Shown here one piece after another: positions 1-64,000 of a stretch of 64,000 nucleotides of DNA. The notes under the pieces are model-generated. The model saw only the letters and a program-made list of their open reading frames with translations, did no database searches and was not told where the DNA came from. The translations under genes and the position numbers were made by a program. Source of the stretch: Buxus sempervirens. Taxonomy: Eukaryota; Streptophyta; Magnoliopsida; Buxales; Buxaceae. Position 1 is the stretch's first letter, and every line of letters starts with the position of its first letter. The stretch lies in contig OX387184.1 in the NCBI GenBank assembly GCA_947561395.2, positions 10,830,205 to 10,894,204 of the forward strand, written 5' to 3'.

Positions 1-944
1 GACTCTCTAGGGTTTCCGAAGACGAATTTGTTCGGGACGAAGGTATGTTATTTAAGTTATTGTCGTGCATTCGGCTCTCAATAGTATAAAATGTTTCCTT
101 GGAAAATCTAGGGTTTTTGAGTGGCTATTTTCGTTTGTTGGTAATAGCTCAGATTTGTTGCATCTTGTTTGTTTTTATATTCATTGGATTCACGTGTTCT
201 ATCATTGTATTTCAGTTTATTTTACGTATTCCGTCATTAATCGCAAGGTTTTGCATAATAAGGAAGAGTCCGGGTAGGAGTTAGTGTCATTTTTGGAATC
301 GCATTTTGACTATAACTGACCAGAACGTAAATTGCACAATTTATTTACTTTTAGTTGGCAAAGAAAACGGAACATTTATTAAAGTTAGTTGTCTTCTAAG
401 ATGAGGACGATGACTGGAATTACTGACCTTCTCCTATATCGCATTAATTTGAATAACTTTAGTATGGCCTTATTCTGTTAGTAACTATCCTTTTAGTGTA
501 TGTAGAGTCCTTTTGTGAGCTCAAGATTCTTCCATTTTGTATTGGATTTCAGCTACATTGTAAAAATAACTCTTTGGTTCAAGATACTACAGCCACAATA
601 GTGCTTTATTCAACATTTTTGGTTTGACGTAGCATGAATAATGTGGAACATAAGATATTGTTGATTAAAAACCATTTCAATGAGAATCTGAAAACAAGGG
701 AAAGATTAAAAACAGTTGTACACAGATTTATGTGATTTGACATTGATTAGTTATGAATTGTCATTATTAGTTTTCATAATTATCATCATAATCAATGGGT
801 TTTATATATGAATATGCATGTCTACAATTGATTTATGGTCTCCCTTTTTGGAGGACCATGTCTTCTCATGTATTTGTTGATGGTTATTGTGTTTTCTGTG
901 AGTTTATTCTGCCACATTTTGATTGGTTCAGACTTGTAACACAG
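1..944 (+). other. 5' leader and leader intron of the KH-domain gene
   Basis: The window opens in what looks like a 5' UTR exon ending at 42, followed by a good donor (GTATGT at 43). The next acceptors are CAG ending at 931 or 944, just before the coding start at 968. The roughly 890-bp leader intron is T-rich and holds no convincing ORF. The true transcription start probably lies left of the window. This is inferred from splice signals only. Confidence 0.5.
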
Positions 945-967
945 ATTTGCCATCATATTGCATAGAC

Positions 968-3900
968 ATGTCTTTCCCGTTGACGCCTTCTAAGAGGTCT
1001 TATGACCGGAACCTCTTGGAGCCTAATGGAAAATCAAAGTGGCAAAAATCGGGAGGTTTTAACCCACAGATGCAGCCATTGAGGATTTCCCCTGGCAGTT
1101 CTGTCTTCCGTGTGCTTTGTCCTGCTTCCAAGTCTGGCAGTGTTATTGGGAAAGGTGGCACCATCATTTCACAGATACGTCAAGAAACCGGTGCAAAGGT
1201 AAGAATTGAGGAAACTGTCTCTGGGTGTGATGAGAGAGTAATCGTTATTATAGGTTCTGATAAAGAGGCAGAAGCCAAGAAGGAACAGCTTAAGGAGGAT
1301 GTTGAAGGCAATAATGTGGCTGAAGAGACTGAAGATACAAAGGAAAACGATGAGGATAATGATGACAAAGATTCTGCTCTCGCGGAAGATACACAATCAG
1401 AAAAAGCAATTTCATCTGTGCAGAAAGCTCTATTACTTGTCTTTGAGAGAATAGTTGAAGGTGAATCTGAATCTGATGTAGGAGAGGAAGACAGTACGAA
1501 ATCTTCATTTGTTGTGAGATTACTTGTGCTTTCCAGCCAAGTTGGCTGCCTTTTGGGGAAGGGTGGAAGTGTAATCAAGCAAATGTCAGCAGAAAGTGGA
1601 GCACAGATTAGGATTCTTCCTAGAGACAAACTTCCTCTTTGTGCATCATCTTCTGATGAACTGGTCCAGGTAACAGAATATCCAATACACTATATTCCCA
1701 TTTCAGTCTTGATACTTTGTGTTATTTATATTATTTCTATTGTCTTATGCTCTCAAGTATGGAGAGTTTACAAAATGTTGATGCTTAAATCTTTTAATTG
1801 AATGTTTGTGCCAATAACTAGTTCTTGTGTGTTATTTAGGTAGCCCTTGCTATTTGTCATAGGGCATCTAGACACAACAAGAATTGGAATCTTGATGTGG
1901 CATGATTTGACTAGTTGCTGGGTTGGTGTTACCCTGATATTGATGTTATAGGTAACAAGTAAGAAAGAGGTTGACATGGTTGGAAAGGTTGTTCATGGGG
2001 TCATTGAGACGACCCTGTTGGATGGACTCTGTAAATTTGACACATTGTCCTTAAGTTGCACAGAACCCATGTCTCACCAGGATATTAAACCTGGTGAAAC
2101 CGACCCAAAATTGTTTTCCCCTCTTGTGTTTTGATAATGTCAGATAGTCAATTTCATTTCTATAATATTATGAAGGGGGCAAGGTTGTTACAGTAATGGT
2201 TTGTATCAAAAATGTCAATTAGCGGCTGAATGGCCCACTTTGTGGCAAGTTATATATTTCACAGGTGGACAAAATTACAATAAGAGGTATGAACTTCAAA
2301 CTTTGGCTGTTTATGCTTTTGGATATCCTCTTTTTGATTCCCCATTTTTGTATGACCACTTTGTTCATTTTATGGTAGAAGTGAGCTTTGTTAATTGACT
2401 AATATCTTCTATTCCAGCTCACCGGCAGTTTGGATGCTGTTAGGAAAGCCTTGCAATCTGTTTCTCAACAGCTTCTGGAGAATCCTCCTCGTGATCGTGA
2501 ATCTTTTTCTGCAAAGGGCAGTGGGCCATCATCTAATCCACATGGTCCTCTACCTAGGTCAGAAGTGTATCCACCACCAAATTATCATTTCACAGCTCAA
2601 GGAGCACCATATGCTTCTGGGCCTCATGATGGTGGTGATTATCATTCGCTTGGTCCCACATCAATTCCTAAGTTTTATGAAAGTGCTGTCCCTGGTCGAA
2701 TGAAACCTTCTGAGGACACACTATCCTTCCGGTTGTTGTGTCACGAAGAGAAAGTAGGAGGTATAATTGGGAAGGGGGGAACTATAATTAAGAATATTCA
2801 GCACGAGACCGGTTGTGATATCAAAATTCTGGATGGTGTTCCTGATTCAGAGGACCGGATCATTCTCATATCTGGTCCAGCGGTAATGCTTTAACTGTGT
2901 ATGGATTTCTTATAGGTTTTTTTATCTTTTGTTTCTGCTCTGAATTACCTTTATGCACTTCAAGGCCAAAATTGCTTTGCTAACTAAACAAATTTGACTC
3001 ATGCAGTACCCAGATGACAGGCTTTCTGCTCCTCAAGATGCAGTTCTTCGTGTGCAGAATAGGATTGTTAGGGCTGTGCCTGATAGCAAGGAAAAATCTG
3101 TGGTAGGCCGAATTCTTGTCTCCTCCAACCAGGTTGGTTGCCTCCTTGGAAAGGGTGGTGCCATCATGGCTGAAATGAGGAAGATATCTGGCGCTCACAT
3201 TCGTATATTGGGGAAGGATCAGAGTCCGAAGTGTGCTTCAGAAAATGAAGAAGTAGTTCAGGTGGGTGGGTCTATGTGTGGGTGTGTCTGTGTGTGCTCA
3301 TGTGCCCTCTTTTGCGTGCTAGTATGAGGTTTCCTTGCCATGGCTTGATTGTATGTTTTAGGTATACTTAGTTTTTTATTTAGTTTGACGGGTAAAATAT
3401 TGCTAAGAGAATGAACTTGGTTAAGTTGTGACATTCAAACCTCATTTAGATATGGCTGCCGTATAAATGAATTTTGAGATATTGAACATGGTAACTTTAA
3501 AATCTGCATGGTTCTTGGGAATTCATTAGGTGTGGCTAATTCTCAATTTTTTCTTTAGTTATGCTGCTTCTTTTATTCATGACATGCATTCTATGTTAAC
3601 ATCTTACAGGGGAGTTTGAGAGAATTCATCGAGTGTGGCTAATTCTCAATTTTTTCTTTAGTTATGCTGCTTATTTTATTCATGACATGCATTCTATGTT
3701 AGCATCTTACGGTGGAGTTATTCTTGAACAGATAACGGGGGAGTTTGAGGCAGTTCAAGAAGCGCTTTTGCAGATAACAACTAGATTGCGGCATCATATT
3801 TTTCGTGATGCATTTCCTTCTATGAACTTTCCTGCACGTCCTGCATTTCCAGATCAAGTACCTCCATTTGCTTCATACATGGGAAGGAGGGAACTTTCAC

Positions 3901-5694
3901 CTCCACTAATGTATTCCAATCTTGCTCCACCATTTCGCAAGTTTGACACTGTTAGTGGCCTGCCTCCACATGGTGGATTTCATCCTCATGATGATCAGCC
4001 TTCTCTTGGTCCCAATATTCATAGACCTGACATACCCCCACATATTTCTGAAAGAAAACCATCTTCTGCACCATGGAGACCTCAGGTATCAAGTAGTTTT
4101 TTTCTTGTTTGTTACTGTTTTTTCTATGGAGGCTATATAGTGTTGGTATGTGTGTGAGTCTGATGCTGTTATTGAATATGGAGGCAGTCTGTAAGGACAG
4201 AGTCTGTGGGCTTGGAATGTGTCTGTATTGTTCTTATGATTATCACTTTATCAGCTGTAGAGTGTATGCACAAGTTGATATCTTATAATTGGAATTGCAC
4301 CTAGAGATAAGGGAACAGCTAAGTGTGTAAATACCTGTTACCTTTCTGTAATATTAGACAGTGCCCATATAAATCTAAGGTGGATGTTTTAGACCTTGCT
4401 TTGTAAATGAGGATTTAAAAGGCATAACAATATTTGATTTGTTAAGAGCAGATTGCATAGAGTTTTGAATCAACTTGCATTAACCTTCCGAGAATAACTC
4501 ATGCAAGATGGCTCTCTGATTTATATTTAATTGATGTCGAATTAAAACCTCAAGACTAGTATTCCTATGTTTTCTTTCAAGACATCAATTTGGATTTGAT
4601 AATTGGATTAAAATACTATCCATTTATTTTTCTTTGTTCCTTATCATTGTTATTGAAGTATCAATAATAGTGAGTTAAATTTGGAACATCCGTGAGTTAA
4701 AATAATATCCATGGAATATCTGGTTCATTTTTGTTGTCAGTGACGATTATCTTATTGGAATCATAATTCTCCTTAATGTCATCCTGTCATGGCTGCCTAG
4801 ATCTGCCAACTTAATGGAGGAATTTTCTGTGAAAATTGCAGATCAAAGAGAGCCTCTAAAAGAGGCATTTTGCCTGGACAGTAACATTGTAGTACTAGTA
4901 CTCAGTTTTGTTTCTTCTTTTTCCTTTTTTTTTTTCTGGTTCATGTCTAGTAGTCCTTTGTATTATAGTTGATATGGTCAAAGGTTTCTAGCTCCTTATG
5001 AATCTAAATGTTCCTCACTTGTACACCTTTATGTTACTATATAAAATCATTATTCAGCAAAATATAGAAAAGAAAAGTTCTAGTTCTGCATCATTTATTG
5101 GTCAGCTTTTTGTTTTTTTGTTATTGAAAAGTGTTTGATAGTATTATGTTGATTCATTTGCATGTGAGCATTTATGTAGGGATTAACTGATGGTGGTGGT
5201 CCAATGGGAATGTCAGATTATGGAGGAGTGCCACAAAGAAGAATTGGGAGCCTAGGAGGGTTTGTAAATTTCTGTTTTTCTTTTTAAATTAGTCTTTTGG
5301 TTTTTCGATTGCGTGGGTCCTAAATCTGTTGTCTATGATTTTGTTATGGATGTTTCTTATGCAGTGGAAGCCAACCAGCTATTATCACGAGCACCACTGT
5401 AGAAGTTGTTGTTCCTCGGTCTATTGTTCCCTCAATTTATGGAGAGGATGGGGGTTGTTTGAATCAGATCCGTGAGGTTTGTTACTTGATCTGTGAGTCA
5501 TACTTTATATGCCAATATTGATGATCTTATACTGAAGAAACTTATTTCAGATTTCTGGCGCAAAAATTACTGTCACTGATCCCAGACCTGGAGCAACAGA
5601 AACTGTGATTATAATATCTGGGACACCAGAAGAGACGCATGCTGCTCAAAGTCTTATACAAGCATTTGTAATGAGTGGTAGTGGATCTTCTTGA
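968..5694 (+). CDS. KH-domain RNA-binding protein, HEN4/At4g18375-like, five KH modules
   Basis: Predicted nuclear RNA-binding protein of 703 aa. Coding exons: 968-1669, 2418-2882, 3007-3261, 3732-4085, 5180-5259, 5365-5476, 5551-5694; all junctions are GT-AG and phases agree. KH1 (about 46-100) has the GKGG loop at 61-64 and is split from its last helix by an acidic Glu/Asp-rich insert (about 101-150). KH2 (about 177-255), KH3 (about 334-410) and KH4 (about 421-495) each carry a GKGG loop. KH5 (about 629-695) is degenerate: GEDGG stands in the loop position. A Pro/His/Gly-rich linker precedes KH3 and another follows KH4. I chose ATG 968; an in-frame ATG at 923 lies before the likely leader acceptors. 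The exon-5 donor at 5260 is required by phase. Plant relatives with this layout act in mRNA processing, flowering and stress responses; the exact ortholog is not resolved. Confidence 0.9.
3521..3715 (+). repeat. 103-bp tandem duplication inside KH intron 3
   Basis: Two copies, about 3521-3612 and 3624-3715, differ by only a few bases. The first copy ends in TTACAG followed by a short segment resembling the start of the next exon (GGGGAGTTTGAG). The second copy precedes the real acceptor ending at 3731. Confidence 0.9.
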
Positions 5695-6240
5695 TATGCT
5701 TTAGCATCAGGTAATATTTTCCTTTTTGCTTTAGAAATTTGTTATTTAGCACATTTACGTACTGAGTGGGCATAATATTCATCATATATGTTATGCCACT
5801 GATTTATTTTTTTGTTTTTGGATAGCCCTTTTTGAGCACTGCCACATCTGTTGCTTACGTTACTTTATAGTTTCTTACTCAACCCTAGAGCAATAGATCT
5901 AATTCTTTTAATTATCTTTACCGTTTGAAACTTGATACCTCAGCAGAAGACCAAGAAGATGGAAGAATTCGAGCAATCTAATTTGCAGTTTTGAGACTTA
6001 CGAATTTCAGTGGAGTTTTACTAGGGAGACACACCAAAATTTGCAGATTCATCAGATAATACAAGGAAACATCAACTTTCAAGTACACTGGAAAATTGTT
6101 TAAATGGCTAAATTTTACCTTTAGTGCTCGTGGAACACAAGCAATCTAATTGCTTTGAAGTTTTATGTATACTTGAACAAAGTATTATTTACTTTCTAGT
6201 GTGAATATTATTTTTAGCATGCTGACTTGTTCGAAGGATA
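5695..6240 (+). other. 3' UTR of the KH gene with probable intron
   Basis: After the TGA at 5692-5694 a donor (CAG then GTAATA at 5711) and an acceptor (CCTCAG ending 5943) suggest a 3' UTR intron of about 233 bp. The junction would lie only 16 nt past the stop, too close to be expected to trigger nonsense-mediated decay. The polyadenylation site is not certain. Confidence 0.45.
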
Positions 6241-6818
6241 ATTTATATTCTCAAGATGAAAATGCAAATTCTTCTCACTGAAGCGTTATAGATTGACAGA
6301 AGATGTAGATATAGGGTTCTGATGTTCACAAAATCTGGTATAAAAGGAATTTTTATCTTGATATATCATTATCGCAATCTTTGTCTTACCTATATCTGCT
6401 TTGTTTTCTTGCATAGATGGTTTTAGATATTGAAATCCTTTATATATTGATTGATATCACTACCTAGGTGGCGATATAAATCAATGGTGTAATTAAATTT
6501 TTGCAATTCATGTAGTTGTATATTGTGAATAAGCATCATGCATTGATATGGGTGATACATATTGATGTTGAATACTGCATCCTGTTTACTATTGTGCATT
6601 GATTATTACAAGTGGTCAAATATGGGGAAATTTTACCAACATTTATCCTATTGTAACCATTTCTTGACCAAAAATGCTTAAAATCTTCAAATCCTAGAAA
6701 CTTGAAATTTGATTCCAAAAAACTTACTATACGGTTCATCAATTCTTCTTTGATTGACATGTATTTTATTGCATAGTTGTCGATTACATATATTGAAACC
6801 TAAAAAATCTAGGAAAAT
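6241..6818. other. Unassigned AT-rich intergenic DNA
   Basis: Nothing recognisable: short ORFs only, no terminal repeats and no domain motifs. Confidence 0.6.
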
Positions 6819-6821
6819 TAA

Positions 6822-7251
6822 GGCATCGTTTGGTGTTCATTTTCCAAGGGTTAGAATGAATTTGAGGGGTTAAATGGGTGTTTGTTTCCATTTGGGGAAT
6901 GATTTTTGAAAAATACACTACAACACAGAATTGCCCTAATACCCATATCTGGATTTTCAAAATGAGTTTTGCAAAATTGTGGTGGCATAATTATAATACC
7001 TGTAAATTCTGAAGGATATACTTGAAACTTGTTTTAAAAACTTTTTTATATGACAAAGACAGAATTGTCATTTACAAAAACTTCTTTTAAGTTAAAACAA
7101 TGGAAAAATTATAATATTTATAAGCTCTAAAAGAATCTATCATCCTGAATCAAACGTCAAACCTAACCTTTCTTCAACTTATCAAAACTTATTTGAGGAA
7201 TGAGTAGCATGGGAATTCATTCCCAATCTAGATTGAAGGCCAAATGAGGCC
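6822..7251. mobile_element. PIF/Harbinger (Tourist-like) MITE, 430 bp
   Basis: Terminal inverted repeats GGCATCGTTTGG (left) and CCAAATGAGGCC (right; reverse complement GGCCTCATTTGG). They are flanked by direct TAA copies at 6819-6821 and 7252-7254. Size, absence of coding capacity, 3-bp TAA target duplication and TIR sequence fit Tourist-type MITEs. Confidence 0.75.
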
Positions 7252-7254
7252 TAA

Positions 7255-8999
7255 ATTTTGTGGTTTCTATGTAAATTTGTAATGTTACTCCTTGATGTTT
7301 ATGTTTATATAACTATTTTTGGGGAACTCTTGAGCTACATGTTGGTCCAAAAGCGGTTGATTTTTTAATTGTTTAATTTAATCACTTCATGAATATTGAT
7401 TAAAAATTTTTAAGCAATTTTTTGGTAGTTTTAAGGTTTTGATATATAATGTGACTTTGTTATAAAATTTTCATATAAAATCAATTTCTTCTTTTTGATT
7501 CTGAAAACCATATTAAATTCAAAAATTTTAAGAAATACAGATTTGTTATGGATAGATAATCAGACAAGTACTAGCTAAATATTAACATTTAGAATAGCTT
7601 TTTCCCTTAATTTTGTTTCAATTTCTTAACTTTTTGGGCAAGTTTGATATTTCCCTTCATATATCGAGTGATATTTCCTCTTTCTTAGGTTGGTGACATG
7701 TCTAGTAATATATAACTATATGAGTACCTCATTTTTATACCCTTAAAAGGGTTCCTTCTAGATGTAAGGACATTGTGTAGTTGCGTTGAAGATACACTCC
7801 TTAGTGCTAGCCACGAGGAGTACTAGTTGTGTCAAGAGCAGGTAACAGTTATCAAATGCTTCTGATTCTTTGATATCCCTGAAGTATCATTACAGTGACC
7901 ACACTTTTTTTTTCTGCTAGATGATCATAATTTGTTTTCTCTGATATTTGTTGCTGCTGCTGTTTAATTTTTTTTTTTAAATAAATGCCTCAAAAAATGT
8001 GTTTATTTGTTGTGCATGTCAAGTGTCATTGGAAGGGTCTTAAAGTGATGGTAGCCATGTATTTCATTTCAGTGGATCTGCCCTCCTAAAGGGTAGTATT
8101 GATGATATGAGGCCGAAAATGTTCGTGATTGAGAGTATTCATCGTATAATGCTTCATAGTCAATAGTGTATACTTTGTTGTTCCTTTTACCATCCAGAAA
8201 ATCACTTGGCTGAAAGCATTTGATCAAATTGATATTTTTGATGCAATTCGTATACTTGATAGGATCCATCATATAATGCTTCCTGATCCTTTATGAGAGT
8301 AAGCCATGTGGCTGTATCTAATGCTTGAAGATATATTAAGATGCGAGACTAGATTTTGCGATATTTTTCAACCATTTTTGAAGTAAATGATAGTCTTACA
8401 CTTCTTTTGTCTTGGTATATTTCGAGAGCAAATAGTGCTTTGAGCATGTTTGGTATGAATCTAACTGTTTGATGTTGCTCAATGATCTAACTGGCTGATG
8501 CTGCATCTAAAAATTGTTAGTTGAGCTTAAGTAGTTATAATTGCTCTATGATAGTTGCTTCTTTCTTTTTCTTTTTTTTTCAAACATTTTTATTTTTTTT
8601 CCAGAAATTAGCTGAAAATTTTACTATAAATAGATGGATAAATTGCACAAAAAGAAAAAAAGAATGATATAGATATAAAGAGAAAAAAACAAACTACACA
8701 TCAAAGCAGATAAATGAATCCCTGCCTGCTAGCACTACCCCATTTGGGGAAAAGGTCAATGACTTTTTAGATTATAATTTTAAGAAAAAGGGAAAAATGG
8801 ATAATTGATAGAGTAGTGCATAAGAAACAAAAGGATGCATAAAACAAAGAAATAGGAAGAAAAAAAATATAGTCATCAAGACAGCTAAAATACTTTGCAA
8901 GATAGATAATATGTGTCTTCTAATGGTATCCCATTTGGAACTTCGTCGGACAGTCACTCTCAATACCATCCGTGGAAAGAGATTCTGTCATGCTATTTG
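7255..8999. other. Unassigned intergenic DNA
   Basis: AT-rich with homopolymer runs (for example around 7965-7980 and 8570-8600). No ORF of family-like composition and no clear terminal repeats were seen. Confidence 0.6.
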
Positions 9000-9560
9000 C
9001 TAATATTTGCACCTTTGATAACAAGATTGTTCATTGATTATGCAAGAGATCTGACCAAATGATGGACATAGGTGAGGATGAAGGGCCATCTGCTAGTGCC
9101 TTGGCATGGGAAAGGTTGGAGCTGAAATTCCCTAATCAATCCATGAAGAAAGCACGTGATTACCGTTTGCCCACATGGAAAATAACTCTAAAATGAACTT
9201 TCAGCGGTTGTGCAATTTTTGGAAGTACCAGGACTGATCTATGAGCACCCATTGGGAAGGGGGTTTCAGATTGACTGATTCTTCCTTTGCCCTGGAAATC
9301 CAGTCTTGGGCAGAATTCCAGTCTCTCAAGATATCAGAAATCAGTAAGTCTCTTAACTTTGAAAGCACTTTAGTCGAGTGCGTAGTATTGATTATGACCC
9401 CCTTAATTATCATGAAAATATGGGGGCATTTGTTCTCCATATTGTCCCAAATTGCCTATGAAATTGTGTTCCTCAAATTTCTACAAAGAAACTTCCCTCT
9501 TGAAATCAATTTCCAGGGCCTGAACTAATGGAACATATGACACATCAGATAGCATAATCC
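9000..9560 (-). pseudogene. Possible decayed LINE fragment (linker between zinc-binding and RNase H regions)
   Basis: On the minus strand, broken frames near 9201-9440 read like the linker of plant L1-type elements between the RT zinc-binding segment and RNase H. There is a stretch of the form N-K-hydrophobic, then a Lys-Pro-Pro-x-x-Trp-Val-Leu motif resembling the usual W(K/R)PPxxWVKLN. Stops and frame changes are frequent. The match is weak and could be chance. Confidence 0.3.
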
Positions 9561-10785
9561 AAGGCTCTTGAAAGTTGAAAGTTATGAACCATATGCCTCT
9601 TGCAACATCACAATTGAGTAATAAGTGGGTTATTCAGAGCATGTAATGCACGCAAACGGATTTATAATCGCTCCTTTTTAACATATCATTATGTCTAATT
9701 TTTCATGGATGCAGTTCAAGTGATAGCTTTGATCCTTTCAGTGATTTAGATACCTATCAAGAAGTGATCAAGACATTAGGTTTATTGTGACTGCTGTTAA
9801 TAACCTTGGAGAAAGATTTACTAGAGAAGGCACCATTATGAGGAGACCAAATCCCGCAGTCTTATTCTGAGGGATGATTAGAATCGTTCTTTACCTTTTT
9901 GAAAGGAGAGGCTAGCTCACCGAAATCAGCTGGTGTTGCCTCCTGCATGGATTAAATCCAAATGCTACCAAGAAAGAATTCTAGGATGGCGTTTGCCTCC
10001 TTTATTTGATTCAAGATGAAGAAAACAGAGAAACTTGGAAGGAGTGTGAAGAGTCACTACACCAGAAATGTTTCCAGAAAATAAGTTTCAAACCCCTTAT
10101 CCTAACTGAAATAAACAATAGCAAGAATAAGTATAGAGAGCACCAGAATGAGTTCTAAGGACTTGATGCAGGAATCCTTACCTCTGTATTTATTTCCTGA
10201 CCATTTCAACTAATGCCATTCTGTGATAACATCAACCTATAAACTGTTCCTTTTATAATTTGATCTCAAATCTTCTTGCTCAATACAATGGAGTTACAAG
10301 CTAGTATATTACCCAGTCTGCATTTCCTTCCCTTGCGTACATGAGGCTTCTTGATTTTATGGCTTGGAACTTAGAAGGACAAAGTAACGTTGGCATGAAT
10401 GTTAGCTGATGACTCTTGAGTCTTGTACAGGACTATTTTTACGTTCAAAAGGAGGTTGTTTCTCTTTCTTCTTGCAAGATTTCTAATCCTGTACAAAATT
10501 GAACCTGAAAACCAAGTGTTTTGGTGGTTTACACCAGTATTTTTAGTCTTTCCCTTAGGCAAAGAACTGTTCTGTGCTTATGTTTGTTGTAGTTTGTTTT
10601 GTATACCCCACTTCCATTTATTGTCAGACCTCATATGGAAGAGGGAATCAATGGTGTCTATATTTCTGTTGGATTTTCATATGGACTTATGTGGGACTCT
10701 GACTTCTGAAGGGACTCAAGATCGCTGACTTTGTAGAGTTGTTGAACCTCTTAGCGTTTGAAGATGATTTGTTTATTTTCATTTA
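9561..10785. other. Unassigned intergenic DNA
   Basis: No recognisable gene. Some of it may be the decayed upstream part of the LINE relic that becomes readable from about 10790. Confidence 0.5.
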
Positions 10786-10789
10786 TTTT

Positions 10790-12025
10790 GAATCTCCGGA
10801 TTCCTGTATACAGAAATTCCTTATTGTCACAGGCTACACCAGTGACCCAATATGATTTTTTTGGGTGCATGATCCAAGATGAGTCCAGGTTTCATCTATT
10901 CTTATATTGTGTCATTGTGTGGGGAATATGTTATTTTTTATTCAGCTGATTGATATTGATGCCATATTGGCTTGGTTCTTTGTTGGACCATTTAATTGGT
11001 GTAGGATGACGCAAAAGTCAGTATTTTATGCTGTATGATAGGCAATTTTGTGTGAGAAGAGCTGGAGGGTTTTTGAGTTGCCATTAGGTCCATTGCTGAC
11101 TTAGTCATGTTTTCAGTGACTCTTGGATGATTGTATATCCGGATTTCGGAGAGATTGTGGCTTTGGATTTTATGAGAGAGTGGAAATTTATTTCTCATAC
11201 ATCATACCTCTAGGTGGATCACTCTAGAGCTTGAAAGCCCTTGACAGAGTGTTCCATCAAACTCAATTTTGATGGCTCCTAGACGGGGAATCCAGGGTAC
11301 CTGTAAGGATATAGGATTATTTGGTGGTCATGTAGGATTATGCTATATGTTTATTTAGTGCCGATCAAGGGTGGATAATATTCATGCCTTAGTGGCCAGA
11401 GTGAGATAGGTGATAGAGCATAGGTTCTACAATTAGATGTGGATGGAGATTATCTATGGCAATCTATTGGCTAGCTTCTTCCCAGCCACATACATGTACT
11501 TAGTGGCTTACTCATTTATTATGGTTATCTAGATCTTTGAACATTGGGATGAACACTTTGTTTTGTCATATGCCTAGATCTGCCAATGACCTAGCGGATA
11601 GATTGGCCTAGAACAATGTAGTTAGATAAACTTTTGTTTTTATAGGACTTACAGATGATATGCTTTATGGTAAGAGTGATTATTTTTTGCCCTACTGATT
11701 CTTTATTGTGTATCATTATGAGCCCAGTGCTGGTGATGATAGGTTTTTACCAAGGACACATACAATACACGTACTTAGTGGTTTAGTCATTTATTATGGT
11801 TGTATAGATCTTTGAACATTAGTATGAACACTTTGTTTTGTCATATGCCTAGATATGCCAACGACTCAGTGGATAGATTTGCCTAACAAAAATGTGGTTG
11901 GTTAAACTTTTTTAGGACTGAAAGATGGTATTCTTTATGGGAAGAGTAATTATTTTTTGTCTTACAGATTATTTATAATGTATCATTATGAGCCCAGCGC
12001 TGGTGATGGTAGGTTTGTACGAAGG
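10790..12025 (+). pseudogene. Decayed L1-type LINE: zinc-binding and RNase H regions
   Basis: Plus-strand frames broken by many stops still show the order typical of plant non-LTR elements. First a zf-RVT-like segment (C-x-x-x-D-E-S-x-F-H-L-F-x-x-C near 10850-10925). Then the RNase H start IKLNFDGS followed by TGNPG (about 11260-11300). Then the RNase H end motif CHMPRSANDLADRLA (about 11560-11610). The end motif occurs again near 11840-11890 because of a local duplication. The element is non-functional and no ends were defined. Confidence 0.75.
11491..12025 (+). repeat. About 275-bp tandem duplication within the LINE relic
   Basis: The stretch from the TACATGTACTTAG motif (11491) to the GTGATGATAGG motif (about 11750) is repeated from 11766 to about 12020. 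Both copies cover the end of the RNase H relic, including the ANDLADRLA motif, with roughly 10-15 percent divergence judged by eye. Confidence 0.85.
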
Positions 12026-12089
12026 ATCAGCTATGAGCCTCTATTTCTGTGCTTTAATTATGAATGAATTAACTAGTCATATCCAACGG

Positions 12090-12830
12090 GGGGTGATTTG
12101 GTATACGATATTTATGGATGAAATAGATTTGATAGAACAAACCAAGGAGTAAATGCAAAATTGAATGTAGAAGGATAATTTTGAATCCAAAGGTTTAAAA
12201 ATACATTGAGCTCGACGAGTCTACATAACGTAACTTCATTCCTAAAAATGATAGGAGCCATAGAGGCAAAACAAGATTAAGATTCGATAACAAAAGATTC
12301 CTAAAATTAATCAATTTTGTTATCTTGGTTCAATCATTTACAAGGAGGGGGATATTGACAAGGGTGTTGGACGTATAATTAGAGTTGCATGGCTTAAGCG
12401 AATAGGTGTGTCTAGGGCATTATGTGACTGGAATTGCATTTAAATTAGAAAGAGAAATTTTCTAACAGTCATTAGGCATGTTATGATATATAGTCAGAAT
12501 GTTGCACAACAAAAGTAACATATGCATTCAATGAGAATTTTTGAGATGCAGATGCTGAAACAGATTTGTAGGGATATTACGAAAGATAAGGAATGAACAT
12601 ATCCGAGAGCATTGTGGTTTTATCAAAACAGGTGCTAAAATATAAGAGAAAGTAGGTTAAGATGGTTTGGGCATGTAAAGAGAAGATCTACGGAGGTAGC
12701 TGTGAGGTGTGATAGGACAGTCATTGAAAGATACAAGAGATAAGGAAATGACCAAAATGAACATGGTGGAGTTGGTTAGAAAGGCTTTGACCATAAGCAA
12801 AGGGTGCACACATGTATGTTGTGGAGATAT
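12090..12830 (+). pseudogene. RTE-type LINE reverse transcriptase C-terminus, decayed
   Basis: Broken plus-strand frames match the C-terminal RT region of plant RTE-clade elements in order: GVNAKL near 12150, a YLGSII-like segment (written here as L-S-W-F-N-H after decay) followed by EGDID near 12345, an RALCDWN-like segment near 12415-12435, then NIRESRLRWFGHVKRR near 12635-12690. This last motif is diagnostic of the family. Stops and frameshifts abound, so this is a relic. It lies directly behind an unrelated L1-type relic. Confidence 0.8.
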
Positions 12831-13027
12831 TCATCAAGAAAACATTTATATTTGTTTTTACCAATTCATACTTGCTAGAGAAAATTGGATGTATTGCAGA
12901 TATTTTTTGAACACGGGCCCTCACCTGATAGAACCTGGATATTTTGTCAGTATTGAGAAAATAACTGTTGTCCTTCCACTCAATACAGAATTTAATGTTC
13001 AGTTTTCTTAATGTAACTGATGGTTTG

Positions 13028-13155
13028 ACCATTGTTTATTATTATTAGTCGCTATTGTTACTAACTACTGGCGGGAGCCTCGTGCACTGGGCTAGCCTTT
13101 ATTGTTGCTAACACTGCTACTACTATTACTATTGTTGTTATTATTATTGTTTAAC
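13028..13155 (+). repeat. TTA/TTG-rich tract, possible RTE 3' tail
   Basis: A GGGAGCCTCGTGCACTGGG segment (about 13073-13092) is followed by mixed TTG, CTA and TTA triplets. RTE elements usually end in short-repeat tails such as TTG arrays, so this may be the 3' end of the relic upstream. The linkage is inferred. Confidence 0.5.
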
Positions 13156-13469
13156 ATGTCCATGAATTGATGTGCATATATTTGATGGTCTTTAGGATTT
13201 CTGTTCTCAGTTTTCTTTCATAAGAAAATCATGTAATTGGGTGAATCAACAGTTCTGAGCTTTTAGTGGCTCATGTAGGGATCTTTGTGTACGTCAGTTA
13301 CATTTTTGCAGAGAGGTATTTTTACTGGTTGATGATCAGCAATCTGTTGTTCGTGAAACTAGATTATATGGAGGCAGACTTTTGGTAACCTTTCACGAAT
13401 CTAATGCCGCTTTGATGATCTAATTGTGTTGATGATGGCTTTTGTGGATCTCTGTCACATAATATTGTT

Positions 13470-13525
13470 GCACGTAATAAAATAATAATAATAATGTTAT
13501 ATTATTATTATTATATTTATTGTTG
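13470..13525. repeat. AAT/TTA microsatellite
   Basis: Runs of AATAATAAT followed by TATTATTATTA form a short imperfect palindromic microsatellite. Confidence 0.8.
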
Positions 13526-14639
13526 ATATTACTATCAGAATGTGAAAAAAAATGAAAAGGTGGTGTCAATTTTGAGTTTGAATAATGCAAGCTATGATTT
13601 CAAAGGTGCAAACTGGTACAAAAGATAGTTGTGAACAAGTTGGGATGCCTAGAAATCAAAGAGCACTTTGGGAGATAGAAAAGAAGCCAGTAACTTTAAA
13701 GATAAAGATAGAAAATAAAATGATAATAAGAAGAAGCATACTTCTGTTCTGCACAATCCTATGAGGGCAATACTGTCAAGGGGCACTTTGTCTGAATATG
13801 GTGCTGGTTACCTAAGTTGGACCCAAGGACTAACCATCTACCATACTCCATTGGATATGATAGAGATTTAGAGAGGATTTCCTTCTGAAAAGATTTTAAT
13901 GCTGCACGCTTTGACATGCTACTTATGCTGATATTGTGACATTGCCCTAAGATGGAAATGGGGTTGGGCTCTTCTATTTTGGTGAGGCTTTTCTGTATTG
14001 CCTATTTCCTTTTGTGTTTCTCTTGGCTTTATTGTTCACTGCCTATTTTTCTGTCTTTTTATATCAATTCAAGAAAATGAGGTTATAATATGTGTACCTC
14101 ATTGAATGTTTCAGCTGTTTTCAAAGTTTTAGATCAGAAGATTTGTTATATGCTTAGAAGATTTGAGGATCTCCATCTGTTGCTCTCTCTCTTCGAAGTT
14201 GAACTAGTTCGTTTTCTGCCCTCTAAGTTACTATAGTTTGTAGATTAATTCTATTCTATTGTTGATTATAAGGGTCTTGATAGGCGTCATTGATCGCACA
14301 GGACTTATTCCGCTGATTCTAAATTGTTGGGAAGGATGATTTGTTGTTGTGGACGATATTTTTCCTCTGTTAATAAGGTTTTATTTTGATCTTGGATCCT
14401 TAAATGAAAAAATTTGATTAATATAACTCATATGCGTGTGTAATTCATTTTCAGTCCTGTACGTTTGTCGGATCCTGCCATCCTGGAACTTGCATTATGC
14501 ATCTGCTACAGCAGAAAAGTAATGTTTCTGTTCATGGAAAGGGTTTAGAAGAAATCGTTTGCATTTGTGCATCTGTGTGAGAAATGGGTAACCATATGAC
14601 ATTTTTTATCCGTAAATTTCTTAAACAGATAGAAGATTT
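13526..14639. other. Unassigned intergenic DNA
   Basis: No supported gene, terminal repeats or domain motifs. Confidence 0.6.
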
Positions 14640-14918
14640 CCTCTGATGCAGGTGTGCAACTTTTTGGCATTAAATTTTATGAATAGAAAGAGTCATGGGA
14701 TGGTGAATAATTACAATGAAAATAATCTAGCACCCAGTATACATTACTTGTGGAAGAAACAGAATGTGAGTATAGACTACCTCTGATGAAGGTGTGCAAC
14801 TTTTTGGCGTTAAATTTTCTGAATAGAAAGAGTCATGGGATGGTGAATAATTACAATGAAAATTATCTAGCACCCAGTATACATTACTTGTGGAAGAAAC
14901 AGAATGTGAGTATACGAG
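14640..14918. repeat. 140-bp tandem duplication
   Basis: Two nearly identical copies, 14640-14779 and 14780-about 14918, differ at only a few positions. Each holds the segment GGAAGAAACAGAATGTGAG. No coding function is apparent; overlapping short ORFs are by-products of the repeat. Confidence 0.95.
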
Positions 14919-15099
14919 GCAAATTGAAAATATATTGTACTCCACATTGTTCAGGTTGTATGAAACTCATTCAGTTGAAGATGGGAGAATATATTGGTTA
15001 CTTGAAATGCTTTCTTGTGTTCTTCTGGTTATATATGATCAGTACAAAGAGGATTGTCATAATAATCAATTAGACATTGACAGACCTTGATGTGGAACA

Positions 15100-16037
15100 G
15101 TATTACTTTTTGAAGTCAGACCTACCATTTTAGGATTGCCATTCTCCAGTTCTTCCCCACAAGTGATATTGCTATAGAGACAGGTGCAAAGGTGGTATGC
15201 CCTCTTTTCTTTAGGTTAGGCTTAGCAGGTTGGAATCTCACAGTGAGTCTTATTTCAAGGACAGGATATATGCACTGTAATGAAAATATAAACCTAGATT
15301 TTGTTTTAGGTTAATTCAGTTGAACCCGTTTTAGTTAAAAATCATAAGGCTTATTTATATGGAGGAGAATGCTTTCTAAATTCAATAAATAGATCAGTGA
15401 GCTTGCCTTGATGTTTATACATTGGACACTGCAAATCTCAATTGGCAGGGCAGTTTTGAAGGGAGAAGGTCACTGAGTCATGATTTCAACTTACTTTTTA
15501 TTTGTAAATTCCATATTGAATGTAGATAAATTCCTTCAAAAATTCTGAATGAAGTAATTACTTTTTATCTGTTGTTTATCTTTGTCTTCGTTTTCTGCTG
15601 GTTTAGTTGGTTGGTTCTGTCGAAGAATGATGCGGGTTTCCGTGGCATCTTCTATACCCTCTACATGTTGCCGTTCTTCTCTGGGACGAGTACCGGTTTG
15701 CCAAGTACTCTCCCACCTCTCATCACATCTTTGACGAGGATGATTTTATCCTCTTTAATGGGATTTTCAATCCGTTTTTATACAGACCCTCCGTTAGACT
15801 TTACCCCTGTTTTTCAGGTGGTTTTATGTGGCTTCGGCAACAAGTCTGACATTTTGTTTAGAATTGCAACACTGTTTGGGTCTATGGATGTTATGGTTAT
15901 CCAGAATCTTCTCTTTTTCTGTGTTCGTGTTTGGTCTTTGTATTATCTATGGCTTCTGGCCTATGCTCTTGTAATGCTGTTAGTTGTTAATGAAAGGGCT
16001 TAGCCTGGATGTTTAACAAAAAAAAAAAAAAAAAACT
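15100..16037 (+). other. Segment ending in a poly(A) run, possible retroposed sequence
   Basis: An AT-balanced stretch with a 143-codon hydrophobic ORF (15572-16003) ends 15 nt later in a run of about 18 A (16019-16036). A terminal poly(A) is expected of LINEs, SINEs or processed retrocopies. No protein family was recognised in any frame, and no convincing target-site duplication was found around the tract. Confidence 0.25.
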
Positions 16038-18420
16038 TTGATTTGTGGGTCTAGGGATCTGTTACTGCCTGTGGTTGTTGCTATTCTTGGCTCATTTTTT
16101 TTTTTTGCATGTAGTATGTATCACCACCATTCTTTTTTTCTCGTTTTATCTGTGTTTTTGGTATGGGGGCTATTGGTGTTCTTTTGGAATTATATTTGCT
16201 TCTTTTGTGGGATTACCCTTTTTTTATTTCTGATTTTTTTCTGTCGTTTTCCCTCCATTTTTTTTCTGTTCACTTGCCACTGCTACATGTTATGAGCTGA
16301 TTCTCCTTGTTATTTATTTTTTAACTGCCAATTTTAAAAATTTTTTTTTTTTATTCTGATTCAGTCAAGATCATTGATTTTGAGCTTTAAGGTTCAATTT
16401 TTTTTATATTTTTCTATTGTTCTTGCAGATTTAACATTCTCTGATAATATCCAAATCTACAAATATGTAAATGGAAAATGTTTAGCGTCCTTTGTGATTA
16501 TCCATGTATAATTGTCTCCTTTAATAACCATTACTTAAGTGGTGAAATTTTGTTTAACCAAGCTTTTATTCTCTTCTAGTCTCTTTTTCCCAGACGTGGA
16601 AACTTTTTTCTATAGTAAAAGTGTGGGAAAAGGTTTTCATTGGTAAATCCCATTGGAGATTAATATTTGGACCCGAGTAGAATTTATGATGAAGTCAACC
16701 CTGACAAGGCTTTGGTATTCGATATTTCATGGGTTCTTAGTGAAAGGATCAATTTGACAGTTTCACATAATTTTTTTGTGTGGTATGTTTAATTGCTGCG
16801 TTGTTTTGATCTGTGTCCAATGAAGCTTGTGAAACCGGCTGGACTTTTAAAATGAAAATGAGAAACTGTGTCGATTTTAATTGAAATATTCCAAGTAATG
16901 TATCCCTCTCGAGTAGAAGATTTCAACACCCCGTTGTGTTCTATTAAGTTTGAGAAACATTGAATACAAATGTTTTTTAAGTGTACTGAAATGTTGTCTC
17001 TCTAACTGTGAACTGGTGACATAGCCGTTTTAAGGTATTTTTCTTTCCAAGGGTGCAAGAGGAGCATCAAACTGAACTTTTGAAGAGATTGCCTCAGCCC
17101 ATAGGATGGTGGTCTATGTGAATTAAGATGTGCTTTCTTTATTTACATGAATCTTTCAATGCTAATTGTCTGTATAAATTATGTTTATAGCGCGATCAGT
17201 GTGAGAGTCGAAATTGTGTATTTAATATCAGGTTGTGATTCAGAAATATCTGTGTCTTGCGTGGTGCTGTTATGACTATGACCAAGATAGATCTCCATTG
17301 GGTGTTTGGTTTCTTGAGTAAACGCTGGAGAGCAATGAAAGGTTACACATTGTATCTTGGATTGCCCAGGCATGTTTAGAGTAACAGGGAAGAAATGTGG
17401 GGGCTCTGGTGAGAGAACAAGCTGAAGATTATTTGTTTTATTATATTGTCTATAAACCTTGTATAGAGCAGGGAAAAATGAAGAGAGAGAGAGAGAGATA
17501 GAGATAGAGAGAAGGAAAAAAAATATATAGAAAAGGAAAGGAAACTCCATGGATTTCCTTTCTCGGTTGCCACTGCACTTGTATGGACTTTATGAAAGAA
17601 ATGCAATGCGATAATGGGAAACTAATTTGCTGAGAATGAGGAATGGAGAGAGATGGCGTGCGATTAATCAAAGATAATTAGAGAATAAGGTGAAATTATC
17701 TTATAAGGGTGGCATTATATTGGGTGCGCGTCCTCCTGGGTCAACCCAGCTCACTATGAAGACAAAGATTAGACTTGAGATGTATTAGTTAACGGTTTTA
17801 TGCTTCATTCAAATTATGGGTCAGGGTCGGAAATGACAATTTGAAGCAAATATTATGTATTTAATTTCAAATGTATGAATTCCACATTAAAAAGAAATAT
17901 TTGGTTTAGATATTCAAAAGAAATAATTTCTTTAGAATCAAGTAAAGGTGGTGAATTTGAGGTGTATATGCACACGTGGAAAATTGATTCGGATACTGTT
18001 AGTTGACCTGAAGCCAATTAGAATTCGTCGTATTAATTGAAATTCCACGTCCTCACCGATCCTAGAAGCGAATTCAGATGGTGTCGAAACTTGTCGCAAA
18101 AGTTTCCCACATTTTTTATGCATCAAAGAAGATCCATCAAAGATGATAGACCTACCCCTCACCATAGCATTGCAGAATCCAATCGTGGAGCTGGTTTCAT
18201 GCCTTGAACGCAGGAGGAAGGATTCGCACGATCGTTATAATTAACGTCAATCTTCTCTATTTGTATTGGATTTATCCCAATCCCATCTTTCTTTCCATTT
18301 TTTGAAATTTGGACTTTATCCAAAACGATAAATCCGTACTATTTTCGTCCTTTTTTTTTTCCCCAAAAATAAGAGCTACAGAAGAACAGGCCAGGACACC
18401 GACTTTTCTTCACTTTCGTC
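16038..18420. other. Intergenic DNA upstream of xylulokinase
   Basis: T-rich in its first part, with a GA microsatellite at 17481-17513. No gene was recognised. The last few hundred bases presumably include the xylulokinase promoter. Confidence 0.6.
17481..17513. repeat. GA microsatellite
   Basis: A run of (GA)n with two GATA interruptions, about 33 bp. Confidence 0.9.
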
Positions 18421-18428
18421 TATATATA
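18421..18428 (+). promoter_or_regulatory. Probable TATA box of the xylulokinase gene
   Basis: TATATATA lies about 85 bp before the ATG at 18510, with pyrimidine-rich sequence after it. This is plausible for a plant core promoter with transcription starting near 18450-18460. Confidence 0.5.
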
Positions 18429-18509
18429 TTTGCTCCTATTTTCCCCTTGATCGCTGTCTATTTATCTCTTTGTCTGTGTCTCTGATTCTCCGTTCACTAG
18501 TGTACCGTA

Positions 18510-26551
<8,042 letters not shown>

Positions 26552-27642
26552 AACCAAAAGCTAAAAGGATCAGGGAGATGGAAAAGGTTTTGCCTAGATA
26601 AGAAAAGGTCCACATTAATATATTGTATTGGTTCAAGGAATGTAGTGCCAAATACGTGAGGATCCTTCGGTGGAACCACGATTTATAAATAATTTTATCT
26701 TTAAATTATGCTCTCCAAACGAGTATAGAGAGGTTGATATTTTCTTTGTGTACTGCATGCGGAAAGGTGTTAGGTCTTTGATACATTGAACATGAGTGTT
26801 CAACTGCTCTTTTTTGTGAATTTAAGACCCGAGGATACCAATGATGCTGGACGAAACAAACCATACGGGGACATTTCTTGACTGGTATAAAGATGTTACC
26901 TCTGTTTCTCACCAAATATCTGCAGTTAATGCAAACAATAGTGTTGTTACCTCTCGAGATTAATTGACCGCTGCTAGAGGCCAAACGGAGACGACGGAAT
27001 GCTAGATGTAGCCTTACATAACAAAATTAAAAGTTAGTAACTGAGATAAAATAAAGGTTCACATGGAACGTCAGAAAAAGTTGGAACAATTTAAAGGCCC
27101 CAGGACTCCCCTCCTGTCTATAATTTGCAATTGCGTCACGGTAGGGCACAACGAATGCGTAGAACATGTATACGAACAATACAAGTAACGAGCTCACCCG
27201 TGAGCTAACTAGCATTCAGCTTCCTGAGCCTTCCCATTCGTGTTCTTATTCAGAATGGCTAGCTTAAGCTCCCCAGAAATAGGCATACCCGGCGTCGCTT
27301 CGAACCAATAGTGGAGATCATGACACCGAAATTGTGATGATGCATCAAAAAGTTACAACCGAGGCCTCCCAACGTTAAAACAAAGGCAATGATTTTGCGC
27401 GAAGTTCTGCCGTTCCGTGGTTTAATCTTATATAACACGTTGACAAATTGAGTCTTTTTTTGTGCCAGACACGAAGTACCAAACACACAAACAAATCAGA
27501 AAAAGGTCCACAACCCAGACATGCCACCACAGACAAGACAACATCCCATGTGAAACAACAAAAAGCATATTAGAAATTTAGAACACACTCGAGGAGCCAA
27601 AGAGGGCAAGCTTGAGACTTGAGAGGAAAACACATTCCCCCT
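26552..27642. other. Convergent 3' UTRs of xylulokinase and alpha-tubulin
   Basis: Spacer between two stop codons facing each other. No other gene was seen. The left part should hold the xylulokinase 3' UTR and the right part the tubulin 3' UTR; exact poly(A) sites were not determined. Confidence 0.6.
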
Positions 27643-30148
<2,506 letters not shown>

Positions 30149-30292
30149 TCAGAAGCAGAAAATGACGCAAGAAGAGAAGGAAAGAGGATTTGAGGAGGAG
30201 AAGAGGTTCGCAACAACAGCAGAACGGCGTTTATTAAGACGCCCTCCGGTGAGAGGCTTCGGGTTCTTCTGCAGCTCTGCTTGGTTTATGAC

Positions 30293-30299
30293 TTTATAT
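30293..30299 (-). promoter_or_regulatory. Probable TATA box of alpha-tubulin
   Basis: On the minus strand TATAAAG lies about 157 bp before the ATG at 30136, so transcription would start near 30265 with a leader of roughly 130 nt. Confidence 0.5.
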
Positions 30300-31385
30300 G
30301 GGGAGGGCGGATGGGAGAGCGGAAGAGAGATCTACTGTTCGTACTTAACCGCGGTTTGTTAACCATGGTTACTGCCGGCTGCCAGCGCTGAGCCTTTGTT
30401 GGGCGACGTAACTAACCGGTCTGTGACCGTAGTGGTTACCGGTTCTATTCAAATCTGGCTTTCCCGCCCGATTTCAGCCTTTTTTGAAATGGTTCCACAT
30501 GTTTCAAATAATTGCAGTAGTGTCACTGCATTCTAAAGGAATGATAGAGTCAATAGGCCTTTTAGTCTTAGGTCGTTATTATATGCTTTGTTTGTGGATT
30601 AAATTGTAATTTAATAAACAGAAAAAGCCAAAAAAAAAAGGGCAAATGAGCCCTAAGGCTGGGTGGAGCTCTAGGCCTATTACAATGTGACGTTTTAGCA
30701 CTTAAGTTTTAGGCCGTTTGATATGGGCGTAAGCTGCTGGCAACGCTGAAAAAGTTTAGCCACAAGGAGAAAAATGATCTGGCCAAATCGTTAAGACAAT
30801 ATTTATGTAATATTGAAATCTTCGGACAATGCTTTACTGTATTACTTTTTGTTGTGGCCATTAGATGTTATGAGGAGCATCTCACAGTTAGTGTTTTTTT
30901 CAAGGGAGCCTCACATAAAACATTTATAACCAGAAAAAGATACTAACTATGGCAGCATCTCACAGTCATAGCAGAAAACAATGCATTAAAGCATTGCAAA
31001 AGATTTCATCCCGCTACCCATTGGATAGCCCACGTTTATATTGTTTCTTCATGTAAGATTCAATTGTAAAAATAACAAAGTATTAAAATGTTTCTTCCTC
31101 ATAGTAACAAAATTTTATTGTGAGTAATGGTTGAAGGATGTTGGGAAAAGCCATTTGTCATGTGGGATTTGTTTTGGAGATTAAGATCATTTGAAAGCTA
31201 ATAAATACAGTATACATCACCTGCAATGTTTGCCTCAATTGATTACTACTGTGGATGTGACATGCTACCATGTGGAGCATCATAGTTAGTGTTTTTTTAT
31301 TGTTGAAAATGTTCTATGTGGGGCCCACCTGAAAAAAAATAAAATAAAAAAAATTGACTGTGATATACCAAACCGAACCACATTA
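30300..31385. other. Intergenic DNA upstream of alpha-tubulin
   Basis: Contains the tubulin promoter side and otherwise nothing recognised. GC content drops sharply toward the MITE that follows. Confidence 0.5.
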
Positions 31386-32274
31386 CTGGCGTTTGGGGGG
31401 CATTATAAAATCTGGATTCTAGTAAAATCCAATTCCATAATCCAAAAGGTGTGTTTGGTTGGGATTTTAAGGTCGGATTCTACTATCTGATTGTATAATC
31501 AAGGTTATAATCAGAATCTACTTTTTTTGGTGATTATAAGGATTATGGACATTGATGCTTATATTTCCAAAACCTGTGATTCTAGAGATTATGTATAATA
31601 TATTATATAAAACATATTATAATAAATAATAACAATATAAGTATTATAATATAATATAATTTGTTATATGATATATAATTGATAATACAATATTAAATTA
31701 TATTACATGTAATATAAATATCATTATTATAATAATATTATACATTATTATATTATATATAATAAATTATAAATTTCAATATAATGTACATTATAAATAA
31801 TTATTATTATTATAATATATTATTTTAATAACAAGAAATTATAATATAACTTATATTACATTATAAATTTTATTATAATAAACATATTATTATCTTATAG
31901 TATTATTATAATAATATTATATATTATTATTATCATATTATTATAATAATACTATTATAATATTATATATAAATTTATATATTATATAAAATATACATGT
32001 TACGTAATAATATATATGATTTTAAATACGACTTTAATTTTTCTATATATATTATATTATTTTTATGTAATTTTTAATAAAATACTCCAAATTTAATCTC
32101 AATAATTGGTGGCAACCAAACAAGATTCTAAATTCTAATTTAAAATTTTGAGTTCACAATCTAACTTATCCAAATAGGATTTTGGTTTTCTAAAATCGAG
32201 GAAATATAATATGAGTTATAAAATCTAGGATTATAATCCTAATCCAGATTCTATAATGCCCACCAAACGCCACC
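31386..32274. mobile_element. PIF/Harbinger-like MITE with A/T core, about 889 bp
   Basis: Long terminal inverted repeats: TGGCGTTTGG and GGCATTATAAAATC at the left are matched by GATTCTATAATGCC and CCAAACGCCA at the right, over at least 30 bp. Direct TTA copies flank it (31383-31385 and 32275-32277). The interior from about 31580 to 32080 is almost only A and T with many TATTATAATAAT palindromes. There is no coding capacity. Confidence 0.8.
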
Positions 32275-32305
32275 TTAATTAGACATACACGTATATTTAA
32301 GTTAG

Positions 32306-32500
32306 AGGGTGTTTGGTAACATGTCTGAACACAATTTTTTGGTTTTTTAAAACAGAAAATTGAAAACGTGTTTGGTTGAAAAAAATTTCAAACCATTTTT
32401 CAAGGAAACGGTTGAAAAATAACCTGGTTTTTAGAAATCGAAAAATTCCATTTCTGAAAAAGATGAACAGTTTTTTGTTGGATGGCATTTTTGTAATAAC
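32306..32500. repeat. Dispersed-repeat fragment (GTGTTTGGTAAC family)
   Basis: Starts with GAGGGTGTTTGGTAAC and continues with TTTTAAAACAG and GAAAAC motifs. It resembles the left part of the MITE at 63059 and of the inverted copy near 34040-34225. The other end was not identified; it may be a decayed or composite member of that family. Confidence 0.45.
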
Positions 32501-33494
<994 letters not shown>

Positions 33495-33507
33495 TTCCTT
33501 GCATGGA

Positions 33508-34029
33508 GAAGAGCTAAAACGGAAAAGTACCGTTTGGACCGTAACAACTGTATTGAGCAAGCACAGGAGTTAAAACAAATCGGTTTCACTATAGACAAGC
33601 GGTTTTCTGTCAAGAAAACCGGCGAGAACTGGAGGTCATGTTGTCGGAAAACCGAGGGTAGTTACCGGAGACAAAGGTGAGAAAAGGCTTGACCGGAGAA
33701 AAACTCTGACAGAGGGAGAATGGAATTTAACTTCGCTGTGGCGTCTGTCCAAGCAAGTAACAGTCAAATAAAAGAGACGTATCCAATCAGAAGATGAGGA
33801 ACGTGGAATGGTATCGCCTAACGGCCTTAGAAGGAAAGAAATTCAAAAGAAAGGACAATTCTTATGGCCTAATTTTCTTCACGATGAATTATACAAAACT
33901 CTCCCTTGGGATTTGCTAAAATAACAAGACCTTTTGTTTTATATTGTAGGTTGTCTCCAACACTTAAAACGGTTTATTGAATTATACAAATTTCTCAAGA
34001 AGGAACTTTTGTTTTGCTAAAATGACGAG
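33508..34029. other. Unassigned DNA between LINE and dispersed repeat
   Basis: No recognised gene. Two imperfect copies of a TTATACAAA...GCTAAAAT...GACCTT segment lie near 33890-33935 and 33980-34035. Confidence 0.45.
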
Positions 34030-34034
34030 ACCTT

Positions 34035-34242
34035 CGATTTTTGATTTAAAAACTTGAATAGTTTTTTTTTTAAGTCAATTGTTACGAAAAGGGTTTTTTG
34101 TCACTTGTTTTCAAAAACCCAAAAAACAATAATTGTTATTAAATGGGTTTCTTGTCACTTGTTTTCGAAAACCTAAAAGCAGTTGGAACTGTTTTTAGTT
34201 TTCAAACTGTTTAAAAAAAAAAGTTATCAACGGCGATGACCA
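34035..34242 (-). repeat. Inverted copy of the MITE at 63059
   Basis: Reverse-complement match to 63059-63260: shared blocks include AAACAGTTTGAAAAC, GTGACAAGAAACC and GGGTTTTTGAAAAC. The copy lacks the distal end seen at 63329 and its other end near 34242 is diverged. It is a truncated member of the same PIF-like family. Confidence 0.75.
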
Positions 34243-34336
34243 ATTGGGGATTGTTCGATTAAAACCGATAATCCCAAGTGAAACAAAGCTATTAAGTTGG
34301 TTTTGGGTTTGCATTAACCGGTTCGAAAAGCGACCG

Positions 34337-34625
34337 ATTTCTTCTGCGTCGTTTCCTCTTACGAATCCTCCGATAAGCGTTCGGTAGACGACACGCGTCC
34401 CCCTCAGTTCAGCCGAAGTTTTCAGCCGACCCAAACATTTTTGAGCCGCATTCGTGAAAATGGCTCGATGGGAGCTGCGTTCGAAAATTCACTTCGTCGA
34501 AATGGGGCTTGTTGGCGGGAAATAAAAAACTGCAATCCTCTCAAATCCGAAGCAGAAGCATATCAAAAAAGTTTTCTTCATACTATTTTTCATCTCTCTC
34601 TCTGGTTACAGAGGCTGAAACATGG
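34337..34625 (+). repeat. Leader-like duplicated segment, copy A
   Basis: Contains GACACGCGTCCCCCTC, GTTTTCAGCCGACCCAAAC, GAAAATGGCTCGATGGGAG, CAATCCTCTCAAATCCGAAG and GAGGCTGAAACA. The same blocks appear in the same order on the minus strand near 45600-45270, and partly at 43312-43150. The blocks look like a promoter plus 5' leader rather than coding sequence, because frames differ among copies. Confidence 0.85.
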
Positions 34626-34672
34626 CTGTCGGTCATCCACAACGGAAGACTACCCAAGCAAGGAACCCAAAC

Positions 34673-35428
34673 GAAAGTGGTGACAATTTCTCTTCAATCT
34701 GAACTCTTTTTAACCTTTTGATTCATGCGACAGGTCAAAAACCATTATTGACGTGAGCAAATAATTGGCGATCGTTAATGGAAGACATGATAATTTCAGA
34801 ACGGAAGAGCATTCAATGGCAATTTGTCAAAATTTTTTATTCTCCTCTTGGCAAGCTTGGAAATCAATTCTAATCTCAGGGAATCGTCGAAATCTGCATT
34901 GTTCTCACTTGCCCGGTATAGCAAGCCTGGTTCTGGTATGTTGTTATGGTTTTTCTCCCTTTCTTCTATTGGCATGGTTCTGGATTTACTAATACTTGTT
35001 ATGTGTTCGACAAAATTCCTCTGTTGTAGGCATTGTCAAGGCAATGAAAGTGGTGACGATTTCTCTTCAATCTGAACTCTTTTTAACCTTTTGATTCATG
35101 CGACAGATCAAAAACCACTATTGACGTAAGCAAAGAATTGGCAATTGGCGACCGTTAATGGAAGACATGATAATTTCAGAACGGAAGAGCATTCAATGGC
35201 AACTCGTCAAAATTTTTTATTCTCCTCTCGGCAAGCTTGGAAATCAGTTCTAATCTCAGGGAATCGTCGAAATCTGCATTGTTCTCACTTGCCCGGTATA
35301 GCAAGCCTGGTTCTGGTATGTTGTTGTTCTGGTTTTTCTCCCTTTCTTCTATTGGCATGGTTTTGGATTTACTAATACTTGTTATGTGTTCGACAAAATT
35401 CCTCTGTTGTGGGCATTGTCAAGGCAAT
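34673..35428 (+). repeat. About 373-bp tandem duplication
   Basis: GAAAGTGGTGAC(A/G)ATTTCTCTTC starts at 34673 and again at 35046, with the following roughly 370 bp repeated almost perfectly, including a possible donor (GGTTCTG then GTATGTTG) and acceptor (CTGTTGTAG). The duplicated unit may contain a leader exon of the downstream gene. Confidence 0.9.
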
Positions 35429-36466
35429 GAATTTTGCTATTAAGTTTGGCCATTCTGGTTTAGTCTGCCTAGATTAGAGATGAATTTTGCAATTAAGTTT
35501 GAAATCTTGATATGAATTTTTTAATTCAGATACATCACGGAACAGGGAAAATTGGTTTTTTTTCTGCTTTAGGTAATTCTCCAAATGGATATCATAGATT
35601 AGAGACAACTAGGACATGTAAAAACGTGTAAGCAGAAGAAAAGCGGTTAAGCCTGAAAACTTTGTACTCAATTCCTCTGAAGATTAATTGACTCCAGGTT
35701 GCTCCCTTTAAGTCTTCTGAATTTGATATCTTATAGCTTTTGCTAGAAGGGATGCTCTTTATCGTCACTGGTCTATTTAGGATGATATTGATAAATTGTA
35801 GGAGTAGATTACCTGGGTGTTTAAGTGTTTAACTGAAGTGAATTTTCAGCATCAAAGTGAATGCTGATGTAACACTATTCTCTTAGAAACATGATACAAG
35901 TAAATATTTTCTGTGACGGTTAACTTGATTGTGCAGTGTAATGTATATTGGATGGATTGAGTGAATCTTGATCTTCATACAGTGTTCCCTGAAAAGACTG
36001 TCAAAATATTTCTATTTTCTCTGTTATGAGTGCTCTGCTGAAGAAAGTGCTATATAAAGTCAAAAGAGCATGATTTCTAGTGAGTCTGAATGATTTCCAT
36101 CAACTGGAGATTATACATAATCCAAGAAATATATTATTTGTCTCAGGATATGTATTAAAAGAATAATGGTCAAGAGTCAAAATGTTGAAGGCCCGATGAA
36201 TGCAATGTTTGGCATTCCATTGGAAGTGAATCTGAATATTAATACATCATATCCATCACTTATTAATCGGTGGCTTGGTTTCATAATTTAAAGTGGGGGA
36301 CTAGATGTTTCGCAATTCTCTTTATATCTTTAGCCAATTTGTTTCTTCATATTGTCAATTAAACCTTTTTTGTCTCATTTAAGAATCTTGTAGTCCTTAA
36401 ATTGTATATGACAATCTGCTCACATCTTCGTTGGTTATAATGTTCATTTTATTTGTTGCAATAGTC
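35429..36466. other. Region upstream of the HMG-box-like gene
   Basis: AT-rich, no recognised gene. It may be an intron between leader exons at 34.4-35.4 kb and the coding start at 36467, since an acceptor (GCAATAG ending 36464) lies directly before the ATG. Confidence 0.45.
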
Positions 36467-39075
36467 ATGGCAAGGAAGAAAGTGCTAAATCCATGCCGTG
36501 TAAGAAGACAAACTCGTTCAATTTCAAAGGATGCAGCAGCAACCTCTCCCATTGCATCAGTTGCTCCACGAAGACCGTTAAACCCATGGGTTATATTCAT
36601 GTAAGAGAAATATCCAACATTAAATTTTGTAATTTAGAATTAAAAGTTATATTTGTTATGAGTCTAAGTAAAAATAAGAAATGCTTCATCAATTATATAT
36701 AGTGTTGTTACGAATACAATAAACAAAAAATAACAAAGAGAATTGAATATGAAAAATGCAACTAGGTTTTATTTTATTATATGCTTTAGTATATGTTTAA
36801 AAAATATTTGTGTACTTCTTATAAGAAGGAGTATATCGCAGAACGCAAACGAGGAGGAGAAACAATCACACAACGCAAGGCATGCATTTAAAGTCTTATC
36901 TTAATGATTATATATTATAGAGCATATTGTTAGGTGTTCTTTATATTTGAAGCTCCTTGAACAGTAGTTCTAATGTCGGCATATGTGTTTCTTGTCATTC
37001 CTTCTCACTTCCCCTAATTCAAGCTAGATTTGGGTTCTTTTATGTAAAACTGAATTATTAATCTTTAATAATTTAATATGTAGGGGATGAGAGATGCAAA
37101 ACTAAAGTGGGACAGTTTGGGACAAGAAGAGAGGCAGCACTATCAAGAATTGTCTGCCCAAAGTATAGTAGATTATCGATCTTTGCGTCCTGCACAAAAA
37201 GAAGAAAAATGTTCAGGTAACACCAACTGAAACATGTTTTTTATATAATTCAGAAAGATTTGTAGTTAGGAGCTACCATTGTTGTTGTGCCCGACCAAAA
37301 TATTGTTGGTGTTACTTTCTATTTTCTGCTGAAAATAGATTTTTGAAAACCATTTATGGGCTTTTCTTCAACTCACATATTATATCATCTAGTCAAGGTT
37401 TTGTCCTACACTTCTATTATTAGATTTTTTTCCTAGAATATCTTCGTGTTGTGTTTAATTAGCACTTTATGTGCAATTGCAGCCTTGCGTGGTGACAAGA
37501 TGCTCGCCTAGAAGGTTCATGGCTTGTTGCAAACAGCTTACGACAGACCAGCGATTGGCTATTGATGCAATTGGTTTTGGGCCCCTTCTCCATCTCCAAT
37601 GCACATCCCTTGTAAAGGAGTTATGTGCGTGGTTAATTCAGCAAGTAGATGTAGATACCCGTAGCTTAAAAATTGGCGCGTATTCTATACCGATAGGCAG
37701 TGTAGATGTCAGCATTATTGTGGGACTTAGACACCTTGGACATCCTGTCATCATCTCTGGACCAGATGATATAATATGTGAGGTTCGTGATATGTTTCAA
37801 ATTGAGAAGCACGGAATACCACTGTCAAACTTAGAATCTAGGATGCGTTCACTAGGAGGTGGCCCTGAATTTAAAAGAGAATTTGTTTTATTCGCATTAG
37901 GTTCACTCTTGTGTCCAAATTCGAACCTACATGCTAGTATTACCTTTTTACATAGTGTGGTAGATGTAGGTAGTTTATCTGAATTAAATTGGGCAGCATT
38001 TGTGGTTGACCGGCTTTTTGAAGAAATAAAAATTTTCCAAATCAAGAAGAAGCAGTCTATAGGTGGTTGCCTTTTATTCTTACAGGTGAGGACTTACAAT
38101 AAGTGTTTACAGTATTTGTTACATTTGTAATGTTTTTTTATTTTACTTATTAAAGATATCCGTGTCGAGTAAGATGGTTGACCACCTTTGTTTTCAGTTG
38201 TTTTATTATGAGCATGTTCTTTTGGGTCCGGCCGAGGCTGACATACGGACACCACGATTGTTGGTTTGGACTCAAGAGCGTGTCAAGAATAGAGAAAAAG
38301 CAGAGAAAGTTGCTAGCGGTTATGGGCGTGGACAGGTATATTGTATTTTATAACTGCCTTGTCATTAAAATAAGAATTTTTCTTATACTTTGTGTGTTAT
38401 ATAGGTAGATCCAACAAGATTGAGGAAGTATGTTGAAAGTGGCAATGAAAGCATTCAAGATAAAATCCCAGACATCAATCATGTAAGAAAGTATCTCCAC
38501 AGTTTCCATAATGAAGGTTCCCGCTTTAGTTGTTGTGTTACAATATTCCCAAATTCCCTAATTATGTGTTGTGTAGGTTGATCCTCCTGAATTCGAGGAT
38601 GCTACCGCCATTGCCAATGGAGACACTAGAACTTACATTGCAAACAATGATCCTGTAAGAAAGCATCTATAAGATTTTCACTTATACTTTTTGTGTTTGA
38701 CTTATGTAATGGTGCATTATATAGGTTGAACACCAAAGTTTTTTGAAGGATGCAGCTGTATGCATAAAAGATATTCGATACGAAATTCCAGACATTGACC
38801 CTGTAAGATTTGTTTCTACTGATAATTCTATGATTTAAATAGGAAGAACTGTTGTTTTACGTTTTCTTCATTCTTTGAGTTGTGAATCTAACCATATAAT
38901 CAAACTTTGTTAGGAGGTGGCTAGTAAATTGGAGCATATGCAGGTGCTACTGCAGACTAGGAGTTATGCATATTCATCATCATTAGCACTTGTAAGAGAG
39001 GTCTATGGAAGTCACAAAGACATGGGTAATGCCTCGCAAGGTAGAAGTGACTTGGGAGCCCAACAACATGGTTGA
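36467..39075 (+). CDS. Unknown protein: HMG-box-like N-terminus plus transposon-associated plant domain
   Basis: Not a recognised named gene. Proposed exons: 36467-36600, 36829-36892, 37084-37216, 37463-38085, 38198-38335, 38405-38482, 38577-38654, 38725-38802, 38914-39075; phases agree and give 495 aa. The first 110 residues resemble an HMG box: basic start, RRPLNPWVIF, then KLKWDSLGQEERQHYQELS. Residues about 115-360 start with RCSPRRF and LTTDQRLAIDAIGFGPLL. They then show CAWLIQQVD and VSIIVGLRHLG, and FALGSLLCPN. This is the domain often found before Ulp1 peptidase in plant transposon-derived genes. No Ulp1 catalytic residues follow. Three 78-bp exons (26 aa each) come next, then a 53-aa C-terminus. 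The exon-2/3 boundaries and the exon-4 acceptor at 37463 are chosen by phase and are the least certain. It may be an exapted or degenerating transposon gene. Confidence 0.65.
38405..38802 (+). repeat. Three tandem 78-bp exons encoding 26-aa modules
   Basis: Exons 38405-38482, 38577-38654 and 38725-38802 are each exactly 78 bp, phase 0 at both ends. They begin Val-(Asp/Glu) and end in DINH, NNDP and DIDP. The first and third share the IPDI motif, and each is followed by GTAAGA. Separating introns are 94 and 70 bp. This points to tandem exon duplication. Confidence 0.75.
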
Positions 39076-39307
39076 ATGTTTTTGAAAATTTAGTTTTGGT
39101 AAAACAGGAAATCAAAAGAATTTCGTTAATTCTTTTGATATTTGGATGTATTTCATTCTTTTCATATTTCGAAGTATGTATATAACTTCTTCTTTTTTTG
39201 AAGGAAAATGTATATACCTAATAGGCTGTATGGTTTGTGAACATAACTTTGTTAATTCTTTTTACCTCTATAATGCAATTATAATCCAAATCAGGAAACT
39301 CAATTCT

Positions 39308-41505
39308 AAAGGGTGCTAAAAACACCAAATGGCATAGTATGATACAATCACATTCACATGGGAAACTAGCACAATCATACGAGGACACAATCACACTCAT
39401 AAGGGGGAAACAAGTATGATCATAGAGGGATGCATGCATTTTCATAGCAGGCTACAAGCCCTATCTAGGGGGGATACAAGCATTTTTCATAGGAGGATAC
39501 ACATATAATCATAGAGAATACAAGCATTTTTATAGGAGGATACAAGGCCTGTCATAGAGGGATACAAACATGTTCATAGGAGGATACACGTATAATCATA
39601 GAGGGATACAAGCATTTTCATAGGAGGATACAAGGCCTGTCATAAGGGGGATACAAGCATGTTCATAGGAGGATACACGTATAATCATAGAGGGATACAA
39701 GCACCCTTATAGAAGGATACAAGTCCTGTCATAGGGGGATACATGCATGTTCATAGGAGGATACACGTATAATCATACAGGGATACAAGCACCCTTATAG
39801 GAGGATACAAGGCCTGTCATAGGAGGATACATGCATGTTCATAGGAGGATACACGTATAATCATAGAGGGATACAAGCATTTTCATAGAAGGATACAAGA
39901 CCTGTCATAGGGGGATACAAGCATGTTCATAGGAGGATACACGTATAATCATAGAGGAATACAATCATTTTCATAGGAGGATACAAGTCTTGTTATAGGG
40001 GGATACATGCATGTTCATAGGAGGATACACGTATAATCATAGAAGGATACAAGCATTTTCATAGGAGGATACAAGGCCTGTCATAGGGGGATACAAGCAT
40101 GTTCATAGGAGGATACACGTATAATCATAGAGGGATACAATCATTTTCATAGGAGGATACAAGTCCTGTCATAGGGGGATACATGCATTTTCATAGTAGG
40201 ATACAATCACACTCATAGGGGGATACAAGTATTTTCATAGGAGGATACATGTATAATCATAGAGGGATACAAGTATTTTCATATGAGGATAAACGTATAA
40301 TCATAAAGGGATACAAGCATTTTTATAGGAGGATACAAGTCCAGTCATACGAGGATACCATTATTTTCTTAGTTCACACTCACAGGGAGATACACGTATA
40401 ATCGAATGCCGTTACAGAGAGCATTTCGTCTTCTACGATTCGGTGATACAATCCGTGATACGCGAACAGATGGCGTCCCGTAATGGGAGCGGGCATTAAC
40501 CCCCGTTTCATTTTTTTATAATTATTATTAGTTTTTTCTTTCAAAGTATGTTCGTGTGAGACAAATTCGGTGTTGGTGAGAGAGTGAATGGTTTTGGTTT
40601 TCAGATTTCAAGTCAGATTTCAAAACGAAGGAATTAATGATTTCGTCTGACACGATAGAAAATAAATAATAAATAAAACAATAAAAAAGCATAGACAAGC
40701 GTTAACGCCCCTTTTTGTTAGCTCACTTTATTAGGGATGCGCGGCTACAATCCCTTAAGTGTATCACGGATGGTACCACCAAATGGCAAGAAATGAAACG
40801 CACTTGCCGTTTCATAGTAGGGGAAACAAGTATAATCATGGAGGGATACAAGCATTTTCATAGGAGGATACAAGTCCTGTCATAGAGGGATACAAGCATT
40901 TTCATAGGAAGATACAAGGCTTGTCATAGGGGGATACAAGCATGTTCATAAGAGGATACACGTATAATCATAGAGGGATACAAGTATTTTCATAGGAGGA
41001 TACAAGTCCTGTCATAGGGGGATACAAGAATTTTCACAAGGAGATACACGTATGACAGGACTTGTATCCTCCTATGAAAATGCTTGTATCCCTCTATGAT
41101 TATACTTGTTTCCCCCTACTATGAAACTAATTGTATCCCTGTATGACAGGACTTGTATCCTCCTATGAAAATGCTTGTATCCCTCTATGATTATACGGGT
41201 ATCCTCCTATGAACATGTTTGTATCCCCCTATGACAGGACTTGTATCCTCCTATGGAAATGCATGTATACCCCTCTATGATTATACTTGTTTTCCTATAC
41301 GAGTGTGATTGTACCTTACTATGAAAACAATTGTATCATCGTATGGTAGGACATGTAACGGCAAGTGTGTTTCGTTTCCTACCATCTGGTATGAAAATAC
41401 TTGTATTCCCCTATGAATGTGATTGTATCCCCGTATGATTGTGCTAGTTTCCCATGTGAATGTGATTGTATCCTACTATGCCATTTGGTGTTTTTAGCAC
41501 CCTTT
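39308..41505. mobile_element. Foldback-type element: minisatellite arms within inverted terminal repeats
   Basis: The left end, starting AAAGGGTGCTAAAAACACC (39308), reappears inverted as GGTGTTTTTAGCACCCTTT ending 41505; about 76 bp match with few differences. The interior is made of about 22-bp units of the form GGATACAAGCATTTTCATAG. They are arranged in roughly 88-bp higher-order sets of four (CATTTTCATAG, CCTGTCATAG, CATGTTCATAG, TATAATCATAG variants). Units run in plus orientation to about 41045 and in inverted orientation from about 41050. No transposase and no clear target-site duplication were seen. The layout matches foldback elements with modular tandem-repeat arms. Confidence 0.8.
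40390..40820. other. Non-satellite core block in the foldback element
   Basis: About 400 bp of unique, locally GC-richer sequence interrupts the left array. It carries ATCCGTGATAC near its left end (about 40448) and its inverse GTATCACGGAT near the right (about 40760), so it is itself loosely bounded by inverted repeats. A segment at its right edge (ACGCACTTGCCGTTTCA) returns in inverted, diverged form near 41350-41390. No ORF of note. Confidence 0.6.
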
Positions 41506-41960
41506 GTAGAGATGGAAGCCTTCTATATTTCCAACCAACTTATGCACCATTTGAATCTAACTGTATCCCTATATGACAGGACTCGTATCCCTCTATGATT
41601 ATACTAGTTTCCCCTTACTATGAAACTAATTGTATCCCTATATGACAGGACTTGTATCCTCCTATGAAAATATTTGCATCCGTCTATGGTTTAATAACAA
41701 ATGTCTACAACATGTTTTGTATTCAGTTGGTTTTCTTGTTCAGATATTTTCCTCTTCACAGACTTGATGTTAAGAAAAATATCACATACAATCCATCGAA
41801 AGCTTGAACAAGTATTGCTTTCCCAAAAATAATTAGTTGAGGTGGATAGGCTTTGGATACCAAATGCCAATTTCAAAATACAAATGTATTCAAAACACAA
41901 TATATGAAACATACATGAAAAAAAAAACCCTTTATGTTTAATACAGGTATGTAAGCTCTT
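41506..41960. other. Extra satellite units and spacer beyond the foldback element
   Basis: 41560-41690 holds several more minisatellite units (for example GACAGGACTTGTATCCTCC) outside the terminal inverted repeat. Unassigned AT-rich DNA leads to the receptor-kinase fragment. The outlying units may mark an older, larger or nested element. Confidence 0.6.
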
Positions 41961-41974
41961 CCAATCAGCGTTGC

Positions 41975-42494
41975 ACCTTTCCGTAGCCCCCAGCTCAAAT
42001 TTCATTGCTTCCTGAGAAATTATCGGTGCACCTTTTGAGTTCATCATAAGAGAACCATCTGGCTCCTTTTAACTGTGGTGCTCCCCTGCTATCTTTACCA
42101 CTTGCAGCCCAAGATGCTGAAAGACACAGAACATCTATAGTAAGATAATATTTTCCACAAATTTCAGGCATTTAGATAATATAGTTTTATGCTGCAGACA
42201 TTACCAAATGGTTTACTCAACCTGATGGCCTTTTCTGCACGCTTCTTTTGCTGAATGGCATAGATGCCCAAAGCCACGAGTGCCAGGACCAGAATAGAGC
42301 AGCCGACTGCTATCCCTATAATTGCACCTCTACTCATTGAACTTTCTTTGCAATTAATACACCAAATATTCATTGAACTTTCTTTGCTTGTCCCTAAAAT
42401 ATTTTTTAAGTCAACACATAATTCTCAGTATTGTTTCAAATGATATAATAAATAACCAAAGTTATGAATGATGTACCTGAGAAAACATAAGGAG
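41975..42494 (-). pseudogene. Fragment of an LRR receptor kinase, subfamily VIII-1 (HPCA1-like)
   Basis: Minus-strand exons: 42494-42477 (PYVFS), 42393-42205, and 42116 to about 41975. The middle exon gives GTSKESS and then the transmembrane segment, from AIIGIAVGCSILVLALVALG to QQKKRAEKA. The last has SWAASGKDS, RGAPQLKGARWFSYDEL and CTDNFSGSNEI, and then TGA where the family has the first residues of the glycine loop; AGGYGKV continues in frame after the stop. The extracellular region and the rest of the kinase are missing, and a 19-bp segment is repeated inside the transmembrane exon. A non-functional remnant, not a complete receptor. Confidence 0.85.
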
Positions 42495-42983
42495 CTGCAT
42501 TAAACATTGTCAATATCATTTTCGCCCACAAACAGTGCCAAAAGAAAAGTAATAATAATAATAAAAACAAAATTAAACATAAAAATCCAAGAATGACAAT
42601 AAGCAAATAAGATGAATTCTGTCCCTAAAATCACTTATAAATAACAGCACTGATGCAAATATTTTTAGCTACACAAACAATATTTCAACAACAGAGCCAT
42701 CATAGAAAATATATTATTCACATGGAAGGAATGCTTACGTAAAATCCCAATCACCATTTGAAGTAGTGGAGTGAAATCAACGTATACATACGAACGGTAG
42801 CATTTGAAATTCAAAGAGGGAAACATAGAGACGAGGCGGGTGAAGAATATCCCAGAATCATGGAAAATGGAACATAAAACAGATACCCTTTATTCTAGAG
42901 AAGCAAAACAGATAGTAGTGACATAATCCAAATTCCTTATACTGCGGAATGGTGAAGAGGAAGGAGAAGAACTAAAGAAAACT

Positions 42984-43312
42984 TTCTCACCTTAAAACAG
43001 CAGAGAAATGCTGAAGAAATCCATGGTAGGCGGTCGATTTTATCTCCTCTGTATCTGCTTTGTGTTCTCTCACCTCTTCCTTGTCTCTTTCTTACCAGAT
43101 AACAGATCCACCACCATCTCCAGATCCATGGAAGAAGCTCACTCACCTTGTTTCAGCCTCGTTAACCAGAGAGAGAGATGAAGAAGAGTATGAAGAAAAC
43201 TTTTTTGATATGCTTTTGCTTCGGATTTGAGAGGATTGCATTTTTTGATTTCCCGCCAACAAGCCCCATTTGCATTCGAGCCATTTGACGAAATGAATTT
43301 TCGGACGCGGCT
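42984..43312 (-). repeat. Leader-like duplicated segment, copy B
   Basis: Near-identical to 45112-45460 (copy C): both hold CTTAAAACAGCAGAGAAATG, GGTAGGCGGTCGATTTTATC and GAAGAAGCTCACTCAC. On the minus strand there are good donors (for example CAAG|GTGAGT near 43149), suggesting leader exons of a minus-strand gene. It lies about 0.5 kb upstream of the receptor-kinase fragment and may be its former leader. Confidence 0.85.
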
Positions 43313-45111
43313 CCCTTCAACTCCCACAACAGCAATTATCAAATGCGAAACAGGTCCAAAATTCATTCTTAAGACATCCAATGAAGATGTTACAAGATAA
43401 AACACGCAAAAGTGATCCTACTCCTGTTCTCTCTTAGCGCCTTGTACTTGGGAAGGATAAAAAGGGAAAAGGAATATTCCCATTAGAGGAGACCCAGCAC
43501 TCAGAAACAGGCTCACTAGATTTACTCTTAAATGATATGCCTTAAAATTTGGTTCTACTCATCGACAAAGTCCCTTCATGGAATGGAATTATACAAACCA
43601 GAAAAGATAAGCCAACTGGGGCCATTCCTCCTCCAAGAAGCAAACATCATCTCAAACCTTTTAATAACATGACCTCGCATTCAATGAAGTACACAAAGCC
43701 AACAGAAACCCAAGATAGGAACAGAGCTTTTCCCTTGGAACATTCTGGGGAGAAAAATGAGTTATAGCTTTGTGGCTTTAACTTTCACCACTTGAATCAC
43801 TGCAAGTAGGCAGCCACTTGCAGACTAATTCCACCTTATAGCATCATAGAGAACTTTAACACCTCATTCGAAATGCACAGAGAACACTCAACACCTTGAA
43901 TGTCATATGTCCCAACCAAACATTTCATATATGCATCACTGAGATATCTACTTAAGACTGTTATTATCGAAGATTCCATAAGTAGCGTGATACTGTAAGA
44001 ACCACCAGCAGCAAGAATTGTGAAATCCAACAACAAGGCATACACTGAAGCTTGCTCCTTGTACGTTGCTTTGTTGTAAGATATTGGTTTTACCATCAAG
44101 TGTCGTAGGTCCAGTTTCTTTTCCTTTTTCCCCATTTCAAGCTAACAATTATACAATCCATATTTACAGTTTGAAGAAAATCCATCAATGGTATTCCATC
44201 TAGTAATGGATTTGTGTAATGATCCCAGAGAAGAATATCTAGATAATCTCAAGTTCCTCAACCGATCTCTAAATCCTAATCCGGAAACTACCATGGACTC
44301 ATCTCTAATATGGCATTACCTGTAAATCTATAGAAGTACTCACACACCATGTGAATGTTGGAACTTCTGTAGGGGAAAGCTAGATTGTGGTCATTAATAC
44401 GTGTCCTCAATAACAATTAGTTATAGTGCAAAGAAAGGTTTGATGATCCCAAGATCTAAACAACTGATAATCCAGTTTTTACAAATCTTCTCTTATTTCC
44501 TGTATAAATAAGTAAAAACTTTGTCTGGCATGAATGGGAGGACAACAGATTGGGGATACTTCTATACATACCCAAATGCATTTCAATAAATAATCAAATA
44601 AGTCGTATCAGAAATAGAGCATCAAGTCAGCAAGTTAATCTAATAGCGGAAACTAAATTCGACCCATATGCCAAAATTCTACAAAATGAAGAGGAAAAAA
44701 ATTACCTTTACATGAATGTGATGGACTCAAGAGTGGGTATGGAAGAAATCCCACAAGCGAGTAAAATCCTGAAACATGCATACGATATATATTTTTTAAA
44801 ATAGAGAGAAAAAGAAGCAGAAGAAACCCTAATACTCCTCATAACGGACCATCCCGAAAGCTTACCTTACTTTACTTTGCAACACGAGCTCAAAGGGGTG
44901 AAAAATGCCGTCTACTGAGTCGTGAGGGACGAGCTAGTGGAATGGGAGAGATTGGTTAGTCATCGAAGAGAAGAGGAGGCCTTTCAACCATTTGATTTCT
45001 TCATAAGACGAAAATGCATTTTCGTGCATTTTTTGATTTCTTCTACGTGCAATCCTCGAGCCATTTTCACGAAATCAAAAATTGCACGCAAATGGCTCGA
45101 TGGAGGAGAAA
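43313..45111. other. Unassigned DNA between duplicated leader copies
   Basis: No recognised gene. On the minus strand around 44800-44950 the composition resembles another leader with a GTAAG donor. The longest frame (99 codons, minus, 43836-44135) matches no family I recognise. Confidence 0.4.
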
Positions 45112-45600
45112 TTCTCACCTTAAAACAGCAGAGAAATGCTGACGAAATCCATGGTAGGCGGTCGATTTTATCTCCTCTGTATCTGCTTTGTGTTCTCTCA
45201 CCTCTTCCTTGTCTCTTTCTTACCAGATAACAGATCCACCACCATCTCCAGAGCCATGGAAGAAGCTCACTCACTTGTTTCAGCCTCTTTAACCAGAGAG
45301 AGAGATGAAGAAGAGTATGAAGAAAACTTTTTTGATATGCTTTTGCTTCGGATTTGAGAGGATTGCATTTTCGTGCATTTTTTGATTTCCCACCAACAAG
45401 CCCCATTTGCGTTCCAGCCATTTGAAAAGAATTAGCCATTTGAAAAGAATTTCGGACGTGGCTCCCATCGAGCCATTTTCACGAACTCGGCTCGAAAACG
45501 TTTGGGTCGGCTGAAAACTTCCGCTGATTTGAGGGGGACGCGTGTCGTCTCCCGATTGCTTGTCGGAGGATTCGTAAGACGAATCGCCGTAGAAGAAATC
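45112..45600 (-). repeat. Leader-like duplicated segment, copy C
   Basis: Right part (about 45270-45600) is the reverse complement of copy A at 34337-34625. Left part (45112-45460) matches copy B. Includes ATGGCTCGATGGGAGCC and CCGACCCAAACG on the minus strand. It sits 430 bp upstream of the malate dehydrogenase ATG and points away from it, so the space between may be a bidirectional promoter. Confidence 0.85.
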
Positions 45601-46023
45601 GTTCGTTCAAAAAGGTCGAGGGGATTTTGGATTTTCCCAAAACCGAAGCAAAATCTAACTGTTGCCATTCCTAGGCCCTTGGGCCCGGGGACAAGCTCTC
45701 GGTTTTTATAACAACGACAGAAAAAAACAGAAAAATCGACATCATCGTGTACATTATGGAACAAGCGCATTGAAGCCCTCCTGAATTTTGTTAGAGCAAA
45801 CGCTGTGGCAGCCTGAGGATAAGGATTTGAGTTCAGTTTCCAACACACGCGTCCCAATTTTCAAAGCAACCCATTTGCATCAGCCCTTTCTTAACTATTA
45901 CAGTACTTATCTCATCCCGTCGTTAGCTTTGCTTGTCGCACACCTCTTCCTCTCTCGTTCGTTCTCTCTTGCTTTCTCCGTTTCTGGACTCTGTGTGGGT
46001 GTTTTTTTAAGAGACCCAGGAAG
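45601..46023 (+). promoter_or_regulatory. Promoter and 5' leader region of malate dehydrogenase
   Basis: Sequence between copy C and the MDH start codon; pyrimidine-rich (TCTCTCGTTCGTTCTCTC near 45951) just before the ATG, as in many plant leaders. No unambiguous TATA box was found. Confidence 0.4.
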
Positions 46024-49000
46024 ATGCAGTCGATTGCAGAGTTTAATCAACGGATTGCTAGGATTTCAGCTCATCTTAATCCTTCGAATTCCCAGGTTTG
46101 ATTGCCCTTTTTCACTGTCCATCTGTTACATATTTTTTTTGTTTTGTTTTTTTATTTGGGTCTTTCTGATTTGAACAAATTACTTTTATACGGTGAATGT
46201 AGTTTAATTATATACGGAGAAATTATATACATAATATAATAATCATTATAGTCATAAAATTTGGCTTTTACATCTTATGTTTTGAACCAATGGCAGCCAC
46301 AAGTGAAATCCGTCTGTTTACATTTTTCAATTGACCAAAGAGCTGCATCTGATTCTGCAATACTTGTGCTTGCATTTTAAGACCTAAGCATAGGAAAGAT
46401 TTGGGTTTGGGAAAGGCAAGTTGGATAACTACATGTAAACATGGAGAAACTCGATTCAAATCACAATCATCTGGGGTACCTCACTCACATAATTTCTCTA
46501 CATTAAACTCTATTAATATACTAGTATTTTGGTGGAAAACATTTCGAAATACTATCTTTCAATCACTGGGTTCATATTGAAGCTTTTTACAAAATCACAA
46601 AAATCAATATATGCTGTATTCTAAGATAAAAACTTAGGATGACTTTCAAAAACCTTAAATAGGCTTCCAATTCTGTTTTCCAAACTGTGGATCAGAAATT
46701 TGATATCAATCACTGGTTCCATTCAAAAATTGCAAGGTAACAAAGCAGTTGGTTGGATTTACTTCACCCAGACATACATCTATTGACAACTGATATGGGT
46801 CAATGGGTTAAGATTGTGAGTAGCAGCCGGAAAAGAAGAAAGGAAAAACAAAGAGGAGGAGCTTCCTTTTGTCTATAGCTGTCAAATTAACATGGAAAAA
46901 CAGGTATAAAGACATGAGGTGCAAATATGGTCTTAGAGAATGTTGCAAATAGTGCCTGTGATGAAAAATGCTCATAGGGGAAGATCGATACAAAAAGGGG
47001 TAATGAAGAGGGGCCCCAATTACTTTTCGGCGTTTAGTTGCACAATGGCAAATTTAGTAAATTAAGAGATGATGTTAATCTTGGTTTTGAAATATACAAA
47101 TTTTGTAGTAAAATTTTTTTTAGGGCTATCCATTTTTTGCTACTAAAATCCTCATTTTGCTTCTATTATCCATTCTCAATTAATAAATCTAATACAATAT
47201 TAACTCTTGTACATTCTACTATTGTTTGGAATATGTTCCAAGGGAATCATAATAATTAGATACTTAGAGTGACACCAGTTTGTGGTATGGTTTTTATTTA
47301 TCCGATGTGGCAAAAAGTTATAAATTTTCTACAATAATCTATGCATAAATTGATTTCACTGTTTATTCTTGTTGTGAGATTTTAATGTATGGTGTTTCTT
47401 AAAAATTTTATGGAAGATGTGGTGCTATCTGTCTGGTGATCTTAGTATGTTGACAAATTTGAAGTTCTGGTTTTTTATCATACTGAATGTGTTGCTTGAA
47501 CAATGGACTGATAGATGGAGGACAGCTCCATTTTGAGGCGGGCAGTTTGCCGTGCAAAAGGTGGAGCTCCTGGATTCAAGGTTGCTATTTTGGGTGCTGC
47601 TGGTGGCATAGGCCAACCTCTTGCAATGTTGATGAAAATGAATCCTTTGGTTTCAGTTCTTCATCTTTATGATGTTGTCAATTCTCCTGGTGTGACTGCA
47701 GATATCAGTCACATGGACACTGGTGCTGTGGTAACTTTTTACATTTAAAGCACTCTTTTGTTTCTGTGGGAACTTGAAATATTGCTGAATGGTGGCATAA
47801 ATGCACTTTTGACTATTTGGAATATAGATTCTATGGATTTTGAGAATTGAGTCTAACATTCTGCAGTAGCTTCAAGCCTTCAACTGATGGTTTAGACTGT
47901 TTTTCTCCCCTGTTGTGGATGTTGCCTTTTCTTACTTGCAGTTTGTGCCCTTCTTGTTCGAGATTTAGGGTATCAGGAGTTTACCAATCCTTTTTTATTT
48001 CTCCTTTTCTAATTTACATTTGAATTCACCAAGTAGCTATGTCTTTTTACATTAGCATTTATTTCCATGCTTCCTGCAGTAGTTATACAATTGGTGAACT
48101 ACATTTTATTTTTGGTTTCTAGGTACATGGCTTTCTAGGGCAGGAACAACTGGAGAATGCCCTTACTGGCATGGACCTTGTAATAATCCCTGCTGGTGTT
48201 CCGAGGAAGCCAGGAATGACAAGAGATGATCTTTTTAACATCAATGCTGGAATTGTCAAAACCGTCTGTGAAGGCATTGCAAAATGTTGTCCTAAGGCCG
48301 TTGTCAACTTGATTAGTAACCCTGTAAACTCTACTGTACCAATTGCGGCAGAGGTTTTCAAGAAAGCTGGCACCTTTGACCCTAAGAGACTTTTGGGGGT
48401 CACAATGCTCGATGTCGTCAGAGCCAATACTTTTGTGGTATGCGCTATTTAACCATAGGGCATTCATTTCTATTCTGAAGATGCACATGTCAAATTCAGT
48501 GAATTTCTTTAATCTTCATTTATATTTAAGATATTAAGAATGTGAACTTTTTTTCTTTTTTTGGATGAATGATAAAATTGTATTGATAAAAAGGAATTCA
48601 CGGAAATCAAAATGGAGCAACTTCTATGGGGATTATGAACTGGAATTTGGCGAATGTTAGTTGATGAACTACCAAACTAGATGGTCACTGATTCCAGTTC
48701 TGTAGATTCCTTTATCTGCTTTTGTTTCAGCAGTAATAATATGTATAATTCAAGTCCATGTTCCTTAGATCACTTGGTTTCTATAAACTGGGGTTTAGAG
48801 CAGGCTCAAAGTGTTAGAACCTTCAAAACCTGCAAGCAAGTTGCTAAGAAGCTACCCATACTTTTGGAACATGCTTTGTTTTCCTCTAATCTTTTTCTAA
48901 TCTCAGCAATATTGGCATTAATTATCCCACCCTTTTGGTTTCCTCAGGCAGAAGTTTTGGGACTTGATCCAAGAGAAGTAGATGTTCCAGTTGTAGGGGG

Positions 49001-51525
49001 TCATGCAGGAGTTACTATTTTACCTCTCCTATCACAGGTTTGAAAGAATATAATCCGAAATTTGTTATGGCAATATGGTTTCAATGTGTCGCCATCTGAG
49101 TACTGTCATTTTCAAATGTAGGAGGGTTTTCTTTCAGACAAGTGCTGAATTAGAACTTTTTGCAGGTTAAGCCTCCATGCTCCTTCACTCCGGAAGAAAC
49201 TGAGTACCTGACGTCTAGAATTCAGAATGGTGGAACAGAAGTTGTTGAGGTAAATCATTTCATATATTTATTGCAATATGTACAGTTTTTGTGTTTTTGA
49301 TGCCAATTTGGCACTCCCCGAATCATGTTCAGGACCAAGACCTGCGTTTATTATATTGAAATGAAAGTTGTAGAATCAATCCTTACCTGGCATTATTCAG
49401 ATGGACTTGGATGATATACTTGCATGGAATTATACTGAAATGAGAGTTGTAGAACCAATCCTTACCTGGCATTATTCAGATGGACTTGGATGATGGTTTC
49501 AATGAAGGTTTTACGACTTATTTTGCTGTTATTGGATTTTGAACATTGGATGTGTTCAGACTGCTTAATTATTGAAAACTTCTTCTCATTGTTTACTTGC
49601 TTTATAGAGTTTGTGCCTTGGATGTGAGGTATATCGTTTTAGCTTTCTGGGTAGTGCCCTCTACCAGCAATTTGTGCTACTTTTGGCTCCAGCTGGAGTG
49701 ATGTTTTCTCTTTATTCTCATAAGTGGTTATGGGAAAAACTAGTTACTGTTTTGAAGTTGAGTGATGCTCTAGTTATGGATCCCTTCCCGTCAAAGAAGT
49801 CATGAATTTAGCATTTTTCTGCCCTTGCGGTGATGCAAACACCTATTTTGAAATTAAGAAGCAATGGAGTTTTGTTTCTTTGATCATGCTTGGGATGATT
49901 TCTTGATTTCTTTCCCACTGGCTTTTGCATATATATTGTACAAGTTTACTCATCCTTCATCTTATCTTTTAGTTGTTTGTATAGTGTTTATACACCTATC
50001 TTTGCTGATTTCATTCTGTGCTTACCATCTTTAGTCTTTCCTTTCTACTGGCAAATCTTATGCCAGTCCGCATTATGTCAGTAGACTCTTCCTTCTGTAA
50101 AAGTGGTGTAATGTACTAAAAAATATTATTCAACCCAAACATCAGAATAAATCAAATGAAAACCTTGGACTTTGAAGTGTCTTGCAGTTCTATCTTCACA
50201 TATCACATTCTTCGGTGTTGTCAATCAATTATTTGGACAGAGGTGCAGTCGTAGAACCATGAATATAAATTTTCTCATCATTTTTGTTATTAAATATCCA
50301 CTGTTAGCCTTCCTAACATGGTAAAGATTTTCTTATTTTCTTTCAAGTTTAATATCATTTTACTTTCTTTATATATTATACATAGGCTACTTCCCTGCTT
50401 TAGAAGCACGTTACATCCTCTGCATAAATGATGAGATAGCTGCTTCATTGGGATTTTTTTATGCATTGATGGTAAATATGAGAATCAATAGGAGAATACT
50501 GTCTGTGATGGAATTTTTGCTTTTGCGATACTAACTTTAGTCGCTTCTCTTGGTTGAGGAAGATAACCTGCCGCAAAATTGAGATGTGCAAAAAATAGGC
50601 CAAGTGACAGACAGCTTTGGCTACATTGCTGCATCATTTATAACGGTTTTGATATTGAACCATACCAAGGCTGTTAATTGTAATAGATGCATCATTCAAA
50701 TACTATGGCAGAAGAATAGTAGCGTGTGTTAAGAAACTTGCTTTTGGAGGAAGAAAAAATATAATTTCTTCCTAGCACATATTTCTAAAAACGGGTTTTC
50801 CACCAAGTACTAGATCATCTGAAGGCTTGCAGGCTGTTCTGTTCCATTTTATTGTCTTTCTATCTAATTAGGTCGGGATTGTTGCCATTGTTTGCAGGCT
50901 AAGGCTGGGGCAGGATCTGCAACACTATCAATGGTTAGTCCTTTCTTCCCAATTTATTCTAAAGACTATCCGCATTTCAAGATTAACCTTGCTGCATTTG
51001 ACTGCATGAACTTATTTGAAACAAAATACAATACAGGCATATGCCGCTGTTAAATTTGCAGATGCCTGCCTGCGTGGTTTGAGAGGAGAAGCTGGTGTTA
51101 TACAATGTGCTTTTGTGTCTTCTCAGGTAGTCTTGGCATTATCACAATGTGTGTGAACATTCTGTTTAGAACTCCTCTTACATTCATCAAATCACTTTCT
51201 TTTTTCGCACTTGATTGGTTACAGGTGACAGAACTCCCATTCTTTGCGTCAAAAGTACGGCTTGGTCGTACTGGGGCCGAGGAGATTCTCCCACTTGGGC
51301 CTCTCAACCGGTATGAGAGGTCAGTGCATTAATCGGTTAAAAATTCATAAAATATAAAATGTTCTTGAATTTAATTTCTTGTACATAATTATTGTCATTT
51401 TTAGAACTTAAAAAGTGAACAAAATTTTCCTGCACCGCATGTTTCGCAACAGGGCTGGTTTGGAGAAGGCAAAGAAAGAATTAGCGATGAGCATCGAAAA
51501 GGGAATTGCCTTCATCAGAAAATAA
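46024..51525 (+). CDS. PMDH: Peroxisomal (glyoxysomal) NAD-malate dehydrogenase, PTS2 type
   Basis: Interconverts malate and oxaloacetate with NAD in peroxisomes, supporting beta-oxidation, the glyoxylate cycle and photorespiration. Exons: 46024-46095, 47515-47730, 48123-48437, 48948-49037, 49166-49249, 50898-50933, 51037-51126, 51225-51319, 51453-51525; all phases fit, 356 aa. Exon 1 encodes only the targeting peptide, with the PTS2 nonapeptide RIARISAHL at residues 10-18. The Rossmann fold starts [12 protein letters not shown] (47-58), the NAD-selecting Asp lies in LYDVVN, substrate Arg residues are in [11 protein letters not shown], and the catalytic His is in VVGGHAGVT (about 220). It ends IRK, with no PTS1. 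Oddities: exon 2 opens exactly with an in-frame ATG, and VVHGFLG replaces the usual VVRGFLG at the exon 2/3 joint. The frame is intact, so it is probably functional. Confidence 0.96.
49353..49495. repeat. 79-bp tandem duplication in MDH intron 5
   Basis: GAAATGA(A/G)AGTTGTAGAA(T/C)CAATCC with the following CATTATTCAGATGGAC occurs at 49358 and again at 49437. Confidence 0.9.
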
Positions 51526-52680
51526 GTAGTGAAGCCAAATGGTGGAGATACATCTTACAGGCATTGTAAGCCTTCAGTCTTACAGAATAATTTATTCAAA
51601 CAAGTAATCTCTTGTGAACAATAATTTCTGTCAGAGTTGAACCTATTTTTTGTATGCAGACTGTGATTGAGGTGAAAATGATTCAATTGCTTGAGTTTGA
51701 ATAATAATTTGATTGAAATAAACAATAAAACGGTTTCCATTTTCCAACTTTTGATAAACAGGAAACAAAAGTGAAGAACCGGGTGTTTTCATATCTTAAG
51801 AAGCTAATTGAAACGACTTCTTCTTGGCTTTATCTCTCCATGTTCGGGGAGGGATACAAAGAAAAAGAAATATATTATGGTAAACAAATTTCATGGCTCA
51901 CAGTTTCCGATCTATTACTATTATAAAGCGAAGATGGGCCATAAAAATATTTAAAACTCAAAGGTCAACTTTAACTATTAAAACTAATGAGCCATATAAA
52001 TATTAAAGTCACGTGTATGCCAATGGAGCCCCACCGTGGATTGATGGGATGAGATTGGAATGACGAACCTCCTACTATTGCCCTGCAAGAGGACAGAGAC
52101 AAGGGCAGCCAATGACTGACGGACTATACAAGTCCTGACTGATTTGGTAAACGATGGGACCTTGCCCATAATTATTCCTTCCTTCCCCTGTGAAAATCTG
52201 GGGCTTCTCTTGAAATTAAAGCCCTGGCCATTGTTTGACTGACTGACTCCAAATTAACTCCTCAGAACATGAACAGATGCTCATCTTTTTGTGTATTAAA
52301 GAGCCACCACACACCATTTTCAGTCTCGGTAATTGAATTGGGAGCCTAACCTGACACTTAACAATAATCACTCTACACATATTTCCATATCCAGCTCATA
52401 TATCGTCATAACTTATACCTCTTCCTTAATTACTCTTGCGAGATGCTCTACTCACTTGACCCAACACCACTTACAGTACAGATCTCAGCATCACATTTAA
52501 AAGAAAATTTAAAGAAGTGAAGAAGAAAAGGACAGCTTTGAACTTCCCAAGTCCGACCATATCTACTGTACAGATTAAACTTAAATTTACCACTTCTGAA
52601 GTTAGAACAAGCTGAAAAAAAAACACAAGACTATGAAAGCCAACACCATTCGTGGAATCAGAACAAACACACTGCTTATA
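51526..52680. other. Intergenic DNA between MDH and the receptor kinase (tail to tail)
   Basis: 3' UTRs of two convergent genes plus spacer. No additional gene was recognised. Confidence 0.6.
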
Positions 52681-55600
52681 TCAGATGCTAAGGAGATCAG
52701 GTGGTGGTGATTGAGGAGGTTGTTGTAGCTCCTGCTGCTGCTGCGGCTGTGGTTCTTTTGTTTCCTTGATGGCCACGGTCGGACTAGTCTCTGCCGACGG
52801 TGGGGTGGACTCGGTTATTGCTGAATCACCTCCTGGCTTTGAGTTTGGAGGCTTTGGGAGCTCCGTTAGGATCTGTACGACTTCCCGCATTGTTGGGCGC
52901 TCCACAGCCTGCTCTTCCACGCAGAGCAAAGCAACATAGAAGACGTGCATCACTTCCTGAAGGGGCACCGAAGATAGCCTTGAATCAAGGATCTTCACTA
53001 CCCCTTCTTTGTTTGAGTCTGTCATCTTTCGAACCCACTGTACTATGTCCACCCCATCACCGAATTCCCCAACTGGCTTTCTTCCACTGACTAGCTCTAA
53101 AAGAACTACACCAAAGCTATAGACATCGCTCTTCTCATCCACCTTCAGTGTGTATGCATACTCTGCATTTGCAATTATGCCAGAACAACTGATTAGAATA
53201 CCAATTATATATGCAGAAAAGAACCAGAAACCCTTCAAGAATTTAAATCTAATTATCAAAATTCAACCATGTAGAACAAGTTAACCAACAAGAACCAGTT
53301 TGCGGCTTCACCAACCGAACTAGCTATCACACTGCTAAAGCTTAAGATTCTGAAGAAAATATAACTGAATATTATAAAGCTCAGCCCAAGTATAACGACA
53401 CAAGAAATTTGTACAATACCTGGGGCAATGTATCCATACGAACCAGCAATGGCCGACATGCACTCTGATGTGCCCGAATCCTGCAAAAACTTAGCAAGAC
53501 CAAAATCGGCAACATGTGCTTCAAAATTGGAGTCGAGAAGGATATTGTTCGATTTAACATCACGGTGGACTATAAGGGGCGAACAATCATGGTGTAGATA
53601 GCAGAGACCCTTGGCAGCCTCCACTGCAATCTTGTATCGTGTGTCCCAGAGCAAGTGGCCACCCTTCTTGCCATGGAGAAGTTCACCCAGACTCCCATTA
53701 GGCATGTACTCGTAAACCAGAAGATTAGTCTCGTGGTTTGAACAGAACCCCAATAATCTCACAATGTGCCGGTGTCGGATTCTCCCGAGGGTCTGAATCT
53801 CAGCATTGAATCCATGGTCATGAGAAGATCCCCGACTCATCGCCGGGAGCCTCTTCACGGCAACCAGGTCACCATTAGGCATGACCCCTTTGTAAACAAT
53901 TCCTGCGCCCCCTTTTCCGATAATGTTGTCCTCCTTCAAGCAATCCAAGACATCATCACTAGAGAAGTCCAAGCGCTGGAATGCTGTTAATTTCCAGGCG
54001 CGAGACTCGCTTGCCCTCTTTAACGATCGGGCTTTGATAATTGCAACAACAGCGAACGCAATGGAACAGACGAGTAGACCGATAACAAGGAGAAGCTTTA
54101 ACGAAGCAGAGAGAGGACCCTTGACGTGAGCTTGATGGGTGCCATTAGAAACCCCAAATTTGCAAGGACCCAGATACGGACCACAGAGTTCGGGGTTCCC
54201 TGCGAAGGAGGTCCAGTTGAAGTAACTGAACTGACCAGTGCCAGGAACCAAACCAGAAAGGTTGTTGTAGGAGAAATCAACCGAAGTCAAGCTCTGCATA
54301 GTGGAGATTGCAGTAGGAATGCCGCCAACAAGATGATTTCTCGACAAGTTCAGGTAATCCAAGATCCGCATATTTGTAATTTGTACTGGAATCTCACCCG
54401 ACAGCTCGTTTCGGCTGAGATCGACAAATGTCAGTGCTTTGCATTGGCTGATCTCCGGCGTGATGGGGCCGGAGAACTTGTTGCTGCGGAAGTTCATCTT
54501 CGACAGTTGCTGCAACTTCCCGATCTCTCGTGGAATGCGGCCAGAGAAAAGATTCCCATCAAGGAGAAGCTTCTGCACACCAGAGAAGTTCCCTATCGTT
54601 TGAGGTAGCGGCCCTGTAAGCTTGTTGTTGGACAAACTGATAAGGCCAAGATTAGGAGAGGTAGATTCAATCACCGGAAATTCTCCGGCGAGAAAGTTGT
54701 CCTGGAGTTCAACTTGAATGAGTTCTGGCAGGCCAAATAGCCCCTTCGGAATGGAACCATTGAAAAAGTTCTGTCCCATTCGAATACGACCCAGCGACAC
54801 GCACCTCCCCAGCGATTCCGGAATGGGACCGAACAAGAAATTCCCCAAAGTGATTATCGTGTGAAGCTGATTCCCGGAACACAACAACGGCGGCAAATTT
54901 CCGGTCAACTTGTTAGACGACAGGTCGAGAAGCTGCAGCTTCCCGTTCTGCCCAAGACCTGGAGGAATGCTTCCAGTAAAGTTGTTCTCCCAAAGCTGCA
55001 AAACCTCCAAGTTCGGCATGTCGCCAATAAATTCCGGAATCGCACCGTGCAGCTTGTTCCTGAACAGATTCAACAGCGTCAAGTTCTTCAGATCCGAGAA
55101 CGATCCCGGAATCTCTCCAGAAAGAGCGTTATTAGAGATGTCCATGGATTTTAAGCTCTTTAACTGCCCCAGTTGCGATGGAATCGATCCAGAAAGTCCA
55201 TTCACCTGCAGAAACAGAGTGTCTAGATTCTGTAGCTTACCAAGCTCGGCTGGAATCTCACCGGACAATTGACAGTTCGCCATATCCAATCGAACCAAAG
55301 CCGTCAGGTTCCCGATCTCCGCTGGAATGCCACCTTCATAGCTATTGAAGTAACCAACGTAGAGCTGCCGAAGTTTGGTCAAGTTCCCGATCTCGGGCGG
55401 GATAGTACCACCCAGCTCGTTACCAGAAACCGCCAAATACTCGAGAAACTCCCACCGGCCGTACTCCGGCGGAATCGAACCACTAAAAAAGTTCCCGCCG
55501 AGGTGCAAATGCCGGAGATTCGGCATTTCCGTCACGGCGACAGGCAAAGCCCCTGACATATTGTTATTGTACAAATCAAGAATCTCCAAGTACTTGAGAC

Positions 55601-56012
55601 GCGAGAGTTCCACAGGGAAACTATCGTTAAAGACATTATTCGAGAGATTCAACTGACGAAGCCCAGAAATACGAGATATCTCCGACGGCACCGGACCGGA
55701 AAACCAGTTACCTCCAGCAGTAAGATTAACGAGATTTCTGAGGTAAGCGATGTCCGGCGACAAAATGCCGGATACGTTCATGCTGGACAGATCGAGAGAG
55801 ACGACACGACGGAACTTGTCGCAGGAGACGCCCGCCCATGTGCAGTGACTCGTGGAAGCATTCCAGTTCTGAAGCGAGGACTTGGGGTCGCTCCAGATGG
55901 CGGTTTTCAGGGACAGCAAAGCGCGGTATTCCGAAACACGAGCTGGTTTCCCGGTGATAAAGAGGTGGTTAAGGAAGTAGAATAGTAGTAGAAGACGAAG
56001 AACGAGCCGCAT
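52681..56012 (-). CDS. BAM1: BAM1-like LRR receptor kinase (CLAVATA1 family)
   Basis: Plasma-membrane receptor kinase of the CLV1/BAM clade; relatives perceive CLE peptides in meristem, anther and vascular development. Exons in transcript order: 56012-53420 and 53162-52681, joined in the kinase domain between YIAP and EYAYT at the intron position usual for the family; 1024 aa. Residues 1 to about 21 form a signal peptide. An LRR-N cap ([19 protein letters not shown]) leads to about 21 LRRs (to about 610), the Cys pair CGPYLGPC, a transmembrane helix about 637-660 ([20 protein letters not shown]), and the kinase with GKGGAG (about 699), HRDVKSNN (about 817) and DFG (about 836). All catalytic motifs are present. 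The C-terminal tail is long, Gln/Pro-rich, ending PPDLLSI. BAM1 versus BAM2 is not separable by eye. Confidence 0.95.
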
Positions 56013-56294
56013 TTTCTCTTCCTCTCCTTCTTCTCTGATACGCTGTTCTATGGAGGAGAGGTGAAGAGAAAGATAGCGAGAGAGTAGAGTGAGAGTTTCG
56101 AGTAAGGAGAGAGCGACTAACTCCCAAGCGAAGGAGAAGCAGAAGCCTTCTTATTTTGATTTTAAAGATTTTTGTTTAAGAAAAATGGATACTTATTAGC
56201 TGGGAGAAGAAGAGGTGAAAGTGAAACTCATCTATCAGGTGGTGGCCAGCTTCCGGTCGCATGATTCCTTTCTTTTCCCGCTCTTCTTTACTTT

Positions 56295-56326
<32 letters not shown>

Positions 56327-56538
56327 GAGTTTCTCGGTGGTTTATCCGTTCGAGAGGCGAGCACACCTTGGATGCTGCTTTCAAGCAATTTTTTTTTATT
56401 GGTTGGTCTTGGTTGGTTGGCAATATCAGATTTCAGTGATACTTTGTGAAATGAATTAAGAAAAAGTAAGCCCTTTCAAGCATATTAAAATTTAATCATA
56501 CTTAATAAATAAACTATCTAAAAGAGTGAGAATTTACT
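56013..56538 (-). promoter_or_regulatory. 5' leader and promoter region of the BAM1-like gene
   Basis: The minus strand just before the ATG is purine-rich (GAGAAGAAGGAGAGGAAG). Farther out is a poly(T)/CT tract on the plus strand (about 56280-56326). No unambiguous TATA box was found. Confidence 0.4.
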
Positions 56539-56546
56539 ATTGCTAC

Positions 56547-56900
56547 CAAGGTTTTAAGTTTCGGTACCGTTAGGCGTGCCACCCAGGGCACCGAACGACA
56601 TTTCGGTAGCACACCGCCGAAACGCCAGAAAATTTTTAATGGGCAAAAAAATAAAAAATTATGTTTTTTTGGGATTTCGACGACACGCCGCCCGTTTCGC
56701 TAAAAATTTTTTAAAAAAATTTACATTTTTTTCTCCGTTTCGCCTGTTTCGGTCCGTTTTGCTCGGCACGCTGCCCATTTTGCTCGAAATTTCGGTTCAT
56801 TTCGTCAACGATGAAAATTGACGATTTTCCCTAGCGAAACGCATCACTGGAGGAAATTTCGATGGCACGCCGCGGCATGCTGTCGAAACTGTAAACCTTG
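56547..56900. mobile_element. hAT-type MITE, 354 bp
   Basis: Terminal inverted repeats CAAGGTTTTAAGTTTCG and CGAAACTGTAAACCTTG are flanked by a perfect 8-bp target-site duplication ATTGCTAC (56539-56546 and 56901-56908). Eight-base duplications and CA...TG termini fit hAT elements. The interior is repetitive in TTTCG/CGAAA motifs and non-coding. Confidence 0.9.
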
Positions 56901-56908
56901 ATTGCTAC

Positions 56909-59603
56909 TTGTAAATCTGTTTTACTTGTGTCGATCCTGAATGGGAAATAATGCCTATCTTTTTGTAAATTATTTCGAAATATGTGACTTAATCTTAAAA
57001 AATGGGGAAAAGAGATGGATAAGGTATATAGGGTTCCGGATTAGAGAGAAGAATGCCGCATGGCAAGGGGTAGTGTAAATGTACTAAGGGTAGATCGAAA
57101 GTGATGGTTCATGTTCTGCCATCAGTGCGCCCTCACCGGACCTTTAATCAGCGCCATTGATGCGTCGACCCTTTGGGGGAGAAAGTGATGGTCCCGCCAC
57201 CAGTGGTGGGTGGTTAATGATGCGTGATGATGAATGAGATGGATCAGAATGGATGAGTCAGTGGTCAAACCCCCAAAAATTTTTTTTTTTTGTTGATTTA
57301 ATTTTGTAATGGGAATTATTATAGTTTTTTTTTTAAAAAAAATATGAAAAATTGGTTTTTAGTGGCACTTTTCAAAAAATAATCCACATTCAATCACTTA
57401 AATCTTGATAATTGTAAATTAATAATACTTTTATAACATAATTAAAAACCAGTATCATTTCACTATTCACAATAAGACTTCTTCCAAAAATCCAGAAACC
57501 ATTTGTTAACATTAAAAAAAATCTCATTTCTCAAATATTTTCAAAAGGCATAACAAAAAACCAATCTCCCCATAGGTTCTGGACGGTAATAATTGTGGAA
57601 GAAGCCGGTCAAACCAGGTTTGACTGAATCGAAGGGCACGAGATGTGTGTTTCACCGGAATTCCTAATATGCCCTCTACGTACGGTCCCAACCCAAACGC
57701 GGTCGGTCCCCCTTCCTTCGCCAGGTACCTGAAAATGACCAAACGATCCTTCCACCTAAAACGAAACACGCCCATAAAGTGGTCAGGACACCGGGGGCCA
57801 ACAACCATTTTCGTTTTTCCTGGTCTCGACTAATAAAGATGGGAATCCGGGTTGACAACAATGCCCTTCCTTCAGCTGCTGTGCATTGGAATTGAAAGGT
57901 TTCAAGAGCAAATGTTATCTAAGACCATATCATTTGGACCCTCTCGCTGGAAAATCCGTTGGTTCAACGACAATGCATGTGTTCACGTCAGCTTCACATT
58001 CCTATGTGGATACATACATTATTGTTGGACCACCAGATCTTCCAGCCTACGGCTCTAGCAGATTTCAAGTCATGTTATCTTACGCGCCGGATGTTGTGGA
58101 AACTTTGGTAAAGGAGGAAGCCTTTTTAGTTGTTCGGAAGTGAAAAACAACAGATTGGCATGAAATAAACGCCAAGACTGGGTAATGGCAGTAGCATCAT
58201 ACTTTAAAGAGGGGGTGGTATCATATTCTTAGGGGTTACTTTACTAGGAGCCGTTACTAGCGGAAAAGACAATACTTTACAGCACATAAAGAGGGCTACA
58301 AGATGAACTAAAAACTAATAGGAGCCACTCCCTGCTACCAAAAAACGGTGCAAAAAAGAGATAATATTCTTGCTCGAAGCACGTGGATTGGGGTCCCTTT
58401 CAGAATCTCATCGACCACAGAATCACTCCCTTGATCTTTTTGGTCTATTGGGAAGCGTGTCAACAATTATGTACGATTTTTTTTAAAAGGTCCTTATCGT
58501 TCGATGTAGAGGCATTATTAACATAGGGTTAAAATAGTCAAAACTAAGGATTAAATCGCTTGGACCTATAAAATGGGTCTGGTCGTGATCAATGCCATGT
58601 AGCAATATGGGCTGTCTTTACTATTTGTTATAAAGACATCACTAATATAAGGTTAAACTAGTCAAAACTTGAGATTGAATCATCTAGGTTGGAATTGTAA
58701 AATGGGTCCATCCAACTGTAACCAATGCCACGTGGCAACATGGGCTGCATGGCATAAAAAACTTCACGATATGATAAGCATAAGCAATATTGTATTGATT
58801 GTAAGTTAGTAAACCGAGAGCGTTTAATCCAGTGGTTAATTAGCTTTAAGGGACTGCATTGGAAGAAAAGCAGTTGGAATTTGTCGAAACGAGGGAGGGG
58901 CTTTGGGAGTGGAGGAATTGGATAGGAGTGGGTGGAGAGATTCTCTCCATGAGTAGAGATGTGTTTTAAAACTCTCAAGGCCATTAAACTCATCCATTTT
59001 AAGCCATTTGTTTATAATTCTCCATCATCGCTTTCGATAATATGTCTTGAGGAACCCCCATTTTGTCTGCTCACGTTTGGACTCCACTCATCTTTCCTTC
59101 TCTTTCCCTCTCTTTTGCTTCTTTCGCCGTACCAGTGTTGCTAACTCCTTCCTGCCTTCTAGAAAGCTTATTGACAGTAACCCTAATCTTACGTATTATA
59201 TTATTAACATAAAATAATCCTTTATTTTAACATAAACCTGGTTTAATTTATATATCGCATTTATACATGTTACACACTCAAGTGACATCGAAGATCTGAA
59301 CAGAATCAAAATTGTGATTATTTTAAATCCAATTCCTACAATCAGATTTGTGATGGACGTAATCGGAATAAATTTTAATCAGATTCGTATCCAGGCCCGA
59401 ATCGTTTCTAACTAACGTTTACCCAAGCCCAAAATTCCCGATTGGTTTGGTCTACGTGATACAATCCCATTAGGTAAGATCCCGTGACCTGCCTCCAAAG
59501 AACGTTTACCAAACGGCGTCTAAAATATCACTGGTAAGTGGGGTTTGGTGCTGCACAATTTGAATTTTGTTCAACCCAATCCTACCCTAAGCTAGTAGTA
59601 TTG
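56909..59603. other. Intergenic DNA
   Basis: No gene recognised. Contains T/A homopolymer runs (about 57280-57345) and an imperfect tandem duplication of about 125 bp (58507-58748). Short ORFs show no family features. Confidence 0.6.
58507..58748. repeat. About 125-bp imperfect tandem duplication
   Basis: Two diverged copies share GGTTAAA(A/C)TAGTCAAAACT, AAAATGGGTC and a CAATGCCA(T/C)GT(A/G)GCAA...ATGGGCTG end. Confidence 0.75.
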
Positions 59604-59612
59604 CCAATTTGC

Positions 59613-59840
59613 GGGATGGAATCGTCTACCGCATGAAAATGCGGCAGACGATACTGCCCAAATGTGAACCGTGAGATGGGAGAGACGATACTGCCCAAAT
59701 GTGAACCGTGAGATGCTCCCATCTCACGGTTCACATTTTTCAAAATTTTTTTTGGTGAAAAAACAGCTCCCATTTCAATTTTTTTTTGTGAGGGGGCGGT
59801 ATTGTCCGCCGCATGAATATGCGGTAGACGATTTCAGCCC
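59613..59840. mobile_element. Mutator-like MITE with nested hairpins, 228 bp
   Basis: Ends GGGATGGAATCGTCTACCG and (reverse complement of right end) GGGCTGAAATCGTCTACCG. Direct 9-bp duplication CCAATTTGC at 59604-59612 and 59841-59849. Inside are a perfect 19-bp-arm hairpin (59697-59715 against 59720-59738, loop CTCC) and a CGTCTACCGCAT/ATGCGG(C/T)AGACG hairpin near each end. Confidence 0.85.
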
Positions 59841-59849
59841 CCAATTTGC

Positions 59850-61175
59850 CGCTCATTCATCTATGCACTTAATTACTAAATATGTTTAAAATATAAAATT
59901 TCCTTCATAAGCTTAAAATTTAAATTGAGCCATGCCACTCATGACACAGCCCAAAAAATTTAATGAGACATGGGCTGTGTTGGGCTACGATACTGACATT
60001 TGGCACAAAGCACAACAATCACTACTAGGGTTGTAACTCGGTCCAGTTAAAACCGAACCTGAACCAACCCAAACTGACTTTGTTTCGGTTTCCTATGGTA
60101 AGGAAAGAGGTAGGAGGAAACCATTTTGCAACTGTTAAAATTTTAAATGAATTGAGATTGGTATAACTATTATACCCTTTTATTAATAAAACTTAACAAT
60201 AAAGTGTAAGAACATGCATTTGACAGTTTTTTTTTTTTTTTTTGGTAGAAATGCATTTGACAAAGTTGAATATAATAGATGTCATGCTTTTCAGGGGACA
60301 GTTCTCTTTATATGTATATGTAGTACTACTACTCAGACCAAAGTAGATTCCCATAAGAACCGCGTATTTGGAAAGGTCGAGCCTGAACCAAATGGTATTA
60401 GCACCTAAAATTGACTTTAGTTCGGCCACCAATTTACCCAACTCAGCCATCCAAAATGCTTCAAATCAGCTCTACTTTGAACTTCACTGGATCCTGATTA
60501 TTGTAGTTTTGGAAAGCGAGAGAACAAGCGTGCTGCCTTTCTGGTGGTCCATGAAGATTTAAAAGAACCCACACCTTCTCTTGCAATCGAGTGCTGTCTA
60601 TCTTCAAACAAGATGCCAAGAAACCCTTAACTGGACGTGGAGACATTATGAGCTCAGCAGTTCAGCAGCTCAGCAATACTTTGTGTCTGAATCTACAAGT
60701 CATTATTTCTGGTTCATTGAGAGGCTTTGTCTGCACTCATGTCTTCAGTTGCAGGAGCTTCTAGCTAGGTGAGGCGTACTGTGTCTTTTACTCTGTTTCC
60801 AGACATCAACCATTACTCAAAACAGTAGAGATCCCTGACGCAGAACGCGACCTTAGCTTTGAGCCCTTGGCAGTTCTCTTCCCACCCAATACCTCAAGTC
60901 CTTTTCATTGTTCTATTGCTTGTGGTCGTCCTTTTGGCCTCGTTTCAGAACACAGACAAAAGGGTAACTTCTCTCATCCATAGTATCAGTTCAAACTAAG
61001 GCGCCATCATTGAAACCTGACCATATATTTTCAGCTTCCATTAATTGCAATCCTCTGCTTCTATATATATTATTTATCCTAATACAACCCCGTATTGGAG
61101 ATAACTATAAGTATATAATATAGGCATATAATATATCCACAATTTAAAACCAATTAAACAGCTATCAATGAGCAT
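59850..61175. other. Intergenic DNA
   Basis: No gene recognised; includes a T run (60228-60243). Around 60025-60075 a GTCCAGTTAAAACCGAACC-type sequence resembles common dispersed plant repeats. Confidence 0.55.
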
Positions 61176-62017
61176 TGTTAAGGAATATAATAAAATATGT
61201 AAAGTTCACCTCTGTTATAAGCTTGAGCTTTTTAGTAGAAGCGGTGTTCTACATGGTATCAGAGCCTTAGACAAACGCCAAGGTCTTGGGTTCAAACCTT
61301 CACTCCACCTGTTGAGAAAAAAATATTCCACATGTAGGGCCTCCCTAAAATGGGTTTGAGTCCGGCTCACACATGAGGGGAGTGTTAAGGAATATATTAA
61401 AGGGCTTTTTGCATTCATATTCATATCCCTACATTATGATATATTTACATCTATATCCTCTTGTTTTTACTATTTGTATTAATACCTCTCCATTTAGTAT
61501 AATTATTGCAAATATATCCTAATGTCAAATTCCTTTAACTTTTGTTATTTATTTTTATTAAATGACTAAATTAACCTTCTATAAAATGAAAAAATATATT
61601 AAATAGCCAAATGGCAAGGGGTCTAGATGGAATTCCAATAAAAAATTATTAATCGAACAAATTAATATCAATGACTTAAAGTATATATGTAATAAATATA
61701 ATAATATAAGGATCTAAATGAGTTTATAAGATAATTTAGGAGGATAAATGTAAAATATTTTTATTTATAGAAGGTTACTTTAGTCATTAAATAAAAATAA
61801 ACCGCAAAAGTTAGCGGATTTTAACGTTAGGGGTAAAATTGTAAAGATTATACAAAATAGAGGGATATAAATACAAATATTAAAAACAAGATGATATAGA
61901 TGTAAAATATAATATAATATAAAGACATGGATGCAAAAAGCCTTATATTAAATATATAAAGTTCACTGTTACTATCATTGTAAGAATAATCAAATTCTTC
62001 TTCCAATATTGTCTACA
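61176..62017 (+). mobile_element. TRIM-type LTR retrotransposon, 3' LTR split by a MITE
   Basis: A short 5' LTR (61176-61253, TGTTAAGG...TCTACA) is followed at once by the primer-binding site TGGTATCAGAGCC (61254-61266), complementary to initiator-Met tRNA. Then come 129 bp of non-coding interior ending in a purine tract (GAGGGGAG) and a 3' LTR from 61383. That LTR is interrupted at 61402-61943 and resumes to about 62017; removing the insert leaves about 84 bp. Tiny LTRs and no genes define a terminal-repeat retrotransposon in miniature. Confidence 0.85.
61402..61943. mobile_element. Mutator-like MITE nested in the TRIM 3' LTR, 542 bp
   Basis: Long inverted termini: GGGCTTTTTGCAT...ACATCTATATCCTCTTG at the left correspond to the reverse complement of CAAGATGATATAGATGT...ATGCAAAAAGCCT at the right, over about 90 bp. 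Direct 9-bp duplication TATATTAAA at 61393-61401 and 61944-61952. No coding capacity. Confidence 0.9.
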
Positions 62018-62689
62018 TGAAATGCTGCAAGAGCCCCCACTAGTTAAACTTACGACAAAGCTGTTTCTTTCAGTGGGAAAAGGTTGTCTAGGATTTGGAT
62101 AACAGGTGAAAGAAAGAGGTTACAGACCCCCAACCAGTGGCCTACAACTTAATGTTAATTTGGTGAGTCTACTTGATGATATCTACAGACACACCCACAC
62201 GCATATTTAACACGCACCACAACCAGTGGCCTACAACTTAATTTGGTGAGTCTACTTTGATATCTAGACACACCCTGACACCCACACGCATATTTAACAC
62301 GCACCACAACTATAAGGTGTTATCATTGACTATTTTTCTTTTTCTTTTTTTCTTTAATTTGGGTAAGCAAATGAGATTTCATAAATAAAGGAATGACCTT
62401 TTTTTTCTAGGCCTCCAAAGTGAATGATATGTGGGCCTCACAGGAATGTGTGGGATACCATCAAAAGGCTTAGCAGCCCAATAAGATACTAAACCTGTGA
62501 ACAGGACGACTGCTCTACTCACCAGACAAGTAACAGAGTGAAACAAAATGAGCTAAGGAAGTCGGCTGGGATCATCGATCGTCATTCCGACGATACAACA
62601 CTAATGAAGGAGAAACATATGCAAATCCTTGCAAGCGAGTTTAGGGTAGCTTAGTAAGATTCGCCATATATAGATGGCAGATTTCACGT
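62018..62689. other. Intergenic DNA with short tandem duplication
   Basis: A tandem duplication of about 89 bp spans about 62132-62309, with shared blocks ACCAGTGGCCTACAACTTAA and CACACGCATATTTAACACGC. The rest is unassigned. Confidence 0.7.
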
Positions 62690-63050
62690 ACGATTTAGTG
62701 GAGTATCTTTCATCTGTACCCTTCTACTTGAATGATCTTCAATCTTATATACTGGAGTATACGTTGGATCACTTTTTGAGGAGAGAAAATGTTCAGAAAT
62801 ATCTTATTGTTTCTTTCCTTCCATAAGTGCATGAAAGATGGTAGCTGCTAAGAGAGTTTTTTAATCTTCAAGATGAGGTCCCTTCCTTTGAAATTCTGAC
62901 ATTCCCAAATGATTCATCATCCCATATTCCTATGCTCCTCCATATATGCCACGCAATCTCAGAATGTATTTCCAGATTTTTCCATCAAATCACATGAGCA
63001 AACAGAGAGATTTTCAGATTTTCAATCCTACCAGAATCTAAAAACCAAGG
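62690..63050 (-). pseudogene. Decayed LINE fragment (zinc-binding/post-RT region)
   Basis: On the minus strand, broken frames give AWHIWRSIGIW and SFGNVRISKEGT, followed by ATIFHALW-like and KERNNKIF-like motifs. This is the order of the segment after the RT zinc-binding region in plant L1-type elements. Stops and frameshifts are present. The MITE at 63059 abuts it. Confidence 0.55.
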
Positions 63051-63058
63051 TCCATTAA

Positions 63059-63329
63059 GAGGTCATTTGGTAACGTTTTTTTTTAAACAGTTTGAAAACT
63101 AAAAACAGTTACAATTTTTTTTGGGTTTTTAAAAACAAGTGACAAGAAACCCGTTTGGTAATAATCACTATTGTTTGGGTTTTTGAAAACAGGTGACAAG
63201 AAACCTGTTCTGTAACAATTGATAAAAAAAACACAAAACGATTCAAGTTTTCAAAATCAACAAATATGCATTGTTATATAACTTGCAAGCCTATTAAACT
63301 ATAACAAATTTGCACACCAAACGCCACCC
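63059..63329. mobile_element. PIF/Harbinger-like MITE, 271 bp
   Basis: Ends GAGGTCATTTGG and CCAAACGCCACCC (reverse complement GGGTGGCGTTTGG), with direct TAA at 63056-63058 and 63330-63332. The interior carries GTGACAAGAAACC twice. A truncated inverted copy is at 34035-34242. Confidence 0.75.
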
Positions 63330-63332
63330 TAA

Positions 63333-63670
63333 AGTTAAAGACGAGCGAGTTATACCAAATCGGATTAACGGCTAATTTGGATATTTGAAGAGATACATGG
63401 TTACCAAGTCTGCGCCACGTGGCCAAATCTTAGGCGCACATCCCAAGCTATGGCGAATGTTGCAAATTCTGATTTTGAGCTGCACGTCTTAGTGCAGGAG
63501 AGTAACAAATTGTGATTAAAAATGAAATGGTGGGTCCCATCCCATATATTTTAATGAAATTTTTAACTATCACGAGCCAATCAAAAGCCTATTCCAGGTG
63601 ATGTTGGAGGGTTTTATGGCAGATGATACGAGCTCTCACATTGCCCATTAGAAGTTCAGAACCGCCGGAG
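63333..63670. other. Upstream region of the GNAT-like fragment
   Basis: No gene recognised; probably promoter or leader DNA of the sequence at 63671. Confidence 0.4.
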
Positions 63671-64000
63671 ATGGAGATTGACTAACTGGATGCCGGGAAT
63701 CGGAAGGGACTAGCGTTATCTTGGAGCTTGGACGAGATCCGACCAAGTGGACAAGCACAATAGAAGAGATTGTGAGATTGGATAGAAAATCTTCCCAAAG
63801 CACGAATCGCTTGCAAGAACGTTCGATGAAGAGCTAAGAAAGAAGAACTGTGGATTACTTTACTCGAATGTGGATGGAGAAGTAGTGGGCTATGTCATGT
63901 ATTCATGGCCGTCTTCCCTGTATGCCTCAATCACTAAACTTGTAGGTGCCCAACAATGCATCGCGAGGGTCCCGCGCTTCTTCCACTCAGATCTCTCCCT
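63671..64000 (+). pseudogene. GNAT-family N-acetyltransferase N-terminus, frame broken, cut by window end
   Basis: In successive frames the plus strand reads EGTSVILELGRDPTKWTSTI, then FPKHESLARTFDEELRKKN, then GLLYSNVDGEVVGYVMYSWP and ASITKL. These are the N-terminal helices and central strand of a plant GNAT acetyltransferase. The candidate ATG is 63671. Relative to that reading, one base seems missing near 63680 and another near 63788, so a single continuous frame does not exist. It could be a recent pseudogene, an assembly error, or a gene whose true start is elsewhere. The region after 63944 either stays open or enters an intron; the acetyl-CoA site lies beyond the window. Confidence 0.6.

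Follow-up and report, generated by a model that had tools for sequence, protein, structure and literature searches.

A 22-bp array as an internal, length-variable module of large MULEs in Buxus sempervirens

What kind of unit is the 2.2-kb block of short repeats at positions 39308-41505 of a 64,000-nucleotide stretch of Buxus sempervirens contig OX387184.1 (hereafter the window, numbered from its first letter), and is it a transposon in its own right or a part of one? The original prediction, made from the letters of the window alone, described the block as a 2.2-kb foldback element with minisatellite arms. We addressed this question by comparing the block with its relatives elsewhere in the genome.

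The array and its apparent ends

The repeat structure of the block was confirmed. It is built of 22-bp units, each consisting of TCATAGNNGGATACANG and a 5-bp spacer, that follow an 88-bp four-unit cycle set, with exceptions, by the spacers TATAA-CATTT-(T/G)CCTG-CATGT, and these units are mostly direct on the left and inverted on the right. Tandem Repeats Finder called periods of 22, 44 and 88 between 39344 and 40372, with the 88-bp period at 39397-40358 (score 1405), and further blocks at 40810-41053 and 41060-41290. The array stands far above chance, as the unit core has 64 matches (at most two mismatches) inside the element that encloses it versus a single one in the remainder of the 64-kb window, and exact two-unit matches number 423 genome-wide versus none for a reversed control pattern. 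The arms are joined by inverted repeat pairs of up to 163 nt. The matching inverted ends of about 76 bp are likewise real, with the outer edges at 39308-39384 and 41430-41505 agreeing in inverted orientation at 74 of the 76 positions compared, and the proposed transcript hairpin is strongly predicted (-930 kcal/mol, with 20 dinucleotide shuffles averaging -543 and with 74 bases of the left end predicted to pair with the right end). The description of units in fours, plus on a long arm and reversed on a short arm, holds in outline, except that a second direct block precedes the inverted arm and that units continue to about 41690 (Table 1).

The direct part is interrupted by a non-repeat segment with 24-bp inverted ends (40438-40461/40761-40784) and a possible target-site duplication (TSD), TGCCGTTAC/TGCCGTTTC, that was read by eye and agrees at eight of nine positions; this segment looks like a nested MITE-like insertion. 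It is complete in eight and partial in three of 11 copies compared. A separate AT-rich array with several overlapping periods is present at window positions 31594-31995.

The positions 39308 and 41505 are not termini. No TSD was found at them, the best 9-mer reaching only 6/9 over 169 offset pairs, and in other copies of the array both positions are internal. Specifically, 18 of the 19 other copies that were aligned (among them the near-identical twins L010 and L011) have an extra 64 bp at the left flank that prolongs the inverted arm. This stretch sits between two direct copies of gggtgctaaaaacacc and is absent from the window and L009 only; in one of the 18 copies that have it, L025, the sequence that follows is unlike that of the other copies. 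Since the extra 64 bp matches, in inverted orientation, sequence to the right of 41505, the inverted arm originally extended further, and 39308 marks a deletion scar. Essentially only direct units are present in nine of the 20 fetched loci, the window excluded (L014, L015, L017, L019, L020, L021, L023, L025 and L027). Thus, an independent 2.2-kb FARE-like foldback transposon that inserted beside the gene, a reading favored by the 74/76 match of the inverted ends, is contradicted by the missing TSD, by ends that are internal in relatives, by flanks that recur in other copies and by outer TIRs and TSDs that delimit a larger element. We consider this reading refuted by the present results and next to impossible. 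Ends that prove internal in other copies were also what the original prediction itself had named as grounds for its rejection. The suggested link to FARE elements also found no support in a limited set of foldback and FARE2 literature.

Table 1. Coordinates of the array, the enclosing element and its gene in the window
Feature	Position	Strand	Basis
Whole MULE-type element, 11,275 bp, containing the array	34331-45605		inverted TIRs, 9-bp duplication at 8/9, TIR pairs around other arrays
Left target-site duplication TTCGAAAAG	34322-34330		8/9 to right copy
Left TIR1, begins CGACCGATTTCTTC	34331-34622	+	79% identical to 45276-45605 inverted (window self-comparison)
PMD gene main exon, open frame of 223 aa	37459-38130	+	PF10536, E 2e-7
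Probable short downstream PMD-gene exons, stop at ~39072, putative borders	38150-39072	+	by eye; homologous frames in L012
Direct arm, 22-bp units with 5-bp spacer	39308-40417	+	tandem-repeat calls, copy alignment; 39308 is a deletion scar
Non-repeat segment inside array, MITE-like	40418-40804		~387 bp, inverted ends
Second direct block of 22-bp units	40805-41048 (also ~40821-41048)	+	tandem-repeat calls
Inverted arm, including inverted copy of left array edge (41430-41505)	41050-41505	-	inverted repeats, edge match
Further inverted units	41544-41690	-	tandem-repeat calls, copy alignment
Junction: left side resembles PMD/Ulp1-type copies, right side (to 42506) another subgroup	41943		copy comparison
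Right TIR1	45276-45605	-	self-comparison, genome search
Right target-site duplication TTCAAAAAG	45606-45614		8/9 to left copy

The enclosing TIR1 element and its genes

The real termini are a pair of TIRs of about 300 bp each, here called TIR1, at 34331 and 45605. The window holds an 11,275-bp MULE, of which about 5.0 kb precede the array and 3.9 kb follow it, so that the array is an internal part. When the right TIR1 was searched against the genome, at least 42 matches were returned (best 40 of 62 candidates scored), and these are paired around many array copies. We examined 12 TIR1 elements at both ends, including that of the window, all but C1:52.65M having been chosen around arrays; a thirteenth, C3:28.7M, was examined at its right end only. 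A perfect 9-bp TSD is present in eight of the 12 (seven by script and C12:42.5M by hand), an 8/9 TSD in the window and C4:19.9M, and a TSD displaced by 17 bp in C14:12.88M; C12:29.1M has none. As a control, 132 non-partner flank pairs taken from different elements reach at most 6/9. With its ~9-bp TSD and a transposase in its kin (see below), the element is a member of the MULE superfamily.

The array is present in 11 of these 12 elements, a share that is biased by the choice around arrays, and the exception, C1:52.65M, has a perfect TSD and a PMD exon with no array. In C22:1.66M, C4:19.9M and C14:12.88M the array is kept and most of the PMD exon is gone, as indicated by homology on the gene side that starts only at window position 38022. 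Three wide TIR1 pairs outside the 12, with TIRs 28-54 kb apart (C11:24.25-24.29M, C3:42.12-42.18M and C14:38.54-38.57M), contain no array among the matches listed, and the C3 pair also has none in the two-unit array search. Array size is highly variable between copies and the unit core is conserved. These comparisons place the array in the interior of large TIR1 MULEs, as a module of variable length beside the 3' end of the PMD gene.

The window copy itself looks chimeric at 41943, judging from the different subgroups that its two sides resemble. The segment 41943-42506 is repeated at 98-99% identity in L015, L019 and L023; its minus strand resembles, by eye, a receptor transmembrane stretch and is perhaps a captured piece of a host gene, and two short pieces to the right of 41943 gave no Pfam match. 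Other duplications include the inner right-TIR region (42984-43288 and 45112-45425, direct orientation, 94.6%) and a 389-bp tandem duplication just inside the left TIR (34670-35048 and 35043-35431, 93.8%). Note that L010 and L011 (C14:36.2M and C14:1.45M), both ~28.8 kb from TIR to TIR, are 100% identical over 9,918 bp compared, reflecting either a very recent duplication or an assembly artefact.

In regards to the neighboring gene, the original prediction had assigned it a domain associated with Ulp1-like transposon genes. That domain is the plant mobile domain (PMD), and a related element does contain Ulp1. The PF10536 match of the main exon, at 31 bits, is below the Pfam gathering cut-off of 34.9. 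PMD was the sole domain match of this exon at E values up to 1, with no DUF1985 among the matches, and a comparison with solved structures gave nothing meaningful (best E 0.13). Among 22 loci (the window, 20 fetched loci and L049) the exon is full-length in ten, the 12 others being dropped, and all ten exons have 670 bases with eight of them stop-free. Over 36 pairs from nine copies (L011, which duplicates L010, was left out), pN averages 0.018 and pS 0.038 for a ratio of 0.47, which is a crude average over related copies that includes three pairs above 1 that rest on few changes. Genome-wide there are at least 14 full-length frames at 88-100% identity, 10 of them stop-free (best 150 of 688 candidates scored), and the frames in these best 150 form a close clade (88-100%) versus far clades (~62% and below). 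On C1 and C3, where the list of array matches is complete, none of the 20 far frames listed is within 90 kb of an array match; of the seven close frames or fragments four (three loci) are within 5 kb of one and three are not. No two-unit array match lies near the close copies at C1:47.23M and C1:52.66M or near a fragment at C1:52.49M.

Further genes are found in the relatives. L012 has a Ulp1 (C48) frame on its right side, on the opposite strand (PF02902, E 1.1e-6, 29.1 bits versus a cut-off of 20.7). Five pieces of the window that were scanned gave no Ulp1 match, and the window copy has other sequence in place of the Ulp1 side of L012. Beside the Ulp1 exon, on the minus strand at 7971-8648 (oriented), L012 has a 226-aa frame with the tandem peptide repeats QPxSPHDxG and DVGHGEQ, which are reminiscent of peptide repeats in the variable parts of VANC proteins; the L010 copy of this repeat-rich frame has no Pfam match.

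A transposase frame of 843 aa with FAR1, MULE and SWIM domains is present at C12:42.5M. It occurs at 99-100% identity inside four 26-29-kb copies, the others being the elements at C14:1.46M, C14:36.2M and C11:5.6M, and is stop-free in three of them, with two stops in the C11:5.6M copy. No transposase was recognized among the few frames of the window copy that were scanned. This transposase family is common, with at least 54 matches (best of 1,299 candidates) that elsewhere are 78-91% identical, and the long copies might have the frame as part of a nested MULE. Within the 11 kb compared it is not surrounded by inverted repeats above 40 bp (the outer 3.5 kb of the element being outside this range), and an adjoining stretch of 5.1 kb is ~97% common to the shorter TIR1 elements L015 and L019, with parts in L023, which favors a transposase that is native to the family. 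With Ulp1 and transposase genes present in its kin, the idea that gene and array are parts of one transposon system is borne out.

TIR2 mini-elements and a cassette common to two families

Array matches outside TIR1 elements belong to mini-elements with other ends, termed TIR2 (GGGAAAATTAYGGGAAAGGCC), for which a genome search gave at least 41 matches (best 40 of 184 candidates scored). Searches for TIR2 in the window and for TIR1 in the mini-elements gave no match. A nested TIR2 mini-element was considered as the source of the window array and was rejected because TIR2 is absent from the window. We chose 23 loci by TIR2 with their content not known beforehand (three close pairs without an array listing and 20 unpaired matches). 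Both TIRs were found within 1 kb in 20 of the 23, and every one of these 20 has the form TIR-array-TIR with 5-22 units; the remaining three show a single TIR and no more than one unit over the 1 kb examined. When five loci first found by the array (L050, L051, L052, L053 and L060) are added, 24 of 28 loci are paired, span 428-860 bp and all contain units. The TSD is perfect in 12 of these 24 and 8/9 in two (one in poly-A), with no TSD in the other ten (eight without a canonical end pair by script and two scoring 1 and 4 of 9). The array is in inverted halves, a true foldback form, in six of the 24, and the junctions between TIR2 and array are, by eye, of at least three kinds. With short paired TIRs and a 9-bp TSD, the mini-elements are MULE-derived MITEs, which may descend from a few array-bearing founders.

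A large TIR2 element is also present. This 16-kb element at C19:15684765-15700838 is flanked by the perfect 9-bp TSD TATGAAATA, and its positions 5607-12478 match positions 865-8878 of the TIR1 copy L012 in three blocks at 86-92%. The blocks cover the PMD exon, the array edges and the Ulp1-side stretch, the Ulp1 domain itself having been scanned in L012 only. The C19 array (8656-9911) consists of tandem blocks with 36 units in all, first in forward and then in reverse orientation, and the cassette adjoins fragments of a disrupted MULE-type transposase (PF10551, E 1.2e-10). Four of its five frames were scanned and none gave a FAR1 match, and its DNA does not match L054. The C19 PMD frame has one stop, and that within a TIR2 pair at C15:5.84M (C15:5839463-5848262; 92% identity) has two; both PMD frames seen within TIR2 pairs thus contain stops, and no intact TIR2 cassette was observed. 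At the level of sequence similarity, these matches show that two MULE families with dissimilar TIRs and transposases share the PMD gene, the array and the Ulp1-side sequence. A TIR2 end near the array and window-type element sequence was also noted in L027 (664-790; C14:37.67M), which is perhaps another large TIR2 element, and a further pair of TIR2 ends is located at C22:23261868-23271722.

Possible roles of the array

Several known systems resemble this element in part. VANC21 is reported to bind the 9-bp motif YAGTATTAY and to strip methylation from the whole element; the motif is densely repeated in a single orientation within noncoding regions of the MULEs that encode VANC21, frequently as tandem repeats whose unit number rises and falls (PMC5735166). 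Like the VANDAL elements, the elements described here are MULEs with extra genes beside the transposase (PMC5735166, PMC10398659) and have noncoding tandem arrays of a short motif that is specific to the family, with array lengths that expand and contract from copy to copy. However, VANDAL TIRs are described as degenerate or absent whereas TIR1 is long, VANC proteins are described with DUF1985 whereas the neighboring gene has PMD, and the VANC21 motif differs from the unit described above, with no occurrence in the array and one in the whole window element. The window element, with its ~300-bp TIRs, no DUF1985 in the main exon and no YAGTATTAY in the array, is therefore not a VANDAL, and its array at best works like a VANDAL target array. 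As in KAONASHI and other Ulp1-carrying MULEs, the Ulp1 (C48) gene of the C12:42.5M copy is on the strand opposite to the transposase (PMC2528002); KI-MULEs are reported to be without TIRs, in contrast to the TIRs and 22-bp array found here, so the window element is not a KI-MULE. A plant mobile domain inside a MULE is known from PMD-carrying MULEs, although for several grasses and Amborella a fusion of PMD-C with the transposase is described (PMC5418596), whereas PMD is here a separate frame beside the array. Finally, foldback elements and Tetris have tandem repeats between or in their TIRs and TSDs of 8-10 bp, and the inverted-array TIR2 mini-elements resemble foldbacks, whereas the window array lies in the interior of its element and has no flanking TIRs of its own (PMC4079207). 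We found no description of the 22-bp array or of the PMD-array-Ulp1 cassette in the titles and abstract openings of the papers listed on VANDAL, KAONASHI and other MULEs with Ulp1, PMD and MAIL1, internal tandem repeats and anti-silencing.

By analogy with VANDAL target arrays, the array may be a cis-acting docking platform for an element-encoded protein, our preferred but tentative reading, to which we give somewhat less than an even chance. The 22-bp unit would be the putative binding site of a sequence-specific protein encoded by the cassette, with the PMD protein as the best candidate binder among the parts common to both families. Once bound, the protein would protect the element from silencing by the host, a role that VANC proteins have on the motif arrays of Arabidopsis VANDAL MULEs. 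Elements that lack the gene would benefit in trans provided that they retain the array. The inverted arm would then be a rearrangement within the array and not its purpose. A trans-acting protein with a cis target is what one would expect given that the two families share the cassette and not the ends or transposase, and that mini-elements keep the array alone. Support comes from the array in 11 of 12 TIR1 elements, including the three in which most of the PMD exon is gone, and in all 20 paired mini-elements chosen by TIR2, and from a PMD exon that is kept open at a mean pN/pS of 0.47. Against docking are C1:52.65M, which has its PMD exon and perfect TSD with no array, the close PMD copies on C1 with no array match nearby, the stops in both PMD frames within TIR2 pairs, and a main exon without DUF1985, the domain that is marked in VANC proteins. 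A footprint test gives weak support: for clustering of the five most variable adjacent positions into the spacer, permutation p values are 0.015 in large elements, 0.012 in the window, 0.087 in mini-elements and 0.45 in C19, which indicates modest clustering.

We rate as equally likely that the array is a neutral passenger, a minisatellite that expands and contracts through slippage and unequal exchange and that mini-elements inherited from their founders. Descent of this kind explains much of the data, including unit numbers that differ strongly between copies, the common rearranged, inverted and interrupted array forms and the existence of an array-free TIR1 element with a perfect TSD, and transposons with internal tandem repeats such as Tetris are known (PMC4079207). 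It accounts less readily for the retention of the array by all 20 TIR2-chosen paired mini-elements with several junction types, for one array in two MULE families with dissimilar TIRs and for a unit core that is better conserved than the spacer. That the units are instead secondary binding sites of the MULE transposase seems improbable to us. Tandem repeats in Galileo TIRs have been reported as transposase-binding (cited in PMC4079207), the units adjoin the TIRs on both sides in mini-elements and foldback forms set them symmetrically; yet in large elements several kb separate the array from either end (3.9-5 kb for the window copy and more for C19), which argues against an end-binding site there, and the FAR1-type transposase of TIR1 elements is dissimilar to the MULE-domain transposase of TIR2 (no FAR1 match in four pieces and no DNA match to L054). 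Still more improbable is a silencing trigger, in which siRNAs against the family would be diced from a hairpin formed by read-through transcripts of the inverted array. The predicted hairpin is very stable, and tandem repeats can be siRNA sources according to the VANDAL authors (PMC10398659), but nine of 20 fetched relatives have essentially only direct units, and when the aligned array ends of 19 left and nine right copies were read by eye, private changes in one arm were not mirrored in the other arm of that element (e.g. L010, L016, L018 and L022). Since the arms differ where the other arm keeps the family base, nothing seems to maintain their complementarity.

Returning to the docking platform, a more extended version of it, which we consider rather unlikely as a whole, is that an anti-silencing cassette consisting of the PMD gene and its 22-bp target array, together with the Ulp1 gene, was exchanged between two MULE families with dissimilar ends and transposases and that TIR-array-TIR mini-elements parasitize it by retaining nothing but the target array. 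That captured PMDs serve MULEs in anti-silencing is a speculation put forward by Ikeda et al. (PMC5418596). The pairing of a PMD gene with a private array that is also kept by gene-less mini-elements, a noncoding module common to two MULE families, provides a concrete candidate for the target sequence and makes this idea testable. If true, this would be a second, independent invention of VANC-type self-specific anti-silencing, built on the plant mobile domain.
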